Shown here: one piece after another, positions 1 to 64,000 of the stretch
Position numbering within the stretch: the stretch's first letter is position 1
Layout of the letters: each line of letters starts with the position of its first letter
Source: Pseudomonadota bacterium
GTDB lineage: Bacteria > Pseudomonadota > Alphaproteobacteria > Dongiales > Dongiaceae
Assembly: GCA_016183985.1 (NCBI GenBank)
Contig: JACPDN010000006.1
Span: 1 to 64,000 of the forward strand
Direction: 5' to 3'
Length of the DNA stretch: 64,000 nt
Made by a program: the position numbers and the translations under genes
The notes under the pieces: model-generated
Told to the model about the DNA's origin: nothing
What the model saw: only the letters and a program-made list of their open reading frames with translations
Database searches by the model: none

Positions 1-195
1 CGTCGAGATCGTGATGCCACGGGCGCGCTCTTCCGGCGCCTTGTCGATCTGGTCGTACGCCGTGAACGTCGCACCACCCGTCTCCGCCAGAACCTTCGTG
101 ATCGCCGCCGTCAGCGACGTCTTGCCGTGGTCAACGTGGCCGATCGTGCCAACGTTGCAGTGCGGCTTGTTACGCTCGAATTTAGCCTTCGCCAT
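1..195 (-). CDS. tuf: Translation elongation factor EF-Tu (N-terminal part, cut by window edge)
   Basis: The first 65 codons of EF-Tu, the GTPase that delivers aminoacyl-tRNA to the ribosome, read leftward out of the window. The protein begins [20 protein letters not shown] and continues with the P-loop GHVDHGKT and the switch I motif RGITIS, all diagnostic. Two tRNA genes (Tyr, Gly) lie immediately upstream on the same strand. This is the familiar proteobacterial tRNA-tufB arrangement, so co-transcription from the promoter near 567-594 is likely. The rest of the gene lies beyond base 1. Confidence 0.97.
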
Positions 196-296
196 GTCCG
201 TACAATCCTACGAGAACCAGATTGAAATTCGTTTCTTCTAAACTCTTTAACGCTGCCCCGGGCCGGCCAGAAGGCACCGAACCGCGGCGAAACTGT

Positions 297-370
<74 letters not shown>

Positions 371-446
371 CCGATCACCTCGTCTCCGATCGCCTAGCCA
401 CCTTCGAAAACACCGACCACATGGGCCAAATGCTCGAAGGGGAGCT

Positions 447-532
447 TGGTGGAAGGGGTAGGATTCGAACCTACGTAGGCCGAAGCCAACGGGTTTACAG
501 CCCGTCCCCTTTAGCCACTCGGGCACCCTTCC
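447..532 (-). tRNA. tRNA-Tyr (anticodon GTA)
   Basis: The reverse strand gives an 86-nt class II tRNA. It has acceptor GGAAGGG, anticodon loop CTGTAAA (anticodon GTA), a long variable arm as expected for tRNA-Tyr, T-arm GGTTCGAATCC and an encoded CCA end. It is the first gene of the leftward Tyr-Gly-tuf unit. Confidence 0.95.
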
Positions 533-566
533 ATCGCGCTCGACTCCGCCGTAGCGGAGACGCGGA

Positions 567-594
567 CTTATGAGCATTTAACCGTTGCTGTCAA
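567..594 (-). promoter_or_regulatory. Sigma-70 promoter of the tRNA-Tyr/tRNA-Gly/tuf unit
   Basis: On the reverse strand a perfect -35 TTGACA (589-594) is followed after 16 nt by -10 CATAAG (567-572). A GC-rich discriminator follows, typical of stable-RNA promoters. tRNA-Tyr starts about 35 nt downstream. Seen in sequence; activity is inferred. Confidence 0.7.
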
Positions 595-695
595 CTTGAA
601 ATCACAGCAAAAACTCCCGTCCGCGCCGATTTCGATTCCGGCCCGAAGGGAGTTAGAGTAAAGCTCCGTCTGTCAGCACAATCATAGAGTCCGCC

Positions 696-1562
696 ATGTC
701 CCCGCGCAAGCCATCAAAGCCCCCACATCGCCACCGGGAAAGGCCCGACGATCGTGATAGCCGCCATTCGCCTGGAAAAGCAGGAAACCCGAATCGCAAT
801 CGCGATGCCGGCGGGCCGCGCGCTGAAACAAAATTACCGTCCGCACCCCAGGCTGGCGGGCCGGGCGGTTATTGGCTGTTCGGTCATCATGCTGTGGAAG
901 AAGCATTTAGGAATCCACGCCGCCAGATTCATCGGCTCGTCGTCGCCGGTGACGCACCTGCGTCACTGGGTCGCGGTGTCGATGCCGAGGTCGTGGAGCG
1001 TGATCTCATCGACAAGCTGGTCGGCCGCGATGTCGTCCACCAGGGAATCGCCGCCCGCGTCTCCCCGCTGCCCGAAGTCGATATCTACGAGATCTGCGAT
1101 AAAGCGCGCGATCGGTCGGATGCGGTGATCGTCATCCTCGATCAAGTGACTGATCCCCATAATGTCGGGGCGATTCTGCGCTCTGCGGCCGCTTTCGGGG
1201 CTCTTGCCATCATCCTCACCGAGCGGCATGCGGCGCCGGAGAGTGGAATCCTGGCGAAATCGGCCTCGGGTGCCCTGGAACACGTGCCATTGGTGCGCGT
1301 TACCAACCTCGCCCGCACCATGGAGGAATTGAAGGAGGCCGGCTTCTGGTGCATCGGCCTTGCCTCCGAAGCCAAGCAGGCACTTTCTTCTGTAAAATCA
1401 GGTGGTAAGGTGGCGTTGTGCCTCGGCGCCGAAGGTGCCGGGCTGCGCCGTCTCACGCGGGAGAACTGCGATCTGCTGGTGCGGCTCCCCACCGCCGGGC
1501 CGATCGATCACCTCAATGTGTCGAACGCGGCGGCGATTTCGCTGTATGAATTAGCCCGCTGA
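696..1562 (+). CDS. rlmB: 23S rRNA (guanosine-2'-O-)-methyltransferase RlmB / TrmH-family
   Basis: A 288-residue SpoU/TrmH-family (SPOUT fold) rRNA 2'-O-methyltransferase, likely modifying G2251 in the 23S peptidyl-transferase region. The basic, disordered N-terminus (about residues 1-55) precedes the substrate-binding domain, which starts near YWLFGHHAVEEA. The catalytic domain carries motif 1 (LDQVTDPHNVGAILRSA), motif 2 (LCLGAEGAGL) and motif 3 (HLNVSNAAAISLYEL), the last two forming the trefoil-knot SAM site. The gene diverges from the tRNA-Tyr/Gly/tuf unit, its usual alphaproteobacterial neighbour. The 50-residue basic N-terminal tail is longer than in E. coli RlmB. Exact target nucleotide is inferred from family and context. 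Confidence 0.92.
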   Translation: MSPRKPSKPPHRHRERPDDRDSRHSPGKAGNPNRNRDAGGPRAETKLPSAPQAGGPGGYWLFGHHAVEEAFRNPRRQIHRLVVAGDAPASLGRGVDAEVVERDLIDKLVGRDVVHQGIAARVSPLPEVDIYEICDKARDRSDAVIVILDQVTDPHNVGAILRSAAAFGALAIILTERHAAPESGILAKSASGALEHVPLVRVTNLARTMEELKEAGFWCIGLASEAKQALSSVKSGGKVALCLGAEGAGLRRLTRENCDLLVRLPTAGPIDHLNVSNAAAISLYELAR

Positions 1563-1578
1563 TTATCAAGGATTTTCC

Positions 1579-1980
1579 ATGCGCCCCCTCCTGGTCCTGA
1601 TCGCCCTCCTGCTGCCGCTCCAAGCCCTTGCCCAAGCCGCGGATTTCCGGACCGCCTATTTCAACCGGCTGGATCAGCGCAAGACCGGGGGCTTCACCCT
1701 GCAGGATCTGCAGCGCATTTCTGCCAAGGAATTCAAGCGCATAGATGACAACAAGGACGGCGGCCTCAGCCTCGAGGAATATACCTACGGCATCCCGCCC
1801 AATCGCCAGGACGCGATCGACTTCTTCACCGCCCGCTTCAAGCGCTCGGACTATAACGGTGATGGTAAAGTAGATTTCACCGAGGACCAGGCCTATTGCG
1901 TCGACCTCGTAAACCTTGCCGATGCCAACAAAGATGGCATCGTGACGCGCGACGAATTTCTGTCGGCCGTGACACAATAA
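1579..1980 (+). CDS. Secreted EF-hand calcium-binding protein
   Basis: A 133-residue protein with a cleavable signal peptide (about residues 1-20, ending ALAQA). Three canonical 12-residue EF-hand loops follow: DDNKDGGLSLEE, DYNGDGKVDFTE and DANKDGIVTRDE. An earlier degenerate loop (DQRKTGGFTLQD) suggests two EF-hand pairs, as in a small calmodulin-like domain. Loop positions 1, 3, 5 and 12 carry D/N and E as required for Ca2+. It starts 16 nt after rlmB with AAGG ahead of the ATG. The role is unknown; the protein is likely periplasmic and Ca2+-binding. Confidence 0.8.
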   Translation: MRPLLVLIALLLPLQALAQAADFRTAYFNRLDQRKTGGFTLQDLQRISAKEFKRIDDNKDGGLSLEEYTYGIPPNRQDAIDFFTARFKRSDYNGDGKVDFTEDQAYCVDLVNLADANKDGIVTRDEFLSAVTQ

Positions 1981-2029
1981 GGTCGCTGCTGCGACAATTT
2001 GCCTGACCCAAAAGGGGTCGTAACCCCCC

Positions 2030-2086
2030 TTGCAACGATCCGGAATCGCCCCTTATATCCTCACTTGCAAGTTATTCTCACTTGCA
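2030..2086 (+). promoter_or_regulatory. Promoter with Fur-like operator ahead of the ferric-iron binding protein
   Basis: A -35 like TTGCAA (2030-2035) and -10 like TATATC (2054-2059) are 18 nt apart. Directly downstream, at 2066-2086, TGCAAGT and ACTTGCA form a perfect 7-bp inverted repeat around the 7-nt spacer TATTCTC, a 21-bp site resembling Fur boxes. It would cover the transcription start. An in-frame TTG at 2082 lies inside this site, which argues for the ATG at 2112. The factor (Fur/Mur type) is inferred from the gene controlled. Confidence 0.65.
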
Positions 2087-2111
2087 CCCTCCCCACGGAT
2101 CGAAGGTCATC

Positions 2112-3173
2112 ATGCGCAAGCTCACCCTCCCCCCTCGCTCGCTCTCGCGCCGTCACTTCTCCGCCCTCGCCCTCGGCACCCTCGCCGCCCCCTTCATCAG
2201 CCGTCGTGGCTTTGCCGATGCCGGCGAGGTCAACATCTACAGCGCCCGCCACTACCCCGCCGATGAAACGCTCTATGGCCTCTTCACCAAGGAGACCGGG
2301 ATCAAGATCAATGTCATCCAGGGCACGGCCGAAGAATTGATGGAGCGTGTGAAGCTGGAGGGCGAGAGCTCGCCGGCCGATGTGTTCGTGACCGTCGATG
2401 CCGGCAATCTGTGGCGCGCGCAGGAAGCAGGTGTCTTCCAGCCGACAAAGTCGGCCCTATTGGATGAGAAGATCCCGCAGCATTATCACGAGCCCGGCGG
2501 CCACTGGTTCGGCTTTTCCACCCGCGCCCGCGTCGTCGTCTATGACACGCGCAAGGTGAAGCCCGCCGATCTCTCGAGCTATGAGCAGCTCGCCGATCCA
2601 GTCTGGAAGAGCCGTATTCTGGTGCGCTCGTCGAACAATATCTATAACCAGTCATTGCTCGCCTCGATCATCGAGCATGACGGTGAGGAGAAAGCGGAAA
2701 GCTGGGCCAAGGGCCTGGTCGCCAACTTCGCCCGCCCGCCCAAGGGCGGCGACATCGACCAGATCAAGGCGCTGGTTGCAAGCGAAGGCGACATCGCCAT
2801 CAGCAACACCTATTACTTCGCACGCATGCTGTCGTCGAAGAACGAGGATGAGAAGAAGGGCCTTGAGAACCTCGCCGTCTTCTTCCCGAACCAAGCCGAT
2901 CGCGGCACGCATGTGAACGTCTCGGGTGCCGGCGTTGCCGCCTATGCGCCCAACAAGGAAAACGCGATCGCCTATCTCGAATTCATGGCCAAGCCGGAGG
3001 CACAGGAGATCTTCTCCGGCGCCAATTACGAATACCCGGTCGTCGCCGGCTCGAAGGTCTCCGACATCGTCGCCAGCTGGGGCGATTTCAAACGCGACGA
3101 AGTCAATGTCGCCGCCTTGGGCCGCAACAACGCCGAAGCCGTGATGATCATGGACCGCGCCGGCTGGCGGTAG
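2112..3173 (+). CDS. Fe(3+) ABC transporter substrate-binding protein (FutA/FbpA-like), Tat-exported
   Basis: A 353-residue periplasmic ferric-iron binding protein. The N-terminus carries a twin-arginine signal (SRRHFSALALGTLAAPF), then mature sequence EVNIYSARHYPADETLY, characteristic of the FbpA/FutA class, where YSxRHY supplies iron-binding residues. The paired tyrosines in NTYYFARM, which complete the iron site in this family, are present. I start it at ATG 2112, with GAAGG upstream; the longer frame would begin inside the Fur-like operator. No permease or ATPase gene is adjacent, so its membrane partner must be encoded elsewhere. Iron-repressed expression is expected. Confidence 0.85.
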   Translation: MRKLTLPPRSLSRRHFSALALGTLAAPFISRRGFADAGEVNIYSARHYPADETLYGLFTKETGIKINVIQGTAEELMERVKLEGESSPADVFVTVDAGNLWRAQEAGVFQPTKSALLDEKIPQHYHEPGGHWFGFSTRARVVVYDTRKVKPADLSSYEQLADPVWKSRILVRSSNNIYNQSLLASIIEHDGEEKAESWAKGLVANFARPPKGGDIDQIKALVASEGDIAISNTYYFARMLSSKNEDEKKGLENLAVFFPNQADRGTHVNVSGAGVAAYAPNKENAIAYLEFMAKPEAQEIFSGANYEYPVVAGSKVSDIVASWGDFKRDEVNVAALGRNNAEAVMIMDRAGWR

Positions 3174-3226
3174 TTACCACGCGACCGCTACGCAGAAGCC
3201 CACGATACGCGGGTGGGTAATCCCCA

Positions 3227-3259
3227 CAAACGGCGGGGCCAAACAAACGGCAGGGCCAA
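3227..3259. repeat. Imperfect tandem 16-bp repeat with 17-bp period
   Basis: The unit CAAACGGCRGGGCCAA occurs at 3227-3242 and 3244-3259, with one base different. It lies in the gap between the iron-binding protein and the cus-type genes, upstream of the latter. It could be an operator half-site pair or simply a duplication; no function can be assigned. Confidence 0.5.
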
Positions 3260-3377
3260 TGGCGCCTATCTGGCCTTCTGTAACAACGAGAATTTCAGGA
3301 CGTAGGAGTCCTTACAGGCCTGCGGTTGACGCAGTGTGATTTCGAATTCGCGTTTCGACGCCCGGTCCAATATATCT

Positions 3378-3710
3378 ATGATGATGAAACGTAACCTTTT
3401 CATGTCTCTGCTATTGGCACTCGCAATGGTCTTTGTGACCGTCGCGCCGGCCGAGGTCAGTGCGTCGGCGCCCATGGATTGCGCCCACATGATGGTTGGC
3501 GTGGATGGGAAGATGGCGCCGACAGTGCCCAAGGCGCCGAGTTGCATCGATAAGGCCGGGTGCCTGCTGTTTTGTGCAAAGTTGCCAGTACCGACCGGCG
3601 TCATGTTCACCGCCGTTTGGTCGCGGAGCCCCTTCTCGACCGCTGAAGTCGACCAGCTAGACAGTGTCGACACCAAGCCAGATCACAGCCCTCCAAAGAT
3701 TACTGCCTGA
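3378..3710 (+). CDS. Small secreted Cys/Met-containing protein upstream of cusBA
   Basis: A 110-residue hypothetical protein (from ATG 3378; two further ATGs follow directly, and an in-frame GTG exists at 3336). A hydrophobic signal sequence (LFMSLLLALAMVFVTVAPAEVSASA) precedes a short mature chain containing MDCAHMM, CIDKAGCLLFC and several Met/His residues. Four cysteines plus Met-His clusters suggest a periplasmic protein able to bind a soft metal or form disulfides. It lies 116 nt before cusB on the same strand, so a copper/silver accessory role is plausible. No family was recognised; no strong Shine-Dalgarno is visible. Confidence 0.6.
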   Translation: MMMKRNLFMSLLLALAMVFVTVAPAEVSASAPMDCAHMMVGVDGKMAPTVPKAPSCIDKAGCLLFCAKLPVPTGVMFTAVWSRSPFSTAEVDQLDSVDTKPDHSPPKITA

Positions 3711-3826
3711 TCGCTGATCCAGAAGGCAGCTTGCGCTGCTTGCCTGGATTTCATTGTCGCGCGCCAGTCGTGCTCGACAAAAAAGTGTCATGCCGATTCT
3801 TGATCGGCTGAACGACAGGTATTGCT

Positions 3827-5269
3827 ATGAAAAGCACGAGCCGTGGCCGCCTTGCATGGCCGCTCGCGATTGCCACGTCACTGTTTATTGCAGGGGCGGT
3901 AATTCTCTACCGAGATCGCCTCCCAAACATCCAGGCTCTCTTTGGAGAGATTGGAACTGCCGCATCGGCCACGGAGCCGATGAGGGGGAAGGTTCTCTAT
4001 TACAAAGATCCCATGGGTGGGCCGGACACATCCCCACTGCCCAAAAAGGATTCCATGGGCATGGACTACATCCCGGTCTATGAGGGGACGGCACCCGAAC
4101 CCCAATCCGAACTCAAAGAGCCAGCCGCGGCACCGGCCAGCGGCAAGGGCAAGATTGCCTACTATCGCAATCCCATGGGCCTGCCGGACATCTCCATGGA
4201 GCCGAAGAAGGATTCCATGGGGATGGATTACATCCCGGTTTATGAAGACGAAGCCACCGACGCCGGCGCCGACAATGTCGTGCAGATCAGCCTCGACAAG
4301 ATCCAGAAACTGGGGGTCACGAGTGCGCCGGCACAGTTGCGCCGGCTCACTCGTGCAGTTCGCGCGGTTGGCACTGTCGAGATCGATGAATCCCGGCAGG
4401 TGATCGTCACCAGCAAATTCGATGGCTGGATCGAGAAGTTGAAGGTCATGAAGACCGGCGACACCGTCAGCCGGGGCGATGGGATGCTGGAGATTTTCAG
4501 CCCTACCCTGCGGATCGCCGAAAGCCAATACCTGTCGACACTTAAAAGCAGCCCTGAGCTTGTCAAAAACGCCAAGGACCAACTGCGCAACAAAGGCATG
4601 ACGGAGGATCAGATTGCCACCCTGGAGGGCCAGACCACCCCACCGCGCACGATGATGGTTACAGCACCCGCCGGCGGCCAGGTCATCGAGAAACAAGCGA
4701 TCCTGGGCATGCGCGTGGAGGCCGGCGATCCCCTCTATCGCCTGGTGGACCTCAGCCACGTGTGGGTCATTGCTGAAATCCACGAGCAGGATATCGCCTC
4801 GATCCGGCCCGGTCTTCCTGCCGACATCACTTTTGACGCCTGGCCCGGCAAGGCGTTTACCGGAACCGTCAGCCTGGTCTACCCCATGGTTGCGACAGCT
4901 ACCCGTACGGCGCAGGTGCGGGTCGAGCTCGACAATCAGGACGAGTTGCTTCGGCCCGGCATGTTCGCCAGTGTCTCGATTGATGCGGAGATGCAAACCA
5001 CCTCAGTCCTGGCAATTCCTGAAAATGCCGTTTTGGACGACGGCCTCCAACTGACCGTCCTGATCGATCGCGGCGGGGGCCGGTTCGAGCCACGATCGAT
5101 CCAGGTGGGCAGCCGAGCCGATGGCTTCGTCGCCGTAACCAATGGCTTGGCGGCGGGTGACAAGGTCGTTGTCAGCGCCAACTTCCTGATCGACGCTGAA
5201 AGCAATCTCCAGGCCGCGTTGCGAGCGTTCACGAGCAAACAGGCGATTGCTCCGGAGACAGCACAATGA
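3827..5269 (+). CDS. cusB: CusB-type periplasmic adaptor of a Cu/Ag RND efflux system, with two heavy-metal-binding domains
   Basis: A 480-residue membrane-fusion protein of the HME-RND class. An N-terminal membrane anchor (about residues 10-27) is followed by two copies of the short heavy-metal-binding domain, about residues 54-86 and 109-140. Each contains a Y-Y-x-x-P-M-G segment and ends KKDSMGMDYIPVYE. The barrel-sandwich, hairpin and beta-barrel domains follow (for example VTAPAGGQVIEKQAI). Proteins of this class bridge the inner-membrane pump and outer-membrane channel and can hand Cu(I)/Ag(I) to CusA. The stop overlaps the cusA start (ATGA). No CusC-type channel gene is in the window. 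Having two metal domains in one adaptor is noteworthy. Confidence 0.9.
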   Translation: MKSTSRGRLAWPLAIATSLFIAGAVILYRDRLPNIQALFGEIGTAASATEPMRGKVLYYKDPMGGPDTSPLPKKDSMGMDYIPVYEGTAPEPQSELKEPAAAPASGKGKIAYYRNPMGLPDISMEPKKDSMGMDYIPVYEDEATDAGADNVVQISLDKIQKLGVTSAPAQLRRLTRAVRAVGTVEIDESRQVIVTSKFDGWIEKLKVMKTGDTVSRGDGMLEIFSPTLRIAESQYLSTLKSSPELVKNAKDQLRNKGMTEDQIATLEGQTTPPRTMMVTAPAGGQVIEKQAILGMRVEAGDPLYRLVDLSHVWVIAEIHEQDIASIRPGLPADITFDAWPGKAFTGTVSLVYPMVATATRTAQVRVELDNQDELLRPGMFASVSIDAEMQTTSVLAIPENAVLDDGLQLTVLIDRGGGRFEPRSIQVGSRADGFVAVTNGLAAGDKVVVSANFLIDAESNLQAALRAFTSKQAIAPETAQ

Positions 5270-8200
5270 TCTCCGCCGTTATTTGTTGGTCGCTGCGCAA
5301 CATCATTCTGGTCTTGCTCGGTACCGTCTTCATCGTCGCAGCCGGGATCTATGCGGTGCGGCAGATCCCACTGGATGCCATTCCGGATCTCTCTGACACG
5401 CAGGTCATCGTCTATACGGAGTATGCGGGCCAGGCCCCGCAGGTGGTTGAGGATCAAGTCACCTATCCACTTTCCACGGCCATGATCAGCGTGCCACACT
5501 CGAAGGCCGTGCGCGGCTTTTCATTCTTTGGCGCGTCTTTCGTCTACATCATCTTCGAGGACGGTACCGATATCTATTGGGCTCGCAGCCGGGTGCTGGA
5601 GTATCTCAACTTCGCACAGAAAACGCTGCCTTCGGGCGTCACGCCATCACTTGGTCCCGATGCCACTGGCGTGGGATGGGTCTATCAATATGTCGTCGAA
5701 GGCGCCAACCGAACCTTGGCCGAACTTCGCACGACGCAAGACTGGTTCGTTCGCTATCAGGTGGCAAAATCCGAGGGCGTTGCCGAGGTCGCCAGCGTCG
5801 GTGGCTTCACCCAGCAATATCAGGTCGTCGTCGATCCGAAGCGATTGCAGGCCTATGGTCTTTCGTTGGCGGATATCAAGAATGCCGTTCGTGACAGCAA
5901 CATGGATGTCGGTGGCCGCACGGTCGAGCTGACCGAGACAGAATATGTCGTGCGTGGCCGCGGTTATCTCAAAGGCATCGGGGATCTTCGCAAAGTCGTC
6001 CTCAAATCGACCAACGGAACGCCTGTCAGCCTGCAGGATGTTGCGCGAATTGAAATGGGGCCAGATGAGCGTCGTGGCATCACGGAGCTCGATGGTCAGG
6101 GCGAGGTCGTCAGCGGTATCGCTTTGCAGAGATTCGGCGCCAACGCCCTCGACGTCATCGACAATGTGAAGGCAAAGATCGCCGGTATTGCCAGCGGGCT
6201 GCCAGCCGGTGTCACGATAAAATCGGTCTATGACAGATCGCAACTGATCGAGAGTGCCATAGCGACGTTGAAGCATACGCTTGTCGAAGAAAGTGTCGTC
6301 GTCGCAATCGTCTGCTTCATCTTTTTGCTACACCTCCGCAGTGCGCTGGTGGCGATCATCATGCTTCCAGTCGGTGTCCTTATGGCCATGATCATGATGC
6401 ACGCTCTGGGGCTTACATCCAATATCATGAGTCTGGGTGGGATCGCGATCGCGGTGGGCGCCATGATTGATGCCGCCATCGTCATGATCGAGAACGCACA
6501 CAAGCATCTCGAGCGCGCGGCGCCGAACGAACCGCGAATTCAGGTTCTGATTCGGGCAACGACGGAAGTCGGACCGGCGCTTTTCTTCAGCCTGCTCATC
6601 ATCACGGTGTCGTTCTTGCCGGTCTTCACGCTGGAGGCCCAGGAAGGCCGCATGTTCCAGCCCCTCGCCTTTACCAAGACATTCGCCATGGCGGGCGCCG
6701 CCTTTCTCTCCATCACCTTGGTGCCAGTGCTGATGATCCTCTTCGTCAGAGGAAAGATCATTCCCGAGGCACGCAATCCCATCAACCGTCTGTTGATATG
6801 GATCTATCGCCCGATCATCCGTGTGGTTCTCAGGGCAAAGATCCTGATGATCGTCATTGCCCTCGTTGTCCTGGCGGCGACCATCTATCCGATCCGGCAG
6901 CTCGGAACGGAATTCATGCCGACGCTCAATGAAGGGACTTTGATGTATATGCCGACCACCCTGCCGGGCTTGTCGGTAACCAAAGCCGGCGAATTGCTGC
7001 AAACCCAGAACAAGATCATCAAATCGTTTCCAGAAGTCGCCAGCGTTTTCGGCAAGGCCGGGCGCGCCGCGACGGCGACCGACCCGGCACCGACCGAGAT
7101 GTTCGAGACGATCATCAATCTGAAGCCGCAATCGGAATGGCGACCGGGCGTCACCATCGACAGCCTCACAGCCGACATGGACAGCGCGCTGCAATTGCCG
7201 GGTGTCAACAATGCCTGGACAATGCCGATCAAGGCACGCATCGACATGCTCTCGACCGGTATCCGAACGCCCATCGGCATCAAGATCATCGGCGCTGACC
7301 TCACGCAGATGGATGCTCTGGCACGCCAGATCGAGGCGGTGGTGCGCGGTGTGCCGGGGACAACGAGCGCCTATGCCGAGCGCGTGGTAGGAAGCTATTA
7401 CCTCAACATTACGCCAGACCGGGACTCCTTGGCACGCCATGGAATCACGGTCGCGGCCTTCCAGGATACGATCGCCATGGCGCTGGGCGGCGAGACGGTG
7501 ACGACGACGGTCGAAGGGCGCCAACGCTTCAGTGTGAATCTGCGCTACCCCCGGGCCCTCCGGAGCGATCCAACGGCGATCGGTCGGCAGGTCTTGGTTG
7601 ACACGCCGACGGGCACCGCCATTCCGCTTGGACAGCTCGCCACGATCGAACTCGCGCAAGGTCCATCGACGATTCGAACTGAAAATGCGCTGTTGGCGCT
7701 TTACGTCTACATCGATATCCGCGGCCGGGACATTGGCAGCTATGTGGCGGACGCCCGAAAGGCCGTTGCCAACAATGTCGCCTTCCCTCCCGGCTATTTT
7801 GCTGTCTGGAGCGGCCAGTTCGAATATCTGGAGCGCGCCGAGAAGCGTCTGCAGATCGTCGTGCCGGTGACGCTACTCATTATTTTCCTTCTGCTCTATC
7901 TCAACTTCAAGCGATTGACGGAAACGCTCATCGTCATGCTGTCACTGCCCTTCGCTCTGGTCGGCGGCTTTTGGCTCATGCACTTTCTGCATTTCAACAT
8001 GAGCGTCGCGGTCGCCGTAGGATTCATTGCCCTCGCCGGTGTTGCGGCGGAAACCGGCGTCGTCATGCTGATCTATCTGGATCAAGCGATGAAGGAACGG
8101 CAGCGGCGTTGCGATGCCACGGGGAAGCCATTTGGCACCACCGACCTTCGCGCGGCCATCATTGAAGGTGCCGTCGAGCGCGTGCGACCAAAGATGATGA

Positions 8201-8403
8201 CCGTCGTTGCGATCATGGCCAGCCTACTGCCAATTCTATGGAGCACCGGCACTGGGTCGGAAATCATGCAGCGCATTGCCGTACCAATGATTGGCGGCAT
8301 GATTTCTTCAACGGTGCTGACGCTGGCGGTGATACCGGCTGTCTATGCTCTCATCAAAGGCTGGAAGCTGGAGGCGATAGGCGCAGGAGCCAATGTCGAC
8401 TAG
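5266..8403 (+). CDS. cusA: CusA-type heavy-metal RND efflux pump (Cu+/Ag+)
   Basis: A 1045-residue proton-driven inner-membrane pump of the HME-RND family, with the usual twelve-helix, two-large-loop architecture. The family signature in TM4 is GAMIDAAIVMIENAHKHLE, whose Asp and Glu belong to the proton relay. The three methionines that bind Cu(I)/Ag(I) in E. coli CusA have counterparts in LMYMPTTLPG, PAPTEMFETI and IDMLSTGIRTP, pointing to monovalent copper/silver rather than Zn/Co/Cd. It is translationally coupled to cusB by a 4-bp overlap. No two-component regulator or channel gene is adjacent. Confidence 0.92.
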   Translation: MISAVICWSLRNIILVLLGTVFIVAAGIYAVRQIPLDAIPDLSDTQVIVYTEYAGQAPQVVEDQVTYPLSTAMISVPHSKAVRGFSFFGASFVYIIFEDGTDIYWARSRVLEYLNFAQKTLPSGVTPSLGPDATGVGWVYQYVVEGANRTLAELRTTQDWFVRYQVAKSEGVAEVASVGGFTQQYQVVVDPKRLQAYGLSLADIKNAVRDSNMDVGGRTVELTETEYVVRGRGYLKGIGDLRKVVLKSTNGTPVSLQDVARIEMGPDERRGITELDGQGEVVSGIALQRFGANALDVIDNVKAKIAGIASGLPAGVTIKSVYDRSQLIESAIATLKHTLVEESVVVAIVCFIFLLHLRSALVAIIMLPVGVLMAMIMMHALGLTSNIMSLGGIAIAVGAMIDAAIVMIENAHKHLERAAPNEPRIQVLIRATTEVGPALFFSLLIITVSFLPVFTLEAQEGRMFQPLAFTKTFAMAGAAFLSITLVPVLMILFVRGKIIPEARNPINRLLIWIYRPIIRVVLRAKILMIVIALVVLAATIYPIRQLGTEFMPTLNEGTLMYMPTTLPGLSVTKAGELLQTQNKIIKSFPEVASVFGKAGRAATATDPAPTEMFETIINLKPQSEWRPGVTIDSLTADMDSALQLPGVNNAWTMPIKARIDMLSTGIRTPIGIKIIGADLTQMDALARQIEAVVRGVPGTTSAYAERVVGSYYLNITPDRDSLARHGITVAAFQDTIAMALGGETVTTTVEGRQRFSVNLRYPRALRSDPTAIGRQVLVDTPTGTAIPLGQLATIELAQGPSTIRTENALLALYVYIDIRGRDIGSYVADARKAVANNVAFPPGYFAVWSGQFEYLERAEKRLQIVVPVTLLIIFLLLYLNFKRLTETLIVMLSLPFALVGGFWLMHFLHFNMSVAVAVGFIALAGVAAETGVVMLIYLDQAMKERQRRCDATGKPFGTTDLRAAIIEGAVERVRPKMMTVVAIMASLLPILWSTGTGSEIMQRIAVPMIGGMISSTVLTLAVIPAVYALIKGWKLEAIGAGANVD

Positions 8404-8500
8404 AATCTCGGCAGGGCCGGCTTTCCAAAGCCCGTCACCCGGCTTAGGATATTATCCGATTGCTGATCAAAGCGGACGCCACACGACGGAGCCTAGGACG

Positions 8501-10822
8501 ATGATCCGCAAGGTTTCCTTCGATCCTGTACCGCGAGGTATGGCGGGATTTCTGCTCGGATTGTGCTTTTCTATCCTGGTGCCGCTGTTCGATGCCGCGC
8601 CGGCGCTGGCTGATGGGCGCGTAGCACTAGTGATCGCCAATTCTGATTACGGCGATATGGGCCGGTTGAAGAATCCGGCGAATGACGGAAGGTTGCTGGC
8701 GAAGACACTGGAAGGTCTCGGCTTCGCGGTCGATCTTGTTCTGGACGGCGACCAGCGCGCCATGAAGCGCGCCATCAAGAACTTCGGCATGAAGCTGCGC
8801 AAATCCGGCCTGGATGGGATCGGGCTCTTTTACTATGCCGGGCATGGCCTGCAGGTCGGCGGCGAAAATTACCTGATCCCGATCGGCGCCCAGATCGAAT
8901 CCGAGGGCGATGTCGAGATCGAGGCCGTGGCGGCCGGCAGCATTCTCAGCCAGATGCAATATGCCGGTAACGCCGTCAATCTCGTCTTCCTCGACGCCTG
9001 CCGCAACAATCCCCTGACGCGGGGCTTCCGCTCGGTCGAGAAAGGCCTCGCGCGTGTCGAGGCACCACGGGGCAGCTTCGTCGGTTATTCAACGGCGCCG
9101 GGCGAGGTCGCAACCGATGGCGACGGCGAGAACTCGCCTTACGCGCTGGCGCTGGCGGAAGAACTCGGCAAGCCTGGCATCTCGGTGGATACGGCGCACC
9201 GCAATGTCCGCTCGAAGGTGCTGACCGAGACCCATGAGATGCAAACGCCGTGGGACAGCTCGTCGCTGATCGGTGAAGTAGTCCTTGCCGCTGCCACGCC
9301 GGAGGTCGCGACTGCAGCGCCCGCCGTTGCTGCACCCGGCACGGGCAGCGACAAGGAAGCCCTGTTCTGGGAATCGATCAAGGACAGCCAGGATCCGGAA
9401 GAGTTCGCCGCCTATCTCGAACAATATCCCAACGGCACCTTTGCGCGGCTCGCGCATGGCAAGATGGCGAAGCTGTCGAATGCTGGCGCGCCTTCGATAG
9501 AACAAAGCACGGCGCCTGCGCCTGAGCCGCCAGCGGATCGGGTCGTGGAGCTGGATGCAACCTATGTCGCGCGCCAATCAGCCAACATACGCTCCGAGCC
9601 GAGCACGCTGGCCAAGATCATCGGTCGCCTGAAAGAGGATGACGCGGTCACTGTGACAGGGAAAGTGCAGGACAAGGATTGGTACCGCGTCAGCTTGGCA
9701 AAGGACACCGGCTATGTCAGTTCGCAATTGCTGGTCGAGGCTGATGCCGATGAGATCGCTGCCTGGGGAGAGGTGAAACGGAAACCGAGTGCGGAAGCCG
9801 TTCAAGCCTTTCTGCAGGCGCATCCGGGCAGCTATTTCAAGCCCAAGGCGGAAGCATTGCTGGCTGCTCTCGCCACGCCCGCTCCAGCGCCGGCGCCGCT
9901 ATCTGCGCCCGCCGAGGCAACCCAGCCACCCGAGGAAACGGCAGCGGCGGCAGCGCCCGAGCGCGAAGGCGCCAAACCCGGCACGATCATCCGCGATTGC
10001 AGCGATTGCCCGGAGATGGTGGTGGTGCCGGCCGGCAGCTTCACCATGGGATCGCCGCCGAGCGAGGCGGGACGCGCCGATAACGAGAATGCGCAACATC
10101 GCGTGACGATCGGCAAGCCCTTTGCCGTCGGCAAGTTCGAGGTGACGCTGACCCAGTTCCAGAAATTCGTTCAGGCCTCTGGCTACCGCCCCACGGATTA
10201 TTGCTGGACCGATCCCGATGGCGACGGCACCTGGTACAATCTGGCCTGGTACAATTGGGCCGGCCCCGGTTTCGCCGGCTATACACAAGGCGCGAACGAC
10301 CCGGTCGTTTGCGTGACCTGGCGCGATGCGGAGGCCTATGCCGCCTGGCTCTCCAACAAGACCGGCAAGACCTATCGGCTGTTGACCGAGGCCGAATGGG
10401 AATATGCCGCAAGGGCCGGCAAGCAGACACCCTTCCCCTGGGGCTCGGATCTTTCCGGCGTCTGCACCGGCACCAACGGCGCCGACACGCGCATCCTGCA
10501 ACGCTTTCCGTCCTGGAGCGGCGCACCCTGCGACGATGGCTATGCCTATACCGCGCCGGCGGGCAGCTATCCGGCGAACGGATTCGGGCTCTATGACATG
10601 GTCGGCAACGTCATGGAATGGGTCGAGGATTGCTATCGCGACAATTACAACAACACGCCGGTGGATGGCAGCGCGGTTGGCGGCAATTGCCAATCCAGGG
10701 TCATCCGAGGCGGCGCCTGGAACGTCAAAACCAGCGACCTCAGATTCGCCGACCGCAGCGCCTACACACCCGACGGCGCCACCATCAGCTTCGGCTTCAG
10801 GGTGGCGCGGGATCTGAACTAG
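8501..10822 (+). CDS. Secreted caspase-like (peptidase C14) protein with SH3 and FGE-like domains
   Basis: A 773-residue multidomain protein. A signal peptide ends near residue 38 (APALA). A caspase/metacaspase domain (about 39-265) has the catalytic dyad H115 in FYYAGHG and C167 in FLDACRNN. A Pro/Ala-rich linker leads to a bacterial SH3 domain (about 352-415, NIRSEPSTLAKIIG), another linker, and a formylglycine-generating-enzyme/sulfatase-modifying-factor domain (about 505-773; MVVVPAGSFTMGS to GFRVARDL). That domain lacks the catalytic cysteines expected after RGGAW, so it is probably a binding module. Start ATG 8501 follows GGA and gives the signal peptide; the open frame extends to 8393 and overlaps cusA. 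A substrate is not evident. Confidence 0.85.
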   Translation: MIRKVSFDPVPRGMAGFLLGLCFSILVPLFDAAPALADGRVALVIANSDYGDMGRLKNPANDGRLLAKTLEGLGFAVDLVLDGDQRAMKRAIKNFGMKLRKSGLDGIGLFYYAGHGLQVGGENYLIPIGAQIESEGDVEIEAVAAGSILSQMQYAGNAVNLVFLDACRNNPLTRGFRSVEKGLARVEAPRGSFVGYSTAPGEVATDGDGENSPYALALAEELGKPGISVDTAHRNVRSKVLTETHEMQTPWDSSSLIGEVVLAAATPEVATAAPAVAAPGTGSDKEALFWESIKDSQDPEEFAAYLEQYPNGTFARLAHGKMAKLSNAGAPSIEQSTAPAPEPPADRVVELDATYVARQSANIRSEPSTLAKIIGRLKEDDAVTVTGKVQDKDWYRVSLAKDTGYVSSQLLVEADADEIAAWGEVKRKPSAEAVQAFLQAHPGSYFKPKAEALLAALATPAPAPAPLSAPAEATQPPEETAAAAAPEREGAKPGTIIRDCSDCPEMVVVPAGSFTMGSPPSEAGRADNENAQHRVTIGKPFAVGKFEVTLTQFQKFVQASGYRPTDYCWTDPDGDGTWYNLAWYNWAGPGFAGYTQGANDPVVCVTWRDAEAYAAWLSNKTGKTYRLLTEAEWEYAARAGKQTPFPWGSDLSGVCTGTNGADTRILQRFPSWSGAPCDDGYAYTAPAGSYPANGFGLYDMVGNVMEWVEDCYRDNYNNTPVDGSAVGGNCQSRVIRGGAWNVKTSDLRFADRSAYTPDGATISFGFRVARDLN

Positions 10823-10933
10823 GGCGATGATTCATGGCGGCCGAGAGGGCTCGACCTGCATGCACTCAGCTAAACGACAAATCGCACACTGATCTCGACT
10901 ACGCCGCGTCGCAGATCCTCCTATCCGTTGCCT

Positions 10934-12007
10934 CTATTTCTGAAAAAGATAGAAACCGATTTCTTGAGTCGGAATGATCTGCTGAGAGGCGGGATCGAAA
11001 TAAATCGCACCAGCGCCGATTTCTATGACCGCTTTCCCGGTCCATAAGGGCCATTCCGGGCCTGTCGCTGCCCCCTTTGAACGAGGGACAATGTTGGTCA
11101 CGCCCGGGGAATTTTGGTCAGATGCAATCATGTTGAGCGTAGGAACTTTGTCGACAGGATAGATAAACCCTATGCCCTCACTTTGGTTGTCGATGTGAAA
11201 CGCGCCATCGCTCCAGCGTAGCGGCATAGCGTGGCTTAACGCGTCACGCCGATCCGGTGCACTGCGAGGCCAATTGTCGGAGGGGTTTGGCTCGAGGGCA
11301 TCCAATCCAAACCTGAACGGAAAGTGGGTCTCAATTGACTTAAACAGGTTCGACGGAATTATTTTGGCTGCATCCAACGTTGGAAGGATGCCCGCAAGCT
11401 CCGGCACTTGGGCCCAGACGTCCCGCGCGATTGGCCGAGCAGTTAGGCCCACAAATCGCATGCCAGCAGTGGAAAATTTGCGGAATGCGCCATGATTGCC
11501 GCTAAAAGAGAATTGCGTGAAGTCTCGCGAGGCATCCCCAAAACGTTCTTTGGAAGATAGTTTGGCGAAGACACCCTTAAGCGTCACTCGCGCAGCCCCC
11601 GACCTTAACAAGTCTTCCGCAAGATAACCCTCAAGCACTTGCGGATCATCGGGATCCTCAGTCCATAGAATAAGCGGGACGTAGCTAGGCGAAACTGGCC
11701 ATGCCTCAGCATCGCACAGATTAGGTATGACGATAATTAACCCAGAACCGTCGTAAAGCTTTTCCGCCATCGCTTCCCGGCTGCGGCCAGTCGCCGGAAA
11801 AGTGCGTTGAGTGGTGTTGGGCGTTATACACTCGACTATGCGGCTGATCTCAAGTGATCGCCCCTCGTAAACTATCGTTGTACCGAATTCGTAATATGTT
11901 GGCGGCTTGTCTTCTTCGACGGAGATCCGCCCTATTCCAAGAATGACGACCACTACTGCGACAACGCCCAACAGCACTACAAGAAGGCCTGTATTTCTTG
12001 TGTTCAT
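10934..12007 (-). CDS. Uncharacterised membrane-anchored protein
   Basis: A 357-residue protein of no family I recognise. One N-terminal hydrophobic segment (about residues 7-25, GLLVVLLGVVAVVVVILGI) would anchor it in the inner membrane with a large periplasmic domain. I start it at ATG 12007, which places the hydrophobic segment at the N-terminus; the open frame continues to 12046. It is the last of three leftward genes (95-aa membrane protein, 290-aa secreted protein, this one) that may form an operon, and it converges with the caspase gene. Aromatic-rich beta-like sequence is visible (FPFRFGLDALEP) but no catalytic motif. Confidence 0.6.
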   Translation of the reverse strand: MNTRNTGLLVVLLGVVAVVVVILGIGRISVEEDKPPTYYEFGTTIVYEGRSLEISRIVECITPNTTQRTFPATGRSREAMAEKLYDGSGLIIVIPNLCDAEAWPVSPSYVPLILWTEDPDDPQVLEGYLAEDLLRSGAARVTLKGVFAKLSSKERFGDASRDFTQFSFSGNHGAFRKFSTAGMRFVGLTARPIARDVWAQVPELAGILPTLDAAKIIPSNLFKSIETHFPFRFGLDALEPNPSDNWPRSAPDRRDALSHAMPLRWSDGAFHIDNQSEGIGFIYPVDKVPTLNMIASDQNSPGVTNIVPRSKGAATGPEWPLWTGKAVIEIGAGAIYFDPASQQIIPTQEIGFYLFQK

Positions 12008-12086
12008 GGCAAATCCGATTTCTCTCGACCGCGCGTGATGGTGCACTGGCGCCCATTCGAGGGTGAAGAAAATGGTACCGTCATCG

Positions 12087-12959
12087 CTAAGGCTTCAGCT
12101 TCCCTATCCGCTTTTTGATCTGGTCCCGGACCGCCATGTAATCTGCGCCATTGTCGAGATACTGGTAGGCGAGTGCCAGCATCAACACATCCGCGGTGCC
12201 CGGTATCACCGAGAAGTGGGGGACTGACCGCAGGGATTCGATGAGGTCTTCTCGTGCCGCCGATGCGTAGACGAGCCGGCCGCGAAAGCCGAAAAATGAA
12301 AAGGATCGGTCGAACAGGCAATAGCGCAAGAGATAGATGTCGCCCTTATTGCCCTTTGGTGAGGCCGCAATGACTGTCGTCTTGCCATTGCCGTCCGCCG
12401 CACTCCGCGATCTGGACGCACAATTCAGGTGGCGTTCATCGCCCAGATCCTGGTCGCCTGGCATCTTTGCGAGTGAAAATGGAGACAGCTCTGCGATGGT
12501 TGCACAATCACGGGCATCATCGCCGGGCGCGACGAGGATGGTGTTTCGCCCAGGGGCCCGGGTGCCGGATTTGAGGAATGCTTCACAAGCCGCGCCGAGA
12601 TTGTCGGCGTGCTCCGTCGTCACATCTCCCACCACTTGTCGTCCCGTTGTCATGGTAGCCACATCCTGGATTTTCCGTGCGGCTTTCTCGACCTCGGCGG
12701 ACAGGTCGCCATAGCCGCCACGATAACGCCCGACAATGGCATGGACGGTCACGACATCGCCTTTAAGGAGATCGAGCCTTGCCGTCGCCCAATCGGCGCG
12801 CAGACCGCGACCCAGTACGACGCGTTCGAAGACTTCGATGTCTTCTACCTTTGTGCTTACCTCGAGTTGATCTTCGGCATCAGCGACATGAGTGGCGCCC
12901 GACAACAAAGCAACCGACAACGCTGATAGAATCGCGACGTGCCACAATTTTCTCCGCAT
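12087..12959 (-). CDS. Uncharacterised secreted protein
   Basis: A 290-residue protein with a signal peptide (MRRKLWHVAILSALSVALLS, cleaved near THVADA). The mature part has several cysteines (GAACEAF, ARDCATI, HLNCAS, RYCLFD), consistent with periplasmic disulfides. No conserved domain was recognised. A strong Shine-Dalgarno (GGAGG) precedes the ATG. It lies 18 nt downstream of the 95-aa membrane protein gene and 79 nt upstream of the membrane-anchored protein gene, all leftward. The coherent frame and RBS support a real gene. Confidence 0.65.
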   Translation of the reverse strand: MRRKLWHVAILSALSVALLSGATHVADAEDQLEVSTKVEDIEVFERVVLGRGLRADWATARLDLLKGDVVTVHAIVGRYRGGYGDLSAEVEKAARKIQDVATMTTGRQVVGDVTTEHADNLGAACEAFLKSGTRAPGRNTILVAPGDDARDCATIAELSPFSLAKMPGDQDLGDERHLNCASRSRSAADGNGKTTVIAASPKGNKGDIYLLRYCLFDRSFSFFGFRGRLVYASAAREDLIESLRSVPHFSVIPGTADVLMLALAYQYLDNGADYMAVRDQIKKRIGKLKP

Positions 12960-12977
12960 CGACCGGCCCCTCCTTTC

Positions 12978-13265
12978 TCACTCAGCCGGGGCGCGGCGGC
13001 GGCTGCCGAGATAGATTAGCAAGGTTGCGGCGGCGACGGCCGGCGCATAGATGACGACGGCTTCCAGCACCTTCGGCGGCCCGCCCGGGGCGGCAAGCCC
13101 ATAGGATGCGAGCCCCACTTCGAAAACGGCGGCGATGATGGCGGCGACCAGCAACCGCACATAGCCGCCCGTCTTCCACCACCTGAGAATAAGGCCGAGC
13201 AGCAGGCCCATGACGATGAAGCTTAATGCCAGCGCACCAGCAAATTGCGCGAGATAACCTGCCAT
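12978..13265 (-). CDS. Small integral membrane protein
   Basis: A 95-residue protein that is almost entirely hydrophobic. Three predicted membrane helices are visible (about residues 6-28, 36-56 and 66-86), followed by a basic tail (GSRRRAPAE). Shine-Dalgarno GGGAG lies just before the ATG. An 8-bp inverted repeat (13281-13308) lies in its promoter region. It probably heads the three-gene leftward group. Function unknown. Confidence 0.6.
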   Translation of the reverse strand: MAGYLAQFAGALALSFIVMGLLLGLILRWWKTGGYVRLLVAAIIAAVFEVGLASYGLAAPGGPPKVLEAVVIYAPAVAAATLLIYLGSRRRAPAE

Positions 13266-13280
13266 TCCAAGACTCCCGCG

Positions 13281-13308
13281 TCATTCATTGCGGTGTATAT
13301 ATGAATGA
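13281..13308. repeat. Inverted repeat TCATTCAT-N12-ATGAATGA, candidate operator
   Basis: Perfect 8-bp arms at 13281-13288 and 13301-13308 flank a 12-nt spacer, 15 nt before the start of the small membrane protein gene. The site is AT-rich in a GC-rich background and overlaps TATATA sequence that could act as a -10, so it may bind a dimeric regulator. Confidence 0.45.
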
Positions 13309-13383
13309 ATATTCTATCATTTCGATTACCGCGTTTTACAAGGCCAATTTCCTGACGCTGGCTTGGGAGAGGTCATGACGCGC

Positions 13384-13425
13384 AAATAAAAACGCCGCCG
13401 GTTGATGCCGGCGGCGTTCTTTTAT
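13384..13425 (-). terminator. Rho-independent terminator after the 73-aa gene
   Basis: AACGCCGCCGG (13391-13401) pairs perfectly with CCGGCGGCGTT (13408-13418) around a 6-nt loop. On the reverse strand it is followed by TTTTTATTT, so it terminates the leftward small gene; the T-rich run on the other side makes it potentially bidirectional. Confidence 0.85.
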
Positions 13426-13446
13426 GCGCAGGTAAATGCGCGATAC

Positions 13447-13668
13447 TTAGACGGTGATGTCGAGGCGCTTGTCGCTGGTGCCACTCACGCCATCACGCTC
13501 GGAGCTTTCCTCGACCACTTCGGTCTTCTTGAGGTCGGCTTCTTCGGCGACGCGGTTGTTCTGGCGCTGCACCGCATTGGTGCTCGCTGCTTGCGAACTC
13601 TGTTGCACACCGGAAAACCGGGCCGCTTCGATACCGGCGGCTACGGCACCTACCTGGCTGATGGCCAT
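13447..13668 (-). CDS. Small hypothetical protein, Ala/Ser/Gln-rich
   Basis: A 73-residue protein beginning MAISQVGAVAAGIEAARFSG. It has a short hydrophobic or amphipathic N-terminus and then a polar, charged, probably disordered tail ending SDKRLDITV. The ATG at 13668 has AGGAG about 9 nt upstream, and a strong terminator lies 22 nt after the stop, so this is likely a monocistronic expressed gene. The opposite-strand frame over the same bases lacks such signals. No family was recognised. Confidence 0.6.
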   Translation of the reverse strand: MAISQVGAVAAGIEAARFSGVQQSSQAASTNAVQRQNNRVAEEADLKKTEVVEESSERDGVSGTSDKRLDITV

Positions 13669-13870
13669 CGCCCAGGCTCCTGCTCCATGAAACACTGCAT
13701 AAAAGATTGGCCTTTGGGGCGTGAAGCGCAAGCACTATCGCCTGGGAATTTAAGAGAGTTTTAAGTAATTTTATTGCGTACCATTTTGAGATCCCTCGAC
13801 CCGGCTGATATCGCAGGATAATCTCGATCATATGACTGGCCGCTTGTGAACAAAGTCCGGGGACAAAACC

Positions 13871-14764
13871 ATGACGCTCACAACATCATCCGCATCTCAG
13901 CACCTCACGGCGACCCAAAGCGAGGCGTTTTGGCGGGATGGTTATCTGGTGGTCGAGAATGCGCTCAGCCCGGACGACCTGAAGGCCCTGCAGCGGGAAT
14001 TCGAGGACTGGGTCGCCGACAGCCGGCAGCATGACAAGCCCTGGGGCATCATTGCCGACGGTCGGCCGCGCTTCGATCTGGAGCCCGGACATAGCGCGGA
14101 GAAGCCGGCCTTGCGCCGCGTGAACTCACCGACCGAGATCTCGGAGAATTACGACCGCGTCATGTCGGCAAGCCGCGTGCCCCTGCTCATTGCCGATCTC
14201 ATCGGACCCAACGTCAAATTCCACCACGCCAAGATCAATTCGAAGCTGCCGGGCGCGGCGACGCTGGTGAAATGGCACCAGGACTTTCCGTTCACACCAC
14301 ACAGCAATGACGATCTGGTGACGGCGCTGATCTTCGTCGATGACGTGACGGCAGAGAACGGCCCCTTGGAAGTGTTGCCCGGTTCGCATAAAGGACCGCT
14401 TTACGAGCTGTGGCATGACGGGCGTTTCACCGGCGCAGTCGACCCGAAGTTGGAAGCAGACATGCGTGCAGGCGCACAGCAAGCCAAAGGGCCGGCGGGC
14501 AGCGTGTGCTTCATGCACACAAGGCTGCTTCATGGCTCCGCGCCCAATCGCTCGACCCGGCCGCGCACGCTGTTCATCTGCGTCTATTCGGCCGAAGATG
14601 CCATTCCGCTGTCGCCCAATCCCCTGCCCTCCACCCATGAGGGCCGCATCGTAGAAGGCCAGCGCACGGGGCGCGTGCGCTGCGTCGGCAACGAATTGCG
14701 GCTGCCGCAATTACCGACCCAAGCCTCGTTCTTTGCCCAGCAGGCGGCAAGCTATGACGGCTGA
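13871..14764 (+). CDS. Phytanoyl-CoA dioxygenase (PhyH) family Fe(II)/2-oxoglutarate oxygenase
   Basis: A 297-residue cytosolic non-haem iron hydroxylase. The jelly-roll core carries the 2-His-1-carboxylate triad: H136 and D138 in [10 protein letters not shown] and the distal H221 in RLLHGSAPN. The downstream arginines in [10 protein letters not shown] would bind 2-oxoglutarate. The [17 protein letters not shown] segment is typical of the PhyH family. The Shine-Dalgarno is GGGGAC. The next gene (CoA-binding protein) follows after 26 nt. The small-molecule substrate cannot be read from the sequence. Confidence 0.85.
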
Positions 14765-14790
14765 GCTTCGCACAATCTGAGAAAAGCAAA

Positions 14791-15231
14791 ATGACACATA
14801 CCGATGACACGACCCTGCGCCGCATTCTGGAGCAGACGAAGACGATCGCCCTGGTGGGCGCCAGCCCCAAGCCGGAACGGCCGAGCCATGGGGTGATGCG
14901 TTTCCTGCAGCGCCAGGGGTACCGCGTCATTCCCGTCAATCCGGGGCTGGAGGGGCAGACGCTCAACGGCGAACGCGTTTACGCGCGCCTTGCCGACATA
15001 CCGGAAGCCAAGGCCGGGCAGATCGACATGGTCGATATCTTCCGCAATTCCGAGGCAGCACGCGAGCCGGCGCGGGACGCCATCGCCATCGGCGCCAAGA
15101 CGGTCTGGATGCAGCTCGGCGTCATCAACGAGACAGCCGCCACCGAGGCCCGCCAAGCCGGGCTCGATGTGGTGATGGATCACTGCCCGGCCATCGAGAT
15201 CCCCCGCCTCGGCATCGCCGCGAAGAAATAG
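14791..15231 (+). CDS. CoA-binding protein (YccU-like)
   Basis: A 146-residue single-domain Rossmann-fold protein of the CoA-binding family, related to the N-terminal domain of succinyl-CoA synthetase alpha. Motifs include [18 protein letters not shown] near the N-terminus, [17 protein letters not shown] and VWMQLGV, ending [11 protein letters not shown]. Its length matches stand-alone YccU-type proteins. It follows the PhyH dioxygenase gene and is probably co-transcribed. Biochemical role unknown; CoA binding comes from family knowledge. Confidence 0.85.
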
Positions 15232-15314
15232 ACGCCTCGGCCCTTACTTGGCGCTGGCCATGCTTTGCGTTATGGTGAAACCAGATTGGGGTTTGCGTAT
15301 TTCGAGGGGTATCA

Positions 15315-15578
15315 ATGACGCGGGTTTCGAGTGCCGCCAGCGCCGCGGAACGGCCGACAGATGTCGAGCTTTCCTGGCTGACAAAGGGGCTGAAACAGCC
15401 CGGCGGCAAGCTGCCGTTGTTCGACGAATGGGGTCAGAAGGTCAACGAGCGCACCATCCGTGCCTGCATCGACCATGGTTGGGCGGAGCCTTGGTTCACC
15501 AACCCGCTGAAGCCTGATTGGCTGGTCTGCAAGCTGACCGATGCCGGCCGCCGTGCGGTCGAGACCAAGAATCACTGA
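15315..15578 (+). CDS. Small hypothetical protein
   Basis: An 87-residue soluble protein. The C-terminal part (VNERTIRACIDHGWAEPW then WLVCKLTDAGRRAV) resembles a winged-helix C-terminal segment, as in small MarR-like or DUF proteins, but no family can be named. GAGGGG lies just upstream of the ATG and a rho-independent terminator follows the stop, supporting a real short transcript. Confidence 0.6.
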   Translation: MTRVSSAASAAERPTDVELSWLTKGLKQPGGKLPLFDEWGQKVNERTIRACIDHGWAEPWFTNPLKPDWLVCKLTDAGRRAVETKNH

Positions 15579-15601
15579 AGCCTGATAAGAATGGCATCCT
15601 G

Positions 15602-15638
15602 GCCCGTGCGCTCAACCGGCGCGCGGGCTTTGCCTTTT
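15602..15638 (+). terminator. Rho-independent terminator after the 87-aa gene
   Basis: GCCCGTGCGC (15602-15611) pairs with GCGCGCGGGC (15619-15628) with one wobble pair, loop of 7, followed by TTTGCCTTTT. It touches the stop codon of the convergent transglycosylase gene. Confidence 0.75.
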
Positions 15639-16692
15639 AGATCGCCGGCGCGCCGCGCAGCAGATCGAGATGCAGCGGATTGTCGAGGCCGTTGAAGAGG
15701 CTGCCGCCTCGTGCCTGCGGCTGTTGGGCCGGGGCCTTTTCCTTGTCGCTGCCGTCATCCTCGCCCGAGACCGGCAATGCCGCCAGTGTCACCAGCATCA
15801 GCGGCGACAACAGGCTGCCGACCTTGCTCAAGCTGCTTGAGCCGGCATCGGCCAATGTCGCCCCATCGAGGCGGGAATCCGAGTTGAGCGTGGTGCGCAG
15901 CCGGCCGAAGAAGGCGGCGTTGGGTGCTGCCGGCAGCGAGAGGCCGGCCACGAGCGAGGTACCGGGGATGCTGCCGATGACGGTATCGCTGCTGTCGGCA
16001 CTGGCGACAGCGATATCGCCACCATCGCCTGCGAGCGACGCATAGGCCGCCATGTCGGCGTCCATCGAGGTGTCGAAGCGGTTGTAGATCTCGGAGACCG
16101 TGCGCGCCCGGCCATCTTCGGTGTAGAAGACATTGCGATTGGCGGCCGCTGCCTTGGGGAACAGGCTGGCACCGGTGCGATCGGGGCTTTCCTCCATCGT
16201 GCGCAGGAATTTGAGCGCGCCGCTGATCCCCAGGAAATGCGCCATGTAGAGGTCGGTGCCGTTGACATCGCGGTCCAGCTTTTCTTCAAGCTTGGCCTGA
16301 TTGTCGGCCGCATGTTCGGCAGCCATGGCCGAGGCGAAACTGGGATCTCGGCGCAGCTCCAGGATCTCTTTGCGAGTGGCGGCGTCTGCCACCACAAAAT
16401 GCCCGTCGGCGCGGCGCGTGATCTTGTCGGCAAGATCGCCTTTGCCGTATTCGGCACCGTGGTTCTTGACGACACCAAGCCAGGTCTGCTCGACGAACTG
16501 ATAGAGACCGGCGGCGGAAGAGGATTTGGCCTGGGCCGCCGGATCGAAACTGCTTTCGCGATTGGCCTGGGCCATGAGGTAGGAAAAATCGACGCCGGTC
16601 GACAGGCTGGCCTGCCGGATACCCGCTAGGACATCGGACCTGATCGAGACGTCCTGGCCCGTGACATTGGTCAGTGTCGCCAGCGGAGTCAT
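15637..16692 (-). CDS. Lytic transglycosylase (SLT) domain protein
   Basis: A 351-residue protein with a lysozyme-like transglycosylase domain in its first third. AQANRESSFDP contains the catalytic glutamate, and SSSAAGLYQFVEQTWL is the typical SLT motif. The remainder is an Ala/Ser-rich region with a hydrophobic stretch (VGSLLSPLMLVTLAALPV) near the C-terminus. No clear N-terminal signal is seen, as in flagellum-associated transglycosylases. I use ATG 16692; the open frame runs to 16848 but that extension looks non-coding. It would cut peptidoglycan, perhaps for insertion of an envelope machine, though no flagellar gene is nearby. Confidence 0.75.
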   Translation of the reverse strand: MTPLATLTNVTGQDVSIRSDVLAGIRQASLSTGVDFSYLMAQANRESSFDPAAQAKSSSAAGLYQFVEQTWLGVVKNHGAEYGKGDLADKITRRADGHFVVADAATRKEILELRRDPSFASAMAAEHAADNQAKLEEKLDRDVNGTDLYMAHFLGISGALKFLRTMEESPDRTGASLFPKAAAANRNVFYTEDGRARTVSEIYNRFDTSMDADMAAYASLAGDGGDIAVASADSSDTVIGSIPGTSLVAGLSLPAAPNAAFFGRLRTTLNSDSRLDGATLADAGSSSLSKVGSLLSPLMLVTLAALPVSGEDDGSDKEKAPAQQPQARGGSLFNGLDNPLHLDLLRGAPAI

Positions 16693-16964
16693 GACGCCCG
16701 CCCCGCCTGGTGTACAAGAGGCCGAATGGCAGAGCATGCCGAAGACACGGCAGTTCTTGCCGAGCTCATGCCTGCGATGTTCGCCTTTGCACCCATTTCT
16801 CTGCCGCTTTTCCAGCCAAAAGAGACTTTCCTGGGGATGTATCAGCAAATGGCGTGCCAGACCTGCACCTCTGGTAGCGACGCTACCTGAGGTTGATCCC
16901 TTGTCCTATTTTAAATGGTAGAGTTAACATCGCGCATCGACTGGTCTTTTCCGAGTAGAGGCCC

Positions 16965-18527
16965 GTGAAACCCGAAGACTTTCATCGCAACGTTTTCGAA
17001 AGTTCGGATGTCGGCATCTATATGACCGCCCATTCCGGCGTGCTGCTGTCGGTCAACAGCGCTTTCGCTCGTATGATGGGGTTTGCCTCCCCAGCCGATT
17101 TGCTTGCCGAGATGGGTCGGAACCCAGCGCCACTTTACGCCGATCCGGGGCAACGGGAGCGGCTGCTCAGCAAGATCGCGGCGACCGGCAACCTCACCAA
17201 CGAAATGAGCGAGATTGTGCGCCGTGATGGGATAAGGCTGTGGATCTCTGAATCCGCATCGATGCACGGGCTGGGCACGCCACAAGCGGTGTTGATCGGC
17301 ACAGTCATCGACATCACGGCGCTGGTCGCCTCGCAGCAGGCTTTGCAGGAGGCCGAGGAGCGTTATCGCGGCCTTTTCGAGAATGCCGTTGATGGCAATT
17401 TCATCTCGAGCCTGGACGGAAAGATGATCGGCGCCAACCATGCGCTGGCGCGCATCAACGGCTATGAGACGCCGACCGAATTGATCGCTGCGGTGAACAA
17501 CATCGCCATCGAATGGTATGTCGATCCGAAGCGGCGCAACGACTTTGTGGCACTGGCCGAGCGCGACGGCTTTGTGCGCAACTTCGAGTCCGAGATCTAC
17601 CGTCACAAGACACGCGAACGCATCTGGATCTCCGAAACCGCGCGCCTGGTGCGCGGCAGCGACGGCAGGCCGTCGCATTTCGAAGGGACGGTCATCGACA
17701 TCACCGAGCGCAAGAGCTTCGAGCGGCAGCTCATGCTGGCGCGGCGCGATGCCGAAAGCTCGAACCGCGCCAAGACCGAGTTTCTGGCCAGCATGAGCCA
17801 TGAACTGCGCACGCCGCTCAATGCCATCATGGGCTTTTCCGAGCTCATCACGCTGATGACCCGTAACAGCGATCCGGGATCGCGCATTCATGAATATGCC
17901 GGCGACATTCACGCCAGCGCACGCATCCTGTTCCGACTGATCGAAGAGATTCTCGATTATTCGAAACTCGAATCCGGCAAGGCAATCATCGAGGAAAGCG
18001 CCGTCGATCTTGCCGAGATCATGCGGCAATGCGTGACCATGCTTTCGGCCCGCGCCGCCAAGGGCGATATCGCCTTGGAGCTGGCTCTGCCGCCCGATCT
18101 ACCGCGGGTGCGGGGCGATCAACGGCGGCTGCTGCAGATCGTGCTCAATCTGCTGGCGAATGCCGTGAAGTTCACGCCGGCCGGCGGAAAGGTATCTGTC
18201 AGCGCTGGTTGCGAGCCCGATGGCAGCCTGATCTTCGGTGTTGCCGATACGGGCATCGGCATCTCGGCCAAGGACATCGAGCGAATCTTTGAACCCTTCG
18301 TGCAAGCCGACCGCTCGGCCTTCCATCAGCAGGAAGGCACCGGGCTTGGCCTCGCCATCTGCCGGAGCCTGGTCGAACTACATCAAGGGCGAATCGAGAT
18401 CGCCAGCCAGCCGGGGCAAGGCACCCATGTCAGGGTGCTGCTGCCCCCGGGCCGGGTCATCTTGCTGTCAGATTCGGCTGCCCAGCCGGAAATGCACCAA
18501 GTGGCAGCAGATCCGGCCGGGCGATGA
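16965..18527 (+). CDS. PAS-PAS hybrid sensor histidine kinase (no receiver)
   Basis: A 520-residue soluble histidine kinase. Two PAS domains (about 6-120 and 125-255, each ending in a VIDIT motif) precede the dimerisation/phosphoacceptor domain with H279 in SMSHELRTPLNAIMGF. The ATPase domain has N box NLLANAVKFTP, G1 box VADTGIGIS, F box IFEPFVQ and G2 box GTGLGLAI. No membrane helix is seen, so it senses a cytoplasmic signal. The GTG start at 16965 has AGAGG upstream. No response regulator gene is adjacent, so it is an orphan kinase. Confidence 0.88.
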   Translation: MKPEDFHRNVFESSDVGIYMTAHSGVLLSVNSAFARMMGFASPADLLAEMGRNPAPLYADPGQRERLLSKIAATGNLTNEMSEIVRRDGIRLWISESASMHGLGTPQAVLIGTVIDITALVASQQALQEAEERYRGLFENAVDGNFISSLDGKMIGANHALARINGYETPTELIAAVNNIAIEWYVDPKRRNDFVALAERDGFVRNFESEIYRHKTRERIWISETARLVRGSDGRPSHFEGTVIDITERKSFERQLMLARRDAESSNRAKTEFLASMSHELRTPLNAIMGFSELITLMTRNSDPGSRIHEYAGDIHASARILFRLIEEILDYSKLESGKAIIEESAVDLAEIMRQCVTMLSARAAKGDIALELALPPDLPRVRGDQRRLLQIVLNLLANAVKFTPAGGKVSVSAGCEPDGSLIFGVADTGIGISAKDIERIFEPFVQADRSAFHQQEGTGLGLAICRSLVELHQGRIEIASQPGQGTHVRVLLPPGRVILLSDSAAQPEMHQVAADPAGR

Positions 18528-18547
18528 GCGTTTCAATTTTTAGGGGA

Positions 18548-18715
18548 TTAACGCGTGCTCCAGGGGCCCGCGAATGGGTGCAACGTATCGGTGCAGTAGC
18601 CAGGATTGCTGATCCAGCCGTTTCCGCTGCAGTTAGTATCGAAAATGCGGCTTTCGGCGCAGGCCGTGAGAAGCAGCAGACCGGCAACAAGGATAAGTTG
18701 TGAACGCTTTTTCAT
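18548..18715 (-). CDS. Small lipoprotein
   Basis: A 55-residue protein starting MKKRSQ, with a lipoprotein signal and lipobox LLTAC. The mature chain of about 36 residues contains two further cysteines (TNCSGNGW, GYCTDTLH). The ATG at 18715 has a strong GGAGG. It converges on the histidine kinase gene with 20 nt between stops. No family recognised. Confidence 0.65.
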   Translation of the reverse strand: MKKRSQLILVAGLLLLTACAESRIFDTNCSGNGWISNPGYCTDTLHPFAGPWSTR

Positions 18716-18879
18716 CTGAACCTCCAGTTCATGCAACGATCAGGTCAAATAGATCGGCAGTACCGCGCCCAGTATGCGTCAATGACCCCACCCAAACACG
18801 GAGCCTCAACGAAAGTTGCGTTCTGGATGAAATAGATCGTGTAGCATGCTAAATTAACTAGGTTTGTTATCCGGCGAGC

Positions 18880-19434
18880 ATGATGGATGCAGGGGTCGCA
18901 TCCGGGCTTCGGGGGCAAATAGCCGATCGCCGGCAGGCAGAAATATTTGAGCATTGCGCCGAGAGTTGCATGGAGCCACCGTTCGACATTCCGGAACCGC
19001 GACTGCGGTCGCTGTATGATTATTGGCACAGCAAGATGCATGGGCACGATCTGCCGGCGCGCACCGATATCGATCCGCTGGAGATGAAGCAATGGCTCGG
19101 CAATCTCATGCTGATCGAATTCCATAGCGGCGTCGCCGATTATCAGATCCGCCTCGACGGCACCAATCTTGAGCATTATTACGGCACGCGCCGTACCGGC
19201 TTCGGCGTCGAGAAGCTGACCAATGAGGACGAGCGGCGCTTGCTGCTGGAACAATATGCTGCCGTGCTGAACCACAAGTCGCCGGCCTATTACGAGGCGG
19301 ATTTCACCAATAGCGACGGCGTCTATTCGCGCCAGGCTAAACTCATCCTGCCGCTCTCGGCGGACAAGGAACGGGTCGACATGGTGCTCGTCGGGATTTA
19401 TTTCCGGCCAACGGACAGCGCCGAAATCAACTAG
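18880..19434 (+). CDS. PAS_5-family (PF07310-like) protein
   Basis: A 184-residue protein whose core, from LRSLYDYWHSKMHG through LPARTDIDPLEMKQWLG to LIEF, matches the PAS_5 family common in Rhodospirillales and Rhizobiales. The C-terminal half (LPLSADKERVDMVLVGIYF) completes the PAS-like fold. No output domain is attached. The first ATG (18880) lacks a good Shine-Dalgarno; ATG 18970 (MEPPFDIPEP) has GAGAG upstream and is a possible true start. Function in the family is unknown. Confidence 0.7.
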   Translation: MMDAGVASGLRGQIADRRQAEIFEHCAESCMEPPFDIPEPRLRSLYDYWHSKMHGHDLPARTDIDPLEMKQWLGNLMLIEFHSGVADYQIRLDGTNLEHYYGTRRTGFGVEKLTNEDERRLLLEQYAAVLNHKSPAYYEADFTNSDGVYSRQAKLILPLSADKERVDMVLVGIYFRPTDSAEIN

Positions 19435-19470
19435 CGCAGATAGCCCGCGAACGATGTACGCGCGCGGGGC

Positions 19471-19902
19471 TTAGCCACGCACGATGTATTCGCGCAAGGA
19501 TTCCGCTTCACGCTCGGCATCCTCGACGCGGCGTTTCACGACGTCGCCGATCGAGATCATGCCGATGATGCGTCCGTCGCTGCGCACCGGCAGATGCCGA
19601 AAGCGGCGCGTCGTCATCAACGCCATCGTGCTTTCGACCGTGTCTTCTGGTGCGCAACAAATGACATTGCGGGTCATCAACGTCGCGACAGCGCGGGCCA
19701 AGACGGCCGTGCCTTCGCGCGCGATCTGACGAACGATATCGCGCTCGGAAAAAATCCCGATCATCTCGCCCTTGCCATCAAGGACGGGCACGGCACCGAT
19801 ATTCTCGCGCGTCAGAGTCGCCGCAACATCAGCGACACTGGCAGTCTCGGGCACGGAAATGAGCCGGTCAGGCTTTTGTTTGAGGATGCTCGCAACGGTC
19901 AT
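19471..19902 (-). CDS. CBS-domain-pair protein
   Basis: A 143-residue protein consisting of two CBS domains (about residues 8-60 and 75-130). Motifs are IGAVPVLDGKGEMIGIFSERDIV and RHLPVRSDGRIIGMISIGDVV. Such stand-alone pairs bind adenosyl nucleotides and act as energy or redox sensors. ATG 19902 has GAGAGG 8 nt upstream; the GTG three codons earlier overlaps that ribosome site and is less likely. It occupies the position after scpB where tatABC often lies. Confidence 0.85.
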   Translation of the reverse strand: MTVASILKQKPDRLISVPETASVADVAATLTRENIGAVPVLDGKGEMIGIFSERDIVRQIAREGTAVLARAVATLMTRNVICCAPEDTVESTMALMTTRRFRHLPVRSDGRIIGMISIGDVVKRRVEDAEREAESLREYIVRG

Positions 19903-20014
19903 CGCAGCCACCTCTCTTTCAGGCTGAAAACTCAGCCGGTCCCTAAGAGCGTAGCGTGCTTTGGCGATAACGCAATATCTTTGCTATGCGGTAAAACGCG
20001 ATGAAGCGAAACGG

Positions 20015-20977
20015 TCAGCCGTGATCCGACTTTTTCTCATTCTCATCCGGCTCGTCACCTGAGTCAGAATCATCGTCGTCGTCGTCATCCTCATCTTCGT
20101 CGAAGTCGTCGTCCTCGTCGGCGTCTTCTTCGGACTCGTCCTCGTCGCCTTCATCGTCATCGTCGGCGTCTTCATCTTCATCGTCGCCGGTGACATCGAT
20201 AGCTTCTTCGTGCTCTTCCGCAGGTGCGAAGGCGCCACTGGGCTCTTCTTCCTCGGCGCGGGCCAGAAGCTCCGCTTCATAGGCGTCGTCGGCGGCACGG
20301 TCTTCCGAGGCTTCTTCTTCCCCAGCCACCAGCGCCTCTGGCTCGCCGCGCAGTTCGATCGCGGCGGCTTCTTCTTCCGCCTGTTCCTGCGCCCCATCGG
20401 GCGGCAGAACGGTGCTGCCCTGGGTGCCCAGGGTCGAGACGGCGGAGCGCGCATCGAGCAGGCCGGCAGCACGTAGCTCCTCAACACCCGGGAGTGCCTC
20501 GCAACTTTCGAGATTGAAATGCTCGAGGAAACCGGTGGTGGTGGCCCAGGTCACCGGACGACCCGGCGTCTCGCGTCGACCGGCCGGTTTGATCCAATCG
20601 GCCTCGAGCAGGGAGTCGAGCGTGCCCTTTGAGATGGCGACACCACGGATCTCTTCGATTTCGGCACGGGTCACCGGCTGGTGATAGGCGATGATGGCCA
20701 GCGTCTCGATGGCGGCGCGGGTCAGCTTACGCACCACCTTGCGCTCGATCGACATGCGATGCGACAGGTCCGGCGAGGTCCGGAACGCCCAGCGCCCGTC
20801 GAATTGCAGCAAGTTGACGCCACGATTGGCATAATGCCCCGTGAGCTCTGCCAGCAAGCCTTTGACATCCGCGTCATCTGGCAGGCGCTGAGCCATGGCC
20901 TTCTCGGTCAGGGGCTCGGCGGCGGCAAACAGAACCGCTTCCAGGAAGCGCAATGTCTCGAATCTATCTTCACTCAT
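20015..20977 (-). CDS. scpB: Segregation and condensation protein B with a long acidic tail
   Basis: A 320-residue ScpB, a winged-helix partner of the SMC-ScpA condensin complex. The conserved part (about 1-180) has SEDRFETLRFLEAVLFAAAE, ETLAIIAYHQPVTRAEIEEI and GRRETPGRPVTWATT, all diagnostic. From about residue 200 the chain becomes extremely acidic, and the last ~57 residues are nearly all D/E with a few S/G. Typical ScpB proteins are around 200 residues, so the tail is an extra low-complexity extension. The start overlaps the scpA stop by 4 bp (ATGA). Confidence 0.93.
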   Translation of the reverse strand: MSEDRFETLRFLEAVLFAAAEPLTEKAMAQRLPDDADVKGLLAELTGHYANRGVNLLQFDGRWAFRTSPDLSHRMSIERKVVRKLTRAAIETLAIIAYHQPVTRAEIEEIRGVAISKGTLDSLLEADWIKPAGRRETPGRPVTWATTTGFLEHFNLESCEALPGVEELRAAGLLDARSAVSTLGTQGSTVLPPDGAQEQAEEEAAAIELRGEPEALVAGEEEASEDRAADDAYEAELLARAEEEEPSGAFAPAEEHEEAIDVTGDDEDEDADDDDEGDEDESEEDADEDDDFDEDEDDDDDDDSDSGDEPDENEKKSDHG

Positions 20978-21978
20978 GATGACGTCACTTCACCGGGCGA
21001 TGCTGGGGCGGCAGGTTCCGCCCGCTTCATGTAGATGGGGCCGAACAGCCCTTCCTGGCGCAAATTGATGATGCCGGAACGGGCGAGTTCGAGCGAGGCA
21101 GCAAAGGTTGCCGCCACGGCCGCACGGCGCTGAAGCGGCTGCTTCAGCCCGTCAGGCAGGAAATTCTGCAGGATGGTCCAGTCCAGCGTATGGCCGATGA
21201 TATCGCCAATCCGCTTAAGGGCATCGTCCATCGAGAACAGGTTGAGTGGCGTGATCTGCAGCATGCCCTCGCGGCGACGGCCGGGATGGGTGCCATAGGC
21301 CTTCAGCAGCTCATAGAGGCTGAGTTCGTAGACCGGAATGTCGATGACCTTCAGCGGCTCCGGCGTGCCCCGGGTAAAGACGTCGCGGCCCAATTGGGGC
21401 AGATTCAACATCGCCTGCCCAGCCTTCTGCATCGCCTCGAGGCGCTGCAGCTGGAAAGCAAGGGCGGCGGCCAACTCGACGCCGGTCGGCTCGCCATCCG
21501 CCGGCGGCTCAGGCAGCAGCAGGCGGGACTTCAGGTAAGCAAGCCATGCCGCCATCACCAGATAATCGGCGGCAAGCTCAAGGCGCAGCCGGCGAGCATG
21601 GTTGATGAACGTGAGATACTGGTCCGCCAATTCCAGGATCGAGATCTTCTTGAGATCGACCTTCTGCTCGCGGGCGAGCGTCAGCAGGACATCGATCGGC
21701 CCTTCATAGCCATCAAGGTCGAGGCGCAGTTCGCCATCGTCATTGGCGGCGACCAACGGTACATCGTCGCCAGCGGGGGTTTCGGCAGGAGGCTGTTCAC
21801 CAACAGGTTCTTCGCCAGCCGGTTCTGTGTCGGCAGGCTCGCTCGCAGCGCCTTCGGCCGCCGCTTCGCTTGGGGCAGCATCCTCAGGCGTGGGCGCAGG
21901 CGTGTCCTCGGCGACACCAGGTGTCCCACCAGGTGCTTCCGGCACATCCGTTTCGTCGTCGGCGGTCCAAGGCGCCAT
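20974..21978 (-). CDS. scpA: Segregation and condensation protein A
   Basis: A 334-residue kleisin that bridges the SMC heads and binds ScpB. The N-terminal ~75 residues are Pro/Glu/Ala-rich and disordered. The conserved N-domain follows (LDGYEGPIDVLLTLAREQK, ILELADQYLTFI, AADYLVMAAWLAYLKSRLLLP), then the linker and the C-terminal winged helix (FAASLELARSGIINLRQEGLFG). Its ATG overlaps the stop of the upstream M50 protease gene by one base, and its stop overlaps scpB. The acidic N-terminal extension mirrors the acidic ScpB tail. Confidence 0.93.
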   Translation of the reverse strand: MAPWTADDETDVPEAPGGTPGVAEDTPAPTPEDAAPSEAAAEGAASEPADTEPAGEEPVGEQPPAETPAGDDVPLVAANDDGELRLDLDGYEGPIDVLLTLAREQKVDLKKISILELADQYLTFINHARRLRLELAADYLVMAAWLAYLKSRLLLPEPPADGEPTGVELAAALAFQLQRLEAMQKAGQAMLNLPQLGRDVFTRGTPEPLKVIDIPVYELSLYELLKAYGTHPGRRREGMLQITPLNLFSMDDALKRIGDIIGHTLDWTILQNFLPDGLKQPLQRRAAVAATFAASLELARSGIINLRQEGLFGPIYMKRAEPAAPASPGEVTSS

Positions 21979-22676
21979 CAGCCCGTCAGCCCCGTCAGGG
22001 TTACAACAAGATGCAGGAGATAGTCGGAAGCCGGACCCAAAATCCAGCCCAAAATATTGAGATTCATCCCCAATGAGCTGCCGATGAACGGCAGCACGAA
22101 GATGAGGCCGAGAAGGATCATCATGCCGTAGCGTTCGGTACGGTAGAATGGCCGTGCCAGGCTCGGCGGCAGGATTCCACCCAGCACCCGGCCACCATCC
22201 AGCGGCAGCAAAGGCAGCATGTTAAAAAGCGCCAGCATCACATTGAGCCGCATGGAATTTATGAGGGTCTGGACAGACCAATCCGCAAACCAACTGGGGG
22301 CCAGAACTGCCGCATGCAGCATCAGCGCGGAAATGACAGCCAGGATCAGATTGCTGCCGGGACCGGCCAGGGCAACGAGGGCCGAGTCACGCCGGAAATG
22401 CTTCAAACGCCGGAAATTGACCGGAACGGGCTTGGCATAGCCAAAGAGGAAGCCACTGCCCGTCATCAACAGCAGCGCCGGCAGAATCACGGTACCGAAG
22501 GGATCGACATGCTTCAGCGGATTGAAGGTCACGCGGCCCTGCATATAGGCCGTGTCGTCGCCCAGGCGCCAAGCGACATAGGCATGGGACGCCTCGTGCA
22601 GTGTGATGGCGATCAGGACAGGCAACGCCCAGGTTGTGGCGAGCTGCGCCAAATGGCCGAAATCGAGTGTTTCCAA
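21978..22676 (-). CDS. Site-2 protease (M50) family membrane metalloprotease
   Basis: A 232-residue polytopic zinc protease. The zinc motif HEASH (H27, E28, H31) sits in the first helix, and the third ligand lies in the LPLDGGRVL motif near residue 175. Five or six membrane segments are visible. The short form without PDZ or CBS domains matches the M50B class usually found between nagZ and scpA in alphaproteobacteria. Members cleave membrane proteins within the bilayer; the substrate here is unknown. It is encoded between nagZ and scpA in one leftward operon. Confidence 0.88.
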   Translation of the reverse strand: METLDFGHLAQLATTWALPVLIAITLHEASHAYVAWRLGDDTAYMQGRVTFNPLKHVDPFGTVILPALLLMTGSGFLFGYAKPVPVNFRRLKHFRRDSALVALAGPGSNLILAVISALMLHAAVLAPSWFADWSVQTLINSMRLNVMLALFNMLPLLPLDGGRVLGGILPPSLARPFYRTERYGMMILLGLIFVLPFIGSSLGMNLNILGWILGPASDYLLHLVVTLTGLTG

Positions 22677-22687
22677 AATTGGCTCCT

Positions 22688-22717
22688 AGAGTGCGATCCA
22701 AAGACCGGCCGCACTCT
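22688..22717 (-). other. Intercistronic hairpin between nagZ and the M50 gene
   Basis: AGAGTGCG (22688-22695) pairs perfectly with CGCACTCT (22710-22717) around a 14-nt loop. On the reverse strand it ends just before AGGAGCC, so it could protect the upstream message or tune downstream initiation. No T-tract follows, so it is not a classic terminator. Confidence 0.5.
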
Positions 22718-22736
22718 CCCCGCTTTTACTGAAACT

Positions 22737-23741
22737 TCAGGCCATTAGGGCCGAAAGTTCATCTTTGAGATCCGCCTGATCGAAATCCGGATCCACATTG
22801 AGGCGCCGCTGGCCCTGTTCATATCGGGCAAGTCCGGCGGAAGACAAGGGCTTAGTGCCTTTGACGACCTTCTCCATCTCAGCCATGTCGCCATTGCAGT
22901 GGAGCACGACGTCGCAGCCAGCTTCGAGGCTCGCCTGCGCCAGCTCATCGAGCCCGCCCTTCAGAGCCTTCATCGAAAGGTCGTCAGACAGCAGCAGGCC
23001 GGCAAACCCGATCTCGCCACGGATGATTTCGGCAATCACGGTACGGCTCAGGGTCGCCGGCTGGGTGGCGTCAATGGCGCTGTAGACGATGTGTGCCGTC
23101 ATTGCCCAGGGAATGTCATGGAGCGCCCGGAAGGGAACGAAATCGGTCTCCGCCAGGGTATCGAAGTCAGTATCGACACGCGGCAGATCGAAATGGCTGT
23201 CGACCATCGAACGGCCATGACCGGGAATATGCTTGATGATCGGCATGACGCCGCCTGCCAGCAGGCCTTCTGCCGCTGCCCGGCCGAGATCTGCCACCAG
23301 ATAGGGATCCGTCCCATAGGCGCGGTCGCCGATGATGTCGTGGGCGCCTTCCATGCGGACGTCGATCAACGGCGCGCAATCAACGTTGAGCCCCAGTGCG
23401 CGCAGTTCGACCGCCATCAGTTCGTGATTGACCCGCACCGCCTCGGCCGCCCGGGCACGATCGGTCGCGGCGATCACGCCGAACTTGTTCGCCGCAGGCG
23501 GCTGGCGCCAATGCGGCGCTTTCAGCCGGGCAACGCGGCCACCTTCCTGATCGACCAGGATCGGTGCATCGGGCCGACCGATCGTGGCACGCAGGTCGGC
23601 CGTCAGCCGGCGCACTTGCTCGGGGTCGACCAGATTGCGTGCGAAAACGATGAAGCCGAGCGGATCGACGGCACGGAAGAAGCTGCGCTCCGCATCGCTC
23701 AGTTCCGGCCCGGCGCAACCCAGGATCGCTGCCAACGGCAT
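22737..23741 (-). CDS. nagZ: Beta-N-acetylhexosaminidase NagZ (GH3)
   Basis: A 334-residue cytoplasmic glycoside hydrolase of family 3. It removes N-acetylglucosamine from anhydro-muropeptides during cell-wall recycling. Seen motifs are LVDQEGGRVARL, the catalytic His-containing loop KHIPGHGRSMVDSH, and the nucleophile aspartate in LLSDDLSM. Length matches single-domain NagZ. It lies 36 nt downstream of the SPOR protein gene in the conserved SPOR-nagZ-M50-scpAB order. Confidence 0.95.
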   Translation of the reverse strand: MPLAAILGCAGPELSDAERSFFRAVDPLGFIVFARNLVDPEQVRRLTADLRATIGRPDAPILVDQEGGRVARLKAPHWRQPPAANKFGVIAATDRARAAEAVRVNHELMAVELRALGLNVDCAPLIDVRMEGAHDIIGDRAYGTDPYLVADLGRAAAEGLLAGGVMPIIKHIPGHGRSMVDSHFDLPRVDTDFDTLAETDFVPFRALHDIPWAMTAHIVYSAIDATQPATLSRTVIAEIIRGEIGFAGLLLSDDLSMKALKGGLDELAQASLEAGCDVVLHCNGDMAEMEKVVKGTKPLSSAGLARYEQGQRRLNVDPDFDQADLKDELSALMA

Positions 23742-23777
23742 GCTGTAGTCTCCCAGAATTCGACCTGCTGCTTCGCT

Positions 23778-24986
23778 TTAATTAGCGACCAGACAAGCTT
23801 GATTTTTTTGCTTTAATTTGGCGCAGAGCTGTTTGGCCGCGGCCTTGTCCGCCAATGGACCAGCCTGGATCCGATAGTAGACTTCGCTCGCCGTCTTGTT
23901 GAAGCGCTCGACATGGAGCGACAGGCCACCCAGCAGATCCGGATTGGCTTTTTGAATTCGCGCCCATTCCTTTTGCGCCGCCGCCTCGCTCTTCACGGCG
24001 GCCAGCTGGATACGCGCTGACCCGGCAGCAGCAGGAGCCGCAGCCGGCGCCGTTTCGGCCGCAGGAGCTGTCTCGGCGGGCGCGGTTTGCGCAGCTGCCG
24101 TTTGGGCCGGCTCTTCGGCCGGCACGGGCGCTGCTTCCGAGGTGGCGGGCGCAGTTACCGGGGCTGCCTCGCTGGTAGCCGTGCTGGGCTCGGCCGGGGC
24201 GGGAACGCTTGGGATGGCATCGACGGCAGGCGCCGGCACGCTCGGCACCGCAGCACTGGTATCCGCAGCCGGTGCAGCGCCAGAGGTCGCCGCTGCTGCC
24301 GGTTCGGCAGGCGGTGCCGGCGGGGTCGCCGGTTGCTCCGGCGCCGGCAGGACGGTTTCGCCCTGGGTGGGTGCCGCCGAGTTTTCGCCATTGAGGATCG
24401 CAACATCCTGATTGGGCACTTCAAGCCCGCCCTCATCCGTCGGCTTCACCTTCTCCGGCGAACCGTCCGCGGCGATTACAGGCACCGGCTCATTGCCGCC
24501 TTCCCCATCGCTGCTCCAATACCAGAAGCCGGCCAAGGCAAGCACCAGAATGCCGCCAGCGACCAGGCGGTTGCGCAATCGGCGACGGCGATGCGCGGCT
24601 TCCAACTCAGCATCACCGAGATCGGCCAATGGCGGTGGCGAACCGATACCGCTCAACAGATCGGGCTGCTCGGTCGGCTTGATCCCGGTCATGCGTGCGA
24701 AGGGCGGATCGAGGGGCTCGCTCGAGGCGGACACTTTGGCAGGGTTCAAGGCCATGCCGGGATCAGGCGCCGACAAGGTCGGGCCGACCGGCTCGGAATC
24801 GGCACCGCCGGCCATGCCCGTTTCGGACTCCGGCCCAGCAGCCGCTGCCGTGGGTGCGCCCATGGGGGACGCGCCCATGGGGGAGTTACCCATAGGCGGT
24901 GTCGGGGCCAGCTCGCCGCGCAGGCGGCTGAGGGCCGCGGCGACATTGGCCTGAATCTGATCTGGGCGGGGCGGTTCCGTCGTCAT
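23778..24986 (-). CDS. SPOR-domain cell-envelope protein
   Basis: A 402-residue bitopic membrane protein. The cytoplasmic N-terminal ~135 residues include a short repeated MGxSPMG-like run. One membrane helix follows (about 142-157, GGILVLALAGFWYW), then a long Pro/Ala-rich periplasmic spacer and a C-terminal SPOR domain (about 325-400, IQLAAVKSEAAAQKEWARI and YYRIQAGPLADKAAAKQLC). SPOR domains bind denuded peptidoglycan at the division septum. It opens the leftward SPOR-nagZ-M50-scpA-scpB run. In related genomes argS usually precedes it; here dgt does. Confidence 0.88.
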   Translation of the reverse strand: MTTEPPRPDQIQANVAAALSRLRGELAPTPPMGNSPMGASPMGAPTAAAAGPESETGMAGGADSEPVGPTLSAPDPGMALNPAKVSASSEPLDPPFARMTGIKPTEQPDLLSGIGSPPPLADLGDAELEAAHRRRRLRNRLVAGGILVLALAGFWYWSSDGEGGNEPVPVIAADGSPEKVKPTDEGGLEVPNQDVAILNGENSAAPTQGETVLPAPEQPATPPAPPAEPAAAATSGAAPAADTSAAVPSVPAPAVDAIPSVPAPAEPSTATSEAAPVTAPATSEAAPVPAEEPAQTAAAQTAPAETAPAAETAPAAAPAAAGSARIQLAAVKSEAAAQKEWARIQKANPDLLGGLSLHVERFNKTASEVYYRIQAGPLADKAAAKQLCAKLKQKNQACLVAN

Positions 24987-25116
24987 CTAACGCTATCCTT
25001 GACGCCAAATTCGGGGTCCGGGCAAGAGGCCGGATCAAGTGGTGAATCAAACCAGCTTGGCATCGAGTCGGTCAAGTCACCGAGCGGTGATCATCCGACT
25101 TAACTTTCAGATTCAC

Positions 25117-26310
25117 TTAGGATTTTTCCGCGACAAGGGCGTGCGCACCGAAGATCCGCTCGTGGCATTCCAGCGCGAACTTGTCGGTCATGCCGGCGAT
25201 GTAGTCGGCAACCACCCTTCCCCGCCCCAGGCGGTCAGCCCCGGTGGCCTCGCGCGACCATTCCGGCGGCAGCAGGTCGGGGTGCTCGAGATGGCGCTCG
25301 AACAATTCTGCCACCACCTTCTTGGCCTGGACCATGGTCCTGTTGATGCGCTCGTGACGGTACATGCGCTGGAACAGAAAGCGCTTCAGGCCGATGTCGA
25401 GTTCGCGCACCGCGGCCGAGAAGGCTATGACCGGCTCGGCACGCTTGCGAATGTCGGCGACGTTCTTCGGCGTTGCCGCGGCCAAGCGTTTCTGGCTTTC
25501 GACGATGACGTCGCTGACCATCACATTGATCATCCGCCGGACCGATTCATGGATCATCCGCGTCGGCTCAAGCCCCGGATAAAGCCTGGCCACCCCGGCA
25601 AAGACCGGGCCGGCCAGAGGCACGTCGTGGAGATCCTCAATGGCGAAGAGGCCGGCCCGCAGCCCGTCATCGATATCGTGGTTGTTATAGGCGATATCAT
25701 CGGACAGGGCTGCGACCTGGGCTTCGGCACTGGCAAAGCCATCGAGTTCCAGCGGCCAATCGCGATCGAAAGCCAGGATGGTCGCGGGAACACCTTGGGC
25801 GAGATTGCGGGCACTGGCGTTGGGGCCGCGCAAAGGGCCGTTATGCTTGACGATCCCTTCCAGCATTTCCCAGGTGAGATTAAGGCCGTCGAAGCCCGCA
25901 TAGCGGCGCTCCAGCGCGGTCAGCACGCGGAAGGTCTGTTCGTTGTGATCGAAGCCGCCGAGATCTGCCATGCAGGCATTGAGCGCGTCTTCGCCCGCAT
26001 GGCCGAAGGGTGGATGTCCGAGGTCGTGGGCCAGGGCCAGCGCTTCGGCGAGATCCTCATTGAGGCCAAGGACGCGGGCAATCGTGCGGGCGATCTGCGC
26101 CACCTCCAGGCTGTGCGTGAGGCGTGTCCGGTAGTGGTCGCCTTCGTGGTAAACGAAGACCTGCGTCTTGTGTTTGAGGCGCCTGAACGCCGCCGAATGG
26201 ACGACCCGGTCGCGGTCGCGCTGATAGACCGAACGCATCGGGCTCTCGGTCTCCGGCATGCGCCGGCCGCGGGTCTCCTCAGGATGGCAGGCAAAGGGTG
26301 CAAGCGACAT
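25117..26310 (-). CDS. dgt: dGTP triphosphohydrolase-like dNTPase
   Basis: A 397-residue HD-superfamily dNTP triphosphohydrolase that converts dNTPs to deoxynucleosides plus triphosphate. The HD metal site is seen as RTRLTHSLEVAQIAR and ALAHDLGHPPFGHAGE, with the later SLxxQVAALSDDIAYNNHD-type aspartate (LSDDIAYNNHDID). RDRVVHSAAFRRLKHKTQVF is the family N-terminal signature. It diverges from erpA, as in most alphaproteobacteria. The usual downstream neighbour argS is absent; only 130 bp separate it from the SPOR gene. Confidence 0.93.
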   Translation of the reverse strand: MSLAPFACHPEETRGRRMPETESPMRSVYQRDRDRVVHSAAFRRLKHKTQVFVYHEGDHYRTRLTHSLEVAQIARTIARVLGLNEDLAEALALAHDLGHPPFGHAGEDALNACMADLGGFDHNEQTFRVLTALERRYAGFDGLNLTWEMLEGIVKHNGPLRGPNASARNLAQGVPATILAFDRDWPLELDGFASAEAQVAALSDDIAYNNHDIDDGLRAGLFAIEDLHDVPLAGPVFAGVARLYPGLEPTRMIHESVRRMINVMVSDVIVESQKRLAAATPKNVADIRKRAEPVIAFSAAVRELDIGLKRFLFQRMYRHERINRTMVQAKKVVAELFERHLEHPDLLPPEWSREATGADRLGRGRVVADYIAGMTDKFALECHERIFGAHALVAEKS

Positions 26311-26419
26311 GATCGGACCCTAACAGGCGCTCTCGCGCATGACTATTGCTGAAATGGGCTTCGGGCCAAAAAACGTAGGAGCTGTAAGGGTATAGATGAC
26401 AGCTATGCGCTGGGGGCGT

Positions 26420-26449
26420 TTGACTTTCAGCGTTCAGTTCCTAAATAAT
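26420..26449 (+). promoter_or_regulatory. Sigma-70 promoter of erpA-xth
   Basis: TTGACT (26420-26425) and AATAAT (26444-26449) each match the consensus at five of six positions and are 18 nt apart. Transcription would begin near 26456, only a few bases before the ATG at 26460. Confidence 0.6.
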
Positions 26450-26459
26450 TCCCTCGACG

Positions 26460-26834
26460 ATGAACCAACCCCAAGTGATTCAGATGCCCGATTCCACCGA
26501 CGCCCAGCGCCAGGTTACCGTCAGCGAGAGTGCCGCGAAGCGCATTGCGCAGCTGATTGCCATGGAAGGCGACCAGAATCTTATGCTGCGCCTGTCGGTT
26601 TCGGGCGGCGGCTGTTCGGGTTTCCAATACGGCTTCTCGTTCGACAAATCCACCCAGCAGGATGATCATCTGTTTGAGCGCAATGGGGTGAAGGTCGTCA
26701 TCGACGACACGTCGCTGGACCTCCTCACCGGGTCCGAGATCGACTTCGTCGAGGATCTCGTCGGCGCGTCGTTCCAGGTGAAGAACCCGAACGCCTCGTC
26801 GAGCTGCGGCTGCGGCAATTCCTTCTCCGTCTGA
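26460..26834 (+). CDS. erpA: Iron-sulfur cluster insertion protein ErpA
   Basis: A 124-residue A-type Fe-S carrier (IscA/ErpA fold) that delivers clusters to apo-enzymes. The three ligand cysteines are C52 in SGGGCSGFQYGF and C116/C118 in SSCGCGNSF. VTVSESAAKRI begins the conserved domain. The initiation site is uncertain: ATG 26460 has no clear Shine-Dalgarno and sits almost at the predicted transcript start; ATG 26484 (MPDSTDAQRQ) would also give a full domain. It is divergent from dgt and 12 nt upstream of xth, the conserved alphaproteobacterial arrangement. Confidence 0.93.
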   Translation: MNQPQVIQMPDSTDAQRQVTVSESAAKRIAQLIAMEGDQNLMLRLSVSGGGCSGFQYGFSFDKSTQQDDHLFERNGVKVVIDDTSLDLLTGSEIDFVEDLVGASFQVKNPNASSSCGCGNSFSV

Positions 26835-26846
26835 TCAGCAGATCCC

Positions 26847-27641
26847 GTGAAGATCGCGACCTTCAACGTCAACTCGCTGCGGGCGCGGCTGGCCAATGTA
26901 CTTGATTGGCTGAAAGCGGCCTCGCCCGACGTCGCCCTCTTCCAGGAAATCAAATGCGCCACGCCCGAGTTCCCACGCCTGGAATTCGAGGCGCTCGGCT
27001 ATCACGCGGAAGCCCTGGGCCAGAAGAGCTATAACGGCGTCGCCATTCTCTCGAAGACCAAATTCAAGCTGGAACAGCAGGGCTTGCCTGGCAATGACGG
27101 CGATGAGCAGGCTCGTTACCTCGAAGCTGTGATCGAGACACCCGAGGGTGCGCGCTGGAAACAGGTGCGTGTGGCTACGATCTATCTGCCCAACGGCAAT
27201 CCGGTGGAGAGCGAGAAGTATCCCTACAAGCTCGCCTGGATGGAGCATCTGAAGCGACGCGCCGCCGCTTTGTTGAAGACCGAAGAACCGGTCATCCTCG
27301 GCGGCGATTACAACGTCATCCCGACCGATGCCGATGTCTACGATCCAGTCGCCTGGGCGGAAGACGCCTTGGCACGGCCGCAAACGCGCGCGAAGTTCCG
27401 CGAGATCATGCATCTCGGTTATACGGATGCTTTCCAGCACCTGCATCCCGAGGGCCACCGCTACACCTTCTGGGATTATCAGGCAGGCGCCTGGCAGCGC
27501 GACAATGGGCTGCGTATCGACCATCTGCTGTTGTCGCCGCAGGCTGCCGATTGCCTCGACTCATGCGAAATAGATCGCACCCCGCGGGGTAAGGAAAAAC
27601 CCAGCGACCACACCCCGATCTGGGTCGAGCTCAGGGTTTAG
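26847..27641 (+). CDS. xth: Exodeoxyribonuclease III
   Basis: A 264-residue Mg2+-dependent AP endonuclease/3'-5' exonuclease for base-excision repair. Family motifs are MKIATFNVNSLRARL, LFQEIKC (metal-binding Glu), GGDYNVIPTDADVYD (Asp/Asn), RIDHLLLS and KPSDHTPIWVEL (catalytic Asp-His). It starts at GTG 26847, 12 nt after erpA, and is likely co-transcribed. Length is standard. Confidence 0.95.
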   Translation: MKIATFNVNSLRARLANVLDWLKAASPDVALFQEIKCATPEFPRLEFEALGYHAEALGQKSYNGVAILSKTKFKLEQQGLPGNDGDEQARYLEAVIETPEGARWKQVRVATIYLPNGNPVESEKYPYKLAWMEHLKRRAAALLKTEEPVILGGDYNVIPTDADVYDPVAWAEDALARPQTRAKFREIMHLGYTDAFQHLHPEGHRYTFWDYQAGAWQRDNGLRIDHLLLSPQAADCLDSCEIDRTPRGKEKPSDHTPIWVELRV

Positions 27642-27716
27642 CTGAGAGGTCTTACAGTATTGGGCGTCGTCCCCGGGGTGAAGTTCCGGCGATCCACTAT
27701 TGCCTGGAAAGACTGG

Positions 27717-27739
27717 ATGCCCGGGACAAGCCCGGGCAT
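27717..27739. repeat. REP-like intergenic palindrome
   Basis: ATGCCCGGG (27717-27725) and CCCGGGCAT (27731-27739) form a perfect 9-bp stem with loop ACAAG. It lies in the 112-bp gap between two convergent genes. The context CTGGATGCCCGGGACAAG resembles a dispersed palindrome family common in alphaproteobacterial intergenic DNA; only one copy is in this window. It may also terminate xth. Confidence 0.65.
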
Positions 27740-27753
27740 GACGCAATAAAAGC

Positions 27754-28479
27754 TCAGAACTCGGTTACGAGTTGCGAGACGCGGGCGTGATCGGCGGGGA
27801 AGTCGACTTCGCCCCAGAGGCTGCCTTCGATGCTGCAGGTTTCGACCTGATGATGCTCGGCGATCTGGCCGATGGCCCGCAGATACCACCACTTCACGCC
27901 TTCCGGCGTGTACATCAAATTCTCGAGCGTGTCGGTGAAGAGCTTCGGGCCATCGCCGCGGAAGAGCAGCATGCCGATCGATTCACCGTTGGTGCGCTCT
28001 GGTGCCAGCGTCTTGCCGATCTCGAGCAGGCGCGTGCCCTTCAAATGCACCTTCATGTCGTCGGAGTCATAGGACTCCTTCTTGTCGATGGTAACGGTGA
28101 TGGGCGCTGCCGGACTTGCCATCAGCTTCTGGAAGATCTTCGGCTCGATGACCGTGTCGCCGTTGAGGATGACAAAATCTTGGCCCATCTCGTGCCGCGC
28201 CATCCAGCAGGAGGCGAGATTGTCGGCGAGCTTGTAGAAGGGGTTGTAGATCGTGCGGATCTTGAGCTTCGGGCTTTCCAGCTTCTTCAGCAGCGCCACC
28301 ACGTCCTGGGCGTGATAGCCGACGACGACGGCGATGTCGTCGACGCCGCCTTGGGTCAGCGCCCAGATCTGCCATTCGATCAGCGTCTTATCGCCGAGCT
28401 GCAGCAAGCATTTCGGCCGACCCTCGGTCAGCGGCAACAATCGCGAACCCTGGCCCGCGCTCAAGATGACGGCCTTCAT
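27754..28479 (-). CDS. LicC-like nucleotidyltransferase (probable phosphocholine cytidylyltransferase)
   Basis: A 241-residue nucleotidyltransferase. The N-terminal nucleotide-binding signature is SAGQGSRLLPLTEGRPKCLL. The segment YNPFYKLADNLASCWMAR recalls the phosphocholine/phosphonate cytidylyltransferases LicC and PntC, and ILNGDTVIEP carries a metal-binding aspartate. These enzymes make CDP-choline or related CDP-alcohols from CTP. GGAG precedes the ATG. It stands alone on this strand but lies 3-5 kb from a choline-kinase-like gene, so the two could supply consecutive steps. Substrate is inferred. Confidence 0.75.
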   Translation of the reverse strand: MKAVILSAGQGSRLLPLTEGRPKCLLQLGDKTLIEWQIWALTQGGVDDIAVVVGYHAQDVVALLKKLESPKLKIRTIYNPFYKLADNLASCWMARHEMGQDFVILNGDTVIEPKIFQKLMASPAAPITVTIDKKESYDSDDMKVHLKGTRLLEIGKTLAPERTNGESIGMLLFRGDGPKLFTDTLENLMYTPEGVKWWYLRAIGQIAEHHQVETCSIEGSLWGEVDFPADHARVSQLVTEF

Positions 28480-28658
28480 GGAAACTCCGATGGCTGGTGC
28501 GCCGGGGCCCGCGGCCCCGACAAAGGAATTGGCGCCGGAGAATCTTGGAAGAGCGCCCGCCTGTCAACCCCTGGAAGCCTGGGGTGCGGCAAATGGCTGC
28601 CGTAAAATTCGTATTGAAATCAGCCTGTTGGAACCCATGTAAAAGATGAAGAAAGGTG

Positions 28659-28688
28659 TTGGCATCGGCGCAATGCTTCTGCTATATG
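28659..28688 (+). promoter_or_regulatory. Probable promoter of tRNA-Asn
   Basis: TTGGCA (28659-28664) and TATATG (28683-28688), 18 nt apart, followed by a GC-rich discriminator; the mature tRNA begins 43 nt further on. Confidence 0.45.
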
Positions 28689-28731
28689 CTGCCCCAACGC
28701 GCCGGGCCGTATGGCTCTAGGCTGCGGTTAT

Positions 28732-28807
28732 TCCTCGATAGCTCAGTCGGTAGAGCGTCGGACTGTTAATCCGCAGGTCGCTGGTTCGAGTCCAGCTCGA
28801 GGAGCCA
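28732..28807 (+). tRNA. tRNA-Asn (anticodon GTT)
   Basis: A complete 76-nt cloverleaf: acceptor TCCTCGA pairing with TCGAGGA, anticodon loop CTGTTAA (GTT), T-arm GGTTCGAGTCC, and an encoded CCA. A terminator follows within 6 nt. No integrase or attachment-site duplication is seen next to it. Confidence 0.97.
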
Positions 28808-28812
28808 GATTA

Positions 28813-28853
28813 AACGGGTCGGAAGCGATAAGCCTCCGGCCCGTTTTTCTTTT
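28813..28853 (+). terminator. Rho-independent terminator of tRNA-Asn
   Basis: ACGGGTCGGA pairs with TCCGGCCCGT (one mismatch or wobble) around the loop AGCGATAAGCC and is followed by TTTTCTTTT. Confidence 0.8.
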
Positions 28854-28869
28854 GCGGCCCCTCCCCGAC

Positions 28870-29643
28870 TCAAGCCGCCAGAAACGGCACCATGTCGACC
28901 CGGGTGTTGCGCTCGGTGACGATGATCTGGCCCGCCGGCACTTCGTGCCAGCAACGCTGGTCGTCATCGAGCGGCTCGGAGACAATGAGCAACTGGTCGT
29001 CCTCATAGCGCCAGAACAGCGAGGGCGGCGCTTCATCGGTCGCGTATCGCACGGCGAAGATATGGGTTCCGTTGGTGAAGACGGAGGTGAAGCGCAAGGC
29101 ATCTTTGATCTCTGCCTCGCGCATCAAATCGACCACCGCGGCAAGCGATCTTTGCACAGCCGATATCGGATCACGATCGAGCCCCATAGACAGCATTAGA
29201 TAGAAGATGAGTTCACTGTCCGTGGTTCCCAAACGGTGGACGTAATAGGCATCATCCACCAGCGCTTCGATCTTGCGGCGTATGCGGTCATAGCCGCCGA
29301 TCTGGCCGTTATGCATGAAGAGCCATTTGCCATGAGCGAAGGGATGACAATTGGCGCGGGACGTGGCTGTGCCGGTTGAGGCGCGCACATGTGCCAGAAA
29401 GAGGCCCGAGCGGATCTGATGGGCGATGGAGCGCAGATTGGCATCGTTCCAGGCCGGCAGAATGTCTCGATAGGTGCCGGGTACCGGCCGCTCGGCATAC
29501 CAGCCGATACCGAAACCATCGCCATTGGTCGTCACATGGCTCCGACGCGCATTAAGGCTTTGCCGGATGAGCGAGTTCTCCCTCTCGAAGATGACACTGT
29601 CGAGATAGATCGGCTCGCCGCAATAGGTCAGCCAACGGCACAT
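28870..29643 (-). CDS. Class II glutamine amidotransferase (YafJ/EgtC-like)
   Basis: A 257-residue stand-alone Ntn-type glutaminase/amidotransferase domain. The nucleophile is Cys2 in MCRWLTYCGEPIYL, which becomes N-terminal after Met removal and fixes the start at 29643 rather than the longer frame to 29742. Other family motifs are GDGFGIGWY, HVRAST, NCHPFAHGKWLFMHNG and TTDSELIFYLML. Homologues include YafJ and EgtC, which handles gamma-glutamyl intermediates in ergothioneine synthesis. No synthetase partner is adjacent. Its neighbours are tRNA-Asn and a small lipoprotein gene. Confidence 0.85.
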   Translation of the reverse strand: MCRWLTYCGEPIYLDSVIFERENSLIRQSLNARRSHVTTNGDGFGIGWYAERPVPGTYRDILPAWNDANLRSIAHQIRSGLFLAHVRASTGTATSRANCHPFAHGKWLFMHNGQIGGYDRIRRKIEALVDDAYYVHRLGTTDSELIFYLMLSMGLDRDPISAVQRSLAAVVDLMREAEIKDALRFTSVFTNGTHIFAVRYATDEAPPSLFWRYEDDQLLIVSEPLDDDQRCWHEVPAGQIIVTERNTRVDMVPFLAA

Positions 29644-29863
29644 AATTCCAGCCCTTCTCCTGCCTTGTCCCTGCCGGGTACAAACCCGGCAAAATCGACC
29701 ACTCCGCTCAGGAGTTAGCGCCATCCCACTCGATTCCAGCAAGCCTATACGTGAAATAGTTAACGAGATATCAAAGGGATAGCTGTTTGCCAGATCGTTA
29801 AATCAAGATGGCACAAGGTATGCTTACTTAAGGCCAAGAAGGTCTCAAACCGGATTGCCAATC

Positions 29864-30295
29864 ATGCGCCCTCTTATGCTGTCCCTGCTCCTGCTCGGTC
29901 TTGCGGCCTGCACCTCGACCGAAAACATCGCCAAGCCTGACATCACGGCGCGGATCGATCAGACGCCGGAAGCCATGGCCAACTGCCTTGCCCAGGCTCT
30001 GGCGAATGAATTCCGAGGGGCGGCGCCGGATCTACTCTTCTTCGGGCCGAAAGCGGAAATCAGTGTCTATGCACCGCGGGGGGGCCTGATTGCCTTCGTG
30101 ACGGTCGAGCCACATCCCAACAATAAGTCGCTGGTGAAGTTCTATAACGGCGATCTCTATTGGCCGACACATCAGGTGAGCGGTGTCTTCCCGGACATGG
30201 CGCGCGATAACTGGCACCGTGCTGATACAGCAATCCGCGCCTGCGTGCCGACGACGGCCGCCAACCCGGCCACGCCGCCGCAACCGGCTTCATAA
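29864..30295 (+). CDS. Hypothetical lipoprotein
   Basis: A 143-residue protein with a lipoprotein signal (MRPLMLSLLLLGLAAC, lipobox LAAC). The mature part has two cysteines (MANCLAQ, IRACVPT) and no known domain. ATG 29864 gives the proper signal length; the frame extends back to a TTG. The stop lies 4 nt from the stop of the convergent decarboxylase gene. Function unknown. Confidence 0.7.
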   Translation: MRPLMLSLLLLGLAACTSTENIAKPDITARIDQTPEAMANCLAQALANEFRGAAPDLLFFGPKAEISVYAPRGGLIAFVTVEPHPNNKSLVKFYNGDLYWPTHQVSGVFPDMARDNWHRADTAIRACVPTTAANPATPPQPAS

Positions 30296-30299
30296 GACC

Positions 30300-31565
30300 T
30301 TAGAGCGGCAGCACGCCACCTTCCTGCATGACCGTCACCTTCAACGCCTCGTCGCCACCGGAAATGCCATAGACCGGAATGGCCGGCAGGCTGTTGTAAA
30401 CGAAGGGGGTCGAGAAGTAATAGGCGGCGGTATCATGCAGCATGACGAAATCGCCGGGCTCCAACAGCGGCAAAGGTCGGCCATGCGCCACCACGTCGCC
30501 GGCAAAACAGCACGGGCCAGCGACATCCTGAATGACTTTCAAGCCTGATTTCGGCCGCGCGTTGGCGTCCAAGGCCGAGACGCGGATCTTCCACATTTCC
30601 GGCATGAAGACCGTGCGGGTCGCCACTTGCGCACCGGCATGGGTAATGGCGATGGGACGCCCACCCTGCTCTTTGGTGTATTCGACGCGGGCCAGGATGA
30701 AACCGGCCTTGGCCAACACCGAGCGGCCGAACTCGGTGATGACGCGGAACTCGCCAGCAAAGAGATCCGGTACCTCCTTGCGCAAGGCAGCGACATAGTC
30801 ACCGAAGCGCGGCGTCACATCCTCGCTGGCGAAATTCACCGGCAGGCCGCCGCCGATATCGAGGGTCGTAATTTGCTTGGCGCCTAGGCGCTGGTTGATC
30901 TCGCGTGCCAGATTGAAGGTCTTGGCGATGCCGGCGGCGATGAGATCGAGCGGGCAGCCTTGCGAACCGACATGCGTATGCAGCGCCGTCAGCCAGGGCC
31001 GCGTCGCATAGGCGTCAAAAATACGTTGTCGGTTGTCACCATCCTCAAGACCGATACCGAATTTTGAACTTTGCGTCGCCGTGCTCATGGCAGCAATGGA
31101 GCCGCCGCCCACCTGCGGATTGACCCGCAAGCCGATGATCGATGCCGACTTCTTCTTGCCAAGCCAGGCATCGACGCGGGCAAGTTCCTGGAAGTTGTCG
31201 ATGTTGAGCGTCGCCCCATGACTGAGCGCCGCATCGATCTCCCAATTGGTCTTCGCCGGACTGTCGAACACGATCTCGCCGCCAACGAAACCCGCCTTCA
31301 CTGCAGCTTGGTATTCACCAGGGCTCGCCACCTCGCAAGCCATGCCCCATTTGCGCACGAGGTCGAGGACCGTCGGCATGGTATTGGCCTTGGCCGCAAA
31401 GGCATGGGTGAAGAAATTGGGAAAGCTGGAGCGCAGATCGTTGATGGTCGCACGAAGTGCGTCGGTATCAATCACGCCGATCAGCGGTGCGTCTTCGACC
31501 AGCAAGCCGTCCTGGAAGGCGCGCGCTGCAATCGCGGCCTTGCGCGGCGAAACGGTATCGTCCAT
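30300..31565 (-). CDS. Fold-type III PLP-dependent decarboxylase (ornithine/diaminopimelate decarboxylase-like)
   Basis: A 421-residue alanine-racemase-fold decarboxylase. PLP lysine K59 is in HAFAAKANT. HVGSQG and the phosphate loop DIGGGLPV follow, then EFGRS. The C-terminal beta-domain carries CFAGD, matching the C-x3-D pair that completes the partner's active site, and YYFSTPFVYNSLP. It lies last in the leftward run behind the kinase gene, with a 105-nt gap. The amino-acid substrate cannot be determined. Location in a quaternary-amine type cluster is unusual for LysA or ODC, so it may act on an N-modified amino acid. Confidence 0.8.
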   Translation of the reverse strand: MDDTVSPRKAAIAARAFQDGLLVEDAPLIGVIDTDALRATINDLRSSFPNFFTHAFAAKANTMPTVLDLVRKWGMACEVASPGEYQAAVKAGFVGGEIVFDSPAKTNWEIDAALSHGATLNIDNFQELARVDAWLGKKKSASIIGLRVNPQVGGGSIAAMSTATQSSKFGIGLEDGDNRQRIFDAYATRPWLTALHTHVGSQGCPLDLIAAGIAKTFNLAREINQRLGAKQITTLDIGGGLPVNFASEDVTPRFGDYVAALRKEVPDLFAGEFRVITEFGRSVLAKAGFILARVEYTKEQGGRPIAITHAGAQVATRTVFMPEMWKIRVSALDANARPKSGLKVIQDVAGPCCFAGDVVAHGRPLPLLEPGDFVMLHDTAAYYFSTPFVYNSLPAIPVYGISGGDEALKVTVMQEGGVLPL

Positions 31566-31670
31566 CCCAACTATCCCTGAAAGCGCGAACACAGGGCGTC
31601 ATAAAGACGGGAAGGAGCCAAGAAAGACAAGACTATTGACGTAATCTCTGCCCTGCAGCGCGGGCATGCC

Positions 31671-32594
31671 TTAGCCGTCAATCACAGCCTGCATGTGCTT
31701 TCCGAAATCCGCCTGCCCCATCAGACGTTTACAACGCTCGAAGCGGTTCACGGCATAGGCCCAGAAATCATCTGCCGGGTTCTGGTTCACATGCTGGATG
31801 ATACCCCAGAGTGTCCACAACAGATCGCACATGGCCTTGTAGAGGACCATGCGGCCGCGATCGGCAGGTAGAGCCTTGCCGCCAAAATAGGCCTCGAGAA
31901 GTGCTTCGTCCTGCTCCGGCCCGAAGGCCGCCTCGACAGAAACGTCACCCAGATCCCACATGGGATCGTTATTGCCGGCATATTCCCAGTCGATGACATG
32001 GACGACCCTGCCGGTATCGAGGAAATTCTCCGCCAGCGGATCACAATGGCAGGGGACGTTCGGCAAAGGCCGCTTGCCAAGTGCTGCTCGCACGCTCTCA
32101 GCCTCGCGCTTCACATCATGATAGCCGTCGGGCAGCGGTGCCGACTTCTTTTCGAGGAACCCGAGATAGTCGTCGATCATCTGGAACAACTCGAACCGGT
32201 TGAGGAACTGCCGGCCGCTGTCGTGCACCTTGCGCAAGGCTTCGGCCGAACGCCGGACGGAGCCTAGATCCTTAAAGCGCTCGACATTCATCGTCACGGC
32301 ACCATCGATGAAACCCGCGAGCTGAACGCCATCTGCCTCGTCAAAGAAGATCAACGGCGCATTGACCCCGATATCGGAGGTGACACGCGCCGCATGTGCC
32401 TCATTCTTGCGCGAGATATATTCACTCGTCCCCTCGCCAGGAATGCGCAGGACAAATTTGCCCTTGGGCGTTCCAAGCAGGTAATTGCGGTTGGTGAGGC
32501 CCCCCAGCCGCTCGGCATTCACGTCGCTGACGCCAAGGCCCGCCAGAAGCGGAATCCGCTGCATCGCATCCTGGATGATCTTCTCGTCCTGCAT
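31671..32594 (-). CDS. Choline-kinase-like phosphotransferase (APH fold), copy 1
   Basis: A 307-residue aminoglycoside-phosphotransferase-fold kinase of the choline/ethanolamine kinase group. The N-lobe has GGLTNRNYLL and FVLRIPGEGTSEYI. The catalytic loop is HCDPLAENF (H183, D185, N190) and the metal-binding aspartate D202 is in VIDWEYAGNNDP. The start is 12 nt after the DAO-GcvT gene, implying co-expression. With the LicC-like gene it could form phosphocholine-type intermediates, or it could phosphorylate another amino alcohol. A second copy of the same pairing is at 63387-64000. Confidence 0.8.
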   Translation of the reverse strand: MQDEKIIQDAMQRIPLLAGLGVSDVNAERLGGLTNRNYLLGTPKGKFVLRIPGEGTSEYISRKNEAHAARVTSDIGVNAPLIFFDEADGVQLAGFIDGAVTMNVERFKDLGSVRRSAEALRKVHDSGRQFLNRFELFQMIDDYLGFLEKKSAPLPDGYHDVKREAESVRAALGKRPLPNVPCHCDPLAENFLDTGRVVHVIDWEYAGNNDPMWDLGDVSVEAAFGPEQDEALLEAYFGGKALPADRGRMVLYKAMCDLLWTLWGIIQHVNQNPADDFWAYAVNRFERCKRLMGQADFGKHMQAVIDG

Positions 32595-32606
32595 GAATAC
32601 CCCCTT

Positions 32607-35027
32607 CTAGGCCTTCAATCGCTCGTTTTTGGGATCATAGAGCGGCCCGTCATGCCGCGTCGCCGGCGATTGCTCGGTGAATGCTTCCACCGTGAAGTTC
32701 TGCGCCATACTAAGCTCGATCGGCAAATAGGCATAGGCGACCGACTTACCTAAGGTGTAGCTGAAATTGCCGCTGGTCGTGACACCAACGACCTTGCCGT
32801 CATGGATCACCGCCTCACCGCCATAAAGCGGCAAAGGCTTCTCTAGCACGAAGGTGCAGAGCTTCTGCTTGACGCCAGCCTCCTTCTGCTTTGCCAGCAC
32901 ATCGCGGCCGATGAAATCGCCCTTCTTCAGATTGACGCGGAAGCCGAGGCCGGCCTCATAGGGCGAATAATCCGGCGTGATATCGGACGACCAGTAAAGA
33001 TATCCCTTCTCCATGCGCAGGGAATCGATCGCCCGGTAGCCGATATCGACGATGCCATGCTTCTCCCCCGCGCCGCGCAAGGTTTCGTAGACATGCGCCG
33101 CGTATTCCGTCGGCACATGCAATTCCCAGCCCAGCTCGCCGACATAGCCAATGCGGATCGCAAGGACCGGCGCCGCGCCCACGGTGAGGCGGCGGCAGGT
33201 CGAGAACGGAAAGGCGGCATTCGAAATATCTTCTTCCGTCACCGCCGCCAGGACGTCGCGCGACTTCGGGCCGCAAATATTGATCACGGCACGGGCCGAG
33301 GTCATGTCCACGATCTGAGCCGACCCGTCGCGCGGCAAGTGACTTTCGATCCATTGCTTGTCGTGAAGGCCAAAGGCGCTGCCGGTCACAAAATAGAAAC
33401 GGTCCTCGCCAATGCGCGAGAAGGTGAGATCGCATTCGATCCCGCCCTTCGGGTTGCAAAGCTGGGTATAGATCGTGCTGCCGACCGGCTTGTTCATATC
33501 GGAAACGGCAAGTTTCTGCAGCGCCGCCAGCGCACCCGACCCGACGACCTCATACTTGGCGAAAGACGTCTGGTCGATCAGCGCCACGCCGCCGCGCACC
33601 TGTTTGTGCTCGGCGCCTACGTGAGTGAACCAATTCGTCTTGGCCCGGTCGAAGGCCGGCTCATCCACCGCCTTCACACCGGCCGGGGCGAACCAGTTCG
33701 GCCGCTCCCAGCCACCGCGCGAGCCAAAGACGGCGCCGCGCGCTTTCAACGTTTCATAGAGTGGCGAGCGGCGGATACCACGCATGGTCTCGTGCTCATC
33801 GCCCGGCCGATGCAGTTTGTAATGATCGCCGTAGAGCTCGACCGCGCGCGGATACATGAAATGGCGCGTATTGTGGTGGAAGTTGAACCGGCGAACATCC
33901 AGCGGCCACAGATTAAGGCTGGGGGCGCCGTCGACAATCCACTCGGCCATCATGCGACCGGCACCACCGCCGGCGGCAATGCCATAGAGGAAGCCAGCCG
34001 AGACAAAGAAATTATCGAGTTCCGGCGCCTTGCCCATGACGAAATCGGAATCCGCCGAGTAAGGGATCGGGCCGTTAATCAGCTCACGAACACCGACAGT
34101 GTTGATGATCGGCGTGCGCTTGCCGCCGAGCTTGGCCAGCATCTCAAAGCGTTCGAAATTACCGGGGAGCAATTCCTGGGCGAAATGCTTTGGTATGCCG
34201 CCGGGCGCAAACGGTAGCGTATCGGGCTCGTAGCCGCCGATAACGAGGCCGCGCACCTCCGGCTTGTAGTAGACCAAGTGATCCGGATCGCGCATGGTCG
34301 GCATCTTCTTCGGCACGTCCGGCAGTGGATCGGTAATGAGATACTGATGCTCGACGGCGAAGCTCGGAATACGCACGCCAGCGAGTTCGCCCACCTCGTG
34401 GCCCCACATGCCGGCGCAATTGACGACGGTATCGGCGGTCCATTCACCTTTATCAGTCTTCACGCCAGTGACGCGGCGATTTTCGACCGTCATGCCAGTG
34501 ACCCGCTCGCCAATGATGATGCGGGCACCCTTGTCCTTGGCGCCTTTGGCCAGCGCCTGGCAGACGCCGGCCGGATCGATATAGCCGTCGGACGGGATGT
34601 AGACGGCCGAGCGCACGTCCTCCGTGCTCATGATCGGGAAGAGATCCTGCGCCTCCTTCGGCGACAGCTCCTGCATTTCCAGACCGAAACTTTTCGCCAT
34701 CGTGAGCGAGCGCTTATTTTCCATCTCCCGCTCAGTCGAGCAGGCAAGACGCAGGCTGCCGTATTTCTTCCAATCGATCGCCATGCCGGTCTCGGCTTCG
34801 AGCTTGTCGTAGAGCTCGACCGAATGGCGCAGCATGCGCGTCACGTTGCGCGACGAGCGCAGCTGCCCCACCAAGCCTGCAGCATGCCAGGTGGCACCAT
34901 GGGTGATCCCGCTCTTTTCCAGGATCACGACATCCTTCTTCCCCATGCGCGTCAGGTGATAGGCGATCGAGCAACCGATGATGCCGGCACCGATGATCAG
35001 AATTTCCGCGTGTTGACGCCCGCTCAT
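32607..35027 (-). CDS. Dimethylglycine/sarcosine dehydrogenase-like flavoenzyme (DAO-GcvT fusion), copy 1
   Basis: An 806-residue bifunctional enzyme. The N-terminal D-amino-acid-oxidase (FAD) domain has the dinucleotide motif IIGAGIIGCS and the THGATWHAAGL segment whose histidine (H48) corresponds to the covalent-FAD histidine of mammalian DMGDH. The C-terminal half is a GcvT-like aminomethyltransferase (RIGYVGELGWELHVP, YRAIDSLRMEKGY) that passes the removed one-carbon unit to tetrahydrofolate. The reaction class is oxidative N-demethylation of a methylated amine. It is flanked by a DeoR regulator and the choline-kinase-like gene. The paralogue at 60917-63376 shares all motifs. Confidence 0.88.
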   Translation of the reverse strand: MSGRQHAEILIIGAGIIGCSIAYHLTRMGKKDVVILEKSGITHGATWHAAGLVGQLRSSRNVTRMLRHSVELYDKLEAETGMAIDWKKYGSLRLACSTEREMENKRSLTMAKSFGLEMQELSPKEAQDLFPIMSTEDVRSAVYIPSDGYIDPAGVCQALAKGAKDKGARIIIGERVTGMTVENRRVTGVKTDKGEWTADTVVNCAGMWGHEVGELAGVRIPSFAVEHQYLITDPLPDVPKKMPTMRDPDHLVYYKPEVRGLVIGGYEPDTLPFAPGGIPKHFAQELLPGNFERFEMLAKLGGKRTPIINTVGVRELINGPIPYSADSDFVMGKAPELDNFFVSAGFLYGIAAGGGAGRMMAEWIVDGAPSLNLWPLDVRRFNFHHNTRHFMYPRAVELYGDHYKLHRPGDEHETMRGIRRSPLYETLKARGAVFGSRGGWERPNWFAPAGVKAVDEPAFDRAKTNWFTHVGAEHKQVRGGVALIDQTSFAKYEVVGSGALAALQKLAVSDMNKPVGSTIYTQLCNPKGGIECDLTFSRIGEDRFYFVTGSAFGLHDKQWIESHLPRDGSAQIVDMTSARAVINICGPKSRDVLAAVTEEDISNAAFPFSTCRRLTVGAAPVLAIRIGYVGELGWELHVPTEYAAHVYETLRGAGEKHGIVDIGYRAIDSLRMEKGYLYWSSDITPDYSPYEAGLGFRVNLKKGDFIGRDVLAKQKEAGVKQKLCTFVLEKPLPLYGGEAVIHDGKVVGVTTSGNFSYTLGKSVAYAYLPIELSMAQNFTVEAFTEQSPATRHDGPLYDPKNERLKA

Positions 35028-35071
35028 CGTCTCTCAAGGCTCCGTGATGATATGGAAATGATTTCGGGGGA

Positions 35072-35872
35072 TTAGGCGGTCGGTTCAACGACCAGCACTT
35101 CGACGTCGTGCCGCTCAAGCTCGTCGCCGAGTTCGCCAGCCGGCTTCTGGTCGGTGATCAGGAGATCGACGACATCGAAACCAACAGCCGCCACCAGGCA
35201 GCGGCGACCAAATTTCGTGTGATCTGCCCCGACGATCATGCGCTCGGTATGACCGATCAGCGAGCGCGATACGTCGGCCTCACACAAATGATCGTCCATG
35301 ACACCCAGATTCGCGTCGAGCCCGGAGGCGCTGATGATTGCCGTCTTCACCATGAATTGCTGTAGGAAGAGAATGGCCGCAGGGCCGAAGGCCGCGCTGT
35401 CATCGGCACGCAATTCGCCACCCGCCAGGTAGACCTTGTTCCCCTGCCCCGTGCTGAGCTGTTGGGCAATCGGCGCCGAATTGGTGACGACGGTGAGATT
35501 TCGCCGGCCCTTGAGCGCCTGCGCGACATAGGTGTTGGTCGAGCCCGTATCCAGGAAGACCGATTCACCGTCGCTGATCTCGTTGGCAATGGCGGCGGCA
35601 ATGGCCTGTTTCGCCGCCATGTTGTCCAGCATGCGCCGCTGCAGCGGCTGGTCGTCGCTGCGGTCGCGCCAGCGCACATTGCCATGGCTCTTTTCGACGA
35701 GGCCCTTGGCGGACAAGAGGCGCAGATCGCGCCTGATGGTCTCGCCAGAGACATCCAGCGCCTCGGCCAGCTGCGTCACGGCCAATAGCTGATCACGCCG
35801 CAACACTTCCATGATGCGCGCCTGCCGGTTGTTGAGCCGGAGATCGGTGAGGACTTCGAGGTCTTTTGCCAT
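35072..35872 (-). CDS. DeoR/GlpR-family transcriptional regulator
   Basis: A 266-residue repressor-type regulator. The N-terminal winged helix (RQARIMEVLRRDQLLAVTQLAEALDVSGETIRRDLRLL in pattern) ends with the TIRRDL signature. The C-terminal DeoRC sugar-phosphate-sensing domain has ANEISDGESVFLDTGST, VVTNSAPIA and GGELRADD. The start at 35872 (MAKDLEVL) avoids an unneeded extension overlapping the permease gene. It sits inside the transporter/flavoenzyme run, 13 nt after the permease, so autoregulation and control of the whole run are expected. DeoR effectors are usually phosphorylated compounds, which fits the neighbouring kinase. Confidence 0.9.
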   Translation of the reverse strand: MAKDLEVLTDLRLNNRQARIMEVLRRDQLLAVTQLAEALDVSGETIRRDLRLLSAKGLVEKSHGNVRWRDRSDDQPLQRRMLDNMAAKQAIAAAIANEISDGESVFLDTGSTNTYVAQALKGRRNLTVVTNSAPIAQQLSTGQGNKVYLAGGELRADDSAAFGPAAILFLQQFMVKTAIISASGLDANLGVMDDHLCEADVSRSLIGHTERMIVGADHTKFGRRCLVAAVGFDVVDLLITDQKPAGELGDELERHDVEVLVVEPTA

Positions 35873-35885
35873 GATGAACCTGCGC

Positions 35886-37871
35886 CTAATGCTGGGCGTT
35901 GATATCGAGAAGGCCGAGCCGCTCACGAGCCCGCTTGGCTCCAGCGGCAGCTAGCCGATCTAAAACGATGCCAAGGAAAGCGACACATAGGCCCGCAACA
36001 ATGCCGCGCCCTGGGTCGGCCTTGGTGAGCGCAATATAGACTTCTTGGCCAAGATCACGGGTTCCTACCAAAGCGGTGATCACCAACATGCTAAGCGACA
36101 GGAGGATGACCTGATTGATGCCGAGCATGATTTCGGGCAAGGCCAAGGGCACCTGGACACGCCACAAAATCTGTCGCGGAGTGGATCCCATGGCACGGGC
36201 GGCCTCGACCACCTGCGGCGATACATTGCGCAGGCCATGTGCGGTGTAGCGAATGGCTGGTGTAACAGCAAAGGACACGATCGCAATCATGGCAGTCACG
36301 TCACCAACGCGGAAGAGCATGACCACGGGGATGAGATAGACGAAGGTCGGCAGCGTCTGCAGCGTATCCACCGCAATTGTGGCGACACGATTGCCCCAAT
36401 CGCTACGTGACGCCCAAGCACCGATCGGAATACCGATGAGTGCGGCAATCACGGCCGAGATGGCGCAAAGATACACCGAGATCATTGCCTTTTCCCACTG
36501 GCCCGCGATGAGGATGAAGGCGACGAGGAGGGCAACGAGTAGCGCCAGCCTACGGCCACCGAGCTGATAGCCTGCCAAGACAAGCCCGCCTAGAATCGCA
36601 ATCCACGGTGCCATCAGCAAACCTTGCTTTACAGGGTTCATCACATTGAGCAGCAGCCAGGTACGAATTGCCTCAATCAAATCGAAGAAATTGATGTTGA
36701 TCCACTTCACGATCTCATTGAGGGAATCGCCCAGCGTCAATGTGAGAGACTTGGGAACATCCGAGAACTCTGGCACGAACAGGCTGATCAATGTCGTCAC
36801 CGCCAGCCAGCCGATTCCCGCGATCAGATATGGATGCCGATGTGCAAACGTATCGCCAGATTTGAATGGCCGTGCCTGATGCTCGGCCGCCGCCTGGCTG
36901 ATGCGGTCGAGACTGATTGCGATCGCTACAATTGCAAGACCGGCCACGGCACCACGGCCGATATCACCTTGCCGCAAAGCCAGGAGCACATCATAACCAA
37001 GACCGCCCGCACCGATCATGGAGGCAATGATGACCATGTTGAGTGTCATCATGATAACCTGATTGACACCGACCATCAGCAGCGCACGAGAGCTAGGAAT
37101 CATGATCCGCCACGTCTTCTGCTGCGGCGAGCACCCGGCCATCTTGCCGAAATCCATGACTTCTTCCGGTACGGAGCGCAACGCAAGAACGGTTGCCCGC
37201 ACCATTGGCGGCGATGCGAAGATAACTGTCGCCACCAGCGCCGGTACGGGGCCTGAGCCGAAAAGCAGCAATACAGGCACAAGATAGGCAAAAGACGGCA
37301 TGGTCTGCATCAGATCAAGCGACGGCTGCACGACCCAGGTGGCGAGGCGCGGATGCCGAAATGCCAAAATGCCAAAGCCGAGCCCGAGAGCAACCGCGAT
37401 CGGCACACAAACGATGACCGATGCCAGGGTGAGCATTGCGCCATTCCATTGCCCGAAGAAAGCAATGTATGTGAAACAGAGAAAGACGGTGGCTGCCGTT
37501 CGCAGGCCACCATAGGCGTAACCGGTAAGCGTCATTGCGCCGATCACACCGAGCCACGACACCCGCGGCACGATGACGGCGTCATTGGGTGCGAGAATGC
37601 CCTTGGCCAGCACTGCAATCGCGGTATCGAGCGGCATATCAAGTACGGCTGCAAGCCCACGCGTGAGAAACTGAATGTGAGCGACCAGCCATTTCGCCGC
37701 GATACCGATCCATTTGGCCAGATTGATCTCAAGCTTGTCGGGATATTTTACGAGCCAGATCAACGGATCGCGCAGCAGCCATATGGCGACGACAGCGACC
37801 AGAAACCCCAGCCAGATCAGTGGCCAGGGCGAGCGCCGCTCCAGAGGGGCTGTTGCGGCGTCGGTGCTCAT
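35886..37871 (-). CDS. Glycine-betaine/proline-type ABC permease, two permease domains fused
   Basis: A 661-residue membrane protein made of two ProW-type permease units in tandem (about residues 60-330 and 390-655). Each unit carries its own EAA-like loop, seen as FGKMAGCSPQQKTWRIMIP in the first and ARAMGSTPRQILWRVQVP in the second. About 14-16 helices are expected. The transporter would therefore be a permease 'heterodimer' in one chain rather than the usual ProW homodimer. It overlaps the ATPase gene by 4 bp, and DeoR follows after 13 nt. Substrates of the family are quaternary ammonium compounds. Confidence 0.88.
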   Translation of the reverse strand: MSTDAATAPLERRSPWPLIWLGFLVAVVAIWLLRDPLIWLVKYPDKLEINLAKWIGIAAKWLVAHIQFLTRGLAAVLDMPLDTAIAVLAKGILAPNDAVIVPRVSWLGVIGAMTLTGYAYGGLRTAATVFLCFTYIAFFGQWNGAMLTLASVIVCVPIAVALGLGFGILAFRHPRLATWVVQPSLDLMQTMPSFAYLVPVLLLFGSGPVPALVATVIFASPPMVRATVLALRSVPEEVMDFGKMAGCSPQQKTWRIMIPSSRALLMVGVNQVIMMTLNMVIIASMIGAGGLGYDVLLALRQGDIGRGAVAGLAIVAIAISLDRISQAAAEHQARPFKSGDTFAHRHPYLIAGIGWLAVTTLISLFVPEFSDVPKSLTLTLGDSLNEIVKWININFFDLIEAIRTWLLLNVMNPVKQGLLMAPWIAILGGLVLAGYQLGGRRLALLVALLVAFILIAGQWEKAMISVYLCAISAVIAALIGIPIGAWASRSDWGNRVATIAVDTLQTLPTFVYLIPVVMLFRVGDVTAMIAIVSFAVTPAIRYTAHGLRNVSPQVVEAARAMGSTPRQILWRVQVPLALPEIMLGINQVILLSLSMLVITALVGTRDLGQEVYIALTKADPGRGIVAGLCVAFLGIVLDRLAAAGAKRARERLGLLDINAQH

Positions 37872-38956
37872 CGCCGGGTTCCGCGTTCCAGCAGAATATC
37901 GAGCACCGATTGCGGCGTGATCTCACCCACCACCCTGCTGCCATCGCGCACGACAAAAGCTTGGCCGGCGCCAATCACGCGCGGTGCAATATCGACGATC
38001 TTGTCACGCGCATTGACTTCGCCAGCAACGGCGCCGCCGCTACGGGGCCGCATGATACGCGCGGCACTTACGACTTTGGCGCGGTCGACATCGCCGGTGA
38101 ATTCAGCGACATAGTCAGTTGCCGGGTTGAGCACCAGATCTTCAGGTGTCCCCAACTGCACGACAGCGCCGTCCTTCATGATGGCGATGCGGTCGGCGAG
38201 GCGGATGGCCTCGTCAAAATCATGGGTCACGAAGACGATTGTCTTCTTCAGCACGCTTTGCAGGCGTTGCAATTCGGCCTGCATTTCGCGTCGGATCAGC
38301 GGATCGAGTGCAGAGAACGGTTCGTCGAGGAACCAGAGTTCTGGATTGGCCGCAAGCGATCGGGCAATGCCGACGCGCTGCTGCTGGCCACCCGAAAGTT
38401 GCCGCGGAAAGCTGAGCTCCTTGCCCTTGAGGCCGACGAGCTCCAATACCTCCCTCGCGCGCCGCTGGCGCTCGCTCTTTCCCACCTTCTGCAGCGACAA
38501 CGGAAAAGCCACATTGTCGATAACGGTGAGATGCGGCAGCAAGGCAAAGTGCTGGAACACCATACCCATCTTGTGGCGGCGGATATCTATGAGCTGCGCT
38601 GGGTTGGCGTCGAGCAGGTTTTGCCCCTCGAACATCACCGCACCGGCACTGGGCTCGATGAGACGTGAGAGACAGCGCAGCAAGGTCGACTTGCCAGATC
38701 CGGACAAACCCATGAGCACGAAGATCTCGCCTTCGCGCACATCGATGGTCACATCGCGAACGGCCGCCATCTGGCCCCGCGCGCCAAGCTCGGCCGCCGT
38801 CAGGTTCGTGAGATCGGCCGCATCGAATTTCCGATCAGCATTGGCGCCGAACAGCTTCCACACATTCCGGCAGGAGAGCTTTACGCCACGCAGGCCAGCC
38901 CCATTCAACTCCTGCGCAACGCTCGGCGCGTCCATTGGCGCTTCACCCTGCCCCAT
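37868..38956 (-). CDS. Glycine-betaine/proline-type ABC transporter ATP-binding protein (ProV-like)
   Basis: A 362-residue ATPase. Walker A is GLSGSGKST, the Q-loop VFQHFALLPH, signature LSGGQQQRVGIARSLA, Walker B LWFLDEPFSALD and the switch histidine in FVTHDFDEA. The N-terminal ~60 residues and the C-terminal ~80 (MRPRSGGAVAGEV to VLDILLERG) resemble the ProV/OpuAA accessory region. The start has AAGGG upstream. It lies between the binding protein and permease genes, separated from the former by a strong intercistronic hairpin. Confidence 0.92.
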   Translation of the reverse strand: MGQGEAPMDAPSVAQELNGAGLRGVKLSCRNVWKLFGANADRKFDAADLTNLTAAELGARGQMAAVRDVTIDVREGEIFVLMGLSGSGKSTLLRCLSRLIEPSAGAVMFEGQNLLDANPAQLIDIRRHKMGMVFQHFALLPHLTVIDNVAFPLSLQKVGKSERQRRAREVLELVGLKGKELSFPRQLSGGQQQRVGIARSLAANPELWFLDEPFSALDPLIRREMQAELQRLQSVLKKTIVFVTHDFDEAIRLADRIAIMKDGAVVQLGTPEDLVLNPATDYVAEFTGDVDRAKVVSAARIMRPRSGGAVAGEVNARDKIVDIAPRVIGAGQAFVVRDGSRVVGEITPQSVLDILLERGTRR

Positions 38957-38965
38957 TGCGACCCT

Positions 38966-39009
38966 TGAGAAAGAAATGGCCGGGCCGCCAGTCTATGACG
39001 GCCCGGCCA
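38966..39009 (-). terminator. Intercistronic hairpin with T-rich tail between binding protein and ATPase genes
   Basis: TGGCCGGGCCG (38977-38987) pairs perfectly with CGGCCCGGCCA (38999-39009), an 11-bp GC stem with 11-nt loop. On the coding strand it is followed by TTTCTTTCTC. It probably acts as a partial terminator or RNA-stabilising element that keeps binding-protein mRNA in excess. Confidence 0.75.
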
Positions 39010-39025
39010 GTTAGGGAATCGGGCC

Positions 39026-39988
39026 TTACTGAGCCCACTGCTTAATCTTGTCTCCGTTGGCGGCGATCCAGGCATCCGCCACGTCATCTAGCGATTTCTT
39101 GTCGAGATCGACCTGGCCGATGAGCGCGTTCATCTCATCGTCGGTGAACTTCATGTTCTTGGCGATCTTATGCGCCACCGGCCACTTCTCGGCGAAGCCC
39201 TTCCACGAGTACTTATAGATCTCGCCATGCGGCTTGCCGCAATCATAGGCCTTGTCCGGGTTCGAGCCCCAGGCCGGATCGCTGTAGCATTCGGGCGTCC
39301 ATTCCGGGAATTGCACCCATTCGCCCTTATATTTCGCCGGCGCCCAATGCGGTGTGTAAATCCACAAGATAATCGGCGCCTTGCGTTGATAAGCGGATTC
39401 AAGCTCGGCGAACATTGCGGCGTCGGTCCCCGCATGCACCACTTCGAACGGCAGATCGAGCGCTTCGACACGCTCATCATCGAAGCCACCCCAGGTCACC
39501 GGACCACCGAGATAGCGCCCCTTCGGCGCTGTTTCGGGGGTCGAGAAGGCCTCGGCGCAGCCCTTCAACGCTTCCCAATTAGGCAGGCCCGGGCACGTTT
39601 CCTTCATGTATTCGGGGAACCACCACTCTTCTTTCGCTTTGGGCCCAATCGGCCCGAGATTCTCGGTTTCGCCGCTGGCATCGGCATCGGCCATCGCTTC
39701 GCGAGCCGTCGTGTCCCAATATTCCATACCAATGGTGAGATCGCCGGTCCGCAGGCCCGTCTGGATGCTCGCGAGATAATCCGAGGTCACCAGCTCAGTA
39801 TTGTAGCCATAGGATTTCAGGATCTTTGACAGGATGGTCGCGTTCAGATTGACGCTGGTCCAGTCAAACAGAGCGATCTTGATCGGATCGGTGCTTTCCG
39901 GCTCCGCCGCGGCGGGCATCGAAAATCCGGCGCCGAGGGCCAAAGCCATGGCGGCACCCATCGCCTTGCGGCGGAAGGTCATCGTCAT
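39026..39988 (-). CDS. Glycine-betaine-type ABC transporter substrate-binding protein (OpuAC/ProX-like)
   Basis: A 320-residue periplasmic binding protein. The signal peptide ends at MPAAAEP. The OpuAC fold is indicated by IKIALFDWTSVNLNATI, GYNTELVTSDYLASIQ and IGMEYWDTT, and by aromatic residues (FDWTS, EYWD, VTWGGFDD) of the kind that form a Trp/Tyr cage around quaternary ammonium groups. Several cysteines (TCPG, KGCAEAF, PECYSD, YDCGKP) may form disulfides, as in betaine/choline binders. GGGAG lies 7 nt before the ATG. It is the first gene of the leftward run, behind a likely promoter. The exact ligand is unknown. Confidence 0.9.
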   Translation of the reverse strand: MTMTFRRKAMGAAMALALGAGFSMPAAAEPESTDPIKIALFDWTSVNLNATILSKILKSYGYNTELVTSDYLASIQTGLRTGDLTIGMEYWDTTAREAMADADASGETENLGPIGPKAKEEWWFPEYMKETCPGLPNWEALKGCAEAFSTPETAPKGRYLGGPVTWGGFDDERVEALDLPFEVVHAGTDAAMFAELESAYQRKAPIILWIYTPHWAPAKYKGEWVQFPEWTPECYSDPAWGSNPDKAYDCGKPHGEIYKYSWKGFAEKWPVAHKIAKNMKFTDDEMNALIGQVDLDKKSLDDVADAWIAANGDKIKQWAQ

Positions 39989-40015
39989 TTCACGTCTCCC
40001 GATTTGCCTCGATCG

Positions 40016-40080
40016 GCCCCGTTACTCGGGGCGCTGTGTATTAGTATGAAAATCTAGCCACAGCCTCGGCTCGTTCGCAA
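40016..40080 (-). promoter_or_regulatory. Promoter and leader hairpin of the ABC transporter/flavoenzyme run
   Basis: On the reverse strand TTGCGA (40075-40080) and TAGATT (40051-40056) are 18 nt apart. The untranslated leader then contains a perfect 6-bp stem, GCCCCG with CGGGGC, loop of five (40016-40032). An operator for the DeoR protein may lie here, but I cannot identify it with confidence. Confidence 0.5.
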
Positions 40081-40135
40081 GCCAATTGTGCGAATTTCGT
40101 GGAAACGATGTTGATTTGACCGTGCGGTTCAAACG

Positions 40136-40176
40136 CAAAGAAAAAGGCCAGCCCGCAATCAGCGAACCAGCCTTTT
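40136..40176 (-). terminator. Rho-independent terminator of the pur-bolA-grxD region
   Basis: A 15-bp stem (40142-40156 with 40162-40176, four of the pairs being G-U in the leftward RNA) with loop TGATT is followed on the reverse strand by TTTTTCTTTG, 27 nt after the grxD stop. Confidence 0.8.
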
Positions 40177-40203
40177 AAATCGAAAGAAATGCCAAAGGAG
40201 AGG

Positions 40204-40545
40204 TCAGGCAGCCTGACTGGAGGCGACGCCCTTATCCTTCAGAAGCTGCTGCAGCTCACCCGACTCATACATTTCACGGATGATGTCGCAACCGCCGACA
40301 AACTCGCCCTTCACATAGAGCTGGGGAATGGTCGGCCAGCTGGCGAATTCCTTGATGCCCTGGCGCAGGCTCGGATCCTGCAGGATATCGATGCCTTTGA
40401 ACTTCACGCCAAGGTGGCTCAGCACCTGCACGACCGCAGCGGAAAAGCCGCATTGTGGGAAGACCGGCGTGCCCTTCATGTAGAGCACCACATCATTGCT
40501 GCCGATATCGTCGCGGATGCGGTCGAAAACGGGATTGTCACTCAT
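40204..40545 (-). CDS. grxD: Monothiol glutaredoxin Grx4
   Basis: A 113-residue CGFS-type monothiol glutaredoxin (C32 in PQCGFSAA). The glutathione/Fe-S motifs WPTIPQLYVKGEFVGGCDI are present. These proteins carry [2Fe-2S] clusters, often in complex with BolA. It ends the purL-bolA-(rarD)-grxD run before a strong terminator. In most alphaproteobacteria it directly follows bolA; here a rarD-like gene is inserted. Confidence 0.95.
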   Translation of the reverse strand: MSDNPVFDRIRDDIGSNDVVLYMKGTPVFPQCGFSAAVVQVLSHLGVKFKGIDILQDPSLRQGIKEFASWPTIPQLYVKGEFVGGCDIIREMYESGELQQLLKDKGVASSQAA

Positions 40546-40599
40546 GGCGTCAGATCCTTTCTGCCTAAGCCCGCGATATGGCGGCTGTCCGTGTGAAAG

Positions 40600-41526
40600 T
40601 CAATTGTCGAGGCCGAGCGCCGGCGCGGCCGTTCGGCTGGCATTCTGCCGTCGCCGCAGCCGCGGCGCCAGCGAGAAGACCGCAAGGCCGACCCAAATTC
40701 CTGCAAAGGTAAGCCCGTGGATCAAGGTAAACGGCTCGCCATAAGCGAGCACGGCCAAGCTCACCTGGACGGTCGGATTGAGATACTGCATCAGCCCCAG
40801 CGAGGTGAGATCGAGGCGATTGGCCGCACCGGCAAAAAACAATAATGGGATTGTGGTTATGGCGCCCAGGCCGATGATGAGGCTTTGATGATGCCACGAG
40901 CCGGCCCAAAAATGCCCCTGCCCGGCATGCTCCAGCCACCAGACGTGGGCGAGGGCAAACGGCAGCAACAGCGCCGTCTCGGTGAAGAGTGCCAGCATGG
41001 CAGGCAAGGCCAACATCTTGCGGCATAAGCCGTAGATGGCAAAAGTTCCCGCGAGCGAGAGGGCAATCCAAGGCAGGCGACCGAAGGCAAAGGTCGTGAG
41101 CGCCACGCCGATCGCCACAATGATCAAACCCGCGAATTGCCCGCGCGTCATCCGCTCCTTGAAGACGACCACGCCAAGCGCCACGCTGAGCAAGGGGCAA
41201 ATGAAATAGCCAAGCCCAGCTTCCAGCGCCTGGCCGCCCGCCACGGCCCAGATAAAGATCAGCCAGTTGGCGGCAAGGAAGAGTGAGGAAAGAAGCAATC
41301 CCGTCAGCTTGCGGCGGTTGCGCAGGAGCGACCGCATCTCCGCCCTCGGGACCAGCACCGCCGTTCCCAAAGCTGTCAGCATCAGCGACCAGATGATGCG
41401 ATGGTCCAATACTTCCGGCGGCGACATGAAAGCCGTCGCGCGGAAGTAGAGGGACATGAGTCCCCAGCTAAGATAGGCAGCAGCCGCAAAGACCAGTCCC
41501 GCGCGATAGGCGGGATGACGAGACAT
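40600..41526 (-). CDS. rarD: RarD/EamA-family transporter
   Basis: A 308-residue inner-membrane protein with ten predicted helices and the two EamA repeats of the drug/metabolite transporter superfamily. The N-terminal YLSWGLMSLYFRA, DHRIIWSLMLTALGTAV and C-terminal GLMQYLNPTVQVSLAVLAYGEPF are typical of RarD. Substrate unknown. It lies between bolA (22 nt away) and grxD (54 nt), a position where no transporter is normally found. Confidence 0.85.
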   Translation of the reverse strand: MSRHPAYRAGLVFAAAAYLSWGLMSLYFRATAFMSPPEVLDHRIIWSLMLTALGTAVLVPRAEMRSLLRNRRKLTGLLLSSLFLAANWLIFIWAVAGGQALEAGLGYFICPLLSVALGVVVFKERMTRGQFAGLIIVAIGVALTTFAFGRLPWIALSLAGTFAIYGLCRKMLALPAMLALFTETALLLPFALAHVWWLEHAGQGHFWAGSWHHQSLIIGLGAITTIPLLFFAGAANRLDLTSLGLMQYLNPTVQVSLAVLAYGEPFTLIHGLTFAGIWVGLAVFSLAPRLRRRQNASRTAAPALGLDN

Positions 41527-41548
41527 GATCAGGTTCCGCTATATCGCT

Positions 41549-41785
41549 CTAGGCAGCCGGCGCTGATGTCTGCAGGGCAAGCGCATGCAATTCGTCACCC
41601 ATCCTGCCACGCAAGGCGGCGTAGACGATCTGGTGCTGCTGTACACGCGACTTGCCGATGAAGGCCGTGGAGATGACCTGTGCTGCATAATGGTCACCGT
41701 CGCCACGCAGATCTTCGATGGTCACTTCCGCATCGGGCAAGGCTTCCTTGATGAGGCGGGCAATTTCGCTGGCTTCCATCGCCAT
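41549..41785 (-). CDS. bolA: BolA-family protein
   Basis: A 78-residue BolA/IbaG-like protein. The class II KH-like fold is seen in AEVTIEDLRGDGDHYAAQVIS, GKSRVQQHQIVYAAL and the conserved histidine in DELHALAL. Such proteins form [2Fe-2S] heterocomplexes with monothiol glutaredoxins, and grxD is encoded just beyond rarD. The start could be residue 1 or 3. It is 18 nt downstream of purL. Confidence 0.93.
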   Translation of the reverse strand: MAMEASEIARLIKEALPDAEVTIEDLRGDGDHYAAQVISTAFIGKSRVQQHQIVYAALRGRMGDELHALALQTSAPAA

Positions 41786-41803
41786 GATTTCTGAACTCCG
41801 TTC

Positions 41804-44005
41804 TTAGGCTGCGCCCATGAGGGTCGGCAGGAAAGCTTCGTGCGACTGCTTGAGATCCTGGATCGGCATCTTGCGGCCGTCGAGGACCACGTCGGCACCA
41901 CCCGTGCTGCCGATGCGCTCGACCGGCACGCCGGCGGCTTTCGCCTTCGCTTCGATACCAGCCGCTGCAGCGGCCGGAACGGCGATGACGTAGCGCGCCT
42001 GATCTTCGCCGAACCAATAGCCGTGTGACGGCACGCCGCTCTGCGGTGTCGTCAGCGTCACGCCAACGCCACCGGCCAGCGCCATATCCGCGACGGCGAC
42101 CAGCAAGCCACCGTCAGAGACGTCGTGGCAGGTGACAACCTCGCCGGCAACAATGAGGCTGCGGACGAAATCGCCATTGCGACGCTCGGCTGCGAGGTCG
42201 ACCGGCGGCGGTGCGCCCTCTTCCCGGCCTTGCGTTTCGCGCAAGAAAATCGACTGGCCAAGCCAGCCCTTGCTTTCACCGAGAACCAACACGGTTTCAC
42301 CAGCCGTCTTGAAGGCCACTGTCGCCATGCGGTCGACATTCTTCATCAGGCCCACGCCACCGATAGTCGGGGTCGGCAGAATGCCCTTGCCGTTCGTCTC
42401 GTTATAAAGGGAGACATTGCCGGAGATGACCGGGTAATCGAGCGTGCGGCAGGCATCGGCCATGCCTTCGATCGAGAGCGCGAACTGACCCATGATTTCG
42501 GGCCGCTGCGGGTTGCCGAAATTCATGTTGTCGGTGATGGCGAGCGGCAGTGCACCCACCGCCGTGATGTTGCGCCAGCTTTCCGCCACCGCTTGCGCCC
42601 CGCCCTGCTTCGGATCGGCAAAGACATAGCGCGGCGTACAATCGGAGCTCATGGCCAGCGCCTTGCCCGGCACACCGGGAACGCGCACCACTGCGGCATC
42701 GCCACCCGGGCGCTGTGCCGTGTGCCCCATGACCAAGTGATCGTATTGTTCCCAGACCCAGCGACGGCTGGCGAGATCGGGCGAACCGATCAGCGATTTC
42801 AAGGCGCCGAGCAAATCGTTGGGTGCCGGCACATCCTTGGCGCTGATAACTGGCTGCGCCGGGGTCGGAATCCAGGGGCGCTCATAAACCGGCGCCTTGT
42901 CGACCAACGGCGCCACTGGCATGTCGGCTTGCACCTGCCCGTCCTTCTTGAGGACGAGGTGGCCGGTATCGGTCAGGACACCGATCTCAGCGAAATCGAG
43001 TTCCCATTTGTGGAAGATCGCGCGCGCTTTCTCCATCGCCGCTGGCTTCAACACCATGAGCATGCGCTCCTGGCTCTCCGACAGCATGATTTCGTAAGCG
43101 GTCATCTTGGTTTCGCGCACAGGTACCTTGTCGAGGTCGAGCTCGATGCCAAGGCCGCCTTTCGACGACATTTCGACCGATGACGAGGTGAGGCCGGCGG
43201 CACCCATATCCTGAATAGCCACGATCGCATCTGTCGCCATCAGTTCAAGGCAGGCTTCCAAGAGCAGCTTCTCGGTGAAGGGATCGCCAACCTGCACGGT
43301 CGGACGCTTCTCCTCCGAATCCTCGGTGAATTCGGTCGAGGCCATCGTGGCACCGTGAATGCCATCGCGGCCGGTCTTGGCACCGACATAGATGACCGGA
43401 TTGCCGACACCGGCAGCGGCCGAATAGAAAATCTTGTTCGTCTCAGCCAGGCCTACCGTCATCGCGTTGACGAGGATATTGCCGTTATAGCTGGCGTGGA
43501 AATTGACCTCGCCGCCAACCGTCGGCACGCCCATGCAATTGCCATAGCCGCCAATACCAGCCACGACACCGCTGATGAGATGCCGGGTCTTCGGGTCATT
43601 GGGTTCGCCGAAACGCAGCGCGTTCAGATTGGCGATCGGGCGCGCGCCCATGGTGAAGACGTCGCGCATGATACCGCCGACGCCCGTTGCAGCACCCTGA
43701 TAGGGTTCGATGAAGCTGGGGTGGTTGTGGCTTTCCATCTTGAAGATGGCGGCCTGACCGTCGCCGATATCGATAACGCCGGCGTTCTCACCCGGACCCT
43801 GGATGACCCAGGGCGCCTTGGTTGGCAATTTCTTTAGATGCACGCGCGATGACTTGTAGGAGCAATGCTCCGACCACATGACCGAGAAGATACCGAGCTC
43901 GGTCATGCTGGGCTCGCGGCCCATGATCTCCAGAACCAGCTTGTACTCATCAGCGCTGAGGCCATGTTCGGCGACAATCTCAGGCGTAATCTTGGGCGCA
44001 GTCAC
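41804..44005 (-). CDS. purL: Phosphoribosylformylglycinamidine synthase subunit II
   Basis: A 733-residue small-type PurL, the ATP-dependent synthase subunit that converts FGAR to FGAM with PurQ and PurS. Diagnostic motifs include [38 protein letters not shown] and GGEVNFH in the N-terminal half, with a repeated AIRS-fold C-terminal half. It overlaps purQ by 4 bp. Together with separate purQ and purS this is the three-subunit form. Confidence 0.97.
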
Positions 44006-44691
44006 GACACGGCCTCCACCAGGCTGTGGAACAAAGCCTTGCCGTCGGTCGAACCGTGGATCGGCTCGATCGCATTTTCAGGGTGTGGCATCAGCCCCAG
44101 CACATTGCGTTTCTTGTTGAGGATACCCGCAATATGGCGGGTCGATCCGTTAGGATTGTAGTTGGCGTCCAGGCGACCTTCAGGCCCGCAATAGCGGAAC
44201 GCGATGCGGTCTTCGGCTTCCAGTTCATCCAGCGTCTTCGGATCGGCGAAATAGTTGCCATCGTGATGCGCAACCGGAATGGAAAGGACTTGGCCCTTCT
44301 TATAGCCCGAGGTGAAGCGCGAATTCGACGTCTCGACGCGGAGCCCCACATTCCGACATACGAATTTGAGATTTGCATTGCGCAACAGAACGCCGGGCAG
44401 CAAGCCAGCCTCGGTGATGATCTGGAAGCCGTTGCAGACGCCAATCACAGCCATGCCTTGCTCGGATCGTGCCTTTACTTCGCGCAGGACCGGTGAGTTG
44501 GCCGCAATCGCGCCGCAGCGCAGATAGTCGCCATAGGAAAAGCCACCCGGCACCAGGACCAGGTCAACCTTGGGAAGCGAGGTGTCGCGATGCCAGACCA
44601 TGATCGGCTCGCGCCCCAGAGCCTGGGTCAGCGCTGCCTTGGCGTCATTCTCGCGATTTGAACCGGGGAATACGACGATCGCTGCCTTCAT
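44002..44691 (-). CDS. purQ: Phosphoribosylformylglycinamidine synthase subunit I (glutaminase)
   Basis: A 229-residue class I glutamine amidotransferase supplying ammonia to PurL. It begins [17 protein letters not shown], has the nucleophile cysteine in GVCNGFQ, and the catalytic His-Glu in [13 protein letters not shown]. The purS stop is 3 nt upstream and purL overlaps its end. Confidence 0.97.
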
Positions 44692-44694
44692 GTC

Positions 44695-44937
44695 TCAATC
44701 CACCAGATCGATCGCGTAGTTCTCGATGACGGTGTTGGCGAGCAGCTTGCCGCACATTTGATCGACCGCGGCCTTCGCCTTTGTCTTGTCGCTCTCCTTG
44801 AGGTCGACTTCGATGTACTTGCCCTGACGGACGTCATCGACGCTGTCGAAACCAAGAGCATGCAGTGCATTCGCAATCGCACGTCCCTGCGGATCGAGGA
44901 CGCCGGATTTGAGGGTGATGTGAATGCGGGCCTTCAT
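44695..44937 (-). CDS. purS: Phosphoribosylformylglycinamidine synthase subunit PurS
   Basis: An 80-residue PurS, the small subunit that bridges PurL and PurQ. The sequence KARIHITLKSGVLDPQGRAI and HALGFDSVDDVRQGKYIEVD is characteristic. It is tightly linked to purQ downstream and separated from purC by 107 nt containing two strong hairpins. Confidence 0.96.
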   Translation of the reverse strand: MKARIHITLKSGVLDPQGRAIANALHALGFDSVDDVRQGKYIEVDLKESDKTKAKAAVDQMCGKLLANTVIENYAIDLVD

Positions 44938-44959
44938 AACGCTCCCTTTATCGATAGAA

Positions 44960-45022
44960 AGGCCTCAAATATCAAATGAGGCCTGGCCAACTGAAACGAG
45001 AGGGGCGCCCAAAAGGCGCCCC
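44960..45022 (-). other. Two consecutive hairpins between purC and purS
   Basis: First on the coding strand, GGGGCGCC (45002-45009) pairs with GGCGCCCC (45015-45022), loop of five. Then AGGCCTCA (44960-44967) pairs with TGAGGCCT (44977-44984), loop of nine, followed by TTTC. They could terminate part of the purC transcript or stabilise it; neither has a full T-tract. Confidence 0.6.
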
Positions 45023-45044
45023 GAAACTCCGGGCGAGATCGCCC

Positions 45045-45809
45045 TTATTGCATCGTACTCGGTCCCTTCATGTCGCGCGGTCCACCCTCGGGCAAAATGC
45101 CCAAGCGGCGCGCAACTTCCTGATAGGCTTCCTCGACATTGCCGAGATCGCGGCGGAACCGGTCCTTGTCCAGCTTCTCGCCGGTCTTCACGTCCCACAG
45201 GCGGCAATTGTCGGGGCTGATTTCATCCGCCAGAACAATGCGCATTTCCTCGTTCTCGTAGAGGCGGCCAAACTCCAGCTTGAAATCAACCAGCCGCAAG
45301 CCGACACCCAACATCAAACCTGAGAGGAAATCATTCACGCGCAACGCCAGCGCCAGCATCTCATCGAGATCCTGCGGCATGGCCCAGTTGAAGGCGGTAA
45401 TGTGCTCTTCCGACACCATCGGGTCGCCGAGTTCATCGGATTTGTAATAGTACTCGATGATCGAGCGCGGCAGCGGCGTCCCTTCCGGAATCCCTAAGCG
45501 CTTGGCCATGGATCCGGCGGCCACATTGCGCACCACGACCTCAAGTGGGATGATCTCGACCTCACGCACCAGCTGCTCGCGCATGTTAAGGCGGCGGACG
45601 AAATGGGTCGGAATGCCGATTTCGCCCAGGCGCAGCATCAGGTATTCGGAGATGCGGTTATTCAGCACCCCCTTGCCGGTGATGGTGCCCTTCTTCTGGT
45701 TATTGAAGGCCGTCGCGTCGTCCTTGAAGTACTGGACCAGCGTGCCAGGCTCTGGTCCCTCAAATAGGACTTTGGCCTTGCCTTCATAAATGCGGCGCCG
45801 GCGCGACAT
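45045..45809 (-). CDS. purC: SAICAR synthase (phosphoribosylaminoimidazole-succinocarboxamide synthase)
   Basis: A 254-residue PurC that joins CAIR with aspartate using ATP. Motifs are [19 protein letters not shown], the KDDATAFN loop, [31 protein letters not shown] and [10 protein letters not shown]. The start at 45809 has GGAG upstream and matches family length; the open frame extends 24 codons further. It leads the purC-S-Q-L-bolA-rarD-grxD run. Its promoter must lie within the 163 bp after the NicO gene, where an AT-rich patch occurs. Confidence 0.97.
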
Positions 45810-45943
45810 GTGGGGATTCTCCAAAAGTGCTCGGCGCGGCTGGACCGACTCTTTTCCACCGAGCTGCCGAGATTCGGCCATCTTCTAGCAGTATGAGCCC
45901 TTCAATACAACGATTGCAGCCCTATCACTGGCGGCTGCGGCAA

Positions 45944-45975
45944 AGATAATTTATCATTATATTATAAATAGTTAA
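45944..45975. promoter_or_regulatory. AT-rich patch upstream of purC, downstream of the NicO gene
   Basis: A 32-bp stretch of almost pure A/T, including TATAAT on the reverse strand and near-palindromic ATTTAT...ATAAAT arms, in otherwise GC-rich DNA. It overlaps the NicO stop codon and lies about 135 bp before purC. It may be an UP-element or promoter segment, or an end-of-transcript element. Confidence 0.35.
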
Positions 45976-46934
45976 ATGGAGATCTGCGCCGCAAGACTGG
46001 CAGCCAGCAGAATGACGCCGATCGCGATCACGAAAACCGGCGCACAAAGCGCCAGCCAGCGGCCAGCTGAGCCACCTTTCGGCAGGCGTAAAGCGACCTG
46101 GTGGCGCAACAGAATGCTGGCGACACCAAGCAATGCCAGGGTCAATCCCATCCCAAGAGCGATCGCGGCTGCCATGGCAATGCCGGCCAGGATAAGGCCG
46201 TTGGCCAAGGTAAAAAGGAGGATGAGGATCGCCCCGGAACAGGGCACGAAACCCGCCGCCACCGCCAACAAACGCTGCTCCAGCGGTGCCCGCCGGTCCG
46301 CCCAGGTAAGATCCCCGGCATGACAGGCATGATTGTGCTCGTGGTCATGGCCGTGCCCGAGATGGTCATGGTCATGGTGATGCCCGCCCCGCGCCCAGTC
46401 GCGCAGCATCGCCAAACCGACGACGACGATGGCGCCATAGCTAACGACCCGCAGCCAGAAGAACTCATTGGTGGGTGAGACCAGGCTGCGCGACAGGATG
46501 AGATGCGCGACGCCGACGATCACGACCGCACCGACGACATGGCTCAGGGCAATCCAACTCGCCATGCCGACGCCACGCCAAGGCTGCGCCTCCCGACCCA
46601 GAAAATACCCGATGACGACGGTTTTGCCGTGGCCAGGGCCCAAAGCATGAAAAACGCCGTAGAGGAAGGCGACCACGAGCCCAGCCCAGATCGCCGCTCC
46701 ATCATCGCCACGCTTGATCGCCATCAGGCGGTCGTTGATGGCACGGTTGACCGTGCGCTGCAGGCTGACAAAGGTCCGGCCGATCGTTGTGACGATACCG
46801 GCTTTCCCACTCTGTGCTTGTTCGCCGGCGACGGCGGCAGCTTGCCCGAAAAAGGGCGATACCATCTCTTCCGCTTTAGAAGCAGTGGCGACGGTCAGAA
46901 TGAACAGGCCGAGAAGGAGCGCGATGACTTTCAT
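45972..46934 (-). CDS. NicO/RcnA-family metal permease with His-rich loop (ZrgE-like)
   Basis: A 320-residue membrane protein of the NicO family. The signature HALGPGHGKTVVIGYF (residues 96-111) is present. A cytoplasmic-type loop at about 184-205 is extremely His/Asp-rich (GGHHHDHDHLGHGHDHEHNH), and PCSGAILILLF follows. About six to eight helices are visible. ATG 46934 overlaps the DUF1007 stop (ATGA), so the much longer open frame is not used. NicO proteins are annotated for Ni/Co, but DUF1007-NicO pairs in zinc-repressed loci (Vibrio ZrgD-ZrgE) are linked to zinc. The Zur-like site of this operon favours zinc. Confidence 0.85.
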   Translation of the reverse strand: MKVIALLLGLFILTVATASKAEEMVSPFFGQAAAVAGEQAQSGKAGIVTTIGRTFVSLQRTVNRAINDRLMAIKRGDDGAAIWAGLVVAFLYGVFHALGPGHGKTVVIGYFLGREAQPWRGVGMASWIALSHVVGAVVIVGVAHLILSRSLVSPTNEFFWLRVVSYGAIVVVGLAMLRDWARGGHHHDHDHLGHGHDHEHNHACHAGDLTWADRRAPLEQRLLAVAAGFVPCSGAILILLFTLANGLILAGIAMAAAIALGMGLTLALLGVASILLRHQVALRLPKGGSAGRWLALCAPVFVIAIGVILLAASLAAQISI

Positions 46935-47521
46935 GGGCATTTGACGGAGACAAGTTGTGGAACAACGAATCCGCCGAAATAGGCATGGTCCTGATCGTCG
47001 GCAATCTCCGCCGCGCAGCCCGCAGCATTGCCTTCGATAGTGACCGGATTCTTTTCGGCCAGCAGAACTTCGACATAGTATTCCTGATCGTAGACCGAGA
47101 GCGCCACGGGCGACTGTCGCGGGTCGACGGCATCCGGCAGTTTGTAGGTGAGTTGGAATCGCGCCCTGCCGTCGACGATATCCGCCTTGAAAGTCGTCGG
47201 CGCCATTTCTCCCAGATCCTTGCCGTTCTCGTAAATGTAGGTGAAGTAATGAAACGCTGCCAGGTTGGGCAGCGTGCCGTCCTTGACCTGCTCGCTTTCC
47301 GACGCACTGAACTGCTTGTCGCCGTCGGCGTCGAACTGGTTGAGCAGATCCTCGGTAAAGATATCGTCGAATGTCCAAGCTGTGCGAAAGCCGGCGACTT
47401 TGCCGTCGGCGGCGAACAGGACGGCCAGCTGATTGTCGATGAAGACGTGCGGATGCGCCGCAGCCATCTGCGGCCAGCTGGCAAGTATGGCCAGCCCGAC
47501 TACGAAACTCAAGACGCGCAT
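46931..47521 (-). CDS. DUF1007-family periplasmic protein (ZrgD-like)
   Basis: A 196-residue exported protein. The signal peptide (RVLSFVVGLAILASWPQMAAA) is followed by the family hallmark AHPHVFIDN, placing a His-x-His at the mature N-terminus. DADGDKQFSASE resembles an EF-hand-like loop in the middle. Two cysteines (AAGCAAE and the C-terminal VKCP) are present. DUF1007 genes typically precede NicO-type permeases and may present metal to them. It is 2 nt after the CPFC gene and overlaps the NicO gene. Confidence 0.85.
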   Translation of the reverse strand: MRVLSFVVGLAILASWPQMAAAHPHVFIDNQLAVLFAADGKVAGFRTAWTFDDIFTEDLLNQFDADGDKQFSASESEQVKDGTLPNLAAFHYFTYIYENGKDLGEMAPTTFKADIVDGRARFQLTYKLPDAVDPRQSPVALSVYDQEYYVEVLLAEKNPVTIEGNAAGCAAEIADDQDHAYFGGFVVPQLVSVKCP

Positions 47522-47523
47522 GA

Positions 47524-47817
47524 CTATTGGAAGCCGATGTCGGGCGTCACCTGGAAGGCACAGCGACAGAAGGGACAGACGACGGTCTCGGTGGTACCTG
47601 CCGGCTTCATGCCGCTCTTGATGGCATCGTCAAGCAGCAGCCGCGCATCGCTGATCAGCTGGGTATGGCGCGTCTGATTGCCACAGGCCAAAGCCAGGGC
47701 GCTCAAATCTTCCGGCGCCATCGGTTCGCTCGACAGAGCATAGGCCAATTTCGCGCCAGCCGTGCCAACCAAGGCAAAGGCCGCAGCGTTCAGGAGTATG
47801 TTTCGTCTTGTCGGCAT
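47524..47817 (-). CDS. Small Tat-exported protein with CPFC motif in the zinc operon
   Basis: A 97-residue protein. The N-terminus has a twin-arginine type signal (MPTRRNILLNAAAFALVGTAGA). The mature part contains a conserved-looking C-terminal VVCPFCRCAFQ with three cysteines and another cysteine in ALACGNQT. CPFC could bind Zn2+ or act as a thiol-redox centre. The ATG at 47817 has GGAG upstream. It sits between znuA (39 nt) and the DUF1007 gene (2 nt), so it is very likely part of the zinc operon. No named family was recognised. Confidence 0.7.
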   Translation of the reverse strand: MPTRRNILLNAAAFALVGTAGAKLAYALSSEPMAPEDLSALALACGNQTRHTQLISDARLLLDDAIKSGMKPAGTTETVVCPFCRCAFQVTPDIGFQ

Positions 47818-47856
47818 CACTAACTCCAGCTCCACAACGGGCGGGACGAAGCTACG

Positions 47857-48786
47857 TCATTTCAGAGCTTTGAGCAATTCCGCGGCGTTGTGTCGATAGA
47901 GTGAGAGCAGATCGGCGGCGGGTCCGTCGGCTTCAGACAAGGCGTCGGAGTAAAGGCTGCCACCGACAGTGACGCCGGTATCGGCTGCCAATCCCTCAAC
48001 GAAGCGCGGATCATTCATGTTTTCGATGAATACGGCTTTGATCGCGCCCGACTTGATTTGCTCGATGATCTTCTTCAGATCCCGCGCGGAGGGTTCCGCA
48101 TCCGTAGTGACGCCCTGGATGCCGATAAACGTAATGCCATAGGCGTGGCCGAAGTACTGGAAGGCATCATGCGATGTCAGGACGCGCTTGCTTTCCGGCG
48201 GCAGACTACCGATGGAGGCCGTCAATTCGCTGTTCAACGCACGAAACTCGGATTTCAGCGCCTCGGCATTTTTCCTGAATATGTCGGCATGTTCCGGCGC
48301 TGCCTTGGCGAGGCCGACAGCAATATTGTCGATATAGGTGAGGACCAGCCTGGGATCCTGAAAAGCATGCGGATCGACCGCACCATGATCATGGTCGTGG
48401 CCATTTTCGCCGGCCTGCTCGCCCACTTCACCTTCGACTGAGGCGAGGGGCTCGATTCCACTGGTCGCTTCAACCAGTTCACCGCTGAAAGTCGACGCAT
48501 CCACGACGCGGTCCAGCCAGGGTTCGAGCCCCAGGCCGTTTGCCACGAGAACCTTGGCGGAAGCAATAGCGCGCTGTGTTTCGGCGGTCGGCTCGAATGT
48601 GTGCGTGTCCGCCCCCGGACCTACCAGCACGGTCAGATTAATGGCGTCGCCACCAATCTTCCCAGTCAGGTCGCCAAGGATGCTGAATGTTGCAACGACC
48701 GCTAATTTCGTGTCGGCAATGGCGCCCGTCGGGGCACTCAGCAGCAATCCCACGGCCATACTTACCGCACAAAACAGATGCCGCAT
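47857..48786 (-). CDS. znuA: Zinc ABC transporter substrate-binding protein ZnuA
   Basis: A 309-residue periplasmic zinc-binding protein of the cluster A-I class. The signal peptide (HLFCAVSMAVGLLLSAPTGAIA) is followed by LAVVATFSILGDLT. Metal ligands are seen in DTHTFEPT, DPHAFQDPR, TSHDAFQYFG and GGSLYSDAL, and a His/Asp-rich loop (GHDHDHGAVDPH) marks zinc rather than manganese binding. I start it at ATG 48786, 6 nt after GGAG; longer starts fall in or near the Zur-like palindrome. ZnuB and ZnuC are not encoded in this window. Confidence 0.9.
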   Translation of the reverse strand: MRHLFCAVSMAVGLLLSAPTGAIADTKLAVVATFSILGDLTGKIGGDAINLTVLVGPGADTHTFEPTAETQRAIASAKVLVANGLGLEPWLDRVVDASTFSGELVEATSGIEPLASVEGEVGEQAGENGHDHDHGAVDPHAFQDPRLVLTYIDNIAVGLAKAAPEHADIFRKNAEALKSEFRALNSELTASIGSLPPESKRVLTSHDAFQYFGHAYGITFIGIQGVTTDAEPSARDLKKIIEQIKSGAIKAVFIENMNDPRFVEGLAADTGVTVGGSLYSDALSEADGPAADLLSLYRHNAAELLKALK

Positions 48787-48802
48787 CATTCGCTCCATAT
48801 GC

Positions 48803-48848
48803 AATGTTATACTATAACATTCATAGAGCGCGATTACCCACGCCGCAA
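48803..48848 (-). promoter_or_regulatory. Promoter with Zur-box palindrome for the znuA operon
   Basis: At 48803-48821 AATGTTATAGTATAACATT (reverse strand) is a perfect 19-bp palindrome around one base, and it fits the ATGTTATA-TATAACAT pattern known for alphaproteobacterial Zur. Upstream on the same strand are TTGCGG (48843-48848) and, 17 nt later, TATGAA (48820-48825), so Zur would block the transcription start. Confidence 0.85.
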
Positions 48849-48864
48849 GAGCAAATAGCGATAC

Positions 48865-49614
48865 TTAACTGAGATCGATATCGACCCAAGCTTGCGCATC
48901 TGGACGCCCCCCCAGAAAACGCCAGATCGGCAGCCGATCCGAGTGATTGACCGACGGCAGCGCCATCAAGGACGAAGAAACCGTGCCAAAACCTGTATTT
49001 GAAACAATGTACATGGCGTCAAACACATCGCCTTTCGGCTCGTGATCGCGCGATTGCAGGATTTTCATCCAGGCGTCCCAATCCGCTGCAGCCGGATCAG
49101 GTACTGGTGCTTCGCGCCATTGCGGCAGGAAATGACGCGTCCGCGCACTGCCCGTGTCGTTCAAATCCATGGCTGTGATCATGGAAAGCCCTGGCGGCAG
49201 CAAAGCAGCCTCGATCCCATGGCCCAAATTGCGCAGCCAGTAGGCGTGAGCATTGTCTGCCACCACCATATTGAATGGCCGGTAGGCCGACGCGTCCAGT
49301 TCCTGCAACATGGCAATGGCCGCCTCGGCATCGGCAAAATCAAGCGCATCCAGCACCAACTCACCGCGCGAGCGTTTGCCGGGCTGGGGACCAAGTGTGT
49401 TGCGCCGATTGAGGATGCCGGCCACGACACCGAAATCATTGATGCCGAGCCAGGATCCCCCGGCCAGAACGTCTCGGCCGGCAGTGACTTCCGGCCGGTC
49501 CGACCAATGCCGCCCGGGCGCCTCCCACGGGCGCTCGTGCATTTCGTCACGGTTGCTGGCAATCAGAATCGGCCAGTCATGATCCGGCCGGGAAAGAATG
49601 ATAACGCTGCACAT
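48865..49614 (-). CDS. NRDE (TANGO2-like) family protein
   Basis: A 249-residue protein of the NRDE/TANGO2 family, an Ntn-hydrolase-like fold. The start MCSVIILSRP places Cys2 at the N-terminus, and IASNRDEMHERPWEAPGRHW contains the name-giving NRDE motif. Also seen are GGSWLGINDFG and GILNRRN. The family has been linked to haem and lipid handling but its reaction is unsettled. It lies between the zinc operon and the divergent DUF1476 gene. I use ATG 49614; the frame runs 27 codons further upstream. Confidence 0.85.
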   Translation of the reverse strand: MCSVIILSRPDHDWPILIASNRDEMHERPWEAPGRHWSDRPEVTAGRDVLAGGSWLGINDFGVVAGILNRRNTLGPQPGKRSRGELVLDALDFADAEAAIAMLQELDASAYRPFNMVVADNAHAYWLRNLGHGIEAALLPPGLSMITAMDLNDTGSARTRHFLPQWREAPVPDPAAADWDAWMKILQSRDHEPKGDVFDAMYIVSNTGFGTVSSSLMALPSVNHSDRLPIWRFLGGRPDAQAWVDIDLS

Positions 49615-49749
49615 GGGCCCAACTGACTGAAAAGCTTGAAAGTTATGAAAGACATAGGCTGCCCCTATTAGACTTGACTGCAGGGCCCTGGCCAACCATT
49701 TTTCCAGCGAACATAGCTGCTTCTGAACCAGTTAAAGGATTGCAAGGGT

Positions 49750-50079
49750 ATGACCACTTTCGACGAGCGCGAATCCGCCTTCGAGAACAAGTTCAAGCAC
49801 GACAAGGAGTTGGAGTTCAAAGTGCGCAGCCGCCGCAACAAGCTGCTGGGTCTTTGGGCGGCAAAGCTGCTTGGGTTCGACGGTGCCGAAGCGGAGACCT
49901 ATGCCAAGGAAGTGGTCGCGTCGGATTTCGCGGAAGCCGGCGGTCATGACGTGCTCAAGAAGATCCTGAAGGACTTCCAGGCGAAGAACGTGGATATCAG
50001 TGAACACCGTCTGCACAAGCAGATGGACGAATTGTTCGCTGCCGCCAAGCAACAGATCATGACCGAAGTGAAGAACTGA
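49750..50079 (+). CDS. DUF1476 protein (F1-ATPase zeta-subunit-like inhibitor)
   Basis: A 109-residue, charged, all-helical protein. MTTFDERESAFENKFKHDKE and SRRNKLLGLWAAKLLGF are hallmarks of the alphaproteobacterial zeta subunit (DUF1476), which inhibits F1-ATPase hydrolysis in Paracoccus. AAGG lies before the ATG. In many relatives it sits directly opposite purC; here the NRDE gene and the zinc block lie between. Confidence 0.93.
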   Translation: MTTFDERESAFENKFKHDKELEFKVRSRRNKLLGLWAAKLLGFDGAEAETYAKEVVASDFAEAGGHDVLKKILKDFQAKNVDISEHRLHKQMDELFAAAKQQIMTEVKN

Positions 50080-50085
50080 TAGCTT

Positions 50086-50940
50086 TCAGAAGTGACGGAT
50101 CAACACCGTTACTTCCTGTTCGACGACAAAATTGCAGCGGCGATAGAGTTCTATCGCCGCTGTATTCACATCTACCACCGTTAGCGTCATTGGCGCGGCA
50201 TTCCGGTTGCCGCCAACCAGGCATCGACGCGCCTCATCCATAACCATTTGGCCGATCCGCCGCCCCTTCTGTCCGCCGGCGCGAACCACCGCATTGATGT
50301 AGCTACTGGGCTCGGTGTAGCGCAGCAGACCGATCCCCTTCCCGCCCTCGATCAGAATGCGTGCACGAATGCCGGATTGCTGCAGGTAGCGCTTGATCTC
50401 TTCAGGCTTCGGCACAAAAGCGCCCGGCACGTCTGCAAAACCTGTCGTCAGGACGTCGGTATAATCCTCTACCCAATCTGGCCAGGCATCGTGCCAGGCG
50501 GCACCCGCCGGCAATGGCAGATCTGGCCCCCAATTGGGATCACGGCAAATCATATCGCAATCGTTGTAGGAACGGCTGTAACCGGCCTTCGCCACAACAT
50601 CGCGATGTGACCGCCATATCGGCGTGATCGCCAGTTCATTCGACTTGGCGCCTAGCTTGACTGCCCGCAGTGCCAATTCGGCGAGCAGATCGGCTGCCAA
50701 TTGCGTACTCATCCGGCCGTCGGCCAGGCCAACGACTTCAAACGGTACGATCCCGCTCGCGCCGATGATTGCATCAAGGATAACAGCGACAAGGCCGCGC
50801 TCCCGCCAATCGATAATGGCGTCCGGACCTGTATTCAGTCGACCCAGAAGGCGTGGCGCATCGATCTGTGGAACCGGATGTGCCGCGCAGAATCCGATCA
50901 GGGTCTCAAGAGCGGCCGAAAACGCGCTGGAAGATGTCAT
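50086..50940 (-). CDS. GNAT-family N-acetyltransferase
   Basis: A 284-residue protein ending in a GNAT acetyl-CoA binding fold: GGKGIGLLRY, GGQKGRRIGQMVMDEARR (the Q/R-x-x-G-x-G/A-type pyrophosphate loop) and VVDVNTAAIELYRRCNF. The N-terminal ~150 residues may be a second, degenerate GNAT repeat. The first good start (50940) overlaps the 3' end of purB by 35 bp on the same strand; Shine-Dalgarno is weak, suggesting coupling to purB. Substrate unknown. Confidence 0.7.
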   Translation of the reverse strand: MTSSSAFSAALETLIGFCAAHPVPQIDAPRLLGRLNTGPDAIIDWRERGLVAVILDAIIGASGIVPFEVVGLADGRMSTQLAADLLAELALRAVKLGAKSNELAITPIWRSHRDVVAKAGYSRSYNDCDMICRDPNWGPDLPLPAGAAWHDAWPDWVEDYTDVLTTGFADVPGAFVPKPEEIKRYLQQSGIRARILIEGGKGIGLLRYTEPSSYINAVVRAGGQKGRRIGQMVMDEARRCLVGGNRNAAPMTLTVVDVNTAAIELYRRCNFVVEQEVTVLIRHF

Positions 50941-52204
50941 CGACATGCTTGAAGTGGTAGTCGAGGTTGAAGCATTCCTCAATCTGCTGGGTCGACAGGC
51001 GCTTCATCACGTCGGCATCGGCCTTGAGCTCTGCCATGAAGTCCTTGCCTTCCAGCCATACTTTCATCGCATTGCGCTGCACGGCCTGATAGGCATCCTC
51101 GCGGCTCATGCCAGCTTGCGTGAGCGCCAGCAGCACACGTTGCGAATGCACCAGCCCGCTATAGCGATCGAGATTCGCCTGCATGGTATCCGGATAAATG
51201 ATCCACTTCTCGACAAGGCCCACGAGGCGATTGAGGGCAAAATCGAGGGCAATGGTCGCATCCGGACCGAAGACACGCTCGACGGAGGAATGACTGATAT
51301 CGCGCTCGTGCCAGAGAGCCACATTCTCCAGCGCCGGATTGACGGTGGCGCGAACGATACGCGCAAGCCCGGTCAAATTCTCGGAGAGCACCGGGTTGCG
51401 CTTATGCGGCATGGCGCTCGAGCCCTTCTGACCCGGCGAAAAGAATTCTTCGGCTTCGCGCACTTCCGAACGTTGCAGATGGCGCACTTCAATCGAGAGA
51501 TTTTCAATCGAGCTCGCGATAACGCCCAATACAGCAAAGAACATGGCATGCCGATCGCGCGGGATGACCTGGGTCGAAACCGGCTCGACTTTCAGCTCCA
51601 TCTTCCTGGCAACATGCGCCTCGACCCGCGGATCAATATTGGCAAACGTGCCCACCGCGCCGGAGATGGCACAAGTGGCAACATCGTCGCGCGCCGATAC
51701 AAGGCGCTGCTTGGCCCGGGCAAATGCCGCGTAGTGGGATGCGAGCTTCAGGCCGAAGGTCGTCGGCTCGGCATGAATGCCATGGCTACGGCCGATCGTC
51801 GGCGTCAGTTTGTGCTCAAAAGCGCGCTTCTCCAGCGCCTTGAGCAACCGGTCCAGATCCTCCAGCAGCAGATCGGCGGCTTGCTTCAGCTGTACGGCGA
51901 GGCAGGTATCAAGCACATCCGACGAGGTCATCCCCTGATGGACGAAGCGCGCGGAAGGCCCGACATGCTCGGCGAGATTGGTCAGGAAGGCGATAACGTC
52001 ATGCTTGGTTTCTCGCTCGATCTCGTCGATACGCGCGACCTCCCATTTGCCCTTGGCCCAGATTTCGGCCGCCGCCTCTTTGGGAACGACTCCCAGCTCG
52101 GCCAACGCGTCGCAGGCATGCGCCTCGATCTCGAACCAGATGCGGAAGCGATTTTCCGGATCCCAGATCTTGGTCATTTCGGGACGGGAATAGCGCGGGA
52201 TCAT
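50906..52204 (-). CDS. purB: Adenylosuccinate lyase
   Basis: A 432-residue fumarase-superfamily lyase acting at two steps of purine synthesis (SAICAR to AICAR and adenylosuccinate to AMP). It begins MIPRYSRPEMTKIWDPENRF, has THQGMTSSDVLDT-type sequence (VHQGMTSSDVLDTCLAVQ) and the superfamily signature GSSAMPHKRNPVLSENL. GAGG precedes the ATG. It is near, but not directly joined to, the purC-S-Q-L run. Confidence 0.97.
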   Translation of the reverse strand: MIPRYSRPEMTKIWDPENRFRIWFEIEAHACDALAELGVVPKEAAAEIWAKGKWEVARIDEIERETKHDVIAFLTNLAEHVGPSARFVHQGMTSSDVLDTCLAVQLKQAADLLLEDLDRLLKALEKRAFEHKLTPTIGRSHGIHAEPTTFGLKLASHYAAFARAKQRLVSARDDVATCAISGAVGTFANIDPRVEAHVARKMELKVEPVSTQVIPRDRHAMFFAVLGVIASSIENLSIEVRHLQRSEVREAEEFFSPGQKGSSAMPHKRNPVLSENLTGLARIVRATVNPALENVALWHERDISHSSVERVFGPDATIALDFALNRLVGLVEKWIIYPDTMQANLDRYSGLVHSQRVLLALTQAGMSREDAYQAVQRNAMKVWLEGKDFMAELKADADVMKRLSTQQIEECFNLDYHFKHVDDIFQRVFGRS

Positions 52205-52366
52205 GAAAGCCTCGTGGGGGGTCTACAGGGTTGGCGCCAAATCAGCGGCAAAGCGCCAAGGAGTCAACCGTTTTTGCCGTTTTAGCGCTAAAGCGACGCA
52301 AGATCGCCCTTCAAAGCCGGGCCAAGCCGCGATAGGTTCGCCAGCAGTTCCAGCCAGATTGCCCAG

Positions 52367-54340
52367 ATGAGCCAGAATATGACCGCCTTTAGCCGCCTGT
52401 TCCAGCCGTTCACTATCCGCAACTGCCAGATCAAGAACCGCATTTTCTCGACTGGGCACGACACCACCATGCCAACCGATGGCGTTCCCAACGAACGATT
52501 GGTTGCCTATCACAAGGCCCGTGCCGAGGGCGGTGCGGGACTCATCGTCATGCAGGTGGCAGGTGTTCACGAAACGGCGCGTTACACCTCGCACCTCATC
52601 ATGGCGACGACGGATGATTGCATCCCCGGCTATCGCGATGTGGTCAATGCCTGCAAGCCTTATGGCACCAAGATCTTCGGGCAGTTATTCCACCCCGGCC
52701 GCGAAATCATGGAAAGCCAGGATGGCACGGCGCCCGTGGCCTACGCCCCCTCGGCCGTTCCCAACGAGCGCTTCCACGTCATGCCGCGACCAATGTCGGG
52801 GCGGATGATCAAGGAGATCATCGCCGGCTATGCCGATGCTGCCCTGCGCTTGCAGAAGGGCGGCCTGGACGGCGTCGAGATCGTGGCAAGCCATGGCTAT
52901 CTGCCGGCTCAATTCCTCAACGAACGGACCAACCACCGCACGGACGAATATGGCGGCAGTTTCGAAAACCGCCTGCGCTTTACTCGCGATGTGGCCGAAG
53001 CAATCCGAGCCAAGGTCGGACCCGACATGGTCATCGGCCTGCGTATCAGCGGCGACGATAAGGATCATGACGGATTGCAGGAGAGCGAAAGCCTGGCGGC
53101 AATCCAGGCGCTTGACGATGTGATGGATTATTTCAATGTGATCGCCGGCTCGTCCGCGAGCTTTGGCGGCGCCGTGCATATCGCGCCGCCGATGGCGATT
53201 GCGAACGGCTATGTTGCCCCTTTTGCAGCAGCCGTGAAGGCGAAGGCCAAAGCGGCCGTGCTGGTTGCGGGGCGCATCAATCAACCGCAGGATGCCGAGA
53301 AAATCCTGGCCAGTGGTGCCGCCGACCTTATCGGCATGACGCGCGCCATGATCTGCGACCCAGACATGCCGCGCAAGACCGAGACCGGCAAGGTCGAGGA
53401 TGTCCGCGCCTGTATCGCCTGCAATCAGGCCTGTATCGGGCATTTCCATATGGGCTACCCGATTTCGTGCATCCAGCATCCGGAAACCGGCCGCGAATTG
53501 ATCTATGGAACGCGCAAACCGATTGTCCGGAAAAAGAAGATCTTTATTGCCGGTGGCGGCCCGGGTGGCATGAAGGCCGCCGCCGTCGCTTCGGAGCGTG
53601 GCCATCAGGTCATTCTGTGTGAGGCTGGTGAGCGCTTGGGTGGCCAGGCACTGCTCGCACAAATGCTTCCGAGCCGGGCCGAGTTCGGGGGGATCGTCAC
53701 CAATCTAACCCGTGAGGTGCAGCTGGGTGGCGCCGAGATTCGCACGCGCACCAAAGTGACGCGCGCACTCGTCGACGCCGAGAAGCCGGACGCCATCATC
53801 ATCGCCACCGGCGCCAAGCCGCGATCGGCCCTCGGCGCCGGTATCGAGGGCGTGGAAAGCGGCCACGTCGTCAGTGCCTGGGATGTCATCAAGGACCAAG
53901 TGAATATCGGCAGCTCGGTTGTGATCGCCGATTGGCGCTGCGACTGGATCGGCATGGGTCTGGCTGAGAAGCTCGCCCGGGCAGGATGCCATGTGCGCCT
54001 CTGCGTAGACGGATACATGGCCGGCCAGCGCATCCATCAATATGTGCGCGACCATTGGGCGGGCGAGCTGCACAAGCTCAATGTCGAGATCATCCCCTAT
54101 GCCCGCCTCTATGGCGTGGACGGCGACACCGCCTATTTCCAGCACGCGACGAGCGCCGAGCCGATCATTTTCGAAGGAATCGATACCGTCGTTGCATCGC
54201 TTGGTCATGAACGTCAAAGCGAGCTTGAAGATGAACTCGCCGATTGGGGTGGCGAGTTGCATATCATCGGCGATTGCCTGACACCGCGCACGGCGGAAGA
54301 AGCCGTGCTCGAAGGCTTGAAGGTCACGGCAGAGATCTAA
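52367..54340 (+). CDS. 2,4-dienoyl-CoA reductase/trimethylamine-dehydrogenase-like FMN-FeS-FAD oxidoreductase
   Basis: A 657-residue enzyme with an old-yellow-enzyme TIM barrel (about 5-340: RLFQPFTIRNCQIKNRI, GQLFHPGRE, THRTDEYGGS-type NHRTDEYGGSFENRLRF). A [4Fe-4S] motif C-x2-C-x3-C-x11-C follows (C349, C352, C356, C368), then a Rossmann FAD/NAD part (IAGGGPGGMKAAAVASERG). Relatives reduce dienoyl-CoA or demethylate methylated amines (TMADH, N-methylproline demethylases). The Cys spacing matches the dienoyl-CoA reductase type. Its location in a window rich in methylamine-type genes makes demethylation possible; the substrate is open. Confidence 0.85.
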   Translation: MSQNMTAFSRLFQPFTIRNCQIKNRIFSTGHDTTMPTDGVPNERLVAYHKARAEGGAGLIVMQVAGVHETARYTSHLIMATTDDCIPGYRDVVNACKPYGTKIFGQLFHPGREIMESQDGTAPVAYAPSAVPNERFHVMPRPMSGRMIKEIIAGYADAALRLQKGGLDGVEIVASHGYLPAQFLNERTNHRTDEYGGSFENRLRFTRDVAEAIRAKVGPDMVIGLRISGDDKDHDGLQESESLAAIQALDDVMDYFNVIAGSSASFGGAVHIAPPMAIANGYVAPFAAAVKAKAKAAVLVAGRINQPQDAEKILASGAADLIGMTRAMICDPDMPRKTETGKVEDVRACIACNQACIGHFHMGYPISCIQHPETGRELIYGTRKPIVRKKKIFIAGGGPGGMKAAAVASERGHQVILCEAGERLGGQALLAQMLPSRAEFGGIVTNLTREVQLGGAEIRTRTKVTRALVDAEKPDAIIIATGAKPRSALGAGIEGVESGHVVSAWDVIKDQVNIGSSVVIADWRCDWIGMGLAEKLARAGCHVRLCVDGYMAGQRIHQYVRDHWAGELHKLNVEIIPYARLYGVDGDTAYFQHATSAEPIIFEGIDTVVASLGHERQSELEDELADWGGELHIIGDCLTPRTAEEAVLEGLKVTAEI

Positions 54341-54347
54341 CGCAACG

Positions 54348-55397
54348 ATGCCGCTGCCTTTCTCGCCCCCAGCCCGCGCCAGGATACTATGCCTGGCATT
54401 GGGAGCGATCGGCGGCGGCGCCTTCTATTTTCTGCATCTGCCGCTTCCCTGGATGATGGGGGCGATGACCTTCACGACCGTAGCCGCCGTGTCCGGCATA
54501 CGGATCGCCATGATGCCGCGCCTGCGCATGATCTTCGTCGCCGTACTCGGCATCATGCTGGGGAGCGCGTTTTCTCCGCAAATGCTGGATCATCTGCAGA
54601 ATTGGGCCATCAGCTTTTTGTGGTTGGGGCTTTATGTGGTGGTCACGACCTATCTGGTCAGACTCTATTACATACGTGTTGCCGGATATGATGAAGTCAC
54701 GGCCTATTTCTCGGCAGCGCCCGGCGGCCTCTCCGAGATGATCTTGGCCGGCAGCGCCTTCGGCGGCGATGAAGCGCGTATTTCGCTTGCCCATGGCGCG
54801 CGCATTTTGGTCGCCGTCTTCGTCCTTTCGTTCGGCTATCGTTGGCTCGGCGGTTATGCGCCGTCGGGGACCGGCATAGCCGTCGTCACGACGCCGCTCG
54901 CAGCGACCGACCTGGCATGGCTTTCAGCGGCCGGCGTATTGGGCTTCTTAGGCGCCAGGCAGTTGCGCATGCCGGCTTATGCCCTGGTTGGACCGATGAT
55001 TGTCAGCGCCCTGCTGCATGTCGCTGGTCTTACCGCATCACGACCGCCCGCCGAGCTTGTTGCCCTTGCGCAGATTGTCGTCGGATCAATGATCGGCGCG
55101 CGCTTCACCGGTTTGCCGCTACGCCTTGTGGTGCGGGGCATTTTCCTGGCGGTTGGCGCGACGGCCTTGCTGCTGCTGGTCGCTGTGGCCTTTGGATTTG
55201 CCGTGGACGCGACGGCGCAGGTGCCGTTCGGCTCGGCCCTTCTCGCTTTCTCACCTGGCGGCCTTGCCGAGATGAGCCTCATCGCGCTCGCCCTGGGCAT
55301 CGACGCCGCTTATGTCTCGAGCCATCATGTCGTGCGCATCTTCATGATTGTCGTTGCGGCACCTTTGGCCTTCCGCTTATTGCGCCACAAGCGTTAG
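54348..55397 (+). CDS. AbrB-family membrane protein ('ammonia monooxygenase-like')
   Basis: A 349-residue integral membrane protein with about ten helices and an internal duplication. Each half contains a P-G-G-L-[SA]-E-M motif: SAAPGGLSEMILAG and FSPGGLAEMSLIA. PLPWMMGAM near the N-terminus is also typical of the AbrB family (TIGR03082-like), often mis-named ammonia monooxygenase. A transport or regulatory role is suspected. It starts 7 nt after the flavoprotein gene, so the two are co-transcribed. Its 3' end overlaps the convergent aas-like gene by 21 bp. Confidence 0.82.
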   Translation: MPLPFSPPARARILCLALGAIGGGAFYFLHLPLPWMMGAMTFTTVAAVSGIRIAMMPRLRMIFVAVLGIMLGSAFSPQMLDHLQNWAISFLWLGLYVVVTTYLVRLYYIRVAGYDEVTAYFSAAPGGLSEMILAGSAFGGDEARISLAHGARILVAVFVLSFGYRWLGGYAPSGTGIAVVTTPLAATDLAWLSAAGVLGFLGARQLRMPAYALVGPMIVSALLHVAGLTASRPPAELVALAQIVVGSMIGARFTGLPLRLVVRGIFLAVGATALLLLVAVAFGFAVDATAQVPFGSALLAFSPGGLAEMSLIALALGIDAAYVSSHHVVRIFMIVVAAPLAFRLLRHKR

Positions 55398-58300
55398 CGC
55401 CATTGTCTTCAAGCGCTTGAGGTCCGTCTTGCCTGTTCCGAGCACCGGCAACTCCTCCAGCCTATGCAAATCGGCAGTCTTCGGCACCCAGATCTTGGGC
55501 AGACCAGAGTTGTTCAGGCCCTGCCACACTAATTCCGGTCCCATGCTTTCGTCAGCCAAATAGAACCCGATCAGGCGTTCGCCCTTGGCCGCATCCGGTA
55601 CGGCAGTCACATTGGCGCCGTTGATGCCGGGAATGCGCATCATCGCCTCCTCAACCTTCAAATGCGGCACCATCTCGCCGCCAATCTTGGAGAACCGCGA
55701 CAGACGATCGGTGATACGGATGAAGCCGTCCTCGTCCAGCACGGCGATGTCGCCGGTCACATACCAGCCATCTTTGATCACTTCCTCGGTCTTGACCGGA
55801 TTGTTGAGGTATCCGACCATGCGTCCCGGCCCTTTGAGCAGCAGCAAGCCCTCCTCACCTTCATTGCGATCGACGAAGGTATCGGGATCGACGATGCGTG
55901 CCGTAACGCCCGGCACGGGATGGCCGACGGTCCCTGGCTTGTGGCCTGTCTGATTCTCGCCCATGCCCATCACATTGGGTACATTGACCGAAACCACCGG
56001 TCCCATCTCCGTGGCGCCATAGCCTTCCAGCATGTCGATGCCGAATTTCTCCTTGAAGGCCGCCGCCAAATCCGGCCGCAATCGTTCTGCCCCGACCACG
56101 ACATGGCGGAGGCTGGCGAATTCTTCGGCCGGAATGCTGCGCAAGTAGGATTGGCAGAAGGTCGGTGTAGAGATGAGGATCGTGGCCTTGTATTTCTTTA
56201 CCAGTCCGCCGATCGTCTTGGCATCCAGCGGGTTGGCGTGATAGACGGCACCATTGCCGATCACCAGCGGCAGGCACAGCGTGCCGGTAAAGCCGAATGA
56301 ATGGAAGAATGGCAGGACGCCGACGAATTTGTCCTCCTTCGTCAGCCAGAGAATCTGCGCGATCGCCTCAAGGTTGGAGATGACGTTGTGCTGCGAAAGC
56401 ATGACGCCTTTGGGTTCCCCGGTCGATCCGGAACTGAACATCACGGTGCAGAGATCGTCAATCGATTGGCCCTTGGGTCCGGCCACCCGCACCAGCCAGG
56501 ATGTCGGCATCAGCATTGTTGCGACATATATCAGCGACTGCGCCACTTTCCCCTGCTTTGCGAGCAGCTCTTCGACGAAGATCATGTCTGGCCGCTCGCC
56601 CAATTTGGCTTTGGTGAGAAAGGCGCGCGCTGTAACGATCGTCGTGATGCCGCATTGCCGGATAGCAGAGTCCATAGCTTCTGCGCCGATGGTGAAGTTG
56701 AGATTGACCGGAACCTTGCCGGCCAGCATCAGCCCCATATTGACCAATGCAGCGGCGACCGACCCAGGCAGCAATACCCCGACCATTTTGTCAGCGGCAC
56801 GTTCGCGGCCGAACCACTTGGCAAGCAAGCGCGCACCGGTGAGCGCCTGGCCGAAATTCAGCTCACGCCCCAACGAATCTGCCACGGCCATTCGGAACCA
56901 GTATCTCTTGGCGGTATGGATAAAGCGCTTGGCTACGAGATCGTCGGCCTTGCGGCGATGCCGAAACGCTTCGCCGCCCATCTCGAGAAGGCTCTGCCGA
57001 ACTTCCCGTGCCTTGGCACTGCCGGGCAGCGCTTTCCCAAAGGTAATGGTGACGGGATAAAAGAGCCGGCGCGGCCACTTCCAGAAGAACTTGCCGTCCT
57101 TGAAGCTGAAGATCGAGCCCCAGACCTGGTCGAGATGCACCGGGATGATCGGCACATCGATGCCATCAATAATGCGCTCGAAGCCGCGCTTGAAGGGCAG
57201 CATATTGCCGGTGCGGCTGATTGCACCTTCGGCAAAGATACAGACAACGTGGCCGCCTTCAAGTTCGGCGCGCGCCCGCTTGATGGGCTCCAGCACCTTC
57301 CCGCCGCCGGTCGGGATGGCCCGCATCTTCTTGAGGAAGGCGCCGAGCCCCGGAATACCAAAGAATGGTGCATAGACCATGAAGCGCACGAAGCGCTGCA
57401 CGCAGGAGCCAACCAGCAGCCCATCGACAAATGAGAGATGGTTACACACGAGCAAGGCCGGCCCGTTAAGCGGCACATTCTCTGCGCCGACGATGCGGAT
57501 GCGATAGATCGAATGCGTCAGCATCCACAGCACGAAGCGGATGAAGAAATCCGGCAGCAGATAGAAGATGTAACCCGTGACAAGGAAGCTCAGCAGTCCG
57601 CCAGCCAGAATCACATGGTCTGCTGTCAGCTTCAGAACGCTACCCAACAGGTAATTGGTGCCTGCCGCCAACAGAATGAAGATGAAATTGAGCACGTTGT
57701 TCGCAGCAATGATACTGCCGCGGGACGTTGCCGCAGATTTCTGCTGCAGCATGGCGTTGAGCGGGACTGCGTAGAAGCCGCCAAAGAAGCCGAGAATCGT
57801 GAACCAGGTGACGGCGCCGATTGTTGTATCTGCGGTCACCAGCAACATCGCCGACGCACCCATGCCGATCGAACCGATCGGCACCAGGCCGAGTTCCACT
57901 TTGTGACCGGAAAGCCGGCCGGCGACCATGCTGCCGATACCGATGCCAATGGCGACCGCGGCCCATAGACCACCGGTCGCCCCTTCGCTGAGGCCCAGAA
58001 TCTGGGTGCCATAGAGCGGGATCGAAATCTGGACCAGCGCGCCCAGGAACCAGAACCAGGAAATACCGAGTACTGTGAGGTAGAGCCGTCGATTGGAGAA
58101 GAGTTCCCTGAAGCCGGTATCGATACCGGCGATGGGGCTCCAATTGAACGCGCGCTGGTGTTGCGGAATGGGCGTGCGGCCAATGCCGAGGCTGGCGAGA
58201 CTGCCGATAATCGCCACGGAAAGCAGGATGATCCCCATCACCAGCGGCATGTGTCCCAGCGATTGGAACAGCTGACCACCCAATTGCGTGCCCACAATGA

Positions 58301-58778
58301 TCGCTAGGAAAGTGCTCATCTCGATCAACGCATTGCCGCGTGACAAATCACGTTCGGGCAAAAGCTCAGGCAATGAGCTGTACTTCGCCGGACTGAAGAA
58401 AGCGGAATGCGTCGCCATCAAGAACATGACTCCCATCATCATGTTGAGATCGGCACGGAGGAAGGCGACCAGCCCCAAGGCCATCGCCAGGATTTCGATG
58501 GATTTTGTGCCAATGAGGACCGACCGCTTCGAAAACCGGTCCGCCAGCTGCCCCGCATAACCGGAAAAAAGCAGGTAGGGCACGACAAAGACCGCCGCGA
58601 TCGCCGAAATATGAGCGTTGGCAGTCGACGAGTCCGATTGCTGCGTCGCAAGGGCAATCGCAAAGAATGTAACGGCGAAGCGATAGAGATTGTCGTTGAG
58701 GGCACCCAGGAACTGGGTCAGCAACATCCATCCAAAGCCAGGATCGAGAATGAGCCGCGCGTAGGAACGATCGTTCAT
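55377..58778 (-). CDS. aas: Aas-type fusion: LplT-like MFS transporter + PlsC acyltransferase + acyl-ACP synthetase
   Basis: A 1133-residue three-part protein. Residues about 1-420 are an MFS-type flippase similar to LplT (GFGWMLLTQFLGALNDNLYRF begins it). About 435-640 is a PlsC/LPLAT domain with the HX4D motif in CNHLSFVDG. The C-terminal ~480 residues form an AMP-binding acyl-activating domain with SSGSTGEPKGVMLS, GYGATEMGP and the C-terminal YVTGDIAVLDEDGFI. Together they import lysophospholipids and re-acylate them at the inner membrane. ATG 58778 has GGGGGAAAGG upstream; the longer frame starts with TTG in that ribosome site. Confidence 0.9.
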   Translation of the reverse strand: MNDRSYARLILDPGFGWMLLTQFLGALNDNLYRFAVTFFAIALATQQSDSSTANAHISAIAAVFVVPYLLFSGYAGQLADRFSKRSVLIGTKSIEILAMALGLVAFLRADLNMMMGVMFLMATHSAFFSPAKYSSLPELLPERDLSRGNALIEMSTFLAIIVGTQLGGQLFQSLGHMPLVMGIILLSVAIIGSLASLGIGRTPIPQHQRAFNWSPIAGIDTGFRELFSNRRLYLTVLGISWFWFLGALVQISIPLYGTQILGLSEGATGGLWAAVAIGIGIGSMVAGRLSGHKVELGLVPIGSIGMGASAMLLVTADTTIGAVTWFTILGFFGGFYAVPLNAMLQQKSAATSRGSIIAANNVLNFIFILLAAGTNYLLGSVLKLTADHVILAGGLLSFLVTGYIFYLLPDFFIRFVLWMLTHSIYRIRIVGAENVPLNGPALLVCNHLSFVDGLLVGSCVQRFVRFMVYAPFFGIPGLGAFLKKMRAIPTGGGKVLEPIKRARAELEGGHVVCIFAEGAISRTGNMLPFKRGFERIIDGIDVPIIPVHLDQVWGSIFSFKDGKFFWKWPRRLFYPVTITFGKALPGSAKAREVRQSLLEMGGEAFRHRRKADDLVAKRFIHTAKRYWFRMAVADSLGRELNFGQALTGARLLAKWFGRERAADKMVGVLLPGSVAAALVNMGLMLAGKVPVNLNFTIGAEAMDSAIRQCGITTIVTARAFLTKAKLGERPDMIFVEELLAKQGKVAQSLIYVATMLMPTSWLVRVAGPKGQSIDDLCTVMFSSGSTGEPKGVMLSQHNVISNLEAIAQILWLTKEDKFVGVLPFFHSFGFTGTLCLPLVIGNGAVYHANPLDAKTIGGLVKKYKATILISTPTFCQSYLRSIPAEEFASLRHVVVGAERLRPDLAAAFKEKFGIDMLEGYGATEMGPVVSVNVPNVMGMGENQTGHKPGTVGHPVPGVTARIVDPDTFVDRNEGEEGLLLLKGPGRMVGYLNNPVKTEEVIKDGWYVTGDIAVLDEDGFIRITDRLSRFSKIGGEMVPHLKVEEAMMRIPGINGANVTAVPDAAKGERLIGFYLADESMGPELVWQGLNNSGLPKIWVPKTADLHRLEELPVLGTGKTDLKRLKTMALTLVAQ

Positions 58779-58894
58779 CTTCTGCCTTTCCCCCAATTTC
58801 TCCTACAAAATCGGGTTTCGGGGCCAGCAAAGTCAAGCTGGCACAAGCGAGTCTTGTTCACATTCGCCAGCCGGACCACTAGACTGGTGGGATC

Positions 58895-60913
58895 ATGACA
58901 GACAAAACGATCATAAAAACGACTTGCCCCCGTGATTGCTACGATGCCTGCGGCATTGCAGTGGTCAAATCAGCTGACGGTCGCCTCAAGGTGCTGGGGG
59001 ATCCGGATCATGCTGTGAGCCGGGGCGCACTTTGTGGGAAATGTGCCATCGCCTATAACGGCGCCTATCTCGACCCTAAAGCACGCCTCACGCAGCCGAT
59101 GCTGCGTACCGGCCCGAAGGGCAGCGGTCAGTACCGAGAAGTGGGTTGGGACGAAGCCATAGCTTTCGTCGCGGACGGCCTTAAGAAGATCATTGCGGAA
59201 AGTGGCCCAGAGGCCATTTGGCATACTCATTACACGGGGACGTGCTCGGCCATCGCCGGCGGTTTCCCGCAACGCTTCTTCCATCGCCTCGGTGCCAGCG
59301 AAGTTGACCCCGACAGCATCTGCAACGCCGCCGGCCATGCCGCGCTCAACTATCTCTACGGCACCTCTTCGGACGGTTTCGACCCACGCACGGCCAAGGA
59401 CGCCTCCTGCGTCCTGGTCTGGGGGGCCAATCCCTCTGCTTCGGCACCGCATCGACATAAATTCTGGCTGACCGAAACCCCGGCCAAAGTGATTGTCGTC
59501 GACCCGGTACGCCACGATACAGCCGCCCAGGCGGACCTTCATTTGCAACCTTATCCCGGCAGCGACGCCGCCCTTGCCTATGGCCTGCTTCATGTTCTTC
59601 TGACCGAGAATCTGGTCGATCAGAGTTTCATTGATGCCCATACGATCGGGTGGAGCGACCTGCTGCCGCTTATTGCTTCTGCCGATCCGACGACCACCGA
59701 GAAGAAAACGGGTGTTCCTGCAGCGGACATTATTGCCGCCGCCAAGCTTTATGGCAGCGGACCGGCGCTCCTTTGGCTGGGACAGGGGCTGCAACGCCAA
59801 CCCATGGGTGGCAACGTCTTCCGTGCCGTCGGCCTCCTACCCGCCGTTACCGGCAATTTCGCGAAACCTGGCGCCGGACTGCTCTATCTCAACGGTGGCG
59901 CCCGGCGCGGCATCGACGGCGACTATCTGGAAGCATCACACCTGCGTCGCAATGAGCGTCAGACGGTCAGCCATATGGATCTGGTCGCGTTGTTGCGCCA
60001 CCGCCAGCGTGCTCGCGCACTCATCACCTGGAACATCAATATCGCTGCCTCGAATCCGCGCCAGGCGGAACTACGCGATGCGCTCAACAGCGATGGCTTG
60101 TTCCACCTCGCGATCGACCTTTTCCCGACCGATACGGTCGATCATGCGGATGTCATCTTGCCGGCGTCGGCTTTCCTGGAATTTGACGATCTGGTGATGT
60201 CTTACTTTGATCTCACCGTATCGGCACAGGTGGCCGCAAAGGAACCGATAGGGGCATCCTTGCCCAATCAAGAGATTTTCCGACGACTCTCGAAGGCAAT
60301 GGGTTTTGGGGAGGCCGAGCTTTACGAGCCGGACGACGTCATTCTGGACAATCTCGCCCGCCAACTCGGCCAGCCGGATTTCGCCAGCCTGAAACGTGCC
60401 GGAACCGTTCAACGCTGGGCAGAACCGGTCTTGCAGTTCCCGGACCTCGCCTTTTCGACGCCTTCCGGCAAGATCGAACTGGCAAGCAGTGCTGCCGAGG
60501 CTGCCGGCTATCCGCGCGTGCCGCAGCCATCGGTCGATGAAAAGCCGTCGGGCCGGAAGCTGCGCCTGCTTTCGCCCGCCTCGCGGTGGCTGATGAACAG
60601 CTCCTATCACAACGATCCGAAGATCGCGGCCAAACTGGGGCCGGAGCATATCACGCTCCACCCGGATGACGCTGCGGCACGCGGTCTTCAGACTGGCGCC
60701 AAGGTCAGGGTCAGCAATGCGACCGCATCGATCGAAATGATTGTCGATGTAGCGCCCATGCTACCGCGTGGCGTCGCTCTTGCCGCCAAGAGCCGCTGGC
60801 CTAAGCTCATTCCGGGTGGTCTCAGCGTCAACGCACTCAACCCCGGCACCAAGAGCGATATGGCCGAAAGCTCCAGCGTGCACGGGGTCGAGGTCGAGGT
60901 GACGGCGGCCTGA
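58895..60913 (+). CDS. Molybdopterin oxidoreductase family protein (DMSO-reductase superfamily)
   Basis: A 672-residue molybdenum enzyme with an N-terminal [4Fe-4S] site (C11, C15, C19 and C47; C-x3-C-x3-C-x27-C). The cofactor-binding domains show VGWDEAIAFVADGL, VLVWGANPSASAPH and VILPASAFLEF, and a C-terminal MopB-binding beta-barrel has ASRWLMNSSYHNDP. C-terminal GTKSDM ends the domain. No Tat signal is seen, so it is cytoplasmic. The Mo ligand may be the cysteine in DSICNAAG. No electron-transfer subunit is adjacent. Substrate unknown. It is separated from the convergent DAO-GcvT gene by 3 nt. Confidence 0.87.
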   Translation: MTDKTIIKTTCPRDCYDACGIAVVKSADGRLKVLGDPDHAVSRGALCGKCAIAYNGAYLDPKARLTQPMLRTGPKGSGQYREVGWDEAIAFVADGLKKIIAESGPEAIWHTHYTGTCSAIAGGFPQRFFHRLGASEVDPDSICNAAGHAALNYLYGTSSDGFDPRTAKDASCVLVWGANPSASAPHRHKFWLTETPAKVIVVDPVRHDTAAQADLHLQPYPGSDAALAYGLLHVLLTENLVDQSFIDAHTIGWSDLLPLIASADPTTTEKKTGVPAADIIAAAKLYGSGPALLWLGQGLQRQPMGGNVFRAVGLLPAVTGNFAKPGAGLLYLNGGARRGIDGDYLEASHLRRNERQTVSHMDLVALLRHRQRARALITWNINIAASNPRQAELRDALNSDGLFHLAIDLFPTDTVDHADVILPASAFLEFDDLVMSYFDLTVSAQVAAKEPIGASLPNQEIFRRLSKAMGFGEAELYEPDDVILDNLARQLGQPDFASLKRAGTVQRWAEPVLQFPDLAFSTPSGKIELASSAAEAAGYPRVPQPSVDEKPSGRKLRLLSPASRWLMNSSYHNDPKIAAKLGPEHITLHPDDAAARGLQTGAKVRVSNATASIEMIVDVAPMLPRGVALAAKSRWPKLIPGGLSVNALNPGTKSDMAESSSVHGVEVEVTAA

Positions 60914-60916
60914 TCG

Positions 60917-63376
60917 TTAAACCTTCACCCGCTCCATCTTTGGGTCATAGAGCGGCTGCAGACAGACTTTCGCCGGATAGCGCTGGCAGGCGATTTCCAA
61001 CTCGTACGTGCCGCTCAGCACGTCCTCGGCACTGACGCCGTTCTGCGGATCGCGCACATAGCCGATGCCGATATTGGTGCCGAGCGTATAGCCATAGCCG
61101 CCTGAAGCGAGCCAACCCACCTGCTTGCCATTGCGAAAAATAGTTTCGCGGCCAAGCAGTACGACACTCTGGTCATCCACAGTGAAGCAGGCCAACAACT
61201 TGGGCAGCTTCTTTTGCGACAGAGCGGTAAGAGCGTCGCGCCCAAGGAACGGCACATTTTTCTTCAGCTTCACAGCCCAGCCCATTCCGGCCTCAAGCGG
61301 TGAATGATCCGGTGTGATATCCGACGACCAGGCGCGATAGAACTTCTCCAATCGCAGACTTTCGATCGCCCGGTAGCCGGCATTGGCAATGCCATGCTTG
61401 GCGCCAGCCGCCCAGAGCGCATCATAAACGGCAGCCATCGCTTCGACCGGGATATGCAGCTCCCAGCCCAGCTCGCCAACATATGTCACGCGCAGTGCTC
61501 GGACGATGGCGCCGGCAATGGCAATCTCCTGCGCCGTGCCGAAGGGGAACGCGGCGTTCGATACATCCTGTGGCGTCACGGCAGCCAGCACATCACGTGC
61601 CTTCGGCCCCATCAAGGACAGGACGCCATAGCCCGACGTAACATCCACGAGGCGCGCATCCAGGCCTGCTGGAATATGTGACGAGATCCAGTGGAAATCA
61701 TGCGTCGCATAGCCGGTGCCAGTGACGATGTAATAGGCGTCGTCCGCCACACGCGTAACGGTGAGATCGCATTCGATGCCGCCGCGCTGGTTCAGCATCT
61801 GGGTATAGATGATGCTGCCGGGCCTCTTCGCAACGTCATTGCTGGCGATCCAGGTCAACGCAGCTTCTGCATCCCGCCCAACGAGCATGAATTTTGCAAA
61901 AGATGTCTGATCGATGAGCACAACACGCTCGCGCGCTGCCTTGTGCTCATTGCCGACGTGGTCGAACCAGTTCTGCCGCTCGTAGGAATAGGCATCCTTC
62001 GGCTGGACATCTTTGGGTGCGAACCAATTCGGCCGCTCCCAGCCGAGCTTCCAGCCAAAGACGGCGCCCTGCTCCTTGAGCTTGGCGTAAAGCGGAGAGA
62101 CCCGGACCGGGCGCACGCTCTCCAGTTCCTCATGCGGCCAAGCCATCGAATAATGATGGGCATAGGCTTCGAGCGTACGCGTGAGCACCCAATTCTTGTC
62201 GCGATGTACCTGGCCAAAACGACGGATATCGACCGGCCAAAGATCCATCGGCGGCTCGCCGCCAGCAACCCATTCGGCGAGCGCGCGCCCTGCTCCACCA
62301 CCGGACGCAATGCCGAAGGCATTGAAGCCGGCACCGACGAAGAAGTTCCGCACCTCGGGCGCTTCACCGAGGATGAAATTTCCGTCCGGCGTGAAGCTTT
62401 CCGGTCCGTTGATCATCTGCTTGACACCGGCGTTCTCCAGCGCCGGAACACGGGCCAGCGCCTGCTCCATCAACTGGCCGAAATGATCCCAGTCATTCTC
62501 GAGCAGTTGGAAGGCGAAATTGCCAGGCAGCGCAAAACGATCCGTGCCCGGAAGCCAAGGGATCGGGTTATGCTCGTAACCGCCCATAACAAGGCCACCG
62601 ACTTCTTCCTTGAAGTAGATGAGGCGGTCTGGATCCCGCAGCGTCGGTAGGTTTTTGGGCACCCCAGCCATTGCCTCGGTGACAATGTACTGATGCTGCA
62701 CGGATTGCAGCGGAACGTTCACCCCAGCCAGGGCCCCGATCTCACGCGCCCATTGGCCGCCGCAATTGACAATGACGTCGGCGGCGATGCGCCCCTTGTC
62801 GGTTTGGACGGCAACGGCCCTGCCCTTCACCACTTCAATACCGGTGACGGCCGTCTCCTCAACGATCTTCACGCCATTTTGACGGGCACCCTTGGCGAGC
62901 GATTGAGCGATGTCGGCGGGATTGGCTTGGCCGTCGGTAGGCAGGAAGGCAGCTCCGACAAGATCGCCAATATCCATGATCGGCCACAGATCTTGCGCTT
63001 CCTTGGGCGTCAGCAGGTGCATCTCCAGGCCAAAGGAATGCGCCGTGGTCGCCTGACGCTCGATTTCGGTCATGCGGGCCTTGTTGCACGCCAAGCGCAG
63101 GCCGCCATTCATCTTCCAACCCGTGGCCAAGCCGGTCTCAGTTTCCAGCTTGTTGTAAAGCTCAACCGAGTACTTCAAAAGCTGTGTGATGTTGGCCGAC
63201 GTGCGCAACTGCCCGACCAGACCCGCTGCGTGCCAAGTCGATCCGCTTGTTAGCTTGTGGCGCTCGACCAGCACCACATCCTTCCAGCCAAGCTTGGCCA
63301 GATGATAGGCCGTCGAGCAGCCGATGATACCGCCGCCAATGATGACCGCACGGGCGGAGGTCGGAAAATCGCTCAT
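60917..63376 (-). CDS. Dimethylglycine/sarcosine dehydrogenase-like flavoenzyme (DAO-GcvT fusion), copy 2
   Basis: An 819-residue paralogue of the 32607-35027 product. The FAD motif VIIGGGIIGCS and covalent-flavin region TSGSTWHAAGL (H49) open the DAO domain. The C-terminal GcvT-like folate domain has VTYVGELGWELHIP, YRAIESLRLEKFY and the terminal LYDPKMERVKV, against LYDPKNERLKA in copy 1. AAGGAG precedes the ATG. It follows a choline-kinase-like gene by 10 nt. Oxidative demethylation with transfer of the one-carbon unit to folate is inferred; the two copies differ enough to have different substrates. Confidence 0.88.
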   Translation of the reverse strand: MSDFPTSARAVIIGGGIIGCSTAYHLAKLGWKDVVLVERHKLTSGSTWHAAGLVGQLRTSANITQLLKYSVELYNKLETETGLATGWKMNGGLRLACNKARMTEIERQATTAHSFGLEMHLLTPKEAQDLWPIMDIGDLVGAAFLPTDGQANPADIAQSLAKGARQNGVKIVEETAVTGIEVVKGRAVAVQTDKGRIAADVIVNCGGQWAREIGALAGVNVPLQSVQHQYIVTEAMAGVPKNLPTLRDPDRLIYFKEEVGGLVMGGYEHNPIPWLPGTDRFALPGNFAFQLLENDWDHFGQLMEQALARVPALENAGVKQMINGPESFTPDGNFILGEAPEVRNFFVGAGFNAFGIASGGGAGRALAEWVAGGEPPMDLWPVDIRRFGQVHRDKNWVLTRTLEAYAHHYSMAWPHEELESVRPVRVSPLYAKLKEQGAVFGWKLGWERPNWFAPKDVQPKDAYSYERQNWFDHVGNEHKAARERVVLIDQTSFAKFMLVGRDAEAALTWIASNDVAKRPGSIIYTQMLNQRGGIECDLTVTRVADDAYYIVTGTGYATHDFHWISSHIPAGLDARLVDVTSGYGVLSLMGPKARDVLAAVTPQDVSNAAFPFGTAQEIAIAGAIVRALRVTYVGELGWELHIPVEAMAAVYDALWAAGAKHGIANAGYRAIESLRLEKFYRAWSSDITPDHSPLEAGMGWAVKLKKNVPFLGRDALTALSQKKLPKLLACFTVDDQSVVLLGRETIFRNGKQVGWLASGGYGYTLGTNIGIGYVRDPQNGVSAEDVLSGTYELEIACQRYPAKVCLQPLYDPKMERVKV

Positions 63377-63386
63377 AGGTAACTCC

Positions 63387-64000
63387 TTACATATTCCGGA
63401 ACGCACCGAGTGCGCGCTCGAAACGCGCGGCATTCTCGGCGGTGTAGGCGGCGTAATCGAAATCCAGAGTCGAGTGGATTTCGGAAATCATGCTCCACAT
63501 GGTCTCGCGCAGGAGCGAGGCACATTTCATGGCGTGGTAGCGGCGCAAAAGATCAGTATCGGCATTGCGTTCAAAATAAGCTTCGAGCAGCCACTTCTCG
63601 TCGACCTCCGCTACCTCATTGTTTGAACAGAGATTGGCGAGATCGAAGAGCGGCGAGTTGAAGCCGGCATAATCCCAATCGATCAGCCACAGGCGATCTC
63701 CGCTGTCGATAAAGTTGGTCGGCAGCAAATCATTGTGGCCATAAACGATCTCGACCGGGCCGACGGCTTTTTCCAGTTCAGCTGCGATATCGAGCAAGCG
63801 CGGTAAAACTGCCAGATGACGACTATTCCCCGCCCTCAGGGAGTGGCCATAGTCACGCAGGACATGAAAGACCCAGAAAATCAGGGCGGGTCCCGTGACA
63901 TGCAGCGGCATCTCGCGATGACATTTGCGCATCAACGGTAGAATACGGGCCAGCATGTCCGGCTGCCGCACGTCCTCGGCAGAGAGTGTTTTACCGTCGA
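63387..64000 (-). CDS. Choline-kinase-like phosphotransferase, copy 2 (5' end beyond window)
   Basis: The C-terminal ~204 residues of an APH-fold kinase; the frame continues open through base 64000. The catalytic loop is VYGHNDLLPTNF and the metal aspartate is in LIDWDYAGFNSP, followed by FDLANLCSNNE as in the choline/ethanolamine kinase group. The stop is 10 nt before the DAO-GcvT start on the same strand, so they are co-transcribed. Gene order (kinase first) is opposite to copy 1 (flavoenzyme first). Confidence 0.8.
   Translation of the reverse strand, partial: DGKTLSAEDVRQPDMLARILPLMRKCHREMPLHVTGPALIFWVFHVLRDYGHSLRAGNSRHLAVLPRLLDIAAELEKAVGPVEIVYGHNDLLPTNFIDSGDRLWLIDWDYAGFNSPLFDLANLCSNNEVAEVDEKWLLEAYFERNADTDLLRRYHAMKCASLLRETMWSMISEIHSTLDFDYAAYTAENAARFERALGAFRNM

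Follow-up and report, generated by a model that had tools for sequence, protein, structure and literature searches.

A recurrent alphaproteobacterial gene set that may serve import, O-phosphorylation and N-demethylation of small N-methylated amino-alcohols

The window, by which we mean the whole stretch of 64,000 nucleotides analyzed here, comes from a Dongia-like alphaproteobacterium and carries a run of seven (-) strand genes for a binding protein (SBP), an ATPase (ATP), a permease (PERM), a DeoR regulator (DEOR), a flavoenzyme (DAO_A), a kinase (KIN_A), and a decarboxylase (DEC). All seven genes described in the initial annotation were recovered at the same coordinates, and profile and domain matches agreed with the family that it had given to each ORF. 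The reported gaps were also reproduced (13 nt between permease and DeoR with the given start at 35872, 44 nt between DeoR and flavoenzyme, and 12 nt between flavoenzyme and kinase). The ATPase and permease ORFs overlap by 4 nt, and DEC is the loosest member of the run, lying 78 nt behind KIN_A, or 105 nt when counted from its later start at 31565. While this inventory of the run was correct, it had overlooked that the window encodes a further flavoenzyme and kinase (DAO_B and KIN_B), a pair which starts 21 kb from the operon start and 26 kb from DAO_A; KIN_B extends past the window end. A single promoter for all seven genes, as had been proposed, was not borne out: the sigma-70 scan of the region gave one site against a shuffle mean of 3.9, that is, below chance, and a hairpin followed by T's between SBP and ATP may reduce read-through there. 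Terminator-like sites in the region, scored by consensus scan only, numbered 14 against a shuffle mean of 10.3.

Table 1 Features of the two transcription units and their surroundings.
Feature	Coordinates	Strand	Remarks
LicC-like nucleotidyltransferase	27754..28479	(-)	Conserved synteny in Dongia
DEC, PLP decarboxylase, Orn/DAP/Arg family	30300..31592	(-)	Codon-based start 31565 likely
KIN_A, APH/choline-kinase-family kinase	31671..32594	(-)	LicA choline-site residues kept, V178 to Leu
DAO_A, FAD oxidoreductase + GcvT folate domain	32607..35027	(-)	Dimethylglycine-dehydrogenase architecture
DEOR, DeoR/GlpR-family regulator	35072..35872	(-)	ORF opens at 35926; codon-based start 35872
PERM, two fused ProW/ChoW-type BPD permease domains, 661 aa	35886..37871	(-)	TIGR03416 above cut-off in two stretches
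ATP, ProV/ChoV-type ABC ATPase	37868..38956	(-)	TIGR01186 above cut-off
Hairpin, 14 bp, then T's, between SBP and ATP	38977..39009	(-)	Consensus scan
SBP, periplasmic binding protein, OpuAC family	39026..39988	(-)	4xz6, TMAO-binding TmoX, is the nearest relative of solved structure
AATCAACATCG element upstream of SBP	40106..40116	(-)	Matching element upstream of KIN_B
DAO_B, second DAO-GcvT	60917..63376	(-)	Sister clade of DAO_A, 49-51% identical
KIN_B, second choline-kinase-family kinase	63387..64000, on to G000:C13:64262	(-)	Trp251 to Glu, Glu213 to Asn

To compare loci, ORFs were taken from codon-based calling and a tblastn census, replacing longest-ORF calling, which produced many antisense artefacts. 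The census covers 71 KIN_A loci from distinct genomes and leaves out L054 (38% identity), L050, L051, and the duplicates L004, L083, L084, and L085; genomes G836 and G862, whose KIN_A matches lie at contig ends, are outside the set. In 45 of the 71 loci, KIN_A and DAO_A were same-strand neighbours, a number that includes L153, where the DAO_A match is a contig-edge fragment; this adjacency indicates that the pairing of kinase and flavoenzyme is not due to chance. SBP, ATP, and PERM lay within 10 kb of KIN_A in 43/71, KIN_B and DAO_B within 12 kb in 40/71, and DeoR was present in 45/71. KIN_B adjoined DAO_B in 38 of the 41 loci having both, and two DAO-GcvT genes are kept alongside two kinases in distant families. 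The kinase withstands the refutation test set in the initial annotation, since several families of alphaproteobacteria keep it together with the flavoenzyme, transporter, and DeoR; the gene set occurs in the Dongia group as well as on Rhizobiaceae and roseobacter plasmids. Ten plasmid records carry KIN_A, and six of them were compared; on a Rhizobium rosettiformans plasmid the genes form a single run (DeoR, then SBP-ATPase-permease-KIN_B-DAO_B-DAO_A-KIN_A), whereas here and in three further Dongia genomes the system is divided between two units ca. 20 kb apart. A possible kinase/oxidase fusion in L062 (genome G178), where an open frame of 988 codons runs from within DAO_A to the end of KIN_A, has a stop near the DAO_A start and is not counted as evidence. 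Gene content, linkage, co-conservation, paralog pairing, and the residue patterns described below are the observations on which our interpretation builds. Two of them count against the pathway proposed below: no DAO_A, DAO_B, or DAOx gene lies within 10 kb of KIN_A in 5/71 loci, and DAO_B stands without KIN_B in eight loci (among them L147, which ends at a contig edge), so KIN_B is dispensable.

Choline-kinase-family enzymes phosphorylate varied alcohols, and the two kinases differ in the residues that would hold the substrate. PMC4364537 gives the LicA choline site as T29, D176, Y197, E213, W251, W254, and Y268. These residues, together with N181 and D194, were identical in 74/74 full-length KIN_A members (76 before removal of L051 and L054), while the position of LicA V178 was Leu in 73 and Met in one. 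By its residues KIN_A matches the choline site of LicA and may phosphorylate choline, whereas W251 and Y268 are missing from two related kinases encoded next to transporters of the thiamine type. A close relative of KIN_A is 3dxq of Mesorhizobium loti (350 bits), a protein named by family only. In KIN_B, E213 is replaced by Asn and W251 by Glu in 43/43 members, Leu stands at V178 in all 43 and Ser at T29 in 25, and the other choline-site residues are kept. Its choline cage is not intact, so we class KIN_B as a choline-family kinase and not as a choline kinase; since one cage Trp became Glu, its substrate is probably a less methylated N-H amine.

The substrate site of TmoX consists of W55, W102, F106, E131, W177, F220, and W222 (PMC8918994). 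W55, W102, E131, and W177 (four of the seven) were kept in 41/41 SBP sequences, F106 was lost in all 41 (30 Gly, 10 Ala, 1 His), and F220 was Trp and W222 Tyr in 40/41. On these residues SBP is TmoX-like but is not TmoX, and the loss of F106 with the two replacements suggests a roomier pocket. An amino acid had been suggested as one possible substrate; it is disfavored because KIN_A keeps the LicA choline site and SBP most of the TMAO-type cage. The remainder of the scheme in the initial annotation is supported at the level of prediction: a methylated cationic amine would be taken up, phosphorylated, and demethylated onto folate, with DeoR sensing a phosphorylated compound. We propose, as a reading whose chances we judge to be even, that the genes serve to break down small N-methylated amino-alcohols, with N,N-dimethylethanolamine and N-methylethanolamine as the likeliest substrates. 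The cage of KIN_A would fit choline equally well, which counts against this proposal.

The decarboxylase bears on another substrate. The same order of import, phosphorylation, and demethylation might act on a hydroxy-amino-acid betaine, a carnitine-like compound, or an N-methyl amino acid, from which Dongia DEC would remove the carboxylate after demethylation. This is rather unlikely, even though DEC is contiguous with KIN_A in six of the seven Dongia members and the kinase family accepts varied alcohols. DEC also has Phe (GPCCFAGD) for the acidic residue of the family C-E/D motif (after the motif Cys), so it is probably neither a diaminopimelate nor an ornithine decarboxylase. As LysA it scored 209.5 bits, below the TIGR01048 cut-off of 297.9, and a clear LysA (464.3 bits) is encoded elsewhere; a third LysA-like gene of the genome lies at the cut-off (296.9 bits, 298.7 with neighbours). 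On the other side, neither the KIN_A choline site (74/74) nor the TmoX-type cage of SBP suits a carboxylate, and since PLP chemistry requires a free primary alpha-amine, no amino acid that is methylated at the alpha-nitrogen can be a substrate of DEC. DEC was present in only 6/71 KIN_A loci, all Dongia, and absent from the examined stretch in 65/71; it occurred in 4/289 genomes of the class, all Dongia, and, in the named collection, in three Dongia records and one MAG titled Rhodospirillaceae. Decarboxylation as a core step, as initially envisaged, thus fails co-conservation outside this narrow group. DEC is accessory, and its having no place in our scheme counts against the proposal.

DAO_A has the domain order DAO + FAO_M + GCV_T + GCV_T_C, as in the dimethylglycine dehydrogenase family, whose members carry out oxidative N-demethylation onto folate; a flavin amine oxidase cannot directly demethylate choline. 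In the alignment, FAD-domain residues H48 and H227 were present in 46/46 DAO_A and 50/50 DAO_B rows (the latter include one gene twice, from the window and L050), and DAO_A and DAO_B form their own sister clades in the tree. R57, K87, and R106 are common to both and absent from seven comparison paralogs. Several details count against reading these residues as support for our proposal: they are 3 of 13 columns that separate DAO_A and DAO_B from the paralogs, six of the seven paralogs have His at K87 and one has His at R106, and human dimethylglycine dehydrogenase aligns His at R57. The residue after Tyr253, which we take to be catalytic in dimethylglycine oxidase, also varies (34 Y and 12 L in DAO_A, 36 F and 14 Y in DAO_B), again to the disadvantage of the proposal. 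A predicted structure of the DAO_A FAD domain (four sequences) was set aside at a mean pLDDT of 46.3.

Known DAO-GcvT enzymes use unphosphorylated substrates, and the cage Glu of KIN_B suits an amine with N-H. Both points would fit the reverse order, in which DAO_A and DAO_B work on the unphosphorylated amino-alcohol, and products that have lost some or all of their methyls are then phosphorylated by the kinases to serve as lipid head groups or for storage. We regard this order as distinctly unlikely: a full methylammonium cage in KIN_A would be pointless for a demethylated product, and DAO_A and DAO_B share new basic residues. There is also a precedent for phosphorylation first, as the MthK/MthB system of Eubacterium limosum can demethylate choline onto folate only once it has been phosphorylated (PMC12155760).

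In loci without DAO_A, KIN_A adjoined a divergent methyltransferase gene (MT1) in 22/71, 20 of these within 300 bp, a same-strand MT2 in two, and a DAO-only oxidase in two; these labels were chosen post hoc. DAO_A and MT1 occurred together in 0 of 71 loci, and the 22 loci having MT1 instead count against our proposal. MT1 matched the phospholipid methyltransferase PmtA weakly (25.7 bits to 8ys9 versus 76 bits to METTL27), and this assignment was rejected. One MT2, in L066, is related to phosphoethanolamine methyltransferases among other methyltransferases. The methyltransferases beside KIN_A (24/71 loci) would fit a CDP-choline-type anabolic route, comprising choline/ethanolamine uptake, the kinases, and a LicC-like cytidylyltransferase, with the DAO-GcvT enzymes handling only a side product. 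A LicC-like gene does lie 1.8 kb beyond DEC; its best solved relative is 1jyk (CTP:phosphocholine cytidylyltransferase, 63 bits), and a link to a phosphocholine-type product is possible. However, among 38 loci tested it was found in Dongia loci only, and the gene most often paired directly with KIN_A is DAO_A. With the two DAO-GcvT genes kept beside two kinases in distant families, this makes the anabolic route very doubtful.

A further reading, which we consider unlikely, is an aerobic route in which choline-series amines are dismantled wholly as phosphate esters: KIN_A would form phosphocholine, one of the MttB-superfamily proteins of the genome would take the first methyl from the quaternary nitrogen, and DAO_A and DAO_B would pass the second and third onto folate to give phosphoethanolamine. 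Genome G000 has six MttB-superfamily genes elsewhere, and none was found among 10 proteins scanned in or near the first unit. EutB-type ethanolamine ammonia-lyase was absent in 17/17 genomes of the order, which rules it out as a downstream step and counts against the proposed amino-alcohol catabolism.

The element upstream of SBP matches one upstream of KIN_B (G000:C13:64338-64348). The exact pattern AATCAACATYG, picked post hoc after comparing both promoters, has five copies in 4.65 Mb, these two among them. With one mismatch allowed there was no enrichment (3 vs 2.42 expected in the window, 1 vs 0.68 in L050). The element is a candidate operator common to both transcription units.

For the proposed amino-alcohol pathway, we infer the substrate, step order, inducer, and end product from the genes and active-site residues. 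The TmoX-like ABC system would import the methylated amine, whose hydroxyl KIN_A, with its choline-type cage, and KIN_B, probably acting on the N-H form, would phosphorylate. The phosphate would trap the amine and supply the anionic group needed by a dimethylglycine-dehydrogenase-type enzyme. DAO_A and DAO_B would then oxidize the N-methyls singly, the GcvT domain passing each to tetrahydrofolate, to leave O-phosphoethanolamine. Accumulating phosphorylated amine would cause DeoR to derepress the genes. In the four genomes with a split system, one operator may serve both units, and the group-specific DEC is appended. The specific prediction of this scheme is that the phosphate ester is formed first and demethylation follows. 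If true, it would explain how dimethyl- and methyl-ethanolamine are metabolized, suggest a likely role for 3dxq, and give a function to a gene set carrying family-level annotations only in the plasmid records examined ('FAD-dependent oxidoreductase', 'choline/ethanolamine kinase' or 'phosphotransferase' family). It would also provide, with flavin and folate, a counterpart to the cobalamin-based demethylase of phosphocholine that was described in 2025. The all-phosphate-ester route, if true, would be the reverse of phosphobase methylation, equipped with an importer of its own and with DeoR as the sensor of phosphorylated amines.

The initial annotation knew of no described pathway with this combination, and none was found among the matches listed from openly licensed PMC literature (titles and abstract openings), the nearest being PMC12155760. 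The set, recurrent in alphaproteobacteria, is apparently undescribed. SBP shares the binding-protein family and Trp55, Trp102, Glu131, and Trp177 with the TmoXWV TMAO transporter (4xz6; PMC8918994), but differs at Phe106, Phe220, and Trp222. KIN_A shares the choline-site residues of LicA (4r77/4r78; PMC4364537) except V178, whereas KIN_B carries E213N and W251E; the genes sit here with N-demethylation, LicA with cell-wall phosphorylcholine. DAO_A and DAO_B resemble dimethylglycine dehydrogenase/oxidase (5l46, 4pab, 1pj5) in architecture and aligned H48 and H227, but form separate clades, carry R57/K87/R106, and are tied to kinases. Phosphobase methylation (phosphoethanolamine N-methyltransferases 5wp4/5wp5) would use the same phosphorylated methyl-ethanolamine intermediates, and in L066 the gene next to KIN_A encodes a related methyltransferase, but phosphobase methylation runs in the opposite direction, adding methyls. 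The E. limosum system (MthK/MthB/MthC/MthA; PMC12155760) is alike in that a choline-type kinase acts first, the phosphorylated amine is N-demethylated to tetrahydrofolate, and the kinase and demethylase genes are neighbours; here this order is inferred from the genes. In that anaerobic acetogen, a cobalamin-dependent MttB-superfamily enzyme converts quaternary phosphocholine to dimethylaminoethanol phosphate and stops there. In the present system, no MttB-superfamily corrinoid methyltransferase lies beside the kinase (10 proteins scanned, first unit), and the demethylases are two paralogous FAD/GcvT fusions, which need a tertiary or secondary amine and are accompanied by two kinases, a TmoX-like importer, and DeoR.

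The seven minus-strand open reading frames of the run were confirmed, with the families and the intergenic gaps of 13, 44, and 12 nt given in the initial annotation. They encode an OpuAC-type binding protein (SBP), an ATPase (ATP), a permease (PERM), a DeoR regulator, a flavoenzyme combining FAD oxidoreductase and GcvT (DAO_A), a choline-kinase-family kinase (KIN_A), and a PLP decarboxylase (DEC). A single promoter for the whole run, which had been thought likely, was not established, since matches in a sigma-70 scan of the region were below chance level and a hairpin-T site lies between the SBP and ATPase genes. Comparison by eye showed that a promoter-like stretch upstream of SBP (TTGRCTTGCGA...TGTGGMTAGA) was kept in the four Dongia genomes compared.

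Searching the genome with KIN_A revealed two further kinases. One of them, KIN_B, lies inside the same window next to a second DAO-GcvT gene, DAO_B, a pair that the initial annotation had overlooked. In the FastTree topology (46 DAO_A and 50 DAO_B rows, one gene being present twice), DAO_A and DAO_B formed sister clades apart from the other full-length DAO-GcvT paralogs of the genome. Three further Dongia genomes likewise have the DAO_B–KIN_B pair, at a distance of ca. 20 kb from the operon; in a fourth (G005, locus L053), all four enzymes occur together with no transporter nearby.

Features in the window and at other loci (L-numbers, fetched loci; G000, the genome containing the window).
Feature	Location	Strand	Remark
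LicC-like nucleotidyltransferase	window 27754-28479	-	nearest solved relative 1jyk, CTP:phosphocholine cytidylyltransferase LicC, 63 bits
Class II glutamine amidotransferase	window 28870-29742	-	207.3 bits vs EgtC cut-off 218.65
DAO_B	window 60917-63376		second DAO-GcvT gene
KIN_B	window 63387 to G000:C13:64262		directly next to DAO_B; runs past window end
Third choline-kinase-family gene	L051 5898-10342; G000:C13 about 1.145-1.149 Mb		beside ThiBPQ thiamine importer
MttB-superfamily gene	G000, C12:52471-53961		adjoins two DAO-GcvT paralogs
DAO_A–KIN_A fusion	L062 7203-10409 (G178)		one open frame, 988 codons; stop codon near DAO_A start
SBP-ATP-PERM-methyltransferase-KIN_A-HAD phosphatase run	L066 8796-18550		adjoins glucosylglycerol-phosphate synthase
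HisN/inositol-monophosphatase-like gene	L137 8825-9598	opposite to KIN_A	beside KIN_A
HisN/inositol-monophosphatase-like gene	L150 8798-9574	opposite to KIN_A	beside KIN_A

At E ≤ 1e-45, KIN_A was detected in 13 of 385 class genomes (five being genus members, including G000), 8 of 299 phylum genomes, and 12/87 and 33/151 genomes of two families. All 17 genomes of the order, which represent one family, matched at E ≤ 1e-30, G016 only at 39% identity. We then surveyed by tblastn the neighbourhoods of 71 KIN_A loci, one per genome. DAO_A was a same-strand neighbour within 300 bp in 45 loci. Its place was taken by a divergent class I methyltransferase (MT1) in 22 loci (at most 300 bp away in 20 of them and at most 1200 bp in the rest), and by a same-strand methyltransferase (MT2) or a DAO-only oxidase (DAOx) in two loci each, these partner labels having been chosen after inspection of the loci. 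DAO_A and MT1 occurred together in none of the 71. The transporter genes (SBP, ATP, and PERM) lay within 10 kb in at least 43 loci, KIN_B and DAO_B within 12 kb in at least 40, and DeoR nearby in at least 45, all lower bounds because contigs end. KIN_B and DAO_B were at most 100 bp apart in 38 of the 41 loci having both; DAO_B without KIN_B was seen in eight loci, including L147, which is cut by a contig end, and KIN_B without DAO_B in none. DAO_A, DAO_B, and DAOx were all absent within 10 kb in five loci (L061, L065, L066, L154, and L172), although in L065 KIN_A is followed 1.3 kb downstream by a further gene with a DAO domain. The L066 run would appear to methylate the phosphorylated amine, not to demethylate it. 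The HisN/inositol-monophosphatase-like neighbour, identified by scanning in L137 and L150 and shared by eye by L135 and L136, is possibly a small-molecule phosphatase of the system.

KIN_A was also present in 10 plasmid records, and neighbourhoods were obtained from six. The gene order of the Rhizobium rosettiformans plasmid, which carries the full run (DeoR | SBP-ATP-PERM-KIN_B-DAO_B-DAO_A-KIN_A), recurs in the unannotated record of Ciceribacter thiooxidans. Plasmids of Ruegeria sp. THAF33 and Rhodobacteraceae M382 carry DeoR beside DAO_A–KIN_A, that of Shinella sp. HZN7 has KIN_B–DAO_B behind the transporter with MT1/KIN_A further along, and that of Salipiger abyssi has a different, transporter-linked DAO-GcvT. 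These results indicate a conserved system that is undescribed as far as our literature searches show.

DEC had been regarded as part of this set, which the census did not bear out. It was found in 6 of 71 loci and 4 of 289 class genomes, all of the genus Dongia, and was absent from the fetched region of G005, also a Dongia genome. Among named records, the DEC query matched three Dongia and one MAG titled only Rhodospirillaceae, which marks G000 as Dongia-like (Dongiaceae, Dongiales). DEC is a lineage-specific accessory. Against the LysA model, whose cut-off is 297.9 bits, it reached 209.5, and other genes of the genome scored 464.3 bits in one case and 296.9 bits, or 298.7 with its neighbours, in another. 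In this family, the motif cysteine is followed by an acidic residue that touches the distal end of the substrate. At this position there is Phe in the four Dongia DEC sequences aligned; the motif reads CE in 2p3e and CD in two genome paralogs.

We mapped both kinases to the numbering of the choline kinase LicA through an alignment with 4r77, using the choline-site residues listed in PMC4364537. The 74 full-length KIN_A sequences, 68 of them from genome loci and six from plasmids, all matched LicA at T29, D176, Y197, E213, W251, W254, and Y268, and V178 was replaced by Leu in 73 and Met in one. Two related kinases lacking W251 and Y268 served as an internal control for the cage residues; one adjoins genes of the ThiBPQ thiamine importer (NCBIfam), and the other adjoins homologous transporter genes. 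The kinase at L051 is likely a thiamine kinase. KIN_B keeps Y197, W254, Y268, D176, N181, and D194, and has E213 replaced by Asn and W251 by Glu in 43/43 sequences. In KIN_B the acidic charge is shifted into the cage, which fits, but does not prove, an amine bearing N-H.

The nearest solved relative of SBP was 4xz6 (245 bits), identified in PMC8918994 as the TMAO-binding protein TmoX of Ruegeria pomeroyi. W55, W102, E131, and W177 were retained in 41/41 SBP sequences, F106 was Gly in 30, Ala in 10, and His in one, and F220 and W222 were replaced by Trp and Tyr, respectively, in 40/41. The Salipiger protein, which accompanies the different DAO-GcvT, was the exception at all three changed positions. 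SBP therefore has a more open pocket than TmoX, with the cage largely intact and the Glu that forms hydrogen bonds retained.

In the FAD domain, H48, H227, and Y253 were invariant in the DAO_A and DAO_B clades, and the residue after Y253 was variable. Thirteen columns conserved (≥93%) alike in both clades differed from seven comparison paralogs. Three are basic with non-matching paralog residues: R57 (A, S, or N; His aligned in human dimethylglycine dehydrogenase), K87 (His in six, Cys in one), and R106 (mixed, one His). K255, a fourth basic column, replaces Arg. R57, K87, and R106 are candidate phosphate-site residues; an AlphaFold model of the DAO_A FAD domain (four sequences) had a mean pLDDT of 46.3, and they could not be placed in it.

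The SBP start is preceded at a distance of 117 nt by AATCAACATCG, and KIN_B at 75 nt by AATCAACATTG. The exact pattern AATCAACATYG, picked post hoc from comparing these promoters, occurred five times in the 4.65-Mb genome and its reversed control once; with one mismatch allowed, it was not enriched (3 vs 2.42 expected in the window, 1 vs 0.68 in L050). The island AATCAACA was kept upstream of KIN_B in 4/4 Dongia genomes, and upstream of SBP, three had AATCAACA and one ATTCAACA. From these sequences we infer one regulator common to both units, DeoR being the obvious candidate.

The most economical reading, in which we infer all enzymology, is that an amine would be imported, O-phosphorylated, and then oxidatively N-demethylated onto folate, ending in phosphoethanolamine. 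The initial interpretation is partly supported: import, phosphorylation, and demethylation stand as a reading, and decarboxylation by DEC is not a core step. MT1 in place of DAO_A in 22 loci counts against this scheme, as does, for its endpoint, the failure to find EutB in any of the 17 genomes of the order. A CDP-choline reading is possible, though less likely, in Dongia, where the LicC-like gene near the operon is syntenically conserved. A glutamine amidotransferase just under the EgtC cut-off also lies near the operon in the window and in several other Dongia loci, and was not seen in L070. G000 has six MttB-superfamily methyltransferase genes (contigs C11, C12, C13, and C2), which make removal of the first methyl of choline conceivable, though they are unlinked to the operon.

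Phosphorylation before demethylation has a precedent in Eubacterium limosum, in which, according to PMC12155760, choline must be phosphorylated before demethylation, there cobalamin-dependent. The authors of that paper suggest that the alcohol, once phosphorylated, resembles the other substrates in being an acidic quaternary amine, an argument that, by analogy, would hold equally for an enzyme with its origin in dimethylglycine dehydrogenase.
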